NCBI GenBank assembly: GCA_002049455.2 | Contig: KV918890.1 | Location: 124,001-188,000, forward strand | Direction of reading: 5' to 3' | Origin: Porphyra umbilicalis | Taxonomy: Eukaryota; Rhodophyta; Bangiophyceae; Bangiales; Bangiaceae | DNA length: 64,000 bases | Shown: in pieces, positions 1-64,000 of the stretch | How the letters are laid out: every line of letters begins with the position of its first letter | Position numbering within the stretch: position 1 is the first letter of the stretch | Program-made: the position numbers and the translations under genes | Notes under the pieces: model-generated | The model's input: only the letters and a program-made list of their open reading frames with translations | Databases searched by the model: none | What the model was told of the DNA's origin: nothing

Positions 1-44
1 GCCGGTCGTCCCCCCCCCCCCCCCCCCCTGGCCGCGCGCGGCGC

Positions 45-1150
45 TCACGTGGCGTGCTCGTCCAGCTGGTCTGGGTGCTCCACCGTCACGTCGGCAATCT
101 CGGGGATGCGGGATTGGAGGTAGGTGGCGACGCGGGACATCTGCGTCCAGGGGGCGGCGGCGGGGGGGGGGGGTGGGCGTCCACAAAACGGCGGTGCGGT
201 CGGGGGGGGGGCGGTCGAGCGACGGGGCAGGGTGGAAAGACGCCAGCAGCCGCCGGCGGCATGCACGACCACGCACGACACGAGCGTTAGGTTAGACCAC
301 ACACGGGTTCAGAGGCGGCCCAGACGGCCGCCGTGTGCCCAGACGCACACGCACGCACGGAGCCCGCCGGGGCGTCGGTGACGGGGCGCGACCACGTACC
401 ACATCCGTGCGCTTGTGCCAAAACCGGCCCGACAGGCGCAGCGTCACAAACGGTCCGTCCACATCCACCAGCGACACGTCCCTGCACCGCCGGCAAAACC
501 ATACCAAACGGGAAGCCACACCGCCGGCAAGCCGCACCGCCGGCGGGTCCGCATCAGCCGCGGCACCAACGCCCACAGTGGCGCAGAAACAAGCAGTCAA
601 GGAGAGCCAAGCGGGTGCAGTCCCCCCCGCAAAGCGTGAACACCAAGTCAGCAGCAGCACCCCAGTGCGCGGCCCGTCCACGGGACGTCCCGACGCAGCT
701 GCGCGGCTCGGCACGGGACCCCCCCGCCCCCCCGCACACACACACGATGGACCGCCCCCCCCCCCCCCCCCCCTCACGCCACACGCACCCCGTAATCCCA
801 ATGTCCCGGTTCTCCGCAGAACTCCCAAACATGGTGCCGAGCACCTCCCGCACCTCGACGAGGCCCGCCTCGACCGACGCGGGGGAGAGGGGCATCGGCT
901 CCCGCTCGTCCGCAATGCCCGCCGTCGGCGTCACGTGGCGGCGGCGGCGGTGGGCAGCAGCGCCGCCGCGGTCGGCGGCAGCGGCCAGCGGGGGGCGGGG
1001 CCGCCCGACGGGCGCGCCGCAAAAGGGGCGGGGGGGGGCGGCGGGGCGGCGGCCGCCCAGGGAGCTGGCCGGCGCGGCCGGCGAGCCGCGGACGCCGGTG
1101 GCGGCGGCGGCGGCGGCGGCGGCCGAAACAAAAGCTGGTAGAGACGCCAT
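45..1150 (-). CDS. Small conserved protein, probably plastid-targeted; three exons (1150-789, 481-400, 140-45)
   Basis: Three ORF pieces join cleanly. Exon 1 (1150-789) ends before a GTGCGT donor, exon 2 (481-400) lies between a GTGCAG acceptor and a strong GTACGT donor, and exon 3 (140-45) follows GACGCAG and ends in TGA. Phases match at both junctions, giving 179 residues. The first ~60 residues are rich in Ala, Arg, Pro and Gly without acids, like a plastid transit peptide. The conserved part (about residues 85-179) has the beta-alpha-beta order of NifU-C/NFU domains (helix, VSLVDVDGPFVTLRLSG, then a second helix) but lacks their CxxC, so iron-sulfur binding is not expected. The splicing and the smooth hydrophobic pattern are seen; the plastid location and fold are inferred. 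The exact function is unknown. Confidence 0.68.
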
Positions 1151-3953
1151 TGTCGGTACCTCGAGGGTGGATGTCGGGCAATGAGGACGACGGGGGGAGC
1201 GGCACGCAGAGCGCGAGCACTACTGGGGCGGGCGTGGGCGGGGGATGCGCCTCGTAGCGGCCAGGGCTGGAGGGGAGAGGACGGAGCCCGAGCTGCTGCA
1301 ACGCGCGGCGCATCCGTCCAGTTCGAGGATCTCGCACACACTTGCACTGAAAGCGCGTTTGCGAAAACACCCTGCCTGGACTTGCGAAACGACAAAACCG
1401 TTTTCACACGACGAAAGAGAGAGCGCCACGACGCCACGGAGCAGCCGTTGGCGGGCGGCGGCGCGCCGCTACCGCGGCGCCCGCGCGCACGCGCACGGTG
1501 CCTCGGTGCGGCGGGCGGGGAGGGGTACGCCCGACCGGAGGCCCCGGCCCCATCGGCGGCTGGCGGGGCGGCCGCTGCGCACCCGCCGCCGCTGCCGCGC
1601 GGGACGGGGGGGTGCCGACGCTGCGGCGTCGGCAACTATCGGGGCGGCCACCACAGGCCGCCCCCGCGCGCGCACACGCGCAGCGTCGACGGGGGGAGGC
1701 CCACTGGCGGGGGCGAGGACGACCGGCGGCGGGGGGCAGGGTCGGGCGTGCCCCAACACCGGCCGGGCCCCACGGCGTCGGGGGGGGGGGGGGCAAATCC
1801 AGCGCCGCGTCAGCCGTGCGTGGCCCGACGGTGCCCCACTTTGGGCGGCGGTGGGGGCATCCGCCGTCCAGCCGCCGCCGCGGCGGTCGCGTGCGACCGC
1901 CCCGGCGGCCGCCACGCAACGGGCGGCGGCGGCAGCGACGCCGCGGCCGCCGCGGGGGCGGCCGCGTCACCCCTACGGCAGCGGCAGTCGCGCCTCCCAC
2001 GGCGGCAGCTGCACGTGGCAGCAGACAGACGGCGCCCGCGCGCCGCCACCACGGGGGCCACAACCGCCGCCGCCGCCGCCGCCGCCGCGGCGACCGCCGC
2101 GGCGACCGCCGCGGCCGCCGGTCGCCGCCACGTGCTGGCGCGCGTCACACGCGCGCTCGTCCACCGCCCACGGGCGCGTCGGGGGCATGCGCGGCGGCAA
2201 CGCCGCCAGCGGCGGTGGCCGCCGCCCCCACCCGCCGTGAGCCGGTGCGCCGCGCGTAGCACGTGGCGCGCGGCTCGGCGTCCGCAAAGAGAACGGGCGG
2301 GCGGCATGGCACACCAAAAGCTGTTTGTCTCCATTCGACCCGCCGCCTTGCGGGGCGGCGGGTTGCGGGGCGGCGGGTAGAGTCCGGCCGGCCGCCGCCG
2401 CCTCGCTCGGCGGGTGACGGCGTCACCGCCGCGGCGGCCGACACGTATCCGTCGTCGCCGCCCCCGGCCACACTTCCCCTCCCCCCCCCCTCGCCGCCTT
2501 GCACGGCGGATGACGCGCGGACCGGGGCGACCGCAACCACAAGACCCCCACACCGCCGCCGGTGCCCGGCTCCCGCCGCCCGCAGTCGCCGTCTCACTCA
2601 GGGGGTGGCGGCCTCACCGGCGCGGTGCCCAACACGTCGCCAGTGCCGCCGACCCCCGCCCCACACCGCCCCCACCCCCATCCTCGCCTTCCAAAGCGGG
2701 TGGTGTTGCATCGCCGCGACCCCCAGAACACCTCAATCCGTTCCACCGAGCCTTGTTGGCGGGTCGCGGAAACGACGGCGGCGCACTCCCAGCCAATGAC
2801 CCTCTACAGGGAGGTGCAGAAGGCTTCCCACGACTGCTATGCCACCATCACCACCATCCATCGCACAGCAGCAACATCCGCATCCCGTCAGAAGTCAGCC
2901 AGAGCCCCACACAAGCGACACCCCTCCATCACATGCCGTGCGACCACCACCCTCCTCTCCCCGCAGCTCCCACATGTGGTCGACGTACGCCCAAACGCTC
3001 GCACCCGTGCCCCCGCAACCGCCGTTCCACGCCGTCGAAGCCCTACCGCACAGCTCGCAGCCCGCCTCGTTGCGGGAACGGACGCGATCGCGGAGACCGA
3101 CGCGCAGTCAGCGCCGTCACGACCCCCCGTTTGAAATCTCAAAGCGGACACCTCCCACAGGGCCCCCAGAGCACGATTCTGGCCAACTACCGCGGAATTG
3201 CGACATCATGGACGTTCGTGGCCCCGTCCACCTGACCCCACGACCCCTCGATCACCGCACCTGCCCTCAAGTACATTTTTAACCACGATCTGCTCCCGAG
3301 GGCCGTAGGGACGATGAAAACGTCGCCACCTCGAGCAAACTCGTACGATGGTCGGGCGGACCTGTACGCTTCTTTCCGTAGTCAAGAGACAAGCTGCGGA
3401 CGTCGCCGCACAACGTAGGACGCAAAAAGGCCCGTCCGGGACGGTTTGGGTCAAGTACTCCCGCAATGTGCACTGGAAAAGGCAACTTATTCTTCAACGT
3501 GCGGGTGTGTATAGTATAGTACCCTGTACTAAAGTCCAGGGAAATGTAGGGGTACTCAACTCAAAAAGAGGAACTCAGGCTCTATTTTTCGAGTTGGTCC
3601 ACCGCGGGGGGGGTCGTCAGGACCTTGCAGGTTTGAGTAGTGGCCCCCATTGCCGCGGGGACGCCGCCGGTGACCCGTCTTTGATCGCGGGGCCGCCGCG
3701 GTGCCACCCGGCGTCCGTGTCGCCGGCCGGCCGACGTCCGGACGAGTGGCCAGACGCCGACTGCCCACCGGCCGTTGCCGCTGCCGTCACGGACGAACGC
3801 CACAAGGCTCGCCGTGGGTAGACAACGCTCCTCTCCCTCTCTCCATTTTCCTTCTGCCGCCTGCTCCCCGTTTGTTCTTGTTGGCTGTTGGTGGCGACCT
3901 CGTTCCTCTCCACTGCTCCCGGCGCCGTCCGTCTCCTCCCCCCGGCGGCCGCC
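1151..3953. other. GC-extreme intergenic stretch, no supported gene
   Basis: Long ORFs exist in all six frames, but they translate to Arg/Pro/Ala/Gly runs with no domain pattern and arise from lack of stop codons at very high GC. It contains many C or G homopolymers and CCG/CGG trinucleotide runs. The stretch separates two divergent genes, so it should hold both promoters. Composition becomes more ordinary after about 3,250, and a pyrimidine-rich leader (CTCCTCTCCCTCTCTCC, about 3830-3846) precedes the polymerase start codon. Confidence 0.5.
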
Positions 3954-6900
3954 ATGGACATCAGTACATTGGACCCGCGGACGCGGGACGTGGCCCACCG
4001 CGTCTCGTCCGTCTCCTTTTGTATCCTGACGGATGAGGCGGTGCGGCAACTCTCCGTGCGGCGGCTGGCGCAGCCCGTCTCCTTTGACGTCCTCGGCCGG
4101 GCGGTGCCCGGCGGCCTCTTTGACCCCGCCCTCGGGCCGACGAGCCACTCGGCCGGCGCGTGCCTCACGTGCGGCCTCACCTACGCCGAGTGCCCCGGCC
4201 ATTTCGGGCACATTGAGTTGGCGGTGCCGCTCGTCAACCCCCTCCTCGCGGCGGAGCTGATGCGCCTCCTCAAAGCCAAGTGCTGGTACTGCCACCACTT
4301 TCGGTCGGCGCCACGGCGGGCGGCCATGGCCGTCGCGCGCCTCTACTACCTCGACGCGGGGATGGACGCGGAGGCCAACGCGTGCGCGGCGTTGGAAGCG
4401 TCGGCCGCCCCCGCCGAGGATGAGGACGGGGCGGGGTCAAAAAAAGCGGCCGCCGCCGCCACAGACGTTGACACGAGCACCGCCAAAGCGAGCCGCCTCC
4501 TCGACGGCGCGCGGCCGGCGTGGGAGGCGGCCGTGCAAGGCGGTCGCCTGGCGCCCCGCGGCTTGTCATGGAAGGCGGCGGTGCGCGCCTTTTTTGCCGC
4601 CGCGACGAGCTCCAAAACGTGCCGCCGCTGCGGCGCGCAGTCGGTGGGCTTGCGGCGGGACGGGGACGCCAAGATCTTTCGCCAAGCGCTCAGCGCGACG
4701 GCGGCGCGCGCCAACGCCGCGCGGGGGCAGTTGCTCGCGTCTGCGTCGGCCGCCGCCGCCGCCGTCGCCGCCGCCGCCGCCGCTGCCGTGGCGGCGGGCG
4801 GCGGCGGCGGCGGCGGCGACGGCGGTGGCGGTGGCGGTGGTGACGGCGGCACGGTGACGGCGGCCGCGTCGGTGGCGCTCGCCGCCAGCGCGGGCGTCTT
4901 GGACGAGGGCGAGGCGCGGCAGACGCGGCTGCTGTCCCCCCTCGAACTCGAGGCGCAGGCGGTGGCGCTGTGGGCGGCCGAGACGCCCGCGTGTGAGCTC
5001 ATTTGGGGGTGCCCGGGCCGCTCCGCGCGGGCGGGCAAGGCGCCGCACACCGCGTCCCTGTTTTTTATCCGCGCCGTTGCCGTGCCGCCGACGCGCTTCC
5101 GGCCGGCCAACAAGGCCGACGCGGCCACGTACGCGGCGGAGCACCCCCAAAACGTCTACTACCAAAAGCTGCTGCAGGGCAACGTCAAGCTCCTCGAGCA
5201 GGCGGCGGCGGCGGCGGCGGCGGTGGTGGAAGCGGAAGCCGCGCGCGCGCGGCTCGAGGGGGAGGAGGAGGCCATGACCGACGCCGAAGGCGGTGGCGGC
5301 GGCGGCGGCGGCGGCGCCGAGGCCGACGGCGGTGACGCCATGGCGGCCAAAAAGGCGGCCGCCGCCCGCACCGTCGTGGCAACGTCGACCGCGTCTGCGC
5401 GCGTCATGCTCGCCCTCCAAACGGCCATCAACAGCCTCATCGACTCGACGCGCGTCGGGCGGGGTCCCGGCGGGGAGCTCCGCCCCAACCCGACCGGCCT
5501 CAAACAGCAGCTCGAGCACAAGGAGGGGCTCTTCCGCATGCACATGATGGGCAAGCGCGTCAACTACTCGGCGCGGTCGGTCATTGGGCCCGACGTGTTT
5601 CTCGACACGAACGAGCTCGGCATCCCCGCGTCCTTTGCGCGGCGGCTCACCTACCCGACGCCCGTGTCCGACTTGTCCCTCCCGGAACTGCGGGCGGCGG
5701 TGCGGCGGGGGCCCGCCGTGCACCCGGGGGCCAACGCGGTGGAGGATCCGGCGCGGGGGTCGGCGCTCCGCCTGCTCACCGCCGACCGCCCGCGGCAGCG
5801 CGAGGCGGCGGCCGCCACGCTCGACCGCACGGGCGCCGACGCCGTTGCCGGCCACGGGCGGGGGGGGGGGGGGACGGCGCTGTTGGCGCCGACGGAGCGG
5901 CCGGCGACGCGGCCGACGGCGACGGCGACGGCGGCGGCGGCGGCGGCGCCCCCACCGCGGCGGCCGAGCGCGCGGAGCTGCTGCGCCAACTCCCCAAGCG
6001 CGTGTACCGGCACCTCAAGAGTGGGGACTTGGTCCTCTTCAACCGCCAACCGTCGCTGCATCGGGCGTCCATCATGGCGCACAAGGTGCGGGTGCTCCCC
6101 GGTGAGCGCACCCTCCGCATGCACTATGCCAACTGCGGGGCGTACAATGCCGACTTTGACGGCGACGAGATGAATGTGCACTTTCCGCAAGACGAAGTCG
6201 CGCGCGCCGAAGCCGCCACGCTCGCCCTTTGCGACCGGCAGTACATTACGCCGACGGCGGCCAAGCCCCTCCGGGGGCTCATCCAAGACCACGTCGTGGC
6301 GGGCGTGCTGCTGACGCAACGCAACGCCTTTTTCCGCCCGCCCGACTTTCAGCAGCTCCTCTACGGCGCCGCGGAGCGGATGCTGACGGCCAACCCCGAC
6401 ACGCGCGTCGCGTTGCCGGCGCCCGCCATCCTCGCGCCCGAGCGCTTGTACACGGGCAAGCAGCTCTTCACCGCCCTCCTCGACGTTGTGCGCGGCGGCC
6501 GCCCGCGCATCCGCGTCCTCGCCGCCCCCGCCCAAACGTCGGCCAAGACGGTCGGCGCCGACGAGGCGTCGGTGCTCCTGCGCGACGGGGAGCTGCTGCG
6601 GGGGGTGCTCGACAAGGCGGCGTTTGGGGCGTCCCGCTACGGCCTCGTCCACGCCGTGCAGGAGACGTATGGGGCGGACGCGGCGGGGGCGCTGCTGTCG
6701 GCGCTCGGCCGCCTCTTTACGCTGCTCCTGCGGTCGCACGCGCACACGACGGGCGTGGACGATTTGCTCATTGACGGGCGCGCCGAGGCGGCGCGCGCGC
6801 GGTGCCACGCGCGCGCGTCGGCGACCGTCGGGGGGGAGGTCGTTGCCAAAGTCGCCGCGTCGCTGTCGACCAAGGCGTCGGCGGCCGAGGCGGCGGCGGC

Positions 6901-9900
6901 CGACGGGGGGGGGAAGGCCGCCGTGCGGCGGGCGGCCAAGCAGCTGAAAAAGGCGCGCGGCGGGTCGGGCGCGGGCGCGAGCGCGGGCGCGGACGCGGAC
7001 GGGGACGCAGACGCGGCGGCGGCGGCGGCAGCGGGAGGCGGCGGCACGCGCGCGCGCCCGTCGGCGGCAGGTGCCGGCGCGCCCCGTGGGGCGGGCGGCG
7101 ACGCTGCGGCGGCCGAGTCACGGCGCCTCCTCGAGTCACTCGTCCGCACGCGCGGCAACGTGGCCGAGGAGCTGATGGACGCGGGCATGACCGGCGCCCT
7201 CCACAAGGTGTCGACGCAAGTTGTGGAGGCGTGCCTCCCCGGCGCCCTCATCAAACCCTTTCCCGTCAATGGCTTCCAGCTCATGACCGCGACGGGCGCC
7301 AAGGGGTCGGTCGTCAACAGCTCGCAGATTTCGTGCCACCTCGGCCAGACGGTGCTCGAAGGGCGCCGCGTGCCGCGGATGGGCGGCGGGGGGGCCACCC
7401 TCCCCTGCTTTGCGCCCTTTGACGTGACGCCCCGGGCGGGCGGGTACATTGCGGGGCGCTTCCTGACCGGCCTCGCCCCGTCCGAGTACTTTTTCCACTG
7501 CATGGCCGGCCGCGAGGGGCTCGTCGACACGGCCGTCAAGACCGCCCGCTCTGGCTACCTCCAACGGTGCCTCGTCAAACACCTCGAGTCGGCGGCGGTG
7601 CACTATGACCACACGGTGCGGGATTCGGACGGGTCGGTGCTTCAGTTTCTTTACGGGGAGGACGGCATCGACGCGTCCAAGAGCGCGTGGCTCACCCGCT
7701 CGGTGGGGTGGCAGGTGGCCAACCACGCGGCGCTGTCGGCCGACGCTGACCCAGACGAGCCGCCGCCGGCCGAGCGGCCGCTGTCGTCGGCGCTCGCCGC
7801 CGACGTCAGGGCCGTCCGCAAGGCCCCCCGCGCGTTGGCCAAGGCGGCGGCCAAGGGCAAAGACCCCCCCGCCGCGGCCGTGGCGGCGCTGTCGGGCACC
7901 CGCCTGGAGCGGCTGTCGCCCGCGGCGGTGGCGCAGCTGGGCGTGCACGCGGAAACGTACGCGGCCAAGGTCGCCGCCTACGTTGCCGCCATGGACGTGC
8001 GCCACCGCACGGGGGGCTTTGGCGGGGAGGCCCCCGGCGACGGCGGCGTCGACGGCATCATGGCGCCCGTGCCGTCCAAGCGCAAGCGGCAAGCGGCGCG
8101 GGCGGCCAAAAAGGCGGCCGCGACGGCCGACGGGGTGGCCCCCCCCGACACGGCGCCCGTGGCGGTGGCGAGCACCCTCCCGCTGGCGACCGCGGAGGAG
8201 GTCACCGCCTTTATGGCGTGGCGGTACCAGCGCGGGTTGGTGGACCCCGGCGAAGCCGTTGGCGTCGTCGCGGCGCAGGGCGTCGGCGAGCCGTCGACGC
8301 AAATGACGCTCAACACGTTCCACTTTGCGGGGATGGCGTCGGCGGCGGTGACGCAGGGCATCCCCCGCCTCCGCGAGCTGCTCATGACCGCCTCGCGCAA
8401 CCCGACGACGCCGACCATGACGCTGCCGCTGGCGGCGCGGGGGCGCGCAGCCGCCGAGGCGCTCGCGCTGCGGCTGCGGCGGCTCGGGCTGGCCGACCTC
8501 CTCACCGCCGTGGAGGTGCGGCAGGGGGCGGCGGTCGACGGGTCCGTGTCGGTGGCCATCCGCCTTTGCTTCCCGCCCCCGGCCGTGTACGAGGCGGCGC
8601 TGCGCGTCGGCTTTATGCACGTGGTGCGGGCGACGGCCAAAGCGTTTGTGACGCGCCTGCTGGTGGCCGTCTCGCGGGAGGTTAAGAAGTTGACGGGCGG
8701 CGCGGGTGGGAGCGCGGGGGGGGTCCATGTGGTCGGGAGTGTCGGCGGTGGCGCCGGCGGTGCTGGCGGAGCTGGCTCCGGCGCCGGCGCCGGTGCTGCC
8801 GGCGGCGCTGCCGGCGACGTGGACGGGGCGGCCGCCGCCGGCGGGCGGTCCAAGACGCCCCGCCGGCGGCCGCCGCCGACGACCGCCGCCGCCGGCTCGA
8901 CGTCGCGGCGGCGGAGCGCCCGCGGCGAGGCGGCGGCCGCGGCGGCCGCCGAGGAGGACGGTGCCGACGCGGAAGGCGAGGGCGGGTCGTCGGACGAGTA
9001 TGGCGACGCGGACCTCGAGGGCGCCGGCGACGCCGGCGCCGGCGACGGCGGGCGCGACGATGGCGGCCCGGCGGGCGTCGGCGGGGGCGACGAGATGGAC
9101 GCCACGGAAGCCAAACTCGCCGCCGAGGAGGAGGGCCAAGGCTTTTACGACGAGCACGATGAGGGGGACGGGGAGGAGTCAGACGACGCCGACGACGTCA
9201 TGTCGGTCGTTAGCGGCGGGTCAGACGGCGGCGGCGGCGGCGGTGGCGGCGACGCGGCCAAGGCGGTGGCGGTGGCCGCCGTTGGCGGCGGCGGCGGCGG
9301 CGGCGGCGGCGTCGACGATGTCGAGGAGATGACCGACGACGACCTGGCCGGCCGGGGCGTCTCGTACGACCACTCCCCCGCGGGCGCGTGGGTCGACGTG
9401 GGCCTCACGCTGCCCGCGGCCGCCGCCGGGCGGGTGCAGGTGGCGGACCTGGCCGCCGCCGCCGCCCGCGCCGTTGACGTGCGCGCCGTCCCCGGCGTCA
9501 CGCGCGTCTTTGTCGAGGAGGCGCCCGGCGGCGGCGACGATGCGTGGCAGGTGACGACGCAGGGGTGCAACCTCGACGCGGCGCGGGCGGCGGGGGACCT
9601 CGTCGACGTGGCGCGCATCGAGTCCAACCACATTTGGGCGATGCTCCAAGCGTACGGCGTGGAGGCGGGCCGCGCGGCGCTCGTGCGCGACTTGAACGCC
9701 GTCTTTGCGTCGTATGGCAAGGTCGACCCGCGCCACCTGGGGCTCATTGCCGACTACATGACGCACAACGGCGGGTACCGCGCGTTCAACCGCATTTCCA
9801 TGGAGGGCGCGCCGTCGGAATTTCAAAAGATGAGCTTTGAGACGACGACCGCCGTGCTGACGACCGCCGCCATTAACGGCACGTCGGACCACATGACGTC

Positions 9901-9976
9901 CCCGTCGGCGAGTATCGTCATGGGGGAGGTGCCGCTCGTCGGGACGGGCACCTTTGAGTTGATGCAATCCTTTTAG
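3954..9976 (+). CDS. RPA1: DNA-directed RNA polymerase I largest subunit (A190/RPA1)
   Basis: Catalytic largest subunit of Pol I, which makes the rRNA precursor in the nucleolus. The ATG at 3954 sits in GCCGCCATGG and starts MDISTLDP. The clamp zinc motif is C70, C73, C80 with CPGHFGH. The active-centre [10 protein letters not shown], whose aspartates bind the catalytic magnesium, is encoded near 6147-6176. It is followed by VHFPQDE and PLRGLIQDH, which are Pol I rather than Pol II or III type. The C-terminus has [17 protein letters not shown] and the final GTGTFEL. With one base added it would encode about 2,007 residues, longer than the usual ~1,700, because of Ala/Gly runs near 4740-4860 and a large acidic Gly-rich insert in the jaw (about 8700-9350). 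The frame changes inside G14 at 5860-5873, most likely an assembly or homopolymer error in an essential gene. No introns are seen. Confidence 0.95.
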
Positions 9977-10441
9977 GTGGGGGGGGGGGTGGGGGGGCGG
10001 GGGGGGCGGCGGCGCGCGGCGCGTGCGTGCCGAGGCAGGGGACGGGGGGGGGCGGGGGGCGGGGGTGTGGGGACTGGCCGCTGTGGCTGCACCACGGAAC
10101 CCAATGGTTGGATTGTTGCCCACTGCTGCCGGTGGTGCGCGCAGCCCACCGCGGTGGCCGACGAGAGGGAGAGACAAAGAAAGCAGACGTCAAGATGAAC
10201 AACAAACTATAGACACGCGCGTATCAGGTGGAGCCACGCCACGCCGCGGCTCTCGCGAGCGGGGACTCGCGACCGCCGCGCGGCTCCCGCACGACCAAAA
10301 CAACCAGCACCGGGCGTCGACCGGCCGCCACGGGCGCGCCGCGCCGCGGGGGCGGCACGGACCACCAGCCCCCCAAGCCCGGCGGACGGCGCCCCAAGCC
10401 GTCGACCCCTCCCCCCAGCGCCCCCGCTTCCCCCCCCCCCC
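9977..10441. other. Convergent 3' intergenic spacer
   Basis: A 465-bp gap between the stop codons of the convergent polymerase and Mpv17-like genes. It opens with a G-rich run and has no coding signal. No canonical AATAAA is obvious; the 3' ends of both transcripts must lie here. Confidence 0.5.
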
Positions 10442-11433
10442 TCACCGTGCCAGCAAGGCCTTGCCGACCTCCGTCACCACCCCCGCCCCCCCCACAAACA
10501 GCACGCGCAGCGGCGGGGGCACCACCGCAAAATTCACCGCCTGCACGACCGGCCACACGCGCCAGTGCGACGCGACGCGCGCCGGCAGCCCCCCCCGCAG
10601 GTGCTCATACGCGTCGACGCCGCTCGGCGTGTGGCCCGCGAGGGACACGGCGAGCAAGTCGGCGGCCGCCAAGAATGGCGTAAAGACGAGGGCGTCAGCG
10701 ACCGTCTTGGCCACCACCGCCGTCGGCGACGCGCCGGGCAGCGCCGCGTCGAGTTGCGCAAACCACCACCGGGCGGCGGGGCCGTGCACGAGGCCGCCGA
10801 GCACAAAGAGGCGCGCCGTCACCCGCACGTCGTCAATGGTGTAGCCGCGGGAGGCGATACGGGAGAGAATGTCGGCGAGGGTGTAGGCCGTCGCCGACGT
10901 CAGGGCCGCGGTTTCCAGGGGGGACGCGGCGACTTGCTTGCGGTACCACTCGAGGGCCGTGGCGAGGGTGCCTGCGGGGGGGCGGGGGGGGGACAGCCAA
11001 GCACGAGCGCCACGGCAGAGCACAGCGAGTCCCACAACCGGCGCGGGCCGAGCGGGCGTTAGTGACGAACCCCCACGCGACGCCCCCACACCACCGCCGG
11101 CCCCCCCCGCACAGAGCCCGTCGGTCACGCACCGCCCGCGCCAGCGGCGCCGCCACCACCCCCCGTCGCGTCCTTGCGCGGCGGCCCGCCGCCACCGCCG
11201 CCCGTGCCGTGCCCCGGTCCACCGCCACCGCCGCCGCCGCCCCCACCACCCGCCCCCGCGCCGCCGCCGCCCCCTTGGTTCCTGCGGACGAGCCGCGACG
11301 CCCACCCGCCGCCCGGGCGGCCCGCCGCCATGGCCACGCGCGGCCGGCGGGTGACCGCGACGCCGCCGCGGCGGCGGCAGGGGGCGGCGGCCACGCGCGC
11401 GGGGGGGACGAGAAAAGCGGCGGCAGCGGCCAT
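10442..11433 (-). CDS. Mpv17/PMP22-family membrane protein, organelle-targeted; two exons (11433-11133, 10971-10442)
   Basis: Exon 1 (ATG at 11433) encodes an Ala/Arg-rich, acid-free leader followed by a Gly-rich linker. The donor GTGCGT at 11132 and acceptor CCCGCAG at 972 of the 10,9xx line (exon 2 from 10971) join in phase to give 276 residues. Exon 2 carries the family layout: WYRKQVAASPLETAALTS, then a segment with DDVRVTARLFVLGGLVHGP, an aromatic WWFAQLD, a hydrophobic TVADALVFTPFLAA, and the C-terminal WPVVQAVNFAVVPPPLRV that marks Mpv17/PMP22/Sym1. Members are four-helix proteins of inner mitochondrial, peroxisomal or plastid membranes, with proposed channel roles. The leader suggests plastid or mitochondrion; the sequence cannot decide which. 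Confidence 0.85.
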
Positions 11434-12112
11434 GCTCGACGGCACCACGGGGCGGGGGGAGACGCGGCAAACGCGGCGGTGGGGCGGGACACGCGCCGAG
11501 CGGCTGCGCGGCGGCGGCGGCGCGGCGGCGGCGCAGAGGGACGAGGCCGGCCGTGTGCGCTGCGCGTCGTCGGCGAGAGCGAGCACGGGCGGGGGGACGT
11601 GGGTGCGCGTCGCCCGCGGCCGCCACGCGTGGCCGCGTCTTGTAGGGGCGCCGGAGCGGCGCGTGCGGCGCGTGCGCGCGCGGGCGTCGGTGGGGGCTTT
11701 TGCTCGGGCGGCGGCGCGGCTGCGGGGGCGGCGCCCCCGACCAACGCTGCCGTTGGGGCAGGGGCTCACCGGATCGCCCAGCAACGGATCTGGAGATTCA
11801 TGCAAGGGAGGTGCGCCGAGGTGCGCACGTGCCGTGCCCGTGGCGGTCGACAGTTGACGGGTGACGTTCGTCAGCTGTAAGCCTAGCGCCCTCATCGTTG
11901 GGCACAGGAAAACGAGCATTGGCCGGGACTACAGTACAGTCATTGCGCACTTATATACGTCCCGCTTATATAAAACCCATTATATGACTGAGCGCAACTC
12001 GATCGCCCTCGCGTGAGACTCACCGCACTTGCAGCGCAGTTGACGCGATCCTTCGGAGATGATCCGCGATTGAGTAATCTATGGTGTCAAGTAGGCTTGA
12101 CATTGACGATGT

Positions 12113-12745
12113 ATGGTGCGTGTCCCAAAAATGAGACATGCGCGTTTTCTGAAGGACTGACACATCACTGCACGGGGGCAGGCGGCGTGGGGTACGAGAA
12201 AATTCTCGACTGGCCTCCATGGAATGAGCCTCTCCCGACGCGTGCTTGGCTGACAACTCCTTAACACCCGCCTGTGGGCCCTGTTCTGTGGACCTCTCAG
12301 ATAGCCCCGATCTTGAAGCCAGTCTTTTTCAGGTTCTTGGGGTTAAGGGTTTGCAACGCCAAAGCTCATGTGCTAACTGGAGCTTCAATGAGGGGTGTCC
12401 CAAATCGTGTTTTTCTCACAGGGGGCTACATGGGGGTCTTTTTCACGTTTTTATTGGTAAGGTGGTGCCCTTTTCTTCGTGCACAAATTGTCAGCACATG
12501 TCTGCTCTAGTATCTGTGCATTTGATTGGGCCGCGTGATGGTCACCTGTCGAAGTTGCAATGAAAGACACTTTCCCCCATGACACGTGAGGATGTGCTGC
12601 CTCTGCTAACACTGTCAGGGGCTTTTCTGGAAGCACAGTGGGACCGAGTGGGTCACATTACATTATCGGACCGTTGCAGAAGGTCAGTCGGCCGAGAAAA
12701 AAAGAAAAAACTGCCATGTCTCATTTTTGGGACACACACCATACC
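12113..12745. repeat. Inverted-repeat pair, possible MITE-like element
   Basis: Left arm 12113-12140 contains GTGTCCCAAAAATGAGACAT. The reverse complement recurs at 12718-12745 with one or two mismatches over about 28 bp. The enclosed ~575 bp has no coding pattern. I could not identify a target duplication, so the limits are only those of the paired arms. Confidence 0.45.
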
Positions 12746-13173
12746 GCCGCCAGGACTAGAGCTGGCAATATTACGGCCACGTATGGAAAAATGCACGAAA
12801 TTTCCGTCTTGCAGGCACAGACGCCGAGATAATACACTGTGAACCGGCGCATAGAGCAAATACGGGCATCTATTGGCGGAGGAGCACAATTCTCTCCATT
12901 CATTGGACGGGACCGTTCTTGTAAGGTGGATGCGGAATACCAATAGATGTCGAAGTAGAATTGGCGCCAAAGGCAACGTGGCTGCACGGGGGCGAGCCTT
13001 TTCGCGGCCCTCGGCCCCCGCGTTGCTGTTAGATCCCAGGAACGACCGCACAAACCCGGGCGCGGATGGCCCTCCAACCACTTGATGTGCAGAGTAGCGA
13101 CGGCAGCAAGCGCCCCAGTCCGCCGCGCCGGCGCACCGTCAGGCGCCGTCCCTTTGTCGCTGTGTGTCCGACG

Positions 13174-13257
13174 TGTTTCTGTTTCGCCCTCTCCTGGCCG
13201 CTGTTGACGAGGACCTGTTTCTGTTTCGCCCTCTCCTGGCCGCTGCTGACGAGGACG
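13174..13257. repeat. 42-bp tandem duplication, two copies
   Basis: The unit beginning TGTTTCTGTTTCGCCCTC at 13174 repeats at 13216 with a single base change (TGTTGACG versus TGCTGACG). The period is a multiple of three, so a minus-strand ORF reads a repeated 14-residue word, but nothing else supports that ORF as a gene. Confidence 0.8.
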
Positions 13258-13988
13258 GAGTGCGTTGGCTGCCGCTGTCCCTCCTTCACTTTCCCCCCCC
13301 CTCCAATTTTCGTTTCCTCATTCGTGCATGGCCTCGCCCATTCCTCGTACTCCTTGTGCGCCCTCCTCCTTCTAGCTTCTAACGTCACGCTACTCCCTGT
13401 CCCCTATCCACACCTCTTTTGGTTTTTCTGGCTGTGCTGCTGGCATCTTTCGCCTGTGCTGTGCGTCGGGGTCCTTCTCTGCCTATTTTGCCGACGACAG
13501 GTGTGACCTTGCCTACCTCCCTCCGTGCACTACCTCATTTCCTGGCTTGTCGGCGAGTCAGTGTCCCTGTCGGAGATCGTATGTGATGTAAAGAGGGCTG
13601 GAGGGGGAGGTGGGGAGGGGTAGACACTTGGTGCGAGCGCTCGGTATGAACTATCTTTCCTCGTTTTCCTTCGCTGTGCATGGCGCTAAGTGCTGCAAGG
13701 GCGCCGCTGCTGGCAGCGGACAGATGAGATGTTTCTGCTGGTGATGCGGTGCTGTCGTCTGTGTGGTGCGGGTGGACCGAAGGGGGGGCGGGCAATGGGT
13801 GTGAAGAGGCGTGTGCACTTCAGCGCGCGCTCTGCGAGTGCGTGCTTGCGCCTCTGGCGACATGGTGAACCGAACAATATCTCACATGCGACGCTTTTCG
13901 GCATCTGCTTATTATATGTTTCTCCCGTCTGTGTCTATAGTCATATGACCCACAACTCATTCCCACGCGCGCCTGCACTGTACACCTG

Positions 13989-16536
13989 TTATCTTGTCCG
14001 TGACTTTTTCACCTTCCGCGCGTACGCCCCCATCGTCTTAGCAGCACTTTCATGCAAATCCCCCGCCCACTTTTTCCGGTCCTTCTCGGCTTTCTCTTCT
14101 TTTGCCAAACACACAGGCACTTCTTCTCGATTCTCTCTCACCCTCTTGTCACCCACACGCGTCGCTTTGCGTGCACCAGGTGCAGCAGCCTTGCGTGTCG
14201 GCCCATACCGCGCCAAGTCCGGTTCGCTCTCGTCACGTGCGAGCGGCATAGCACGCATAAAAGCGGCTGCTGCCGCCTGCTCGGAGTGCAGCGAGTACTT
14301 GCGCGCGCTCTGTGCGTAGCGACCGTGCCACGCTTCAATCGCTTGCTCCCCGTACAGTCCCAAACTCCCGTACCTCTGCATAAAGTCGGCAGCGTGGCAG
14401 AGCAGCAGGTGGAGTTTTGGGGAAATGCTCATCCACGCAAACGCTCCCTGCAGGTGGGTGACAAAGGCACTATCATCCGCTTGAAACTGTTTGACCTCGT
14501 CTGCCGTGGCAATAGCTGCTCGGTTGAGAGGCTTTCGCACTCTGTTCCACAGCAACCATAGCTGCTTGAATGCCATGTAGTACTCTTCGGAGAGCTCCAT
14601 TAACAGCAGGCGACAGATAGCGTCACTCCTGTCCCCAATACGGTGACAGTCGCGGCCGATGAAGCCCCCCCCCGTGGTAAAGAACCGGTGTCACTCTCAT
14701 ATTGCTCCGTAGCGTTGCCGCCAGACGGCGCGCAAAGCGCAGGCCTGCCGCCTCTCCCTTGCACCGAAATACGCACTCGGTCGAGAGGGAGAGCAATCGC
14801 GAATTAATTCCAAGGGTGATGTGCAATGGAATTGGTACAATTTGCTGCGGAACAGCCGGCAAGAGAGGCGCCAGCTCCACTGACATGTGAGCCAGTTGGC
14901 GCTCGGAGGGAGTGCCGGTGGCTTCGCCAACTGCGCTCTGGCCCGCCTGACCACCGCCAACGTACTGCTGCACCGACCGCAGGGTCCTTGTCCCAGTCAC
15001 GTCCTGAAGCGTCAAGTACTTACAGCCCAGTGCGTGGTGCTCACGGCTGGGCGACCGGGTGCTCAAAAACACAAGGCACGGCATCGTTGTGCTGGCACCC
15101 TTGTGGCCGAGTAAAGTGCACAACGCGTCGTGGTTCCCGTTGGGTAACAGTCGCACGGCCCTCCTCTCCCGGTCCACGAGCAGATCGCCAGTAAGCAGGG
15201 CCTTGAACTGGGGCGCGAGGGTTTTAAGCATGGCGTCGAGGTCGTCATAGTTGTATTTTTCGCAGGGGCACACAGCAGCGAGGATGGTGTTGTTAGGATT
15301 GTTTGGGTGCGCTTCGTTGATGATGCCCACAACAATCTTGACTGAGGCCGGGCTTCCGCCTTCGTCACGGCCCACCGTCAGGTGCACGTCCTTCATGTCC
15401 ATTGGGGGGCAGCCAGCGAGAACGCTCTTGTCGCTGGCCGCGGCGTCGCTACACAGGACTGTTTTGGCGAACGCCCCGTACGCGTCGTCGTAGACGTGCC
15501 GCTCGACGAAGCGCCCGGCCTTGCAGAGCGCCGACACCCCCTCCTGCACCGCCAGGGACAAGTTGGCGATGTGGTATCCGGCGCCGTCCACTGTGATATG
15601 CTTCGCAGGCAGCGCCGCCATCCTCTTGCGAGCCTTGCGCAGCTCCGCGACGCTCGCCATTCCGACGCGCGCCCCCCAAAAAACACGCCGCACGAGAGCG
15701 AATCCCCGCTGGCTTATGCCGGCCACCTCCAGCAGTCCCACCTGCTCTTCAGCAGACGGAACCGCACGACCGAGGAGAAAAGCGCGCGAGTTGCCCGCTG
15801 GCAGCTTCCCGGGGGCGCCGTCTTCTGCCCCGCCGAAAGGATCCGCTGCAAGTTTTGCACCGGGGCAGGTGGTGAGCATCTGCCGCCGAGCCGCCGCACG
15901 CCGCCTGATAGACTTGGTTTTGGCAACTTTGGCCTTTCGTAGCCGCGCTTGCCGAACGCAGCAAGCGGTTATAATCTTGTCACGCGTCAGGCGCAGCTGA
16001 TTGGGTGAGCCGCGCAACAGCACAATGCTGGCAATTTGCTCCAAAATTACCTCGTCCTGCTCCACATCAAATGTGCCAGCCCGCAATGCTTCAATGAAGG
16101 CCTTGCAAGTCACAGCAGGTTGGGGCAAGGGGAGAGCGTTGAGGGAGGCTGAAGGCTGGTCAACCTGCATGCTTGGTTGGCACTGCGAGGTCCACACAGG
16201 CGAGCCAGACGACAGGGCGGGCAGCCCGCGCTCTCGTTGGGCCCCGGAGACCGCGCCGCCCCCCACGAGGTCAAACAAAGACGCACCTTGGTCTTTAACA
16301 GGTACTGCTTGAACAACCAGTGGAGAGGGCACATGGAAGGGAGCGCTCTGACCTTTCAGCCACAGCTTGGCCTGCGTCACAGTCGACAGTTGCAGATGAT
16401 TCGAGCGGAGGTGCTGCGACAGCGGCGCGTGCCGCGCACCTGGCCAGCCACTTGTTTTTGGAGACGCACGGATCGCAAACTCCGCGCCTGCACTGAGCGA
16501 CTGGCAGGCTGGCAAATTTCCATGCCAGCGTCCCAA
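13989..16536 (-). pseudogene. RNase-H-fold DDE-type transposase (RAG1/Transib- or KDZ-like layout), frameshifted
   Basis: One coding sequence in two frames: 16536-14623 and 14600-13989. They join if the C-run at 14665-14673 (G9 on the coding strand) is one base shorter, which replaces an out-of-frame tail ending in TGA with a smooth junction around GRDCHRIGDRSD. Features seen in order: basic NLS-like KAKVAKTKSIRRRAAARR, a DDE-style core with VGRDEGG and LLTGDLLVDRE, LGHKGASTTMPCLVF, SREHHALGC, PIPLHITLGINSRLL, and C-terminal SPKLHLLLCHAADFMQRYG with LYGEQAIEAWHGRYAQ. The last glutamate segment resembles the region after 'HVPEIIERDGSIGAW' in RAG1 and similar segments in animal orphan transposases. 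Exact family not assignable by eye. The 5' end is unresolved: Cys-rich pieces in two other frames at 16,295-17,045 may be earlier exons. Confidence 0.7.
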
Positions 16537-17045
16537 CCGCCTTGCGCTGAGCGCCTTCCCTCCACTCAGCTATGCCCGCAGTTGGCTTGAGGAGACAGCG
16601 CCTGCAGGTTGCGCACCTGTACGCCCAAGGTTTTGCCAGGGAAGACCTGTACCAGCTCAGCCGCTGTACCAAAGAAGCAGAGAGTCCTTGCACAGACAAA
16701 GAGACAGGGGACGGTTTGTAAGCATCGACTCCCGGCGTGCTGCTGTCCGCAGCCGTACTCCGGTACAATCACACGTTTCCCATCAGCACAATCAAACATA
16801 CTCTCTGTCACCGTCCATATGGTTCTACGCGTAGTGGTCCGCCTCGGGTTGGCGGCTTGATATTGGTTGGAGCGCACAGCCAGCGTCACTTGCCGGAGAC
16901 GCGCACGGAGCCAATGGGCCAAGCTGTGTGACCTGCCACAGTCACGGCAACTGCGGATCACGCTGCCTGTGCAGGCGGTATGATCGGCCCGTGGACACGC
17001 GGCCGGCCCGTGCGCACCATGAAAGCTCTTCCACGATCGAGTCAA
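16295..17045 (-). pseudogene. Cys-rich upstream fragments of the 14-16.5 kb transposase
   Basis: Two overlapping minus-strand frames (17045-16566 and 16768-16295) contain cysteine clusters: CGQQHAGSRC, CLFVCARTLC, YRCATCRRC and CRRGVCDPC. These fit an N-terminal zinc-binding region of a transposase, but no single frame is open and no convincing splice pair was found. They may be exons or a frameshift-damaged zinc finger. I list them because they abut the transposase on the same strand. Confidence 0.35.
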
Positions 17046-17194
17046 AGAGGTCGAGAGCTACCCGTTCTCTTTCACTGTGAGGGCCTATAAATTTGGGTGA
17101 TAACCCAATTTCCACCTTAGCCACTGATACTTCTACACGTTGCCGGATGGCGCCCGTATCGTTTTCGTAGACCGCGTGTATTGCAGGGAGCTCT

Positions 17195-17734
17195 ATGCGC
17201 CACCTTAACTCGGCGTGCACAGGGGCCGTCAGGGCCGCTTTCTTGAAAGAGAAATTTCCTTTCCCATTTGTCTCGAGGCCCGACACGTTGTGTCAATGGT
17301 GTTCTCCTATTGGTGTATCTCCGGCTCTTAACGTCGACGCTTGTTCGGCCCTGCTGCAGCCAGCGCCAGATTTGGCGTTCTCACAGTTGATCGACCACCA
17401 CCCCTTTCAGTTGCGCCGCCCTGACCCCGTTACTGCCTTTTCGCGTTCCTCGACTGAGATGAAGCTCCGCCGATTTTTCGCTGCCGAGGATGTTGAGGCG
17501 GGGGTGGGCGGCGTGGCGGGTGGGACTGATACTGGCGGTTTGGGCGTAGCGGCTCTTGCTGGGGGGATAGTCGCGGAAGGCGGGGCCAGTGTCGACGCTG
17601 ACTTTGGTGGCGGTCGGGGTGGGGGTGGAGGTGGGGGTGGGGGTGGGATGTATGACTGGGCGGAGGAAGAGGAGCCCCCTATCGACATTGAGGCAGCCGA
17701 TGTGGATGCTATTGTGGCAAAGCTATTGTCATGA
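17195..17734 (+). CDS. Unknown 179-residue ORF with Gly run and acidic C-terminus
   Basis: An ATG at 17195 opens a 179-residue ORF, divergent from the minus-strand transposase. The first half is mixed-composition (HPFQLRRPDPVTAFSRSS, MKLRRFF). The second is Gly-rich with a run of ten Gly, ending in EEEEPPIDIEAADVDAIVAKLL. A short acidic-hydrophobic tail is common in transposon accessory proteins. Stop is TGA at 17734. It could instead be a last exon with an unseen 5' part. Not recognised; shared origin with the 14-16.5 kb transposase is inferred only from position. Confidence 0.4.
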   Translation: MRHLNSACTGAVRAAFLKEKFPFPFVSRPDTLCQWCSPIGVSPALNVDACSALLQPAPDLAFSQLIDHHPFQLRRPDPVTAFSRSSTEMKLRRFFAAEDVEAGVGGVAGGTDTGGLGVAALAGGIVAEGGASVDADFGGGRGGGGGGGGGGMYDWAEEEEPPIDIEAADVDAIVAKLLS

Positions 17735-19189
17735 CATACGAAAGCAGCCTCGACGCACTTTTTTTCTTGGACATATACACCTTAAAGAAGGAGAGGAGGC
17801 CGGGAGCGGGGGCCAGGCGAAAAGGATGTGCGACCGAGTCGCTGCTGGGACTGATGTGCTGCCCGCGCCTGACAGTGACGCTCCTGTCGGGACAGAGAAT
17901 GTTTGACAGTTAATGGCCTGGACAGGCTTCCAGAAAATTCTTTGCACTGCAATCTTTCCTTTAGAAATATGACAGCTCTAGCCAGGACCCCTTCAGAACC
18001 GGCCCAGAAGCATTTCCTTGTCCATGGGTGCGTGATCCTAGAAATTGAAACACAAGTCCACGATCGAGCGTGCTGCCGCCTTCTGATGGTGATGGATTCA
18101 GACAAGGTTGCCCAATCTTTTGTAAGTTATCACGAGGGCTACAAAGTGCGCCACCCCCTTTTACAAGTGAGCAATGACTGTAGACGACAACGATTTGCTG
18201 GAGCATCCCCGTCAACGTCTTGAAATTCAGCAGCCCTTTGCGTTGGCTGGAGTTCCACGGATGCCCCTTTCTGGAGCTGGTCGACCTTTGGCCCCGCCAG
18301 GCTGCGTCGCTTGCGCCCAGACCATCCTACCGGCCGGGAGGGCGGCTGGGTGACGACTCGATCGTCAAACGTCTGGGACACTTGCCTGTGCGCTTCACGG
18401 CGTGCACGGTCGCGACGACGCGCGTGCGCGCCGCTCGCAGCGGCACTCCCCACGCAGCGCCCGCCATCCCACTGCGGCGTGCTACGCCACGGCCCCCTTT
18501 TTGTGCACCCGCGGCGCACGGAAAAAAATCCGCCGTTTGGGTGGGGCACGCGTCAGGGGTGCACCGCAGCGACGCGTGGACGCGCGCCGCCAGACGCTTC
18601 CGGTTTGGAGGAACTGCGCCTTCCCCGCACCGCCCTGCGTTATGCCCTACGGGAAAAAGTTTCTGGATATCCAGTAAATGTGACCTCAAAATCCGGAAAA
18701 TAGCTGGATCCGTGACACGCGCCCCTGTCCAGGGGAATCCGGTGCCGCGTAGAAAATGCTGGAAGACCCTCGGTTCCCCAACCGACTGGAAAAAATGGTG
18801 GAAGTCTCTGGCAGCGCCTTAGAGCCGTCCTCGAATCGCCTTCCTCGGCCGCCATGGCTGCGCGGACCGTCACGGTGACACTCGACTGCTTCGGAGCACC
18901 TCTTCGTCATCTCAGCAGCACATAAATAGGGTGACCGTCCCCAGCCTTCCACTGTCACACTGCACTCCATCCTCAGAACCATCAGCTGCTGTCCCATCCA
19001 TCTTCCCCGCCACCAACCCTTCCCGCCACTAACCTTCCCCGCCTTCAATCCTCCCCGCGACCGAGCCTCCCCGTGACCCCCCCCCCCCCCCCCCGCCGAG
19101 TAGCCTCCAACTGCTGTCGCGCCAAGAAAGCCACCGTTTCCCCCTTCTCTCAGCGGTCGTATGCCCAGTGCTCTACAGCAACTGGTACC
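17735..19189. other. Non-coding stretch upstream of tnp2-type gene
   Basis: No ORF here has a recognisable pattern. It includes one copy of the CCCTACGGGAAA...CTGGATA repeat at about 18,645-18,675 and a TATA-like CATAAATA at about 18,921, roughly 270 bp before the ATG of the downstream transposase fragment, followed by a C-rich leader with CCCCGCCA repeats. Confidence 0.4.
18645..18680 (+). repeat. Dispersed CCCTACGGGAAA...CTGGATATCCAG repeat, copy 1
   Basis: CCCTACGGGAAAAAGTTTCTGGATATCCAG. Related copies are at 23,062-23,097 (minus strand, near-identical core) and about 45,136-45,160 (plus strand, more divergent). Function unknown. Confidence 0.6.
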
Positions 19190-20241
19190 ATGGACGAGAA
19201 GGACGGGATGCGGATGTGCGACTGCGCTCGGTGCGGAGGCTGGCTTGTCTCACGGCGCACGTGGTACTACCACAACCGGTCTAAGCGTGCCTGGGCGGGC
19301 GGCTACAAGCAGCAACAAGTAAGTGCAGGAGATGGAGATGACGCGGCCAGTGCGCGTCTCGGGGGCGATGCCGCCGGCTTCCCCATGGGGGGCGACTCCA
19401 CAGGTTCCGCCGGCAGCAGCCAGTGGTGGCCTCCTCATCCAGTTCTGACAGCAAAGTACCGCACGTGCAACAAGCCCAAGCGGCTGACATGAACGCTGGT
19501 AACAGCGCTGAAGACGAAGGCTTCACCGAAGATGAAAGCAGCACGGACGAGGAAGCTGCGACAGAGGCCGTGGCCCAGTTCGTCGGAGATCGTGCGGCTT
19601 TGCAAGCCGAGCCAAGCGGTCAAGAAAGTAGCCCAGACCCCGCCAGGGTTCCAATCATCCAAAACGAGCCGGCTAATGGCGTTAAGGTGCCGGCTCATGC
19701 GTTTAAGGGTGTTATCAAGGATCTGGTCTTCTTCACATGCCGAGTCCAATTCCGCTTTACGAGGGAAGCGACGGAGGCGATGCTTAGGCAGCGCCGCCGC
19801 GAGCTCATCAGCGCTACACCCCACAAGCTGAACAAGCTCGTACGCGACTCGGTCTCCGTGCACATCACGCGCGTCGACGCGTGCAGAGAAGGGTGTGTGG
19901 CGTACACAGCCGACCACAAGTCAGATGAAAAGTGCTGGAAGTGCGGTGCGGCGCGCTACTCGAGCGCCGGGAGGTCCGCTCAGCAAGTGGAGTACTTTTC
20001 CTTGATCGCGTGGCTGAAGGCCATGCTGGCCGACCCCATCTTGGCACCTGAGCTGCTTGCCACAATGAAGACTGCATGCCTGGCTGCCGCCAGCAGAAAT
20101 CCCAACCACCCTTGCGCCGACTTTTTCCACGGGGACAACTTCCAAGGCGGGGACAAGGTGGCCCATCGCGACACAGACAAGCACATGTGGTGCTACAGCA
20201 ATACTGCAGCGGAGGCTGAGGCGATCACTGTGCCGCTCTAA
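19190..20241 (+). pseudogene. tnp2 (CACTA/EnSpm-type) transposase, N-terminal part only; two exons (19190-19318, 19417-20241)
   Basis: Exon 1 starts MDEKDGMRMC and carries the zinc-finger-like CDCARCGGWLVSRRTWYYH typical of tnp2 N-termini (CxCxxC, then RRT and H). A GTAAGT donor at 19319 and GGCAG acceptor ending 19416 remove a 98-bp intron in phase. Exon 2 has an acidic linker (EDEGFTEDESSTDEEA) and then DACREGCVAYTADH, CWKCGAARY and VEYFSLIAWLKAMLA, matching the tnp2 pattern of a Cys pair followed by YFPLIPRLQRLF. The frame stops at 20241 before the DDE core, giving 317 residues. Nothing after it resembles the core, so the copy is truncated or the rest lies elsewhere. The core of a related protein is at 62,108-64,000. 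Confidence 0.65.
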
Positions 20242-21637
20242 GACGTGCCACTGCTAACATAAGGCAAAAAGCAAGCAGATTCAATGGAGATCATACTTGC
20301 GTCCTATTCGGCGCAACCCGACGACAAGACAAGGAACTTGTCTTATTGTGCTTCTCAAAAAAAACTGGATGCGCAACATCCGCTTCAGCATCATTAACCG
20401 CCCCCTGAGCCAATGAAACAGTGATTTTTCAACGGAAAGTGATGCACCGAGGTCCAATTTTTGTGAGATGCACAATAAACTTCACGATCCGCATGGGCGC
20501 TGCGATTGGATATTGTGGTGCGAACGTGTACACATCTTAGATTGCTGTTGCTGATCCCCTAATTTTGTCCTGGTGGACAGAGACTGACTTGCGGTCCGAC
20601 TCTCTCCACCAATCAGATGCACCCCTGGGACTGACTTGGTGCTCCTGATTGCTTACATGTGCCCATGCAGCCTGGAAATCAACATCAGCTCCTCTTCTTT
20701 TCTGCAATTCTGGCGAGGAGACAGTAGAAGATCTCAAGATCTCGCGTTGGCAGCTTGCTCCGTCCCAAGAAAAGCGAATCAAGCAGCAACAAACAGTGAG
20801 TTCTGCTCGATGTAAGGCCCTGGCACATTATGCGGGCTTTCCATTGGCTTCGATGCCTTCTTACTGTCGTTTTAAACCAATAGAGTGCTCTTGTTCAGAG
20901 TCAGTCTCAGTCTCTCCCTCAGGACAAAATTCGAGGATCAGCAATACCCCTGGACGCAAGCGCCGCTGCACCCATGATCGTGGGTGGGATTTAGTCCACC
21001 AGACGTGACAGGGATACGGACCATAGCACACTAACCGACATTTTCCTCAACACTTATAATGTTGAGGCCACAAGTAATCTGAACCCAAGTGTCCGTGAGC
21101 GTTTGACGGCGGGAGGTGGCAAACCATTTACAAAACATGCTGTTTTTCGCACACCCCATGAGTCTCGTAACCGCGACCACAACGTGGAATTTCCACTGAG
21201 CTACAAGCTCTTGCTGAGGAGAGTGGTCTTTTGATCCGTCTTCAAGAGTGGAGTTGGCGATGTCAAATCTACGTCCCAATTTCACGTGGTCTGAGATACC
21301 GCGGACTCCCTCGTGATCGCATCTCGCGTGTTTTCTGGATTTGCAGCCGCACGCTGCGTCGCTCGGCGCGTGGCGTACCCAAGTGTGGCTCTGCTGCGCT
21401 CTCCACACACCACGCCAGAGACGCCTCACGGGCGCGGTCGCTGACTACGACCGGTCGTTGACCACGACCGCCGTCTGCCGGAAGCACAGCGGTCTTCCGA
21501 CACCTCCTCACTGTCTGTCCCTGTTCCGCCCATCGCGCCAGTGGAGTCTACCGGCCACCTCCCCCCCCCTCCCTCCACACGCGTGAACCTACTCTTTGCC
21601 GAAGTATTCTGTTTGCATCACCTGTTGGGGGCCCGGC
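20242..21637. other. Non-coding stretch, nothing recognised
   Basis: Composition is close to 50% GC with no ORF longer than about 130 codons and no domain pattern. No inverted or direct repeat was noticed by eye. It may be decayed remainder of the truncated tnp2 element. Confidence 0.35.
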
Positions 21638-22726
21638 ATGGCTCCCATTCGCTCCTCGGCTCCGCAAGAGGCCAGCAATGGGCATCGTCGCGCGAAGAAG
21701 CGGGATGTGCATACCGACCGTAAGTGCGAGCGTGTCGTGATCAGGGGGTCCATGCATGGATGGTCCCAAATGCGTGGTGAGTTGATACTCTGGGATCGTC
21801 ATGACGTTGTTCCAATTCTGACCCTCTTCTCGCTTTTTGTGCTCTTGTTGCACTGCTTCCACTGCTGCACAATTGGTGTTCGTACTTTTTCACTCACAGC
21901 TCTTGCCGGATTGTGCGCCGCCGCACAGGCGGCGGTGGGTGTTGCCGCTCTGGCCAGGCCTGCCCGTTGTCGCGGTCTTGTTGGGACCGCGGCTGGCGGC
22001 GGTGGCGCCAGGTCAGCACGTCCCATCGCGTCGGCGGCTCGGACAGCCTCGAGGCCGTCCACGGAAAGTGCGCCTGCTGACGGCCGCGATCGTCGTCGCA
22101 CCAGTGGCCGAGGTGGGATTTTTCTTCCTAATGCCCCCCTCCGAGCCGACCCGGCGCCGTCAGGCGCCATCATGAAGATTGCGTTGGCCGAAGACGGGCT
22201 GCTGGGATTCAGTTTCCAAGACCGGCTGCGGGTGTTGGCGACGACACGGCGTGTGATGAGGTCCAACCTCAAGCTTGGCATAACATTCACTCGACAAACC
22301 GCGGCCGGTCAACAGCGCGCCATCAAGGCGCTCGAGGCGGCCGAGCCTCCTCTGACTCTGTACATTGGTAGCTGGGGCGCCTGTTTGCCTCTACCGCGGG
22401 CGCTGGCGAATACCAAGCGCCCGGACGACATTGACGATGATTCGTCTGCCCAGGTGACACAAGGGCCGGTACGTGGGGCTGCCTTTGAGGCGGTGCCACA
22501 GCGTGCGACCTTGTTGCCTGGTGAGGGGGGGGGGGAGTGGGGCGCTTGTGTTTCTTGTCGTGGACATGGTCGCAGTGCGCTTGCTCAAGCTGCCAGTGGG
22601 GATAGTTGTGTGACCGAGGGTAGGCGGCAGCGTGGGCATGGTAGGCGGAAAGACCCGGCGGGCAGACAGGAACCGGCCGCGTCCGCCGTCCAGCGCCAGC
22701 TGGATATGCTGGCCGAGCTCGATTAG
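21638..22726 (+). CDS. Unknown protein, two exons (21638-21719, 21900-22726)
   Basis: ATG at 21638 begins MAPIRSSAPQE. A GTAAGT donor at 21720 and the acceptor TTTTTCACTCACAG (ending 21899) remove a 180-bp intron in phase, giving 302 residues. The protein has a short basic N-terminus (RRAKKR), an Ala/Arg-rich stretch, a better-ordered middle (MKIALAEDGLLGFSFQDRL, TLYIGSWGACLPLP), and ends in VQRQLDMLAELD. AATTAAA follows the stop at 22,735. No family recognised. The strong splice signals and the ordered middle argue for a real gene, perhaps transposon-borne given the neighbours. Confidence 0.45.
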   Translation: MAPIRSSAPQEASNGHRRAKKRDVHTDRKCERVVIRGSMHGWSQMRGELILWDRHDVVPILTLFSLFVLLLHCFHCCTIGVRTFSLTALAGLCAAAQAAVGVAALARPARCRGLVGTAAGGGGARSARPIASAARTASRPSTESAPADGRDRRRTSGRGGIFLPNAPLRADPAPSGAIMKIALAEDGLLGFSFQDRLRVLATTRRVMRSNLKLGITFTRQTAAGQQRAIKALEAAEPPLTLYIGSWGACLPLPRALANTKRPDDIDDDSSAQVTQGPVRGAAFEAVPQRATLLPGEGGGEWGACVSCRGHGRSALAQAASGDSCVTEGRRQRGHGRRKDPAGRQEPAASAVQRQLDMLAELD

Positions 22727-24856
22727 CAACAATAATTAAATGCACATTGGTACACATTGAAACAAAAGCACGTGTATGCATGATATCCACAGTGTGCTAA
22801 CCAAGTTATGTCAAGGCAGCTCTCGTTAACATATATTTCATTAATACTACACCTACTGTTTCATCTATCTGGAGGCGACGTGGTCGTAGCTTACATCTGT
22901 AAGCTACCCATAGGCTTGTGAGAGTGATTGTCAGCCAATAGAAGTGCAACCTGATCCAGGTTTTTTCCTGGATCCCAGCTCCCACAGAACCGGATTACGG
23001 TGTGTCAAAGTGCGGCCGACCGACCGCGAAACTCTTGCTGTGGGTGTGAAGTCATGGCGCTCGAGATGACTGGATATCCAGGAAATGTTTCCCGTAGGGA
23101 CGGCGGCGGCGCGTCGAGGGGGCAGGCTGGCAGCGCCGCTGCGATGCGGCGTCGATGGTGCCGGGCGCGTCGGTGCCCCCCCGCGGGTCTGTGTGGCGTC
23201 GCCCGGGTGGACGCGCGGGGGCGACGCGCGCGGGGACCTGGTGGGTGGCCGAGGCCGCGAACGAGGGCGCCCGCGCCCTGCGCGGCGCGCAAATCGAGGC
23301 CAGATGCTGACGCGCCGCGCAGGGGTCGGCCAGGCCCCCCACCCCCGCCGCACACGAGCTCCCGCCCGCCACCGGGTGCCCGTCCACACATGCACCGCCG
23401 GGCGGCGGGGGTTTGAGCCGACCGCGCAGCCGCAGCGGGGCGGCGGCCCCCCCCCGCCCCCCACCCTCCCTTCCCCCACGGGGTGGGCCCCTCGACGCGG
23501 GGGATGCCCTGCCACCGCCGCGCGCACGCGCCGCGGCCCCGCACCGCCGACTGCGCGCCGGCGGCGGCGGCGGGCGACGGGTCGGCTGGTCGGCCGCCCG
23601 CCTCTGCGCCAACATGCGCCACCCGACCGTCCGCCAGCGCCGCCGCGGGTGGCGGTGCCGCGCCGCGTCGGTCGGCGCCGGCCGCCGCGTCGGCGTCGCG
23701 GAGCCACAAGCGCGGCAAGGCGCCGCCGCCGGCGGCCACCTGTGGCGGTTCCCCCGCCTATTGCCTGTGGGCGCCCCCACCGACGGGTCGGGGGGGCACG
23801 GGAAAAGGGGGGGCGGGGGCACCACTGCCTTGGCGGCGGTCGGCGGCTGGCGCCGCCCGTCGGTGCGGCGGCCGCGCCGCGCCCGCCCAACCGACGTGGC
23901 ATCACGGTGCGCGCCTCGCGGGCGGGGTGCGGTGAGCGTGGTGCGCGCCCTCGGCCGCCTGCGCGCTGTCGTGCGGCCGCGAGCGCCGCCACCAGCGGCC
24001 GCGTCGGGCCCCCCTTGTCCACCGCAACCCGTGGCTGCCCCCGTCGACGACCGGTCCAGCGTCTGTGACGGCGGCGGGCGTGTCGCGCCGCCGCCTTCGG
24101 TCGGCCATGGGGGCGGCTCGCGGGGTGGGGGGGGCCGCGCGGCGCGGCTGCGCCGGTGGCCCGACTCCCGGCGCTCCCTGTGCCGGCTGACGCGGCGCGG
24201 GCGGGCCGGGGGGGGGGGCAACCGGCGGGGGGGGGGGGGGGGCACTCGGTGGCTGAGCGAGTGGGGGAGCCCCCGCTCCGTGTGGGTGTCGGCGCGGGCG
24301 ACGATGGTGGCGACGCCGAGGCCGGGGGGGGAGGGGGACCCGGCGAGGTGCGCGAGCGGCACGTGCCGTGATGGGAGAGCAGTGGCGCACCGTAGTGGGG
24401 TGGGTGTGGCACGATTGGTTTGATTGGTTTCTCATTGGTCTGGGCAATTGTATATGGAGCTTTTTTTTTTTTTTTCTTTGTAGCGCTCCCTTTGCCCTAC
24501 CTATTGGGGTGGCACGCTTCGAGGCTGCAGCTGCTAGTGGTGCTCGTCGCCATTGTTTGTTTCCTTATCTGCAGCCATCAGACAGCAGAATCAGCAAGCG
24601 TGGGACACTGGTCCACAGGAAAGGCAACCAAACACGGGGTAACGGGGCTCGAAACGACCTTGGGGAGGACAAGGTAGAAACGCCACTGTGCGGGGCGACC
24701 GGCCACTGTCAACGACATTTGTTTCGAGCAACAAAGCAATGCAAACGCGTCGGTCCAAGCGAACAAACCCACCGGCACCTATGTGCAAGGCACATTGTAC
24801 AACGGCGGCAGACGGGCAATGTGCAGGCCCGTCGTGCGTCCCCCGCCTTCACTCCC
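22727..24856. other. GC-rich intergenic DNA, no supported gene
   Basis: The first 300 bp are AT-richer and hold the likely 3' end of the preceding gene. From 23,100 to 24,360 the sequence is extremely GC-rich with G or C homopolymers, so overlapping ORFs in every frame are uninformative. One inverted copy of the CCCTACGGGAAA repeat lies at 23,062-23,097. After 24,400 there are repeated GATTGGTTT/CATTGGTC words and a T14 run, near the 3' end of the GMC gene. Confidence 0.45.
23062..23097 (-). repeat. Dispersed CCCTACGGGAAA...CTGGATATCCAG repeat, copy 2
   Basis: On the minus strand this reads CCCTACGGGAAACATTTCCTGGATATCCAG, differing from copy 1 at a few positions. The surrounding sequences are unrelated by eye. 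Confidence 0.6.
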
Positions 24857-26422
24857 TCATTTCCCGCCACCCCCACCGTAGCGGCGGATCAGCCGCGTGA
24901 CCGCGTGCTCCGCGAGCATGTACACGAGCGACATGGGCCCCGCCGAGGGGGGCATGGCCGGGATGGCCGACGCGTCAATAACGTACAGGCTGGCGACGCC
25001 CTTGACGCGCAGTGCCGCGTCGAGCACCCGCCCGACGGCGGCCCCCCCCGCGTAGTGCCCCGCAAAATCCGACGCTTCCCGCACCCAACCCGTGTCAAGG
25101 GCCGCGTCGGCGCCCGGCGCCGTCTCGACCATCCCAAGCGCCGACGCAAAGGCGCGCAGGACCCGCCGCAGGTGCCGCACGCACGCGACGGCCGCCGTCA
25201 TATCGGCACCCGCCTCAAACAGCACAGTGTACGCGGTCGGGGGCGTAAAGACGCTGCTGTCGGCCAGGACGAGGCTCCCACGCGACGCGGGGTTGACGTG
25301 GCACGAGGAGTAAAAGACGGGCGTGCCTGGTGGCCCCCCGAGCGCCGAAGAGGTGGTGCTGATGTACGACCCGCCGCCGGTCGTGAGGCGGCCGAGGCAC
25401 ATGAACGCCGACTGCGCGAGCACCTCGTCGCGGCAACCTTCCCAATCGCGGCGCGACGCTGCCGACGCGAGCAGCGTCGCGTTGTTGACACGCGCGAGGG
25501 GCACGCCGGTGTCCTCACCGCCGACGCCGCAAAAGGAGCGGATCGTCGCCCCCTCCCCGACCGGCAAGTCGACGCGGGGCACCACGCCGGCGGACCGCAT
25601 CGCGGCGGGGCGCCCAATGCCCGACAGCAGCAGCAGCTGCGGGGATCCAAACGGGCCCGCGGCCCGAAGGACGGCCGTGCGGGCGCGGAGGGTGCGCGGC
25701 CGGCCCGCCGGCCCCGCCGACGAGTCGAGCACGTCCACGCCCGTCGCGCGTAGCTGGCGGCGACGGTGCGCACGGTGGCCACCCCGCCCCAACCGCACCG
25801 CCGACACGGTCGCGCCGGTGCGCACGGTGAGGCGCCCCGCGCACGCGCCTTGCAGCACGGGCGCCACATACGCGGTGCACGCGTCGACGCGGCGGCCGGC
25901 GCGGGAGACGGCCAGGCGATTGAGCCACGCCCCCCGCCGCGGGGGCGCTCCCGTCACGTCGTCTACGGCCCGCAGGCCCGCTCGCCGCGCGGCCGCCAGC
26001 CACGCGTCGCCATAGGCATAGCGCAGGCGTGGCGGCGCCACCGCTGCGCCAACCGCTTTGGCGGCGCGCGCATAAGCGCGGCGCGCGGCGGTCGCTTCCA
26101 GGCCCGCGACGCTCCAGTCGGCCGCCCCGTCACCGACCGGTTCCGCCCACTGCGCCGCATTGATCAACGACGAGCCGCAGAGCGTAGATCCCGTGCGCGG
26201 AGTCACGGGGCGGCCGGCGAGGCCCGCCTCAGGCGCAGACGCCCACACCGTGGTTAGTGACGGGGTCGACCAGGCGACAGGCGTTTGGCGGGGGGACCGC
26301 ACCAAAAACTCGTCGGTGGCGTTTCGGTCCACGCCGCGCTCGAGGACGAGGGTGCGAGCCGCTGGGTGGCTCGTGCACAGGCGGGCGGCGAGGGTGCACC
26401 CGGCCGTGCCGCCACTGACAAT
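24857..26422 (-). pseudogene. GMC-family FAD oxidoreductase, main C-terminal part (interrupted gene)
   Basis: GMC flavoenzymes oxidise alcohols, sugars or aldehydes, or act as fatty-acid photodecarboxylases. Visible from the insertion point onward: the rest of the dinucleotide motif (VSGGTAGCTLAARL), GSTLCGSSLINAAQW (GMC signature 1), GSPQLLLLSGIGRPAAM with DLPVGEG (signature 2), and the C-terminal FAGHYAGGAAVGRVLD with DASAIPAMPPSAGPMSLVYMLAEHA, containing the expected catalytic His. The frame is open to TAA at 24857. The N-terminal exon lies 10.3 kb away at 36759-37007; between them is an LTR retrotransposon. Without it the gene would encode about 600 residues. This insertion allele should be null unless the element is spliced out. 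Substrate unknown. Confidence 0.9.
26418..26422. repeat. Target-site duplication ACAAT (left)
   Basis: ACAAT immediately before the 5' LTR is repeated at 36754-36758 immediately after the 3' LTR, the 5-bp duplication expected for a Ty3/gypsy integrase. Confidence 0.97.
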
Positions 26423-27190
26423 TGTGGGGGAAACCCCCTCTCCCCTGATGACGCGATCCCCCCGGTATGAGCCGGGGGAGGGGTCGCCAGCACCCACGCA
26501 ATGCCCCTAGAGGGAGCGGTGTGCGGCGCCCCTTCGGGGCGCCTGCCAGGTGGCTCTCAGGGCCACCCCCGGGTCTGACATCCCCCTTGCCCGAAGGCAG
26601 GGGGGGACAGGGCCTGACGCGAACGAGGGGCCACGCGACCCCTCGATCCGGGCCCCCTAGAGGGGCCTGGAAGCTTGTGGAAGCTCCTCTGGCTGGGGAG
26701 AAGCCCGGGACCGAGATTAGATCTCGGCCACTATCGATATCCCACGAGGACTTCGATCGGAGAGTTGAAAATCTGGGGATAAGTCCCTAGTGATGTATTG
26801 GGCAATTTCAGTCCAAGCTGGCTTAAATCCTGGGACCATATCTCTCTTCCAGTGGAAGGGGGTCCCTTGATCCGTGGCAGGGGCCACCAGGACCCCTCAT
26901 CAGGGACCGTGGCCCGTCGGGCCCCGGCCCCCCTACGACCGTCTTTTCCTGGGTCGGGATTGTGCACGTCCTGCGTCTTGTTTCTGAGGGTATATGAGTG
27001 TATGCTTTGGGGTCATCGTGCGTACTCGAATAAATCAGCGTTGCGTTTGCGTTAGTTCCGGCGTTCTGGTGCGCTCCGCGCCCTGTGATCCAGGCGTTTG
27101 TGTTCTTTCTCCTTTGTGTCGCTCCGCATCCTGTGCTGGGTTTTCTGACGGGGCCTTGCCCCGTCGGCTTTGTGGGCAGAAACCACTACA
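26423..27190 (+). repeat. 5' LTR
   Basis: Begins TGTGGGGGAAACC and ends CCACTACA. It contains a TATA-like TATATGAG at 26991 and AATAAA at 27029, about 40 bp apart, consistent with a compact promoter/polyadenylation region. It also has several short perfect palindromes such as GGCGCCCCTTCGGGGCGCC. Confidence 0.97.
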
Positions 27191-27210
27191 TTTGGTGGAT
27201 CAGCGGGGGA
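27191..27210 (+). promoter_or_regulatory. Probable tRNA primer-binding site
   Basis: TTTGGTGGATCAGCGGGG follows the 5' LTR directly. The TGG at 27193 would pair with a tRNA 3' CCA. I could not identify which tRNA matches, and it is not the common initiator-Met sequence. Confidence 0.55.
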
Positions 27211-27365
27211 CAGGGTCTGGCCCTTCTTGATCAGTCGGGTCTACCCTGTGTCAGTTCTCACGGTGGTCGTTCTGCTGTGCTTTGTCTTGCCCTTGGGTGT
27301 GACTGTTCTGTTGAGATCGTCTTTGAGGATTGATTGTTACCGCAGGAGGACGGAGTCTTCCCGCC

Positions 27366-29387
27366 ATGGACACCACTGGGGTGGCGGAGACCGGCGCCCC
27401 GGGCGCCGGCAACCCGTCACGGGGCGACCGTGACGGAGCTAGCGAGGGCTCGGGGTCTCAGGACCCCGGAGGGATCCCTCCTCGGCGGGAGCGTCAAGCC
27501 GGCACCGCCATGCCGGAGCGTGGCGCGCCGGGAGACGGGGGTGGAGACGGAAGGGTATTCCCGTCTCTCCCCCCCCAAGGAGCGGGGGATGTAGGCGGAA
27601 GGGTATTCCCGTCTCTTCCCCCCCAAGGTGCGGGGGGCGTAGGTGGAAGGGAATTCCCACCTCCTTCCCCCCAAGGTGTGGAGGGTGGAGCCGGAGGGGA
27701 ATTCCCGCCTCCATCTCCTCTACCCCCGGGTAGGCGGGACCAAGCGGTCCCCCGTTTACCCTGGGGCCCATATGACGGGCTGGCGAGAGCCGCCGGCCCA
27801 CCCCGAACACCTCCTCGTGGAGGTGGTGACCGGGCCCCAACGGGGGCCCAAGACGCGGCTGCCATATCGGCAGCCCTACGGGATTCATTGGACGCTTTGA
27901 TTAGCCCGTTACACGATCGACTGTCTCTCATCGAGACAGCCCTCGGGACCACTAGACGGTCCCGACGCCGACGTCGGCGCATGAGTTCCTCCTCCTCGGA
28001 TGGGGAGTACTCCGGGGGAGACGGGGGTCGCCATGTGCCCCGTCGGTCGGTCACCCGTGCCCTAGGGCACGAGCTGGGAGGGGAATCCCACCGTCGGATT
28101 CCCCCTAAGATCGTCCCCGCGGACGACCGCTATGCTGCAGTCTTAGACTGCGCCACTTATGCTTTGGCGAATACCGACACCCGGTACGACCGGACCATGG
28201 CGCACGGCCTAGGCCGTCTGCGTAAGGATGTATCGGCCACTTTTGGCCGTGATGCAGAGTGGGATGGGACGCCCGCCTTAGGCGTCTTCGAATTTCTCAG
28301 CCGCTTCGTAAAAGCGGGTGACGACAATGACGTCTCGGAGGGCCGAGCCCTGTATCTCCTTCCCGAGTTCACTAAGGGTGATCTCAAACGGGAATTGTAT
28401 ACGATCATGCCGTCCCTCCAAGGAGGACGGAGTGGAGAGGTCAGCTCCTACTTGGAACTGATCAACTGGCTCCTCCGCAAATATGCGGATGAGCAGTCGC
28501 TAAGCGACCAAGATGCCATGTTTCATGGGGCCGCCCAAGGGGCGGAGGAAACAGAGAATGAATTCTACGTACGCCTACGGGGGTTACGTCGCCTGTGTGG
28601 ATACATTCACACGGAAGGACAGATGAAAAGTCGCTATATGCAGGGGCTGGGTTGGGAGATTCGCGCCGATGTGCGCGAACATAACACCCCCAACATGCCA
28701 ATGGACCTGCTGGTGCAATATGCCCAGCGGAAGGGGGACGTCTGTCGTAGGCGCCTCCAGGAGCAGAAGGATGAAGAGGACCGACGGGCCGAGGCCCGTC
28801 GGGTGCGTCGTGCTGCTCGACCAGCACCGCGGAAATACGTAACCGCGGTCGTAACAGCCCCACCTCAGGTGGGGCAAGTTCCTCCGGGTCCTTCCCGGTG
28901 GGGCCCACCTAAGGTGGGGGAGGTGTACCCCCCCCGAAGGGACCCCCCGAAGGCTGGGGAAGCTGGTCCATCCCGATGGGGCCCCCCTAAGATAAAGGAG
29001 GCCCCTCAAGGACAGGCCCAAGGGGCTTCCGCTAAGGTGGGGGAAGGGCCTCGAGGGCCTTCCCCACGGACTAACCCCAAGGGGGGAGAAGCGGGTCGCC
29101 CCGGGCGACCCCGGACGAATAACTGTCTCGCATGTAACATGCGGGGGCATTTCTTTCGAGAGTGTCCCCGCCTTGATGCGGGGACAAAGGCTCTGTTGAC
29201 CAAAGCCTTTCTGGAACGGTGCGAAGAGCGCCGCAAAGCGGACGAGCAAGTCCGTAAGGGACAACCGGTCGCGGCGGTGAGGGAACATTATGGTCCCCCG
29301 TGGTCGTCCTCGGACGACTCACCCTCCCCCGAGATGGATGCGGCCGAGCAGGACGAGGAGGACAACTCCCCCTCGGGAAACGAGTAG
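27366..29387 (+). CDS. gag: Gag polyprotein of the Ty3/gypsy element
   Basis: The ATG at 27366 lies in CCGCCATGG; the frame is open a little further upstream but this start has the best context. The 673-residue product has a Pro/Gly-rich N-terminus with repeated 'EFPSLPPQG'-like words, a central helical retrotrans-gag-type domain (around FLSRFVKAGDDNDVSEGRAL to QGLGWEIRADVREH), and a C-terminal CCHC zinc knuckle CLACNMRGHFFREC before an acidic tail. Gag binds and packages the element's RNA into particles. It overlaps the pol frame, which lies in the -1 register, from 29300 to 29387. Confidence 0.9.
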   Translation: MDTTGVAETGAPGAGNPSRGDRDGASEGSGSQDPGGIPPRRERQAGTAMPERGAPGDGGGDGRVFPSLPPQGAGDVGGRVFPSLPPQGAGGVGGREFPPPSPQGVEGGAGGEFPPPSPLPPGRRDQAVPRLPWGPYDGLARAAGPPRTPPRGGGDRAPTGAQDAAAISAALRDSLDALISPLHDRLSLIETALGTTRRSRRRRRRMSSSSSDGEYSGGDGGRHVPRRSVTRALGHELGGESHRRIPPKIVPADDRYAAVLDCATYALANTDTRYDRTMAHGLGRLRKDVSATFGRDAEWDGTPALGVFEFLSRFVKAGDDNDVSEGRALYLLPEFTKGDLKRELYTIMPSLQGGRSGEVSSYLELINWLLRKYADEQSLSDQDAMFHGAAQGAEETENEFYVRLRGLRRLCGYIHTEGQMKSRYMQGLGWEIRADVREHNTPNMPMDLLVQYAQRKGDVCRRRLQEQKDEEDRRAEARRVRRAARPAPRKYVTAVVTAPPQVGQVPPGPSRWGPPKVGEVYPPRRDPPKAGEAGPSRWGPPKIKEAPQGQAQGASAKVGEGPRGPSPRTNPKGGEAGRPGRPRTNNCLACNMRGHFFRECPRLDAGTKALLTKAFLERCEERRKADEQVRKGQPVAAVREHYGPPWSSSDDSPSPEMDAAEQDEEDNSPSGNE

Positions 29388-32300
29388 CGGGTGGGGTTAT
29401 CCCACCCGCCCGGGAGACGCAAGGAGTCGACCGGAGATGCAAGTCATCTCGTAGGGCCGGGAGAAACCGGCCTAGTCGAGTAATGGGGGCCTCCCAAGGG
29501 AGACCCCCAAAGGGAACGCCTTGCGCGTTCATGCCCTCCTCTAGTTACCAACTAGCCGTCCGATTATTCCTGACGGCAGGATTCGATCTCACTACCCGGG
29601 CTATATTGGATACGGGTAGTGGCCCAACGCTAATAGACCGGCGGCTATTGCCGGTCGACACCCCGCTACAACCGCTGGGTGATCTCGCGAAGATGTTCCA
29701 TGATGTCAATGGGGGCTGGCTCCCCATTGTTGGAGCTGTATGTCTTGGTGTGACCCTTGGGGGTCAGACCTCCTACATCTCCTTCGGAGTCGTGAACAAT
29801 ATGAGTGTCCCAGCTATTTTGGGCACCTCCTTTATTGACGTTGCAACAAAAAACATTGCAACACAGGAGCAACATGTGGAACTCCTAGACGGCACCAAGG
29901 TGCCGATCAAACGGAGGGGAGCCCCTAGGGGACGCCCCGATCCCTCCATCTCGGCGGTCTGTGCTTGCCCCGAGGGGCTAACGGCTCAACTGAAGCCGGC
30001 CCGGAAGACCTGGGTTCAACCCGGGACGATAGCCCATGTTCCCGTAAGAAGCACATACACGGGGCATGGCCTCGTGAGAGGGCGACCGCCTTTGTACCAC
30101 AAGCATGGTCTACAGGTCGCCCAAGGCCCTGCCATAATGATGGCAGACGAGCCCATAACCATCCAGGTGATGCACCTGGGTGTTACGCCGTTGCGGCTAA
30201 CCACCGATATGACCATCGGGTACATCGACGCCCACGAGGGGCCGACGTACGAGGTCTCGGAAAGCGAGCTCAAGGAGCTCGCTACACCCCCTAAGGGGGT
30301 AGAGGGTTCACCTCTACCGAAGGTGGATGTTTCTTCGGTGCCGGCGGAGTGGTCGGGGCCCGTAAAGGCCCTCCTCCAAAAGCATTCCTCCCTTTGGGAG
30401 GGAAAGCTCGGCTTAATTCGAGGGGTGGAACACCGAATTCGACTGAAGCCTGGGGCTGTCCCCGTGAGACAACACCCGTACAAGGCCGGGCCGATGGCCC
30501 GGGAGAGAGAAAAGGGTGAAGTCGAGCGTATGCGCTCGATGGACGTCATTGAGCCCGCAAGTGGGGAATGGGCTAGCCCCGTAGTGATGGTACCGAAGCC
30601 TGATGGTTCGGTACGCTTCTGTATCGATTACAGAAAGCTCAACTTGATGACTATCAAGGATGCGTATCCCATCCCACGGATGGATGAATGCATCGACTCC
30701 CTAGGGGACGCCAGGGTGTTCTCCACCCTGGATTGTAATGCGGGTTACTGGCAAATACCAGTAGCCGAGGAGGACAAACATCTCACGGCTTTCACGTGCC
30801 ACTCGGGCGCGTGGCAGTGCGTGCGCCTTCCCTTTGGGTTGTGCAACGCCCCTGCGACTTTCCAACGCGCTATGGATATGATCCTGGCCGGCGTGAAGTG
30901 GCAGATATGTTTGGTGTATCTGGATGATGTGATTGTTTTCTCGGGTTCCCCGAGGAACACTTACAGCACCTTGATGAGGTGCTGACCCTGCTCGGGAAGG
31001 CAGGGGTCACCTTGAAGGCGTCTAAGTGCCACTTCTTCCAGGAGGAAGTGGAATACCTTGGTCATGTGATCCGACCAGGACGGGTACATGTCCTGGAGAA
31101 AAACCTCCGGGCGCTTCGGGGTCTCCGTTATCCGGAAACCCAAACCCAGATGAAGAGCTTTCTGGGTATGTGCGGCGTATATCGCCGCTTCGTAGCAGGC
31201 TTCGCTAAGATAGCGAAGCCACTAACGGCGCTTACAAGCACCAAACTTCCTAAGAAGCTTCCTCCACCCTCAGGGAAGGAGACGGACGCCTTTGAGATGC
31301 TCCGAGGACGTCTATTAGACGCTCCTATCCTAGCCCTGCCCAAGAAGCACGGGCATTATATCGTCGATGTCGACGCCAGCTATGAACAGCTGGGTTGTTG
31401 CCTACAGCAACAACAGTCCGACGGGGAATACCACCCCATCGGCTACTATAGCCGTGCTCTTCTCCCTGCGGAGAAGAACTATTTCGCCACGGAGATCGAG
31501 GCGCTAGGCGTCGTCTGGGCTGTGACCTATTTACGGTCCTACCTAGAAGGTGCGGAATTTGTGGTGCGGTGCGATCACCGCGCCCTGTTATCGGTTCTCA
31601 CTAGTATGAGTCCGAATGCTCGGATTAACCGATGGCGACTCCGACTATCGGAGTACAATTATGAAATACGGCATAAGCCGGGAAAGGATCACAAGGTGGC
31701 AGACGCGCTATCGCGTCTCCCTACAGAGGGTTTGGACACCTCGCCCCTGGACGAGGACATCCCCGTCCTAGCTGTCGAGACCCGGGCCAGTGACGTCTTG
31801 CAAGAAGCGTCACCGGAGGAGGCCCCTATGGGGGCCCTGACGGCCCGAGAGATTATCCTGGGCCAGGCTGAGGACACCTTTTGCCAGGCCAGGCTTAAAG
31901 AGCTCGATGCTCTTTCGCCCCCCGACCCCACGTGGAGTCGTCAGGCGTTCTTCTTCCGAGAAAAGAACGGGCTACTCTGCCGTCGCTCGGTGTACGGACG
32001 GGAAACCCAAGTGGTTATCCCCGAGGCGCTAAAGAAGCGCCTCCTAACTCACCAACACCAGTCGGTGTTAGCCGGGCATCCCGGCTCGAGGAAGATGTAT
32101 AACACCCTCCGTAGGTATGTGTACTGGCCTACAATGGTCGTTGACGTGTACAAGCACGTGGAGCAATGCCCCGCGTGCGCCAAGAACCGTCTCTCAGAGA
32201 GAAAACATACGACGGTGATGAAGTTGTTCGCCGCCGACGAGCCCTTTTCGGGGCTCGCCATGGACCTGTTGGGCCCACTGCCCACCTCTAGAGGGGGGCA

Positions 32301-33444
32301 CAAGCACGTCCTGGTCATCTGTGACCGGTTCACGAAGTTGACAAGAGCGATCCCCCTGAGGGAAGCCACGGCCCTGACCGTGGCCTCAGCCTTTATAGAT
32401 ACATGGGTTGCCGCCTACGGCATCCCCGACACTGTCCTTACGGACAACGAACCGCAGTTTGCCTCGGTATATTACCAGGGCATCCTGGGTTTGCTCGGTA
32501 TAGCCTCGAACTATACCTCGCCTTATCACCCGCAGACGAACGGGCAGGTGGAGCGGTATAACCGCACCCTCGCTCGACAGCTCCGCTGCTATGTGGCAGA
32601 GCACCAAGCCGAGTGGGACAGCCATCTGTCCCTCTTGACAACTGCGTACAATACGCAGGTCCATTCTAGCACTGGGGAAATCCCCTTTTCTTTCGTGAGC
32701 CCGAGGCGGCTCCAACTGATTGGGATTGAGAGGATGCCTCGGCTAAGACAGGCCGAGGAACGACCCGTCGACGCCAGCTCGGCGGCGGAACAATATGTTG
32801 AGGACCTGAAGGCCCTCATTCCCAAGGTCCGGGAGCACCTGGGGAAAGCCCAGGCAGCGTACAAGCGCGCCTTCGACGCGCGCGCTCGAGAGAAGAATAA
32901 CCAGCTAAAAGCTGGGGACTGGGTCTATCTGGATGCCCACTCCCGCTCGCCAAAGAAGCTTGGGTTTAAGACCCAGGGGCCTTATATGGTACTACAGACC
33001 GATGGGTATCGATTCCTGGTAGAGAGCCCCAGGGGCATCAGGACGGTGAGCAGTGACCATGTCACTGGAGCTCCCACGCCCCCGGCAAGGGATGCTACGT
33101 GGACCCGTGCCCTGAAGGCACAGGCCCTCTTTAAGGAGGGGACCCACCTTAAGGATGGTCCCGAATACGTGTTTGAAAAAATTTTCAAACATGGGTGGAA
33201 TGATGACGGGCAATTGAAGCTCTTAGTCAAATGGTTTGGGTTTCCCGAAGGGGAAGCCACGTGGCAATTTGCCTCTTCTCTTCCGAGAGAAGCCCTCCGG
33301 AAATACTGTCACCGGAAGAAAATTAAGCTCCCCGCCTTGACGCGGGAAGGGGTATACTTCTCTGACCAAGTCAAGAAAAGGGTACAAGACCTGCGAGTCG
33401 CTCGGGCGGCCGTAGAAACAAAGGTCACACAGAAGAGGGGCTAA
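29300..33444 (+). pseudogene. pol: Pol polyprotein: protease, reverse transcriptase, RNase H, integrase, chromodomain; frameshifted copy
   Basis: The first frame (29300-30985) has aspartic protease LDTGSGPTLID and RT fingers/palm up to LVYLDDVIVFS (catalytic YLDD near 30915). The second frame (30979-33444) continues RT, then RNase H (VDVDASYEQLG ... CDHRALL), an HHCC zinc finger (HQHQSVLAGHPG ... CPACAK), the integrase DDE core (MDLLGPL, TDNEPQF, NGQVERYNRT) and a C-terminal chromodomain (LLVKWFGFPEGEATWQ). The frame breaks within TTCCCCGAGG near 30948-30952, consistent with loss of one base. Pol is presumably expressed by -1 frameshifting from Gag, since its frame overlaps Gag by 88 bp and lacks a good ATG. 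The chromodomain may steer integration to modified chromatin. Confidence 0.95.
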
Positions 33445-33574
33445 GCCCCTTTATTCCCTACGGGGCCCTCTCGCACTCTCCCCCACAGTGCGGCACCTCC
33501 CTTTACAAAGGGCGGTGAAGGGTAACACAACCAAAGACCGAGGGACAGGGGTGCCAAGCACCCCTGGTGACAAG

Positions 33575-35613
33575 TCACCAACCCCCGGAGCGAGAACCAA
33601 AGTCAGGGTTATAACCCTGACCGGGATCATCATCGCGCGAGTAATACCCCGGCCCCGAGAAGGTCGGGGGTGTCGCCGAGGGACCAGTCGCCGTCCCATA
33701 AGGGACAGGAATAGCGACACCAGAGCCCACCCCATAAGGGGATGGGGTAGCCGATCCCGAGCCCGCCCCATAATGGGACGGGGTAGCCGATCCCGAGCCC
33801 GCCCCATAAGGGGGCGGGGCTACCGAACCCAACGTCGCCCCATAAGGGGACGGAACAGAAGAGCCAGGCCCCACCCCGTAGTGGGGTGGGGAAGGGGACG
33901 GCGGACGCTGTAGCGCCGCCGACGAAATACCACCCCCGGCCGGAGCCGGGGGTGACGCCATGTTGCGAATAGCCCATCCCGCCAAGACGGTATTGGTCTC
34001 GGCCACGGCCGCGCCATACTCCTCCGCCAAGAGGCGGCGGATTGAGTCGACTGTACTCAAGGAGTACAGCACATCCGCTTCTCGGTCACCCATAGGGCGT
34101 GACACAATAACGGCCATCTCGTTGCGAAGCCGCACCAAGGTGCGGCTTAGGGCCACCATCAAGGTGTGATCCACCCCGTTGGTAAGGATCGGGGGAAGCT
34201 CCCCTAGGGAGCGGGCCAAGCCATCCCACACCGCGCGCCGCACAGGCCGCGGGGTCCCCAATTGGGCGGCCCCGTCCCACGAGAACAAGGGAAGGGCCGC
34301 CAACGGCGGACCCGAACGTCCCCCAATAAGGGGGACCGACCCTCCTCCGGGGTAGGCACGGCGCGAGCGGCCAAAGCGTACACCCCCACGGGGGGTGTAA
34401 GGACGAGAGACCGCCCCCCAAGGGGCGAGGCCGGATACGGCACCCCCGCGAAGCTCGCGGGGGGCGACGCCGGCGGTGCCGCCGGGGGAGCCAAAAGGGC
34501 CGCCGGACCGTAACGGTTCGGCCCGGCTGTGGCTAGGTCCCGATCAAGGGGACGAAGACGCAGTTCGTGAGTGACATCCCTCCCATAAGGGAGGGTGGAG
34601 TCACCAAGGCCCTCCATGAGGACCAAGACCCCGTCATCGTCAAGTACCTTGGCACACCGGAAGACCCCTCGGGGGCTCCCATCATGCAGGAGCCACGACT
34701 CCTTCCCATGCTCCTCCACAAGGCGGAGGAGCTCTAACCCGGCCTCCAAGAGGGGCCGAGCGGACGGATCGGCCGAGCACAGTCGCTCTGCCGTGAGCTC
34801 AACAAAAGCCGTCCGCAGGACCAGGGGGAGACGCCACAGATGGCCATGATGGCGGATGCTGCCGACGAAGACGTCGGCCACCTCGGCGGCCCAAAGGGTC
34901 GCCAACATAATATGGTAATGTCCCCCGAGGACCTCTCCCATCAGCTTGCTGCCCCGCAGCGCCACCATCTGTGGCATCCGCGCGGCCATACCGCGCGGCA
35001 CCTCGACCGACGCCCACCAAAGGGGGGCGATCGGATACAGGGCCTTGCGCCGAGATACCGGAACTTCTCGGACCTCCCGCTGCTCATGGAGCACCAGGAC
35101 GCCCAGGGTAGTCCGAATCGTCCACTCCCCCAGGGCGCCGGGTACAAAGTACCCGCGGTCCTCCTCCCCCAACTTGGGGGGGGTGCCAGGGTAGTAGTCC
35201 CACGAGAAGTAGGGCTTATCGCCTACCTCCGGGGGGAGGTCACGCTCCGCCAAATGGCGAAGCACCTGACACACCCGCCAGTCCTCCTGGCGGCGGAGAA
35301 AGGGGAAGTCCGTTGCCGTCCCCTCGGGAACGACGGACAAAGGGCCATAGTTGGCCCGGATGGTCGTCCATAGACGGACCATGCGGCGGCCCTCAAGGAC
35401 CGCATACCGTTGTTCCACCAGGGACCCCCCGAGGTCCCAGGGGAACCGGCGAAAAGAGTCGTCGACGACGGCGGGAGTCGGCCAAGAAGCCGACAGGAGG
35501 GAGGCCAGGGTGCCGTCAATCTCCTCCTCCTCGCCGAGGACGTCACCAGGGGCACCGCCCCGACTGTCGACCGCCATGGCGGCCGCACCGTGGGCCGCAT
35601 CGGCCGACGCCAT
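33575..35613 (-). CDS. Antisense accessory ORF of the retrotransposon, unknown function, probable frame break
   Basis: Two overlapping minus-strand frames fill the space between Pol and the 3' LTR. The first (ATG at 35613, open to 34204) encodes an ordered protein: RFPWDLGGSLVEQRYAVLEG, DKPYFSWDYYPG, ALYPIAPLWWASVEVP, SWLLHDGSPRGVFRCAK. The second (34303-33575) continues with LPLFSWDGAAQLG, HTLMVALSRTLVRLRNEMAVIV and a 12-residue PYGxGSGxATPS repeat tail. A one-base change around 34,290-34,320 would join them into roughly 680 residues. No family recognised. Antisense ORFs at this place are known in some plant Ty3/gypsy elements (for example Grande). Amino-acid order and length are too good for chance, but expression is not shown. 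Confidence 0.6.
33731..33838. repeat. 36-bp tandem repeat coding for PYGxGSGxATPS
   Basis: The word CCCATAAGGGG/CCCATAATGGG recurs at 33731, 33767 and 33803, exactly 36 bp apart. More divergent units extend to about 33,900. Read on the minus strand it gives 12-residue repeats in the C-terminal tail of the antisense ORF. Each unit carries a small palindrome. Confidence 0.85.
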
Positions 35614-35972
35614 CGGACCCCGCGAGACGGGGCCCCCAAGAAGTCCGAAGAGCCCCACCCGTGGGCGGGGCACGAGGTCGGCGAGGAGGGGGGAAGAACC
35701 CCGGACACGCGCTCTCGGCGCTGTCCCACCTCGTGACGACGAGGGTGCCCGCGGGACACCCGAGTAGTCCGGTCCCCCCAACGAGGGGGACCGTTTTGTA
35801 TGCCCTGGGGGGGCTCACCGAGGCCCTCGTGGGGCCCGAGTCCGGGGGCGGCCCGCCAGGATGTCCCACAGAGGGGCCCTGGAGAGGCAAGGCCGGACGA
35901 ACCGCCGGGGGCTCCCCCTGGCCAGTGTGTGGGCTGTTGGACACAGCCCCGGGTCTGCGAGACGCAGGCCCT

Positions 35973-35985
35973 AAGGTGGGGAATA
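35973..35985 (+). promoter_or_regulatory. Probable polypurine tract
   Basis: AAGGTGGGGAATA directly precedes the 3' LTR, the place where plus-strand DNA synthesis of an LTR element is primed. It is purine-rich with three pyrimidine interruptions. Confidence 0.5.
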
Positions 35986-36753
35986 TGTGGGGGAAACCCC
36001 CTCTCCCCTGATGACGCGATCCCCCCGGTATGAGCCGGGGGAGGGGTCGAGAGCACCCACGCAATGCCCCTAGAGGGAGCGGTGTGCGGCGCCCCTTCGG
36101 GGCGCCTGCCAGGTGGCTCTCAGGGCCACCCCCGGGTCTGACATCCCCCTTGCCCGAAGGCAGGGGGGGACAGGGCCTGACGCGAACGAGGGGCCACGCG
36201 ACCCCTCGATCCGGGCCCCCTAGAGGGGCCTGGAAGCTTGTGGAAGCTCCTCTGGCTGGGGAGAAGCCCGGGACCGAGATTAGATCTCGGCCACTATCGA
36301 TATCCCACGAGGACTTCGATCGGAGAGTTGAAAATCTGGGGATAAGTCCCTAGTGATGTATTGGGCAATTTCAGTCCAAGCTGGCTTAAATCCTGGGACC
36401 ATATCTCTCTTCCAGTGGAAGGGGGTCCCTTGATCCGTGGCAGGGGCCACCAGGACCCCTCATCAGGGACCGTGGCCCGTCGGGCCCCGGCCCCCCTACG
36501 ACCGTCTTTTCCTGGGTCGGGATTGTGCACGTCCTGCGTCTTGTTTCTGAGGGTATATGAGTGTATGCTTTGGGGTCATCGTGCGTACTCGAATAAATCA
36601 GCGTTGCGTTTGCGTTAGTTCCGGCGTTCTGGTGCGCTCCGCGCCCTGTGATCCAGGCGTTTGTGTTCTTTCTCCTTTGTGTCGCTCCGCATCCTGTGCT
36701 GGGTTTTCTGACGGGGCCTTGCCCCGTCGGCTTTGTGGGCAGAAACCACTACA
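35986..36753 (+). repeat. 3' LTR
   Basis: Identical by eye to the 5' LTR except GA-to-CC at the two bases 36050-36051 versus 26487-26488. Followed by the ACAAT duplication at 36754-36758. Confidence 0.97.
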
Positions 36754-36758
36754 ACAAT

Positions 36759-37007
36759 GATAAAGTCGTGAAGGGTGGCCGCTGCGGCGGCGGCCGCCGC
36801 CGAGTGCAGGAGCAGGACCGCCGTGGCAGCGGCGAGGCACAGGTGCGGCGCGAAGAGGGTGCCCATGGGTACCATCCGTAGACAAGAGGGCGGGGTGGGG
36901 GGGTCCACAACGGCGAGCGCGTCGGCGACAGCACGGACGCGCGGGCAGCCGTCGGCCATGAGGGCAGTCGGTTCGGAAAAAATGGACGCGCGCGTCAGCG
37001 GCGTCAT
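36759..37007 (-). pseudogene. GMC-family oxidoreductase, N-terminal part (interrupted gene)
   Basis: The frame from an ATG at 37007 includes a further in-frame MVPMGTLFAPHLCLAA, giving a hydrophobic leader (AAATAVLLLHSAAAAAA) like a signal peptide or anchor, then TLHDFIIV, the first strand of the Rossmann FAD-binding fold. The retrotransposon interrupts it exactly here; on the other side of the element the protein resumes with SGGTAGC. Joining the two sides through one copy of ACAAT keeps the frame. The start codon choice between the first and later Met is uncertain. A secreted or membrane-bound location is inferred from the leader. Confidence 0.85.
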
Positions 37008-37591
37008 CGCGACGTGTTAGTACGGTCGGGGATCATTCATGATGCCGCCACGCCCCATCGCCACAGCGGTCGGAGCCACACGGCGCCACAAAGACCCACT
37101 AAGAGCCACACGGCGCCACACAACCTTGACCGCGCCCGTGCCTCGGACGTGGGCATCCCCGGCCGACTGGACACGTCACTGTTCTTGGGACCGCGAGACC
37201 ACACCAGAAGTCATGAATTCTACTTCTCGAAAGCACTCACGCTCGAAGATGTCCCGAGTTCGAGAATGCTCAACAACTCGAGCCACGATCGAAATATTCT
37301 CGACGCCAAACACAAATAAAACGTTAAATTCATCGCATTTCAATCTGGGAAAGAAGCTGTGCACATGACGCCATATTTATTGTCCCGAACGCAAACCACA
37401 CTCACAGCGTTATCAACTTCAAATGCAGACTTGATCACCGTCCATACAATTTCTCGCTCACAAAGAACGAAAGACGGGAAGTGTTTCGTTGGACACAAAG
37501 TACAAAAGAGTCTATCATAAAGGTACTCAACCAGAGGATCGGCAGGTATGAGACTGTCTCTCTTCGCAACAATACTTTGTTAGCGAAGCTT
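37008..37591. other. Upstream region of the GMC gene
   Basis: No coding pattern. It contains a 23-bp direct duplication-like pair (GAGCCACACGGCGCCACA at about 37,072 and 37,099) and is AT-richer from 37,200 on. It must include the GMC gene promoter. Confidence 0.4.
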
Positions 37592-37595
37592 CTAG

Positions 37596-40500
37596 TGTAT
37601 ATTCCCCCGACAAAAAAGATCAAATGATCCGGTAGACCGGATCATTTGATCCGGTCCCGAAATCGCCCATTCCAGCACATCCTGATAAGAACACGAAGGT
37701 AGGGGCGCATACAAAGTTACTCGCACGCGCTTCTTGTCGGAACCGAGGGGTCTGATGACAAAACAGAGTGATCAGCTTTGTAGCTGGTCCGACTGGGCGT
37801 CCTCAGGTGGGGCCAACACCTCCCCTCCCCTCGACCTGCGCGTCTAGCGGCTCTTTCTAAAACACCCCAGCCCCTTGTCACCCCGCATCGGCAACCACTG
37901 ACGTGCATCGTCATCCCCCCCCCAGTCCAATCTCCATGCCGTGCACCGCTCTCATGTGCAGTGCAAAGCAACTGCGACCGGTGCGGGGGGCACACACAAA
38001 CACCTCGCGCCCTCGAGAGTTCTCCCGGCAGGTAGAGCAAACGAGTGAGCTCCTGTCCTTCTTGCACACCCGGCAATCTCGCTGCGCCAGGTGGGAGGAT
38101 GGCCCATCTGTCGTAGACTTGCGCCGCTTAGTTGTTGGCGCGAGGTGTGTGCCCACACCGTATACTGTGGGGGGTTGGTCCGCGGCGGCAGCGGCGGCGG
38201 GCTCCCCTCGGGAGCGGGGCCCGACAATGTCAAAGGTGTTGTCAATCAGCCCGGTCGCGAGCTCCTCGTAGAACGTGGCTTGCGTAAGCGTCGCTGCCGG
38301 GCCTCAGGCTCCCGTGTGCAGGAGCCACGCATCGACCAAGCACATTCCCAACAGCGAAAGGTTGACACGCAGGGACCAATCGTGGGTCCCAAACTTCTGC
38401 TCCAAGCGGAGGTCATCTTGACGGCACCTATTGTGTTGATCAACCTTGGCCGCACAAGAGTAGTACATCTCTGCCACCTCGGGCTGGGGCACGGTCACCG
38501 CCACACGTTGTGCCCCACCCGGCATCTCCCGCCACCGCAGGCGCTCACAGGGTGTACCGGGTTGGGTACTACCCGCTGTGGCCACAAAGTAGCGCCGATC
38601 GCGGTCCAACCACAGGACAGCCATCATGTCCGGCGTCCCAGTCGAGTCGACATGCACCATCGAGGCGTGGTCGCCGCGTGACTGCAGCTCACGCGATGCG
38701 AGGCTTGCCATAGGAAAGCGCCGGTGAGCGGTCTTGACCACGCCAATAAAACGGAGGCCAGAGGCCCGCAGCGTCTCGGCCGCGTCGACACTGGCAAAGT
38801 AGGAGTCGGCACACACGACCCGCCCCGAGCTGGCCCAAGGAGCCACCAACCGTTGCAAAACGGCCGTGCCGTGAAGCAGCCCTTGCTCAGCTGCAGAGAG
38901 ATTGGCCTTGTGGTCCGTCGCAGTCGTGAAAATCTTGAGACGCAACATGATGCCACTCCTGCCGCAGGCGGCGTTTTGGATCTCGCACCCGTTCTCGGGT
39001 TTGCCGTATATGGCCACGTACATTGGCAGGCCAATGGAGATCCAGTGGCCGCCTTGCCCATACCACTTGGATATAGACTCGTCGACTCAGAGGGTGTCCT
39101 CGGGGGTCACGTGAGCAGCCCGGTGTTGGTTGATGCCCTCCACAAAATCGTTGACCAGGGCCTACCGAAACTGCACCGTCCCACCGGCTCCCTCCGCCGG
39201 ACCGCCCGCCGGCTGGCGACTGAACACGAGGTTGGACCACAGGTCGTCAAAGCGGTTGCGCGACAGCCCGGTCCGTGCACCAAAAGCCGGAGCGGGCATG
39301 TGCTTGGTTAAGGAAGTTGTGGCCCAAAGGTCTGCTTGAGACCCAAACTCGAAGCGCGTGGCCAAGAGCAGCACCCCGAAGAACTTAAGGACTTGTCCCG
39401 GGGTCGTCGGAGCCAGCCGACGAGCCGAAGGCTTTGCCGACGTCAGGATGGAGACCAGAGACAGCTGCGTCTGTGGGAACAGAGCCAGGAAGTAGTCTAC
39501 TGGCGTGCGGCCACGCCCAAAGCCGACGCTGTCTCCGCCCTCCACGATAAGCTCCCCTACCAGCGTGCGCAACGACCAGGTGCGACTGGGGACGGGGCCG
39601 CCAATCGGTTGGAGAGCGTCGCGGTCGCGCCACTCCATCCCGCCCACGGTCACCGGAGGAGCCACTGTGGGACCCGTCGCTGCTTGCCCGACCACAGACG
39701 CCGAGAGGGCAGCGGGAACACCAGGCTCGACAGCGGGTACGGTTGGGGGCGGTGTCAGCTGCCCCAAAGCGGTTGTCGGCGCGCCTGCGTTGGAACCTTG
39801 GGTGGGAGGGCGCCCAGTCGGTCCCATTGGTCTAAGCACGGAAATAGGTGGTGCGGTCGACGGGCCGGCAGGAGCTGCCGGAACGGCAGAAGATGGGCTC
39901 GGGGTGGGGGGGGGGGGGGGGGCAGGGTCAGGCGCAGGTCCGGCGCGGAAGTTGAGCCACCCCAATCTCTTGACATACACTTTGTTGGGGAGCTCAAACC
40001 GGGCCGTCAACCAAGTTGAATGTCGCTTGTTCGTCATGACCCGTTCCACCGCCGTCACGGTCCTATTCAGCATCTTGACGTTGGATAGGCTGGCGTGCAC
40101 CTTGGCGCACTCGACCGGGGACCGCACGTGCTTGGCTTTGGCGTGCACGGTAGCCCCAATCACGAGGCGCGGGTCTGGCGCCATTGGAGCCGTTGGCGCC
40201 GGGCGCGTGCCGAGAGGCCAAAGGGGGAAAAAGGAAGGCAATGAGTCGACTGATTCCGTCACGCGGCAACGCAGCGCGCGGCAGGCGTGGAGGGGGGGTG
40301 TGCTCGCACGGTATAGCGGCGGTGGGGCAGGGGTAGGTGGGCGCAGGCGCCTGAGAGACCGGTGTCCGGCCAAGTGTAGGGGGTGCATGTGTCCCCCTGT
40401 TGTGCCTCGAAGGGCACCCGCGGTGCGTGGCACGCAAGAGGCGAACAGGGGGCGCCACAGTGGCGGCGAACCTCGCCAGTTGGCGCGGCCGCGTTGGGAT

Positions 40501-40735
40501 GCTGAGGATTCCGGGTGTCGGGAGCGCCGCGAAACACCGACACTGTCTGGCATGCTGTCTAGGACCGAAGTCAGAACCGTGGTCCACAAGTCGTCCAAAG
40601 GGTAACCACGCCTCGCTGAGTCCGTTTCTGGCATCAGAACTGGGATCCGACAAGCGTTTCGCTCACAAAGGGTCATCGAAAAACCGGATGAATTGATCCA
40701 AAAAGGATCATATGATCCGGTCGGGGGAATAAACA
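37596..40735 (-). mobile_element. PiggyBac-like DNA transposon, CTAG target duplication
   Basis: 3,140 bp bounded by terminal inverted repeats TGTATATTCCCCCGAC (left) and its counterpart TGTTTATTCCCCCGAC (right, complement), one mismatch in 16. CTAG flanks both ends (37592-37595 and 40736-40739). A perfect 16-bp-arm palindrome of GATCAAATGATCCGGT lies just inside the left end (37618-37651), and related GATCC words lie inside the right end. The empty site is preserved on the other arm of the surrounding inverted repeat near 43,475-43,490, which proves the limits. CTAG instead of the usual TTAA is unusual for PiggyBac. Confidence 0.85.
37911..40184 (-). pseudogene. PiggyBac-like transposase with three in-frame stops
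   Basis: A single frame runs from an ATG at 40184 (MAPDPRLVIGATVHAKAKHV) to 37911. It has an N-terminal domain, a Pro/Ala-rich linker, then the DDE_Tnp_1_7 core: FFGVLLLATRFEFG, NRFDDLW, VDESISKWYG (first catalytic Asp), KPENGCEIQNAACGRSGIML, GRVVCADSYFASVDA (second Asp), FIGVVKTAHRRFPM, and AEMYYSCAAKVDQHNRCRQDD (third Asp region). It ends in a Cys-rich finger (CRVCKKDRSSLVCSTC ... CFALHMRAVH) typical of PiggyBac C-termini. Stops interrupt it at 39164-39162 (TAG), 39089-39087 (TGA) and 38303-38301 (TGA). No frameshift is needed. This layout is close to PiggyBac-like proteins of oomycetes and algae. Confidence 0.85.
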
Positions 40736-41698
40736 CTAGTAGGGATCCATGCGTGTTCTCAACGCTCAGGCAGCCACATTGCATGGAATGAATGGCCTTA
40801 GTCGGTTTGATGGTCACCCTCTAGGCCATTTGATTGGATGATTCCATCTGCACGCTCAATCAAGAACATCCATGCTTCAGCATTCGATGGCTCACGATCG
40901 CTCAGGTCCAGATGGATCATACATGCAAGCGATTACAGATTTCTCCCAAAGCGTTTCCAGATGCCTTCGGGGAGCCCCCACTGTACAGTATAAACTCCAC
41001 ACCAAGGCCCAGAAATGTTCAGCAGCGCGCCTTTTTTGCGGCAGCGTCAGGATGGATGGCCACATTTTCTCGGCCTTTCGTGCTCTGCTGTTTCGTGTCG
41101 GACATATTGCGCATCCCTCAATGGTTTTCTCATCGCCAGAGAACGGGAGTGCAACAGCAATTCAGGGACGATTCTGATTGGACAAGAGGATCGACAGCAG
41201 TGCATGTCGGGTCCCATCGTTACAGAATGTGCCCGTACAGCCCGCAAACGCACAATCGGCGCACTCGTTTTTGTGAGATTATGTGAGAATCTCGAGGAAA
41301 GTCTCGATAACAAACTGCTCTTGGCTACTTTACCCCATGAGACGACTGAGAAAGGAAGAATATCTCAAGAAAACGGAGAATGTCGATTCTGCACGGACCT
41401 GGCGGTTGGAGAGCCAATGGTGCGTCGTAGATTCGCACTCAGTAGCTGTTTGCTGCTGTTATAGACCAATGGTTGGCCTGTTTTTCAAAGCAGTCCCGAT
41501 CTTGACCGATAAGGACAAAAATGACGGATGAGCAATACTAAAACACTCACTGCCTGTGAGGCCTAGCACTGGTCCTGGCCAAGGTGGGACTGAGCTGGAC
41601 AGTGTCCGCCCCACGGCCGGAGCGCCACCCCCCACAATCTGGAAATCTGCGCAGTGCAGTGGTTCTCGTTGTACATGTTTCCCATTTTCTTCCCGACG

Positions 41699-41761
41699 CA
41701 CGAACCAGCTGCTTCGCCCAGTCTACACAATGTGTAGAATGGGTGAAGCAGCTGATTCGTG
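41699..41761. repeat. Near-perfect hairpin, 31-bp arms with a 1-nt loop
   Basis: Arms 41699-41729 (CACGAACCAGCTGCTTCGCC...) and 41731-41761 are complementary except for three mismatches, around a single A. It lies in the middle of the long-inverted-repeat element. Such a hairpin may be a small MITE relic or a structural feature of that element. Confidence 0.8.
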
Positions 41762-42752
41762 TGAAATGTCATGTTTCTGGGGTGATGGAGAGCAATTGGC
41801 ATTGTGAGGAATTATTCAGCATAAGTGTTGTACATTGAGGGAGCGTGTCTTTTCGATGCTGTCATACAATTCCGAGCTTCGTCACTGTAATGGCGGCTAG
41901 TCGTCCTGTCCCTTTGCTCTTCTGACCACCGCCGCGTTGGGTCCCTTTTTTCCCCGGTTGTCGTTGTGTCAATTTCTCTTCTCCAGTTGTAGCGTTCCCA
42001 ATGTCTGTCCCCATTTTGATATCCTCATCTTTGTCGCATGGTTCTCAGTATAAAGCAATGGTCAGCAAAGCAAACAAGGATAGCACCCGGTGCGCCACCA
42101 TATGCAGGGGGAGATTGACAGCGGGGGCCGGCAGATGCCTCAAGAAATGAACGAACACCCTGGCAGGGGCCGCGGGGGGGAACGGGGAAAGATGCGGAAC
42201 GCATGCAGGAAAAAAAGCAAGCGTGAGTACAGCGCGACTCGCATGGCGTGCGGATGGGGGGAGGGAGGGGGGCAAAGAAAGGGGCAGATGCGGCGCGCGG
42301 GCGCAGAGAAAGCGGAAGGGGGGGGGACAAAAAAATGGGGCGGATGCGGAGCGCGGGCCCAAAAAAGGAGCGGATGCGGCGCGCGCGTCGAAGAGAGAGC
42401 ATGGCGGTGCGGTGACGACAATGGAGTGGTGGTGTGAAAGGCCCGATGGAGGGGCGAGATGACGAGATGGCGAGACGACGGAAGAGAGCGGAGACGCAGT
42501 GCCGACCCTGCCGCAAAGAGGCGCGCTGCTGACCCTTTCTGGGCCTTGGTGTGGAGTTTATACTGTACAGTGGGGGTTCCCCGAAGGAATCTGGAAACTC
42601 TTTGGGAGGAATCTGCAATCGCTTGCTTGTGTAATCCATCTGGACCAGAGCAATCGTGAGCCATCGAATGCTGAAACGTGGATGTTCTTGATTGCGCGTG
42701 CAGACGGGATCATCCGATCAAATGGCCTAGAGGGTGACCATCAAACCGAGTA

Positions 42753-43415
42753 AAGGTCTACTCCATGCATTTAGGCGCATGAGGAAAGGGTTATCCCTAC
42801 TGTTCTAGACTTTTTTCAACCATGAGAACCAAGCAGAACTGGTCTCCGTGGCATGGGTACTCAAGGGGAAAGAAGAAGGCGCTCAAAGGATCTTGTAGCG
42901 CTAAGATACACCTCTTTGCTTCTCTGTTCCTCCAGAATCGCGCCGTTTTCTTCGTCTACCGATTCGGAACTGGCTCTAACCAATTTCTGATGCAACACAC
43001 GTATTGATTCGATCTGACATCCAATGGAAATTCACTTTCTCACGGCAGGCTACGAGTATCATCTGCCCCCCACCACCACCGCCTAGGTTGACCAACGGCC
43101 ACAAACGTCGTCCAAACTTCCCCACAGCACCGATGACACGCATTTTGTTGCCCAGCCACGTCGAGTCACCGCCTGTAGCGTCATCAGCGGGCCATTTATT
43201 CCACAAAAAGGCGTTCAAGACAACGGTCGGATGCAAGAAAAAACGTCTATCTCTCAAGCCTACGGTCGTAGCCGCCTGAAAGTGTGTCATAAAAAAGCTG
43301 ATGAAGTAGGCTCTAGGATGCGTCCATGCGGAGCGCCAACGCTCGTTCCATTGCCGAGTCCTGTGTGCGCCAATATGAGACGCGCTCATGCGCCTTAATG
43401 CTAGTAATCGACCTT
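42753..43415. mobile_element. 663-bp element with TA target duplication and 31-bp TIRs
   Basis: It starts AAGGTCTACTCC and ends (complement) AAGGTCGATTAC; the TIRs agree at 25 of 31 positions, including a shared GGCGCATGAG. TA flanks both ends (42751-42752, 43416-43417). The intact opposite arm of the surrounding inverted repeat shows the uninterrupted site (CCGACTAAGGCC), so the limits are well supported. A TA duplication fits the Tc1/mariner superfamily. An ORF on the minus strand from 43,437 to 42,976 overlaps the end and is not recognised. Confidence 0.8.
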
Positions 43416-44109
43416 TAGGGCCATCCATTTCATGCAACGTGGCTGCCTGAGCGTTGAGAACACGAACGGATACCTACTAGAAGCTGCGCAAATATTCACG
43501 CGGCAGCCAGACTGTCGCGCTGGTCAGATCACGAATCCAAATTGCACGTTCCAATGAGGGTGCTACGCAAATGGCCTAGGAAGGGTGCTACGTTTCTGGC
43601 CTACCCCAGGCGTTCTTCGGGGCCGTACTGTAACGGCGCCCTAAAAGCTCCCTAACAGCGCCTTAGCAACGCCCCTCAAAAGCGCCCCGGGCGCTCTTCC
43701 CAACACTACTTGAGAGTAGTCTGAATTTTGCGGTCCAAGTTGACTGCACGTTCTCAGTATGTTGTACAATTTTGCAACGATGTGGAATTTATTGCAGAAT
43801 GCCCAATTTTGGCCGATCCGAACAGGAACACAAGTGCATCGAACAATTATACAGTTAATAACTTAATGAGTATTTGCCATGCCGATCTTTCGGTGACATA
43901 TGAGACGTCGCGTCGAAGACAAAAAATCGGCCGCTGACGCATCATGACGGAGGATGTTCAAACCTTTGACACCTTGCGCGCATGTCATTCCAACGGCTGT
44001 CCTGTTTGCAGCGCGGCGCATGGTAATCCAGTCCTCTGTCCCCCTCGTAGTTCTCAATGGGAGCGTGCTCAGACGTAATTGTCTTGCACGCTGGGAGTCA
44101 TATTCCGCA

Positions 44110-44490
44110 TCACGGGGTAGGGTCGCTGAGAACGCCCGGGGCGTCGTTCAGGGCGTCGTTAAGGGCGTCACCAGGGCGTCATTTGGGCGGCGTGCGCCCC
44201 TAACGCCCCAACTCAAAAGGGCGTCAGCAAGGCGTCGCGAAGAGAAAGTCTTAAGAGGACTACATGATTCAGCAGGTGGCGGCTGTGCACCTTGGTTGGG
44301 GACTGGCACCCAGTCTTGATACAAACCTTACATATGAGAGCATAGGATGGGTGCCACTTGACCTATATTGCGAGTATCGAGGGTGCTACTTGGGGCGTCG
44401 CGAGGGCGTTTTGGCTGCCTAATGGGGCGTCAGTAAGGCGTCTTATCCGTCGCGCGCCCCTGACGCCCCCGAAATAGGGGCGTCGTGTGT
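44110..44490. repeat. Cluster of GGCGTC motifs
   Basis: At 44,110-44,240 I count six GGCGTC words spaced about 11-17 bp apart, several as GGGCGTC. Four more plus one complement follow at 44,394-44,490. The inverted relatives GCGCCC lie at 43,630-43,690. Regular spacing of a hexamer on one strand resembles subterminal transposase-binding repeats. Confidence 0.5.
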
Positions 44491-45135
44491 AACCCTGTCA
44501 CAGGGCATCTGAGGCCAACAGGGTCAATACGGACGCAGCCTACAGTAATTGACCGAGTCTTGTCCGGATCCAAGCTGAGACGCAAGGAAACTGGCCGCAA
44601 ACGCCGGGAAACGCTGGGAAGCGGGGCGTGTCTCAGGTGTGTCCTGGCTTCGACAATCGGCAGAGGGGCGTACTGTATATGCGATCGATCCCAGCTGTGT
44701 TCTGGTGCCTCTAAAGAGACCTTCTGCCACCCCATCTTTCCCATTGCCGCCATCCGCTTCCCCCTCCCCACGGCGCCATTCTGCAACACCCTCCCTTGCT
44801 TCTTTCCTCATTGTCATGCAACCATGAAGAAGAGCGCAGATACAGACCCTCACTGCGTGCTGTGTTGGGTCGCCATTGGGGCTGTCCAGGAGGTTTTTCC
44901 TTCTTCGAAGACCGTCTTGTGGGCAGGGGAACACGTTCTCTATGCGAAAAATATGCCTGCGTTGCTGATGGAGCACGGAAGAGCTTCGGCGAGCGCCGCT
45001 GCCGACCGTTTGACATTGACCCACACCCGCTCCGCCGCATCAACGGTCAGTGAAAACTTTGTCCGCGGCGCGTCGCGGACAGAGCAAGAGTAGAAGGGGA
45101 AGGGGGTCGTCGTCGGGGGGAGTGGCGTCGTCGTC

Positions 45136-45165
45136 CCTACGGGAAATATTCGCCTGGATAGTGAG
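45136..45165 (+). repeat. Dispersed CCCTACGGGAAA...CTGGATA repeat, copy 3
   Basis: CCCTACGGGAAATATTCGCCTGGATAGTG, sharing the two conserved blocks of copies 1 and 2 with one extra base between them. It lies about 80 bp left of the hAT element. Confidence 0.45.
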
Positions 45166-45247
45166 GCCCCATCCCTCAACGACCAGGCGACAGCGACTCA
45201 TCGATGAGTTCTCTCGACTCAATAGATGAGTCTTCTTGACTCAATAG

Positions 45248-48200
45248 TAGGGTTTTCCAAGCGTAATTGGTTCATGCGTACCTCGCGCGTAATCTTCAAG
45301 CGAAACTCGCGTACGCTCTTTCTGAAGAGCTGCGGCTCCAGACTCGCCTCGCTCCGATTTGGTTTTGAGATCGATACGCTACCGGCCATTTTTCAAGCGA
45401 GTCTGGACAGATAAGCACTCGCGAAATATTCACAATCTCTCCGAGCGTAATACACGATGCGTGCGGGGGGGGGCAGGGGTGCATCAGGCAGTTTTTGGTG
45501 TGCCACGCGGCGTGGCACCCTGTCAGCCACGACCACCGGCATCCTGCCGCGGTCCCAGTCCGGGTTTTCCTCGCAGGATTTGGGCGAAGATTCCAACACG
45601 AGCACCACCCGCTCTCGACCGGCCGTGCAGCCGGTAGACTCGCGAGGTCTCGTAGGAGGGTAAGCCCTGGGCGTTGCCACCGTGCGCCTCCTGGGGGCTG
45701 GACTGGGCGCTGGGTGGCCCAGGCGGCGTCGACCGGGCCAGAGTAAGCGTTTTCGATAGTGACGCGTGCGACCTGTGGCAATACTGTTTTGTACGATTAT
45801 GTCAGATCGTAGCGAGCATTACCCCGGGGGTAGCCCACATGACGGCACGTGGCAACCAGAGGCAGCACCTGAGCCGCTGTATATTCTGCATTGGAACGCG
45901 CTGCCGTACCATCTTCACACACACGACTCATCCGCACGCGTCCTCCTCGATGAAAACCCCTACCGCTAGCATGTACAAACATGAGAAACAGACACACACC
46001 CCTTGCAGGCTCTCCAAATCACTCCTCATCAGCAGACGTGTTGATGTCGCCCTCAAGGTCTTGTTGCCTCCCCGCCATGGGCATCGCTGCTCGCACCTTG
46101 TTGGCTTGCTCGTTGGTCATGGCGGGCACGGCTTCGATGGGCGTGGGTAGCAGGTCGACGTTGTCGTGTATGAAGCAGTGCATCTCTAGGTGCTGGGGGA
46201 GGAGGCGGGTCCTGTTCTTGCGCATGACAGCACCGGCTGTCAAGAAGTCTCTCTCCGAGGCAGCCGACGATGCGACGGCCCCAAGAGAGGAGCACGCCAC
46301 CAGGTACAGCACAGGAAACTTTTCCTTGTACCCACGCCAGACGTGTTGCGGTTGCTGCTTCTGGTTGATCTCCGCAAGTTGCAGGAACGCCTCCAGCTCC
46401 GCACAAGCCGTCGCAGAGGGCGACTGCTGCTGCACAGCCGCGCTGTTGCTGCCGTTGATGAGCAGATCGATTAGGCTGCTTCTCGCGCGTCGCCAGGATG
46501 ACCGCGGGGCAGCCACTAGTGTGGTGGAAGCTGAAGGGTTGGAGGACGGCGCTAATGAGTTGCACAGTTCGCGTACGGAGGCCACGGCCGCGCCATAAGG
46601 ATCGGGTTGGTTGACCAGCTCCGAAAGTTTGCAGAGTAACGAGACGCCACCGGCAGACAGGATGCAAGACCGCAGCACTTCATGGTTCTTCAGCACGTTC
46701 TTGGTCGGGTCCTCGACGTTAAAGAACCGGGCGTCCAGCTGCTCGCGCAGCACCATGACCACTGCGGCGGCCTCGGCACATAGCGACTCCTTTCCTGGCT
46801 CGTCATCGACGTACAGCTCCTCGGCGGGAAAGAGGTAGTTGTCGACTTCAAACTTGAGCCCCGTGGGGTTGGGATCGCAGTAGGCCTCGATAGCACGATC
46901 ACCTACGGCGAGCGGGGGGGCAGTGTGGCACGGAACAGTCACCGTGGGGGAGTCTAAGGCGAGACGTAGGGATCCCAGCATGGACACAAGATCAATGAGC
47001 GCATCGTCGTCTCCCTCCGCCGCTGTTGTGACCTCAAAGGCCGAGCGCAAAACGCCTAGTATCTGACCCAACCTGTCCCAATCCGCCGAGGTCAGGCGAC
47101 GCCTCCGCTGGCTACTCTCCACTTTCGGCGACGCAAAGAACGCAGCAAGTGGGTCGTAGAGAGTGAGCATGCGGGCAATTGCGCGGTAGGTGGAGCCCCA
47201 GCGGGTCCACGTCTGTGATGAGGTCCCGCGAGTCACCTTGCTGCGGCACGTCCAGGTCGTGGAAGATCGCGGCGCTACGCTCCGAATGGTTGAAATGCCC
47301 CGTCAACTTTCGCATCCGTGCCAGTAACGCCTTAGTACGCGGGTTTCTGCTCCGGTCCCGTCGCACAACTACCATGCCGTCCGCATCCTCCAAGTCGCCT
47401 TGCGGTCGGCTGGAGGTCCATCCCAGGCTGTACTGCACCGCATTGTGCATGGAGTGCGCGAAGCAGGGCAGCCAGGGTGCCTCCATGTCATCGACGCAGG
47501 CCTTCCGCACGTTGGATCCAGAGTCCGTAGTCGTCGAGCAAACGGCCGACATGGCCAGCGAAAAGTACGCGAGCCGGCCGCGAAGGAAGAGCACAATGTT
47601 TGTATGGTCGTGTTTGCCAACAAATACAGAGACGCCGAGAGGCAAAACCGTCATTTCGCAGTCCGCAGGGTCGACGTAGCGGACGAAAACGGAGGCGTAG
47701 GACTTAGTTGTGTGTTTGTCGGTCCAAAGGTCGGTCACGACGTGAATGAGTGGTAGCCCACGCATTCTCTTCTTGGCGACCTGGAACTTCGTTCAAACGC
47801 AGTTGATGAGGTGCGTGTAAATCTCAAGGAGCAGCTTGACGACGGTGTCATTAGAGGGCGGAACGTACTTGGTGAGGGGCGCAAGTAACGCCCGCACGTA
47901 CTGATTGGCCGCCAGGAAATGCGGCGACAGAGTCATCATCTGCATGGTGACGAATCGTAGGTTGTCTGCTCACCGGTCCTTGTTGACAAATCGGTCAATG
48001 GAGTTGTTGGGGTTGAGGCGCTTCGACCGGTTGCCGCCCGCAACGTTCTTTAAGAATTGCACTACTGCTCGAGCGTGGGAGAGCTGCTTGGTCGTTGCCA
48101 AGTCCTTTGCCGCCGCCCACTCGAAGTGCCTGATACCGTTACTGTTGTTCCCCTTGTGCCTTAGTCGCAACGTCCTTGTTCAGCAGCGTGCACGTCGCAC

Positions 48201-49822
48201 GCTCGTACGTTACCTCGGTAGGGATCTCCCGCGAGGCACCACACAGCCCCAAAATGCTGTCCACAGACTCCAGGTTGCAGTCGTCTGCGTCCTTCGCCAG
48301 GGGTGCCAACTGCTGCTGACCACCAGCACCGCGCTTAGGTGGAAGAATGCGTTGGTCGTCGACACCACCGCTTGCCCCACGCTGACGGCCTGGTTCACGA
48401 TCCGCCGGCGGCACGTCCTGCACGTTACTTCCACCCATCCCACCACTGTCGGCGGCTCTCTCACCCTCGCCGTGGGTGCTCATCGCCGCGACAAATGGCA
48501 TCGTCGATCGCGTAAGTAGGTGCTGCTGGCGTGGTTAGGATGAAGGTAGATGGTCAGCAGGAGCAGAGGGAGAAAGCACCCCCCGCACACACACGCGCGC
48601 GGCCACCCACAACCAACAATCTACAGTAGCACGGATAGTGTCCCCCGCGACGTGCGCCACCGCCCGTCCTATCACCTGTGCTGGCATGCCGAAGCTCACC
48701 GGATCAGGACGAGCGGCAGAAGTCACTCGAGGTGGGTCAAAGTCCTAACAGCCCCTCCCCGGCCAGAAACCCAACCACCTCGCCCCTCCTAGACAGGCCA
48801 AAGGCCCCGGTTGGAACGAGAGTGGGTGACTCGCCACCCCCCCCGGGATTGCGTCCGCTTCACAGGCGACAACCCGTAAGGGGTGCCGCCGTCAGTTGTA
48901 GGTTGGCCACGCACGCGTGTGTACGGCGAATGCTCCCACCCTATGGGTGGCTGCGTCATGGTGTGCGTCTCACTCGCCAACGTCTATCATGATTGTCGGA
49001 GAGTTCCAGTGGATAATGCAGCATACCCGCTCGCGCAAGTGCACGCGGGCCAACGGGGCCAATCAAGCCGCCATGGCGACCACTCCCGGTGATGGGGAGG
49101 GTCGCCCGACTGGGCCCTGGTGGTGTGTTGGCCGGTCGCAGACGAGCCGCCCGTCGGAAATGGCACGCCCATCGCCAGCGCACACCCACGCGAGCGGCGA
49201 AGAGATGCAATCTCGTTCTCCCCAGTATGGCTTGGCGCAAGTCTCACATGCAATTGGTCGACCTTCCATTGGCGGCCTGTCATTGGAGCGAAAGGGGCTG
49301 TCCGACAGGTACACGTCACCACTTTGGAGTGCAGGAATTCACGACACAACGCCTCAGGGGGTCATAGGGGGTTGACGGCGGTGCTGACGTGGCAACCATG
49401 TTTCCAAGTTAGGCGGTCCACCCATCGCAGCGATTCGTTTGAACCACACCATTTTTCATTGCTGTGTCCGTGGCGCTCTGGCGAGAGTGTGCTTCGAAGG
49501 ATCCCGCTGGGCCTTTTCTGAGAGACGCGGCACACCACAGCAGGAATATGCCTACCTACCTCTGGTTCCCCGTCAAAAAGTAAAGTTGAGGAGGAATGGT
49601 TGACCCACAGGTCGACGGTTCATATACGCTTGTCCAGCAAAGCTGCAAATACGTTGTGGTCTCGTTCTCAAGCGTACATACGCTTGACACGTACGCTCAC
49701 TGCCAGAAAACATGTCCATTCGCTTCGCTGGAAGTCCAGAGCTGGTGGTACATATTCGCTGCCCAAAAGTCTACTTCTAAAATGATACGCCAATCCAAAA
49801 GTGCTACGCTTGGAAACCCCTA
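45248..49822 (-). mobile_element. Complete hAT transposon with 8-bp target duplication
   Basis: 4,575 bp. The left end TAGGGTTTTCCAAGCGTA and the complement of the right end TAGGGGTTTCCAAGCGTA match at 17 of 18 positions. An identical CTCAATAG flanks both ends (45240-45247 and 49823-49830), the 8-bp duplication diagnostic of hAT. Subterminal AAGCGTA/TACGCTT words recur inside both ends (45,262-45,320; 49,620-49,700), as expected for transposase-binding repeats. It encodes one broken transposase on the minus strand. Confidence 0.93.
46019..48501 (-). pseudogene. hAT transposase, inactivated by two stops and two frameshifts
   Basis: Read from 48501 downward: an N-terminal region with a BED-finger-like end (HKGNNSNGIRHFEW), then FVNKDR, the typical hAT N-terminal stretch (LAANQYVRALLAPLTKYVPPSN), VVTDLWTDKH, SVFVGKHDH, CFAHSMHNAVQYSL, TWTRWGSTYRAIARML, and the C-terminal dimerisation segment VLYLVACSSLGAVASSAASERDFLTAG with KNRTRLLPQHLEM. 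In-frame TGA codons lie at 47972-47970 and 47795-47793. Frame changes occur near 48,140-48,160 and near 47,236-47,255. The C-terminal 405-residue frame (47236-46019) is intact. The gene is dead, but its family is certain. Confidence 0.9.
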
Positions 49823-49830
49823 CTCAATAG

Positions 49831-51936
49831 TGTTTCACCAGAGGCTTCAGGAATGGGACTACCCCGGCTTCTAATTGGTCCTTCGGACCAGATAACCCGC
49901 GCTTTTTATTGGTCCTCAGGACCAGGTCAGGGCAGTATTACAGATATTAATGCTCGCTGACTAAACAATACTAGCATTTGTATACTTAGTGCCACGGAGC
50001 GGTCTGCGTAGTGCCGTGACACGACCAACCTACACCACACTCACAACACAGGCCCCACCACGGACAAGCCCCACCTGCTCCTTTGTGTCGCGGAACGAGC
50101 CGGGCGGAACACATGAGAGAGCAGCGAATGAAAGACAAAACAGAACGCAAGAGAAGAAATACAGCAAAGCAACACGCCAGATACACGAAGAGAATGACCA
50201 GCAGCGCAAGAAAATAACAAGCTCATATTGTCAGGACCTCATCTAAGCTTGACCTCTGCACAGTGTACAGGACAGTGTTTCCCTCACCCGTCCACCAGAG
50301 AATCGTCCGCGAGTAATACGTCCCCCCCTCCCCACCGGAATAACACCCGAGGCACCGAGAGAGATCAACATGCCAACGAAAGGAGGCGATACAGTCGCGG
50401 GGACTTACCAGTCGGGATGGTGGCAACGGGGGCCACCGAGAATGGATGCTCAAGTGACGGAGGCGGGCGGTGGAGGCGGGGGGGGGTCGCGACAGGGGGG
50501 TCGCGGTGCGGGGGGGGCGCGCCTTAGGGTGGTCAAGGCGGGAGGAGTGGTGATGGAGGGGGAAGACGACGGGGACGGGTGATTTCGGGGGGGGGGGAGG
50601 GCGAGGGGAGCACACAGCGGCACAGGGCGGCGCGGTAGCAGAGGACAGCGGCGGCTGCGTAGCAGACGAGTGCGAAGCAGGCGAGTGCGAGAGGCGGCCG
50701 ACGAAAACTGGTTCAAGAGGGCGCGCCCCTCGCACCCCTGCCACGTGGCGTCTCGTCCGCCTAACGCAACAAAGTGGAAGGGCGCGGCGCGAGCTCGTCA
50801 GAGTGTCAGTCGGAAGGCCCAGCAGCCGCTGTGGGTAGAAAGATTCCACGGCTGTCAGTCACCAAGGTTGTGCGAGGGCAGGTTCACTGTGTGTTGGAAT
50901 GAAGTTCCAGAAACTTTCTCGTGAAAGATATTCCAATATAAATAAGGAAGTATCTTCTGAATTGGACGGAGGACTGCCCTCCAGAAAATCCCGAAACAAG
51001 ACTGGCACATGATTTGGACGATTTTCTGTTTGGGCGCGGCAAGAAAATTCTAGGAACTGGCCTTGGAATTATCCTTGCCGACCTCCAGCATCAACCCTGT
51101 AGTCTTTTCCCGGGATGGTCTCGGGAACTGGTCAGGAACGGTTCCCAGGATTGTTCATAAGATTGTCTCTCAGCATATCCAACAGTACGTTCGAGGGACG
51201 ATTCTTCGAAACACATGCAGAAACTGATGTCAACGAGCACAGCAAGCTAGGAACAGGATGTTGCTGCAAACTCCTCTCTGAAAATTGTGCGGCAAGGAAC
51301 GAGCTTCCTGACCCAGTCCTTGCCTTCAAACAGAAGGAGACACCATGCCCGAAGAAGGTCGCGCGCGCGTTCAAAGGATAGTCGTGCGAGGAGTTCGTCG
51401 CTGTTTGTGTGGAACGTACCCAGACCCATTCTTGTGAACGTGTTCTCCAGATGAGCTTGAAAGAAGTCCACGGAAAAGCTCCTCTGCATCCTCCGCGGCA
51501 TTTCCCTCGCACTTTTACGCAGACGGTCGTTGCTCTTTTTCAGAGGTCGGTCCGACGGGAAGACGCTCAGATTTATGAGCAATACACCTCCGAGGCAGTC
51601 TTCGAGGCCAATCCACAGGACTGTTCCTATGACGGCGGTGCATGACGGTCCCGTGCTGTTTCTTGGCGCGATATGTGAATGGTGGCAGGAATAAATTTAA
51701 TACGACAAATAGGAACAAGTAAGAGTAACATGATACAGGTACGACAGTAAAAGAGAAAAAGAGAAAAAAAAAACTGCACCCTCCACTCACTTGCAGAGAT
51801 CTTCGTGGGACAGAGCTCGCCGGACAGGGCTCCTCAGATTCTCGGCAGAGCATGAAACCTGTATCTCTGTTGCCGAGGCAACAACACCCTTGTGCAGCCG
51901 TATTCAAGGCATGTCGCGAAGCATCACGTCAGAACA
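49831..51936. other. Non-coding stretch, nothing recognised
   Basis: No ORF has a domain pattern. A pair of palindromic words (ATTGGTCCTTCGGACCAG and ATTGGTCCTCAGGACCAG) lies at about 49,876 and 49,911. The region 50,450-50,620 is a G-rich low-complexity patch. The remainder is of moderate GC. Confidence 0.4.
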
Positions 51937-53017
51937 TTAGTCTGAGTCTTCGTCAGATAGATCAATGTCACCGGCCTTCAGGTCTTTGAGCTCATCGCGC
52001 ATGCGGCGTACGACGCCCTTGCGAGCCTCAGCGCTCTCAGGGCGTAAAAACTTGGGGTACGCGGCGTCGTCCACATATTTCTTTAAGCAAGCCGCAGCAC
52101 CTTCACGCACAGATGTCCACACCTCGCTCGGGTCCAACAACAGGAGCTCCCCTACTATAGAACCGGCAGCTCCATTCATATCCAGCGCTCGCTCCATTTC
52201 CTGACTGCCGTCCTGCAGTTTCAGGCGGTACCCAATGTTGCTTCCACTGGCCAGGGCAGCAGGCTGCGGGACTGGAGCGGTGTCGTTCACGCCGTGGGCC
52301 AAAACAACGCATTCTAACGTGGCCTCTTTCACGTCAGCGTCCATGTATACCCCCAGGGTACGATAGGCAAGCAGTCGGGCCGATGCGCGTCGGCGATTGC
52401 ATCGTGTTCGTAGACCCTTTCTCAGCGCAGCTCGCACTTCACGCCGTTTCTGGGACCATCCGTTCGCGCCGTGGTCAATCTTTCCGACGCACTTCTCAAC
52501 CGCCTTGTTCACAACAGCGCGCAGGGGGCGAGTGCAGTCTCGATTGGGGCCTTCCAGTTGTCCCGTCGGGGCGAGCCACGAAAGGCAGTCATGTTCAGGC
52601 GAGTCAGCTGCGCTTCCATTCAAACCAGGGTTCACAGATCCATTTCGTATCTCCTTGAGCATAGCTTGGCCGTACCTGGTGAACAGGCGGCTAACCTCAT
52701 CCTACAGGAGACAAGCTCAACCAGCACGTAAGCATGGAAGGGGAATGAGGCGACACCGTCGCGTACGCACAACCAGCCATAAGCGAGCTTCTAAGTTAGG
52801 TCATACGTCGATGCAGCGCGCCTTGTGACGCTGCTCAGCAACGACAGCGCATCGCATGACCACATGCAGCCACCTGCTCCGTATCCAACAGCACTCAAGA
52901 ACGTACCCCGTGAGAGCTCCATACACTCAAGAAAAAGGCAGCATCGACAGCAGGTGAGCTGGCACCCGGTGAGCCATGCGGCGTGCCGGTGTCGTCTTCG
53001 ACGTCAAATTCAACCAT
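51937..53017 (-). CDS. Unknown spliced gene, two exons (53017-52907, 52701-51937)
   Basis: Exon 1 starts MVEFDVEDDTGTPHG and ends before a GTACGT donor at 52906. Exon 2 follows the acceptor CTCCTGTAG (ending 52702) with DEVSRLFTRYGQAMLKEI. The 205-bp intron is phase 0 on both sides, giving 291 residues. The middle is basic and helical (AVVNKAVEKCVGK, RREVRAALRKGLRTRCNRRRASARLLAYRTLGVYMD). The C-terminal half has EMERALDMNGAAGSIVGELLLLDPSEVW and a very acidic end (DIDLSDEDSD). No family recognised. The matched splice phases and sharply acidic C-terminus support a real protein. It may belong to the large element to the right, on the opposite strand. Confidence 0.6.
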
Positions 53018-53984
53018 CGTCGCGTTCGTACTCAAGCGGATGGCTGCAATAGCGTCTCACTGGATGAAGAGCAAAGCGTTCAGCTCCAGATAGCCACTGC
53101 AGTCCACAGAGCCAAACAGGACAACTGGTGCCCGTAAAGGATTGGCAAGCGCGTGCATCAGAGCATACCACATGCGGTGCGCTCAAAACGCGGTATCTGC
53201 GTTCGCGCACCTCCACCTGCACCTGCGTGCACCTCCGAAGTATCCGGGCGGCCACGGATTGCACATCAGACCGATGAAATTTCACCAGCCACGCCCCACA
53301 GTGCCCTCTTGCAGTAAGTACGTTCCTTGGCGACCATTGGTCGAGACCGACTACGCCACAGTCTCGGAGACAGCCGCTGTGCCGAGAGCAAGGGAGGACC
53401 CCCGATGGCTACAGATGAGCAAATCAGAGCCTTCATTCCGCGCTATGCGCTTGAGCGGTACTTCTAGGTAAACTTCTTCAGCTGGTCCTTCGCGAGGCTC
53501 ACAAATTACTCCATTGTTTAAAATTTCGCGGGGAGATATGCCGTTATCCGGCCTCTGAATAGCGGCCGACGAGTGATCTCGATTCAGCCGTCGTCCCCGT
53601 CCATGCCGAGGGCGAATCTCGCGGAGCCACACGTTTGGGGGTCGCTAGGAAGCGCCGCAGGGAGGGGCTCGCTGCGCGCGCGCTGTGCGGGTGCGGGCAG
53701 GGCGGGTGTTTCATTCGTGAACAGGCGCTCGCCGAGCGGTGCGTGGCGCCCAGTCCGTGCTTCCCCGTCACCGTCGTTAGACCTCCCCCTTCGTCGTCAC
53801 TGTTTTGCACACCACTTTTATCTCGCACACGCGCTGTTCGATCCATTTTCTCTCGCTGTCGCATCCTGAGACACCTCCACGATCCCCTCTCGCTCGATCC
53901 TTTCTAGCTCCACCCAGTCGCGTGATATCGTACCCCCAGTGCGGCGCGATCATTGTTTACTCGCTGGCCACTACGTGGAGGCCA
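53018..53984. other. Possible divergent promoter region, no firm gene
   Basis: A minus-strand ORF (53,632-53,351) ends in an ordered stretch (GPAEEVYLEVPLKRIARNEG) and could be an exon, but no splice partner was found. The rest shows no coding pattern. Confidence 0.35.
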
Positions 53985-54440
53985 GCCGGATCGCGGCCCG
54001 CCCCTCTGTCGGGCAGGGCCGCGCATCCGCGCCGTCGACAGGCGCGTCCCGCTCACGCGGCCGACCGCCGTCGTCGCCTGTGGGCCGCCTCTGCCGACAG
54101 GCGGCCCCTGGACACTGTTTGGGCCGCCTCTGTGGACAGGCGGCCCCGGTGTGAATCGGAGTCGGCCACCTTCGGGGCGTGACGGCTGGATCGTGGCCCG
54201 CCCCTCTGGCGGGCAGGGCCGCGCATCCCTGCTGTCGACAGGCGCGTCCCGCTCACGCGGCCGACCGCCGTCGTCGCCTGTGGGCCGCCTCTGCCGACAG
54301 GCGGCCCCTGGACACTGTTTGGGCCGCCTCTGTGGACAGGCGGCCCCGGTGTGAATTGGTGTCGGCAACCTTCGGGGCGCGCCGGCTGGGCCACGGCCCG
54401 TCCCTCTGTCGGGCAGGGCCGTGCATCCCTCTTTCGGTTA
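53985..54440. repeat. 200-bp tandem repeat, two full copies and a partial third
   Basis: Equivalent bases recur at 53991, 54191 and 54391 (TCGCGGCCCG, TCGTGGCCCG, CCACGGCCCG), giving a 200-bp period at over 90% identity by eye. Each unit contains an internal near-duplicate GGGCCGCCTCTG...GACAGGCGGCCC that is also an inverted repeat. It lies just upstream of the giant plus-strand frame and may be its promoter or an element end. Confidence 0.9.
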
Positions 54441-54510
54441 GGCTGTCTGCGTGCCGCGTGCCTTTAAGAGAGCATTGGCACGGCGCCGACGCCGCAGCGT
54501 GCCACCGACC

Positions 54511-54961
54511 ATGACAAAGGACGGGGCCCACTCTGATGAGATCGGCGACAACGGCGTAATGAGCGGATCGGACGACACGGCTGGGCGGGGGGCCAACTAT
54601 GCCCGTGGCCAGCGGCGCCGATTCGCCCGAGCACAGGTGCACGCCGCACGTATCGCCGCTGAGGCGCTTCGGATGGCCCAGGCGGCTGCAGCAGCCGCCG
54701 ACGCATTGCAAGCCCCGGGTCGAGACGCGGATTGGCACGCGCCTCGGACCGGTGACTCTGGGCCCCGGCTGTTTGTGCCAGGTGGCGCTGTTCGTGGCGC
54801 CAATGGCCGCACGGTCGATGCCAGCGTGCGTGGCGGCGGTGGCACGCTGATCCGACTCCCCAACCGGCGCGGACTGGACGGGGCCCGATCAGGCCTCCAA
54901 GATCGACAATCAAGAAAGAGCAGCCGCACTGACGGGCCGTCGCACGGCCAAGCGGCATCAG
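54511..54961 (+). CDS. Possible N-terminal exon of the giant frame
   Basis: An ATG at 54511 opens a frame (MTKDGAHSDEIGDNG) that continues with an Arg/Ala-rich helical stretch (RRRFARAQVHAARIAAEALRMAQ). The better-looking sequence after about 54,855 is in the next frame (DWTGPDQASKIDNQERAAAL), which leads into the 54,962 ORF. Either a short intron or a one-base frame change joins them. I could not find a convincing splice pair. Confidence 0.4.
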
Positions 54962-57844
54962 ATGTGGTGCAAGGGCCCAACGCTTCCCTCCGAGCGCGTG
55001 ACCCCTCCGGGTCTGAAGCGCGGGTGCCGCAATGGCCACGCTGTGGCGGTCGCGGCATCGGGTGGGGTGAGAGATCACGCTTGTCACGCCGGCCTGTTGG
55101 TGTCGGAACGAGCTCCTGCTCGAACCGAGCACGCGATTGGATCGGGCCCTGCTCCACCGTCCATTGCATCTCCGTTTGCCTCGGTCATCCAAGGGGCTCG
55201 TGGAACGCTGATTGGCTCCGTCGGCGGGCTATCTCCCGGGCAACTGACAATGGCCGTTGCTGCGCTCGAGTTTTCTGGCCCGAGCTTCCTGCCAGACAAT
55301 TCGCGATTGAAAGTTATGCGGGACTGCTCGGCGGGGTGTGGCAACGTGGTGGGTCTTGATTCGACGATGCTAGGCTCTGTAAGCATGCTGCAAGGTGGGG
55401 GCTCTGTTTCGCAGGCGGCTCGATTTCTCCTCCAGGGCCTCCTTGCACATGCATGCGATGGAGGATGCCGCCCCGCGCCACGCCCGCCGCCTCCACCGGT
55501 GGGATCACCACCTAACCGGCTCGCGCCATCTCGCCGACCCCGGCCCCCGCAACTCAACGATTCGCCGTCGACGACCCCGGCGCCTATTTCGTCGCCGACC
55601 AAGCGCCACCGCGGTGAACGTTACCCTCGGCCAGAGCTGCAGCGGACTGCGGAGCGTGCTGACGCCTCGGGTGAGCATACAGGGCCCAACGCTTCTGCCT
55701 CGGAGGGGCCGTGGCTCTTTCCCCGCAATGCCGAGCGCCGCGTTGAGCTTTCGAGTGGAGACGCTCAGTCTGTTCGTGGCAGGAGCTCATTGTCCCAGCG
55801 GGTTGTCGATGGTGTCTTCTTTTGGTTCCTCTCCCGGGCGGTCACGTCGCGATCGCGTGGCGGCGCCCGTGTTTTGTCTTCTATGACTGCTGACGCGTTC
55901 GTCGGCGCCGCGGCTGGCAAGTCGTGGGGTGTGCGCCTTGGGAGCAAGGCGATTAGGGACGGCATGGTTCTGAGCGGAGGAATGACGGTGATGCCTGTGC
56001 GTTTCGGCAACGTGTGGTGGGGCGTGGTCCTGAGAGACTTGGACCAAGTTTTGCCGGTGTTAGTGCGCTACATGCGGCGTGAGACGGAAGCCGCCGAGGT
56101 CCTGAACTCGGCCAACGGCGCGATAGTGGTCATAGACACCTCTGGAGTTGGCAAGGGGGATGGGGGCTGGAATGAGTGTGTGCTGCAGGGGTTCATCAAG
56201 ATGCTGGCCGTCGTTGTGGCGCAGGTTCACTCCATCGACACGGAGTATTGCTTCCGCGTTGAGAGCAACTTGAGAACTATACTGCCTGTGTCGGTCATTG
56301 CGCCGCGGCGGAGCGACGCGCGCGAGACAGCCGACAACCTCCTGTCGTACGTCGCTCTTCTGTTCGGCGCACCCAACGACGCTAGCAGGCGAGATTTCTT
56401 GGACCCGCACTCTTCCAAGTGGCAGCAGGCGGCCTACGCCCCTGACTTCCGACATCGTCTCCGGCACCTGCTCGTTGCTCATTACCCTGTGCATGACCAG
56501 CTCAAGGAGGAAGAGCAGGCTGATGCGATTTTGAGTGGACGCGCTGCTGACAACCCCGACGATAGCGATTGCGGCGGTAGCTCTTGCCGAGATGCTCATA
56601 TGGGCGACCGCGACGGTAGCCATGACGACGACGACGAGGGGCCAGGATCGGGGCGGGACGCACGACACAGTAAGGGACGCAGCCGCCGCGGCGGATCTGG
56701 TGGTAGTGGCGGTAGCAATGGCAGAGGCGGTCGACGAGCAGGTGCTGCCAGCGGTGGACGCCATACTGACCATAGCCAACGTCGAGGCCAAAGCGGTGGC
56801 CAACGGCGGCCTGATGCTCGTTTCGGCGCAGGTGATCATGTCCCAGCTCGTCTGGGCGCTGACGGTGGTCGGGGTGGCAGAGGTCAAGGTGGCAGTCACG
56901 GTCGATCTGATGGGCATGTTGGCGGAGACGGTCAAGTCGCCGTTCGCGCTGGTCGTGGTCATGATGGCGGACGATGTGTTGCAAGTCAAGGTGCGGGCGG
57001 CAATTGCCATCAGCTTGGTGGTCGCGTTGGTAGCCTCGTTGATGAGGCAGGTGGCGCCGGTGGTAGTGGCGACGGTGGCCGTCGTGGTCACGGTCCAGAT
57101 CAAGGCGGCGGTCGCGGTCGCGCCGACGGGCGAGTTGGCGGAGACGATCAAGTCGCCGCTCGTGCTGGTCGTGGTGATGATGGCGGTCGGGGTGTTGCAC
57201 GTCAAGCTGCGGGCGGCGATTGCCGTCAGTCTGGTGTTCGTGTTGATAGCCACGTTGATGAGGCAGGTGGCGACGGTGGCCGTCGTGTTCCCGGTCCAGG
57301 TCGAGGCGGCGGTCGCGGTCGCGCTGACGGGCGAGTTGGAGGCGACGATGGAGTCGTAGGTGGTGCGGGTCGTGGCGCGTATGATGGAAGAGATGGTCAA
57401 GGTGCCGCTCGAGGCGGTGGGCGCTGTGGGCCTGATGCTCAAGTTGGTGGTCACGATGCAGTGGCAGGTGGTGCCGGCCGTATTGGCGATGGTGGCCGAG
57501 GTGGTCACGGTCCAGGTCAAGGCGGCGGTCGCGTTCAGGCTGACGGGCGCGTTGGCGGAGACGACCAAGTCGCCGTTCGTGCTGGTCGTGGTGATGATGG
57601 CGGACGGGGTTTTGCGCGTCGAGGTGCGGGCAGCGATTGCCGTCAGTCTCGTGGTCGCGTTGGTAGCCACGTTGATAAAGCAGGTGGCGCCGGTGGTGGT
57701 GGCGATGGTGGCCGACGTGGTCACGGTCCAGCGCGAGGCGGCGGTCGCGGTCGTGCTGATGGGCGAGTTGGCGGCGACGGTGGAGTCTTAATCGCTGCGG
57801 GTCATGGCGCTTTTGATGAACGAGATGGTCAAGGTGCCGCTTGA
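54962..57844 (+). pseudogene. N-terminal part of giant transposon-associated frame; possible degenerate Ulp1-like domain
   Basis: 960 codons ending at a TGA (57842-57844). After a Pro-rich linker (residues ~165-260) comes an ordered region (about 277-505): VVDGVFFWFLSRAV, MTVMPVRFGNVWWGVVLRDL, AIVVIDTSGVG, then SDARETADNLLSYVALLFGA. This order resembles Ulp1/SENP cysteine peptidases (WLND helix, LLLPVHxGxHWxL, YYDS, SDCGVFxC), but the catalytic His and Cys would be Trp and Asn, so it would be inactive if related. Then an acidic/Ser patch and the start of 36-residue Gly/Arg/Asp repeats. The TGA falls in a repeat unit where the other copies have CGA. The frame continues past it through the array into the JmjC region. 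Confidence 0.5.
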
Positions 57845-59720
57845 GGCGGCGGGCGCTTTGGGCCTGATGATCAAGTTGGTGGTCACAATGCAGTGGCAGG
57901 TGGTGCCGGCCGTGTTGGCGATGGTGGCCGAGGTGGTCACGGTCCAGGTCAAGGCGGCGGTCGCGTTCGGGCTGACGGGCGCGTTGGCGGAGACGACCAA
58001 GTCGCCGTTCGTGCTGGTCGTCGTGATGATGGCGGACGGGGTTTTGCGCGTCAAGGTGCGGGCGGCGATTGCCGTCAGTCTGGTGGTCGCGTTGGTAGCC
58101 ACGTTGATGAGGCAGGTGGCGCCGGTGGTGGTGGCGACGGTGGCCGTCGTGGTCACGGTCCAGCGCGAGGCGGCGGTCGCGGTCGTGCTGATGGGCGAGT
58201 TGGCGGCGACGGTGGAGTCTTAATCGCTGCGGGTCATGGCGCTTTTGATGAACGAGATGGTCAAGGTGCCGCTCGAGGCGGCGGGCGCTGTGGGCCTGAT
58301 GATCAAGTTGGTGGTCACGATGCAGTGGCAGGTGGTGCCGGCCGTATTGGCGATGGTGGCCGAGGTGGTCACGGTCCAGGTCAAGGCGGCGGTCGCGGTC
58401 GGGCTGACGGGCGCGTTGGCGGAGACGACCAAGTCGCCGTTCGTGCTGGTCGCCGTGATGATGGCGGACGGGGTTTTGCGCGTCAAGGTGCGGGCGGCGA
58501 TTGCCATCAGGTTGGTGGTCGCGTTGGTAGCCACGTTGATGAGGCAGGTGGCGCCGGTGGTGGTGGCGACGGTGGCCGTCGCGGTCACGGCCCAGGTGAA
58601 GGCCGCGGTCGCGGTCGCGCTGACGGGCACGTTGGTGGCGACGATGGAGTTGTAGGTGGTGCTGGTCGTGGCGCTCATGATGGACGAGATGGTCAAGGTG
58701 CCGCTCGAGGCGGTGGGCGCTGTGGGCCTGATGCTCAAGTTGGTGGTCACGATGCAGTGGCAGGTGGTGCCGGCCGTATTGGCGACGGCGGCCGTCATGG
58801 TGACGGTCCAGGTCAAGGCGGCGGTCGCGGTCGGGCTGACGGGCGCGTTGGCGGAGACGATCAAGTCGCCTTTCATGCTGGTCGTGGTGATGATGGCGGA
58901 CGGAGTGTTGCACGTCAAGGTGCGGGCAGCGATTGCCGTCAGTCTGGTGGTCGCGTTGGTAGCCACGTTGATGAGGCAGGTGGCGCCGGTGGTAGTGGCG
59001 ACGGTGGCCGTCGTGGTCACGGTCCAGCGCAAGGCGGCGGTCGCGGTCGCGCTGATGGTCTAGTTGGCAGAGACTATGGGGTCGCAGATGGTGCCGGTCG
59101 TGGCGCTAACGGTGGACGAGATCGTCAAGGTGCCGCTCGAGGCGGCGGACGCCGTCGCCCTGATGGTCGAGTTGGTGGTCACGATGCAGTGGCAGGTGGC
59201 GTCTGCCGTAATGGCGACGGTGGCCGAGGTGGACACATTCAAGAACAAGGTGGCAGACGCCGTCAGCCTGGTAGTCGAGTGGGGTATCATGACGATGTTG
59301 ATGACGATGGGGTACCTGGTGGTGCAGCAGGACGTGATCGTCATGATCAATGACAAGGCGGAGGTCTCCGTCGGCCCTACGAACGAGGCGGCGGTGACAA
59401 TGAGGCCGCAGGTGAAGCTGGCCGTGGAGGTGATGGTGCACAAGGTAGTCAAGGTCATGGAAAAGGCGGCGGTCACGGTCGCCCCGATGATCGAGGTGGC
59501 CGTGACGACGACATTGCACGTGGTGCTCATCGTGACGCTGATGCTGGACGGGGTGGTCAAGGTCAACGTCAAGGCGGCGCACACCGTCGGCCTGTTGGTG
59601 AAGGTGGCGATGTCGACGAGGTCGCTGACGACGGGGTCGCACGTGATGCTCGTCGTGGTGCTGATGCTGGACGGGATGGTCAAGGTCAACGTCAAGGCGA
59701 CGCATGCTGTCGGCCTGTTG
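56880..59720 (+). repeat. 432-bp higher-order tandem array of four 108-bp (36-residue) units
   Basis: Equivalent words (ATGGTCAAGGTGCC or ATCGTCAAGGTGCC) occur at 57393, 57825, 58257, 58689 and 59121, exactly 432 bp apart. Each 432-bp block reads, in the frame of the flanking proteins, as four 36-residue units sharing RVGGDDxVA...DGGRGG...GGGRxRADG. More divergent units lie on both sides. All periods are multiples of three. T/C differences between neighbouring copies fall mainly on the third codon position of this frame, which supports it over the other open frames on both strands. Confidence 0.9.
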
Positions 59721-61609
59721 GTGAAGGTGGCGGCCTGAGGGGTGGGCGGGTGGCGCACGGTGGTGCTGGAGGCAGTGGTGAAGGGGGTCTGCATGCACTG
59801 GCGCGGCTGCAACACGATGAGTCGGTGGTGGAGCCGCAGACTGCCGAGCACGAAGGCACGAAGTTCCACTCAATTCCTGTCACCTGCATAACCACCCTTC
59901 CGGACCTCGGTCTGCTTGGCTTGATTCGATCGCAAACAGCGTCCATCCGTACATTTGGCGCACACGTGTTTCGAATAGTAGCACCCCATATTCGACCTGT
60001 GTCATGCGCGGCGCCAAAGCGGAAAGTTGGCGTGAAAGTCCGGGTGCGGATTCAAACTTTCCCGCAGTACCCAACCATTGTCAGTGCGTCCTTCGGTGGT
60101 AGCACGCAGGCGCATCCTGGTGTGAATCGCGAAGAGCTACGAGATCAAATGCCGCCAGAAAGGGAGATGATGCTATCGAGTGCTGAGGTCAAGAAGAGGA
60201 TGCGCGAGAGCACAACCGCTCTTCGCGCCCGATACAAGGACTTTGGTGTTCCTCAGTTCCTTCAGAACGTCAATGATCCGAGGGTCACCTGGATGCGAGG
60301 TGTGACTGCAGGTGGGCGCGAGAAAAGAGCCCTTGGTCCTGGAAAGCCCCAGCCAATAGAGGTGTGCTACGTCTCCGACATGACTCCAGCGAACGAAGAT
60401 GGGTGTGGCAGGAGCCTGGGCGATCGAGCCTGTACAGCCAAACCGGAGCCCTTTCCGCCGAATGAGCGCTTGCAGAACCCTCGTACTCTGAACCACCACA
60501 GCATGCTTGGTGCCTGTGCCACATACGAAGGCATCAACACTAGCTTTCTCTATATGGGAAGCGTTGGGTCTCACTTCAGTTGGCATGTAGAGGACCATCT
60601 GCTGCAGTCGACTTCCTACCTGCAGTCCGGGGCGAACAAGTTCTGGTTTTTTGTTGCGAGGTCTGAGGTTCCAAAAATGGTACGCGTCATAAGTGAACAC
60701 ATGGACCCTGTCGTTCCGGCAGCTGCAGGAGGTGACGTGTGGACGTTTCTAGCGGAGAAGGCAGTCTTGTGGCCTGCGTCGTTTTTCCTTGCGCACGGCG
60801 TTCGCGTCGGCTTCCACAAAATGGAAGTTGGCGACTTCGTCGTGACGGGCTACGGCGTTCCGCACAGCGGATTCAACGCGGGAACGAACGTAGCGTCTGC
60901 AGTAAAACTTGCGTGCACTGGCTGGCTTGCGCATGCTATTGAACATGAGGCCCGCTGGCGTGGAAAGATAGGGATGCTTATTCCATTCGAGAAGCTGCTC
61001 GTACTGAGCGCCCTGAAACTGGCTGCTGGAAAGTGGTGGTTTGGCGATGCGAAAGCCTATGAGGCGTGCGACCCAGCAGAGTTTCGACGGGACCTCCGAG
61101 TCATGACCTCCTTCTTGACCGAGTATCTAGACTGCATCCTTGCGTACATGAGAACCGATTCGCATCCAGCCTGGAAGGGAGAAAACGCAGTCGTCGTGGA
61201 CTTACAAGCGGCACCCCACGCTGTGAAGCAGTTTGTTACCGATAACGCGATCAAACCAGCCGGTCACGGGTTGGTGCTCCCCAACGAGAAGGATGGAGTC
61301 GTCACAGACTACTCTGTGGACGGTGCGGCGTGCCCTCATTGCGGAACTGTCGTCTGGATGTCCTTGGTCGTGTGCCCGGCATGCATTGACCAGCTAGGCG
61401 ACGGAGCTGGACCGAGTGCGCCGATCTGCTGCTGGCGGTGCGCACCGACCAAGTACGACGATCTGCACTACCGGCCCGAGCAGGCCAGCGGGAAGGAGCC
61501 GCACCTCGTTGGATGTCACGCTCCTTTGGTGGTGCAGCGGCTATCCAATGGCCGCGTGTACTCGCTAGTGGAGGAGCTGAAGACGATTTGGGACATGGGT
61601 AGTGACTAA
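59354..61609 (+). CDS. JmjC-domain dioxygenase with C5HC2 zinc finger (KDM5/JARID-like)
   Basis: The frame runs from the TGA at 59351-59353 to TAA at 61609. It starts with the last Gly-rich repeats, passes a JmjN-like stretch (LGLIRSQTASIRTFGAHVFRIVAP), then the JmjC domain: FLYMGSVGSHFSWHVEDHLLQS with Fe(II) ligands H (codon 60584) and E (60590), SYLQSGANKFWFFV with the 2-oxoglutarate lysine position, LWPASFFLAHGVRVGFHKMEVGDFVVT, and YGVPHSGFNAG with the third ligand H (60863). Near the end, CPHCGTVVWMSLVVCPAC ... CCWRC ... YDDLHYRP matches the C5HC2 finger that follows JmjC in KDM5. No in-frame ATG exists before the JmjN-like part, so the protein must start far upstream, as a fusion. Ligands are intact, so histone or other demethylase/hydroxylase activity is plausible. 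Confidence 0.85.
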   Translation, partial: QGGGLRRPYERGGGDNEAAGEAGRGGDGAQGSQGHGKGGGHGRPDDRGGRDDDIARGAHRDADAGRGGQGQRQGGAHRRPVGEGGDVDEVADDGVARDARRGADAGRDGQGQRQGDACCRPVGEGGGLRGGRVAHGGAGGSGEGGLHALARLQHDESVVEPQTAEHEGTKFHSIPVTCITTLPDLGLLGLIRSQTASIRTFGAHVFRIVAPHIRPVSCAAPKRKVGVKVRVRIQTFPQYPTIVSASFGGSTQAHPGVNREELRDQMPPEREMMLSSAEVKKRMRESTTALRARYKDFGVPQFLQNVNDPRVTWMRGVTAGGREKRALGPGKPQPIEVCYVSDMTPANEDGCGRSLGDRACTAKPEPFPPNERLQNPRTLNHHSMLGACATYEGINTSFLYMGSVGSHFSWHVEDHLLQSTSYLQSGANKFWFFVARSEVPKMVRVISEHMDPVVPAAAGGDVWTFLAEKAVLWPASFFLAHGVRVGFHKMEVGDFVVTGYGVPHSGFNAGTNVASAVKLACTGWLAHAIEHEARWRGKIGMLIPFEKLLVLSALKLAAGKWWFGDAKAYEACDPAEFRRDLRVMTSFLTEYLDCILAYMRTDSHPAWKGENAVVVDLQAAPHAVKQFVTDNAIKPAGHGLVLPNEKDGVVTDYSVDGAACPHCGTVVWMSLVVCPACIDQLGDGAGPSAPICCWRCAPTKYDDLHYRPEQASGKEPHLVGCHAPLVVQRLSNGRVYSLVEELKTIWDMGSD

Positions 61610-62107
61610 GTCGACAACGTTCTTGCATTCTGTGGGTTTCGTACTTCTTTGTCTGTATGTGAGTTGAGTGGCAGTTTTGTGATGCTCACTGGGGCGCCTT
61701 CATCATGTGATGCCTCTCCTTTGATTCCTTTGTTCCGTCGATCAACGGGGCGCTGCACGCACCAACGTCGCGGACAGAAACTCCCGCGCCATCGTGCACA
61801 GGGATCTGGAATGGCTTGCGATAGATTATACAAGCCATGGCGTCGGCACAGGTCTGTACGAAGAGTGAGGTCCCTTCCAAGAGAGAGAAAAAGTAGTGGT
61901 TGCGAGCGACGACTGGCAAAGATGGCGAAATGATACTTCTCTTTTGGCTTTGAATCTTAACTGAAAATGTGAACAACTCTTCCTACGAAGCTTCTCTGCT
62001 TGTCTCTTGCGACCGTATCAGCACGATAGGTCTATAAAAAGTCGTGCAATAACAGCCTTTTCTGGGCTACCGTCTCCGTGCTCCTCGCAAAACTCATGCA
62101 GCCTCCC
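61610..62107. other. Convergent spacer between JmjC frame and transposase
   Basis: About 500 bp between the stop of the plus-strand JmjC frame and the stop of the minus-strand transposase. No coding pattern; moderate AT content, suited to two 3' ends. Confidence 0.5.
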
Positions 62108-64000
62108 TCAGCCGCTCTTAAAGTGGAAGCCCGACTTCTTTGTGAACAGTACCTTGTCCGCGCCGCAAGGGCGAATAAAAGCAGACTGCAGTACGCGCTC
62201 AGCTTGCACAAGTTCCACGCCGGACGTAGCGTCGAGTTGGACTACCGTAGGTTTCCCAACAATGCATAAGGCTGACGCAGGGGCTGTCCACCATTCACAT
62301 TCAAGGTACAGCTCTTCCGCAATTGTGCCAATCGCTCGGACGCGACCGAATTGTACTCTCTGCCCTCCTGTCGTGCTGGGGTCGTTCAATACGTCACATG
62401 CATCTTCTTCTTGGAGCACAGACACTGTCGACCCCTCTCGAATGAAAAATGATCGCTGTGGGTGCCTGGCTTTCCTCCAGAACTTGACGGGCGCGTTGGG
62501 TGTGTGACCCCGCCAGAAGTCTTCTGTCGAACCCAAAACCATACTCAAGGCTTCCCTACCGCACCACCTTTGGCCAGTGGCGGATGCCAACCGCCTCTGC
62601 GGAGCGAGCCTGTGAAAAGAGACGGCCTTCAATGGATTACCGCCGAGGCCAAGCAGCCACGATTTCGGAATGCCGTACTCATCAGGCATGGACAGTGCCC
62701 TTGAGTACTGCTCTGTGTCTCTCCACCTTTGCATTGAACATTCCGCAGGGTTCCGATGGTTGCTCTGGCCGATCTCGCGCTTCGCCATCTGATGGAAGTT
62801 CTCAAAGATGAGCTCGCATATTGATGAGCCGAGCTGCACCAACGGTAGAGTACGATACAGCAACTCCAAAAGGCGATGAACGGCAGGCCGCTCCCACTTT
62901 CCGCTGAACGGTTGCAGGCGACGCAACTCAATCATCAGACTCTCGCCGAGACGTTGGAGCTCAACGACTGTTGGCCGTTCCCTCACGGCATGCTCTCCGT
63001 CAGAGCACAGAGTCGGCCTATAAAACAGAGCAGTATCGAAATGTCGTAGGGCCTTCAGAGCGGTTACAGTAGCAACCGCATGTGCAGAAGTACTTGAGGT
63101 GTGCACACTGTACTCCAGGACCGTGGGACCCACGGTAAGCAGCCCTGCGTAGTCGGCCATAGAAAGAGTCGTGCCACCCATTTTTTCAGGCTCAAAGGAT
63201 GATAGGATCGTGTGTGTTGGAACATGTTTCGAACTGCGGCGCATTTCTGAAATGAATTTGTCACGCTGCGCGACAGAGAGTGCCTCGTATGCTTCCATCA
63301 GGAGGTTGGATGCAATGTTGTAGTACAAAAGGTGAGATGGTGCAACAATGACATGTTCGTGTATGTCAAACGTCCCAGGACCTCGGGCCTCAGTCAGTCG
63401 CATCATCAGGCTACCTGACTTGTCCGTAACTCCATTTAGCAGGAGTGCGTCTTTCATAGCTTCTGCAGACAACTGCGTAGATCTCTTCAGGGAAGACATG
63501 ATGGCAGCTGTTCGCTCTTGCACTCTGGAGTACCTTGTGTCTTTGACATCAAAGGAAACTGTGCTGCTCATCGCGCGATCCCTCCTCTCGCTCTTAGTCT
63601 TCGGATGGACAATGTCGCAGCTGGTGCAGTGCTCAGTTCCTGGAGCTCCTACAGAGTTGGAGAACTTGGCCGCCATAGGAAAATCAAACACGCCCAGGCA
63701 CAGGAAAACCCGAACCACGACGTTTTCCTTTGAGTGCGCGTCATACACGGCAACACCTTCCTTGCTCATTTGGAGCATGTCCTCGACGACACGCTTCAAG
63801 AGAGCTTCAGGGTTTGCCCCAGGTGGTAAGTAAAAGAGTGGCCGAACGGAGAACGCACGATCATGCAAGCTCAGAGACGTATACGCTCCGTAGTAGCCCT
63901 CTAAGCTCCCAGGGCGTCGCTTGTACACGCTAAACTCATCCGCGTACAATGAAACGTACAGAGTGTGTGGGTGTTTTCTCTGGCAGCTCGTCTTCGTTTT
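62108..64000 (-). CDS. tnp2-type (CACTA/Transposase_21-like) transposase, 5' end beyond the window
   Basis: The frame is open from the window edge (64000) to a stop at 62108, at least 630 residues. It begins SCQRKHPHTLYVSLYADEFSV, continues with AFSVRPLFYLPPGANPEALLK, GVAVYDAHSKENVVVRVFL, then FDFPMAAKFSNSVGAPGTEHCTSC, the tnp2 signature of a small Cys pair after a 'D(F/L)PA' segment. Later HVIVAPSHLLYYNIASNLL matches the 'MHLLDLGV' block and SSICELIFENFHQMAKREIG the late glutamate block. The C-terminus ends FHFKSG. No stop or frameshift is visible, so this copy may be functional. It is convergent with the JmjC frame, 500 bp away. Confidence 0.75.
   Translation of the reverse strand, partial: KTKTSCQRKHPHTLYVSLYADEFSVYKRRPGSLEGYYGAYTSLSLHDRAFSVRPLFYLPPGANPEALLKRVVEDMLQMSKEGVAVYDAHSKENVVVRVFLCLGVFDFPMAAKFSNSVGAPGTEHCTSCDIVHPKTKSERRDRAMSSTVSFDVKDTRYSRVQERTAAIMSSLKRSTQLSAEAMKDALLLNGVTDKSGSLMMRLTEARGPGTFDIHEHVIVAPSHLLYYNIASNLLMEAYEALSVAQRDKFISEMRRSSKHVPTHTILSSFEPEKMGGTTLSMADYAGLLTVGPTVLEYSVHTSSTSAHAVATVTALKALRHFDTALFYRPTLCSDGEHAVRERPTVVELQRLGESLMIELRRLQPFSGKWERPAVHRLLELLYRTLPLVQLGSSICELIFENFHQMAKREIGQSNHRNPAECSMQRWRDTEQYSRALSMPDEYGIPKSWLLGLGGNPLKAVSFHRLAPQRRLASATGQRWCGREALSMVLGSTEDFWRGHTPNAPVKFWRKARHPQRSFFIREGSTVSVLQEEDACDVLNDPSTTGGQRVQFGRVRAIGTIAEELYLECEWWTAPASALCIVGKPTVVQLDATSGVELVQAERVLQSAFIRPCGADKVLFTKKSGFHFKSG

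Follow-up and report, generated by a model that had tools for sequence, protein, structure and literature searches.

The window analysed here is a stretch of 64,000 nucleotides from the red alga Porphyra umbilicalis (assembly GCA_002049455.2, contig KV918890.1, positions 124,001 to 188,000). Its right part is occupied by a CACTA/EnSpm DNA transposon, identified as such by its CAC...GTG ends, its 2-bp target site duplications and its Tnp2 transposase. Gene 2 of this element, which was pointed out as one giant frame in an earlier note made from the letters of the window, is the main subject of this report. The element and its parts are as follows, in window coordinates.

50883..50884, no strand: target site duplication TT, left copy; the right copy follows 65,885
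50885..64000 and on to 65,885 in window coordinates (C130:189885), no strand: CACTA/EnSpm transposon, 15,001 bp, delimited by a sharp loss of similarity at both ends
50885..50914, plus strand: left terminus, CACTGTG...; the right terminus ends ...CGCTGTG
51940..52701, minus strand: gene 1, an open exon of 254 codons that codes for a conserved protein; the C8 copy (another subfamily) is 89% identical
54511..55050 (end approximate), plus strand: true N-terminus of the giant protein, from comparison with L039 and from database protein P0025
55181..55468, plus strand: N1, a conserved domain predicted to be helical, with Cys and His residues (C-x3-C ... H-x-C-x3-C in the window copy)
55670..56560, plus strand: N2, a conserved domain, the "Ulp1-like region" of the earlier note, with a weakly SENP-like stretch at 55,976-56,314
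56621..59863, plus strand: low-complexity linker rich in Gly, Arg, Asp and Ala, 1,081 codons, with a core tandem array at 57,046-59,236
57842..57844, plus strand: in-frame TGA, damage, from the open-frame list and comparison with L039
59351..59353, plus strand: in-frame TGA, damage, from the same two sources
59864..61609, plus strand: C-terminal module to the stop codon, with JmjC (PF02373) at 60,545-60,904 and a Cys-rich tail at about 61,300-61,520
62108..64000, the rest to about 65,141, minus strand: gene 3, a convergent Tnp2-type transposase (PF02992)

The window also holds genes and mobile-element remains outside this element. The largest subunit of an RNA polymerase (Rpb1 domains 1 to 5) is spread over two overlapping frames at 3888-9976, where the left part of the window is GC-rich, and a GMC oxidoreductase with both domains above cut-off lies on the minus strand at 24857-26497. 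LTR-retrotransposon-like genes at 27330-33444 encode reverse transcriptase, RNase H and integrase, with weak zinc knuckle and chromodomain matches, and transposase pieces of other superfamilies are found on the minus strand at 39162-40817 (DDE_Tnp_1_7) and 46019-47236 (hAT dimerisation region). Elsewhere in the genome there are 10 light-harvesting matches, among them the light-harvesting chlorophyll protein L067 (C7:542700-543330), whose nearest solved relatives are antenna proteins of several algae, which we take to be mostly red algae and cryptophytes.

The boundaries of the element are the points at which DNA similarity to other copies drops, window 50,885 and C130:189,885. All five left ends that were read are CACTGTG, and the six right ends read comprise four CGCTGTG, one CGCTCTG and one CGCGGTG. 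The five copies with both ends read are each flanked by a 2-bp target duplication (TT in the window, TG in C15, CA in C254 and in C24, AC in C13); the left end of the C27 copy was not found in the stretch examined. The C15 copy measures 15.2 kb, and the greater end-to-end distances of the C24, C13 and C254 copies (22.6, 23.2 and 48.8 kb) presumably result from later insertions. Only a few terminal bases are inverted, and by eye one subterminal word is seen in the same orientation at both ends. Classical CACTA elements have a target site duplication of 3 bp. In the available part of PMC12730594 the range given for the CACTA/EnSpm clade is 2 to 5 bp, within which the 2 bp found here fall. At window 49822-50889 lies a dispersed repeat, about 1,070 bp long and 91-92% identical at six places over its full length. 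It ends no more than 5 bp from the element's left end, and the element was probably inserted at or into it.

The transposase, gene 3 of the element, matches PF02992 (Transposase_21/Tnp2) with E 3.2e-7 and 30.2 bits against a cut-off of 28.6, and its relative L047 scores 29.3 bits; the sequence of L047, looked at by itself, has a CTSC pair and Asp residues that are candidates for the DDE residues. The window frame is split into two registers near 63,939-64,015, where L047 has 1,010 codons, and uninterrupted copies exist for both the transposase and the giant gene. A Pfam search with gene 1 gave no family above cut-off, and its single dN/dS comparison, window versus C8 copy, gave 0.09. Between genes 1 and 2, directly upstream of the giant gene, lies a 200-bp tandem repeat (53988..54430) with the same repeated frames in the C15 copy, possibly a control region.

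The whole genome (83.8 Mb in 665 contigs) was searched for relatives of these genes. The JmjC part of the giant gene occurs at 78 separate places (81 rows before split pieces were merged) with up to 99% identity to the window copy, and the transposase at 70 (71 rows before merging). A convergent transposase lies within 6 kb at 57 of the 78 JmjC places, with a median gap of 279 bp, and is absent from that distance at the other 21; conversely, JmjC is present at 65 of the 70 transposase places, when JmjC places known from the Pfam search only are included. Pairs that are almost the same in sequence but lie at different places, for example L022 and L023 with zero synonymous changes in 559 codons, suggest recent movement unless they are duplicated stretches of the assembly. 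JmjC and Tnp2 are also adjacent in a second, diverged clade on C212, C164, C31, C90, C284 and C194 (L005, L006), with identities of about 35% for JmjC and 47-49% for the transposase, and because this clade exists the JmjC-Tnp2 partnership is probably old within the genome.

The earlier note had described a single plus-strand register, open from 54,962 through 61,609 except for two TGA codons, and this is exact; both codons are those listed above. It had also held that the JmjC part cannot start locally, and in the window no ATG precedes the stretch that it named JmjN-like. Its account holds for the fusion and not for the start: the MWCKGP... at 54,962 is not the beginning of the gene, since the uninterrupted relative L039 begins upstream with MTKDGAHS, and the corresponding segment in the window starts at ATG 54,511 in a register that differs from that of the long frame. 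Comparison with L039 places a change of register near 55,050 in the window copy, followed by the two TGAs. Copies lacking both TGAs, which the note had proposed to look for, do exist elsewhere. L039 is one of them, its JmjC part being 98% identical to the window's, and because it has neither codon we read the two TGAs as damage of the window copy, so that gene 2 is slightly broken here. The Gly/Arg/Asp repeat of 36 residues was correctly recognised as well; the array has a period of 432 bp with sub-periods of 216 and 108 bp, corresponding to 144, 72 and 36 residues. What the note missed is that the frame belongs to a CACTA transposon as one of its genes and that the window holds a damaged copy of it.

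Uninterrupted frames of 1,848-2,570 codons hold 13 of the 78 JmjC places, and for all 13 the search with the N-region gives a match in an equally long frame of the same contig. In the four copies inspected, L039 (2,390 codons), L042 (2,200), L043 (2,570) and L044 (2,018), the N-part, a linker of 867-1,271 residues and the JmjC part share one frame; this agrees with the note's single long protein and is the opposite of halves encoded as separate genes. In the fused frame the four linkers have no stops where first-order Markov resampling leads one to expect 18.8-24.0, none of the 300 resamples made for each linker was free of stops, and the other five frames contain 2-90 stops each. These copies were picked for their long frame, and the argument lies in the contrast between frames and in the array periods. 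The arrays of three among the four copies differ in sequence, and the longest period of each is divisible by 3 (432, 312 and 435 bp), which does not hold for some of the sub-period consensus lengths; the linker of L044 is long, is not a tandem array and has 13% Gly. A single frame likewise runs from N2 over a low-complexity, Gly/Arg/Asp-rich segment to the beginning of the C-part in two database proteins, P0023 and P0029, whose N-regions share 55% and 36% identity with the window. The core array itself is only loosely constrained, with dN/dS 0.84 in a comparison of two close copies. We conclude that the fused giant frame is real and is gene 2 of a CACTA-type transposon, with about 1,850-2,570 residues.

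No recognised Pfam domain is found in the N-part of this protein. The earlier note had seen a Ulp1-like N-terminus and had suggested an HMM search against peptidase C48, and this search does not bear the idea out. The Pfam C48 profile (PF02902) matched none of six N-region relatives at a limit of E 10, although HMMER's filters discard the majority of matches weaker than about 0.1. Across the genome it finds 133 places with E no higher than 1, and none of them comes closer than 12 kb to any of the 88 JmjC places (the 78 plus 10 extra Pfam places) or 74 N-region places (of 100 rows) with which they were compared. In an hhalign alignment the position of the catalytic His of C48 is occupied by Trp in all six relatives, and a Cys at the catalytic spot, judged by eye, is present in two of the six, both of the window subfamily. 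An active Ulp1 protease was rejected on these grounds, namely the absent C48 match, the replacement of His by Trp and a Cys in only two relatives. The weak hint of a SENP-like fold within N2 (55,976-56,314) means that this domain is possibly a degenerate, dead form of that fold. As a separate matter, many of the 133 Ulp1/C48 places lie in open frames of about 1,000-1,700 codons and possibly belong to another mobile family.

The JmjC part is recognised by Pfam (PF02373, E 2e-15), and in a single-sequence search its nearest solved proteins are Arabidopsis JMJ13, JARID1C and KDM4D. The domain is KDM4/KDM5-like with an Fe-binding H-x-E...H, from which a demethylase function is predicted. The earlier note's KDM5-like JmjC/C5HC2 module was right as to JmjC, and its other parts are not supported: neither JmjN (PF02375) nor zf-C5HC2 (PF02928) has a Pfam match at E up to 1, and another conserved Cys-rich tail is present. 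Motifs and dN/dS were studied in 26 of 30 loci fetched out of the 78 JmjC places. HSGFN is kept in all 26 copies and WH-x-E in 24, being lost in the remaining two, and the adjacent K-x-WF motif is missing in three. In a tree of 13 rows, which has long branches, the nine element JmjC rows form one group (100/99) apart from three other genomic JmjC genes and P0024, a KDM5-like protein; by BLAST score L003 is the closest of these three genes to the element JmjC. Profile comparison with P0024 covers the JmjC core only, the JmjN and zinc finger regions lying outside it. A structure model of the JmjC part (pLDDT 39.8) is too poor for use.

Between subfamilies dN/dS is 0.12-0.19 for JmjC (eight comparisons), 0.14-0.18 for the transposase (three) and 0.22-0.54 for N1 plus N2 (six). 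Many of the synonymous distances exceed 1, a range in which the simple method gives rough values. By these estimates purifying selection on the JmjC part is equal to that on the transposase. Within subfamilies, where changes are few, the values run from 0.3 to more than 1, which fits young copies in decay. Identities of the JmjC part and the transposase also agree in rank (Spearman 0.70 in 38 of the 57 pairs), a figure on which we do not rely. Because selection on it appears as strict as that on the transposase, the JmjC part most likely serves the element itself.

Transposon-borne modifiers of epigenetic marks are already in print. The available text of PMC12730594 describes TET/JBP enzymes, erasers of DNA methylation, in fungi and SET enzymes, writers of histone methylation, in Phytophthora. 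The fungal TET/JBP transposons (Kyakuja, Zisupton, Dileera, EnSpm, Plavaka and others) resemble the present element, by that account, in being DNA transposons with a dioxygenase thought to erase silencing marks, and their EnSpm representative shares CAC..GTG termini with it. They differ in that the fungal enzymes act on DNA bases, whereas the present element joins a KDM4/KDM5-like JmjC to a low-complexity linker within a giant fusion protein, and in that fungal EnSpm makes target duplications of 3 bp rather than 2; the term JmjC has no occurrence in the main text of that paper. The HarbingerS and MuDR elements of Phytophthora, as cited there, also carry a histone-modifying gene, but their SET protein is a methyltransferase and they belong to other superfamilies, whereas ours is demethylase-like and CACTA.

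Plants offer further parallels. The part of PMC13317346 available describes Vandal/VANC and Kaonashi (KIU) elements with a transposon-borne anti-silencing protein, joined in KIU to a Ulp1 domain; these are MULEs, jumonji and demethylase do not occur in that text, and the Ulp1 identity of our N2 is only putative. The CACTA-ULP elements of plants are, in the accessible text of PMC2528002, likewise Tnp2-type CACTA elements with an extra Ulp1-like region, but JmjC has no occurrence in it and N2 here lacks a Pfam C48 match. On the protein side, KDM4/KDM5 and plant JMJ13/JMJ14 have the JmjC core, the Fe-binding H-x-E...H and a Cys-rich C-terminal tail in common with the present protein, which differs from them in its want of Pfam JmjN and zf-C5HC2 matches, its giant N-terminal extension and its many copies in a transposon. 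Judged by the portions of these papers at hand, the nearest parallels are Ulp1 in plant CACTA and VANC-type MULEs (PMC2528002, PMC13317346) and KDM4-like JmjC in endogenised giant viruses of Amoebidium (PMC11244446). A full-text literature search that left out Repbase Reports and most subscription journals found no JmjC gene inside a transposon. Thus, as far as we found in print, the new point is a histone-demethylase-like enzyme within a giant fusion, and transposon-borne epigenetic modifiers as such are known.

Among other explanations, a set of separate genes for the N-part, for the JmjC part and for something antisense within the array, seemingly fused through a GC-rich array open in several frames, is quite improbable. 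The array is indeed nearly open in several frames and the reading frame of the window copy is disturbed by two TGAs and a shift of register, but in all four uninterrupted copies read only the fused frame is without stops, the longest array periods of three copies are multiples of 3 despite their different sequences, N-region and JmjC matches share same-length frames in 13 of 13 long copies, and no local ATG starts the JmjC part in the window. A captured passenger, a JmjC gene that rides along with no role for the element, would be in keeping with the captured gene fragments that transposons often carry (available text of PMC13317346). We regard this as very improbable in view of a between-subfamily dN/dS that is the same for JmjC and transposase, their joint presence at 57 of 78 places and the uninterrupted long frames in several subfamilies.

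It is unlikely, too, that the JmjC protein has a role other than anti-silencing, whether in guiding integration or in helping transposition beside the transposase, structurally or by binding DNA, or that its JmjC acts on a non-histone protein. Such a role fits an N-part without a recognised domain. CACTA elements usually carry a second protein beside Tnp2 (TNPA of En/Spm), and JmjC enzymes hydroxylate non-histone targets too, both of which count in its favour. Against it, the closest solved relatives are KDM4/KDM5 histone lysine demethylases, most of the copies examined retain the catalytic motif, and gene 1 is itself a candidate for a TNPA-like partner. Endogenised giant viruses in which KDM4-like JmjC genes have expanded are reported from Amoebidium, this being the most enriched endogenised domain there in the available part of PMC11244446. 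Such an origin is hardly credible here, where the 15-kb unit is bounded by CAC...GTG ends, has target duplications of 2 bp and encodes a Tnp2 transposase, and where the Pfam matches of its scanned frames (a subset) include no virus family; a weak Phage_tail_C row among them is far below its cut-off.

We therefore regard it as probable that the giant JmjC protein encoded by gene 2 of this CACTA element is an anti-silencing factor of the transposon. A JmjC end apparently conserved as strictly as the transposase suggests that the element is equipped with a means of its own against silencing by the host, and by precedent of the fungal TET/JBP and Phytophthora SET elements we infer anti-silencing as the most economical role. 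The mechanism that we propose would operate in a family of many copies, some of them seemingly very young, with three genes, for a small conserved protein, the giant JmjC protein and the convergent Tnp2. The N-terminal part (a basic/Ala-rich stretch, N1 and N2) would bring the protein to the chromatin of the element, and the low-complexity linker may be a flexible or nucleic-acid-binding tether that gives it reach. The JmjC module would then strip a repressive histone methyl mark, and its removal would allow the transposase to be expressed or make the element accessible. The copy in the window is a recent insertion that is already damaged. The full version of this reading, a transposon-encoded demethylase that is joined to a targeting region, perhaps an inactive SUMO-protease fold, and to a fast-changing, low-complexity and often Gly/Arg/Asp-rich array, and that erases repressive marks at copies of the element, is one that we favour slightly.

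If this is true, the family would be the histone counterpart of the TET/JBP-bearing transposons of fungi. It would offer dozens of natural JmjC variants under selection, together with arrays that alter their length and sequence fast yet keep the frame, and, if the function holds, it would become testable whether a mobile element defeats histone-based silencing with an enzyme of its own.
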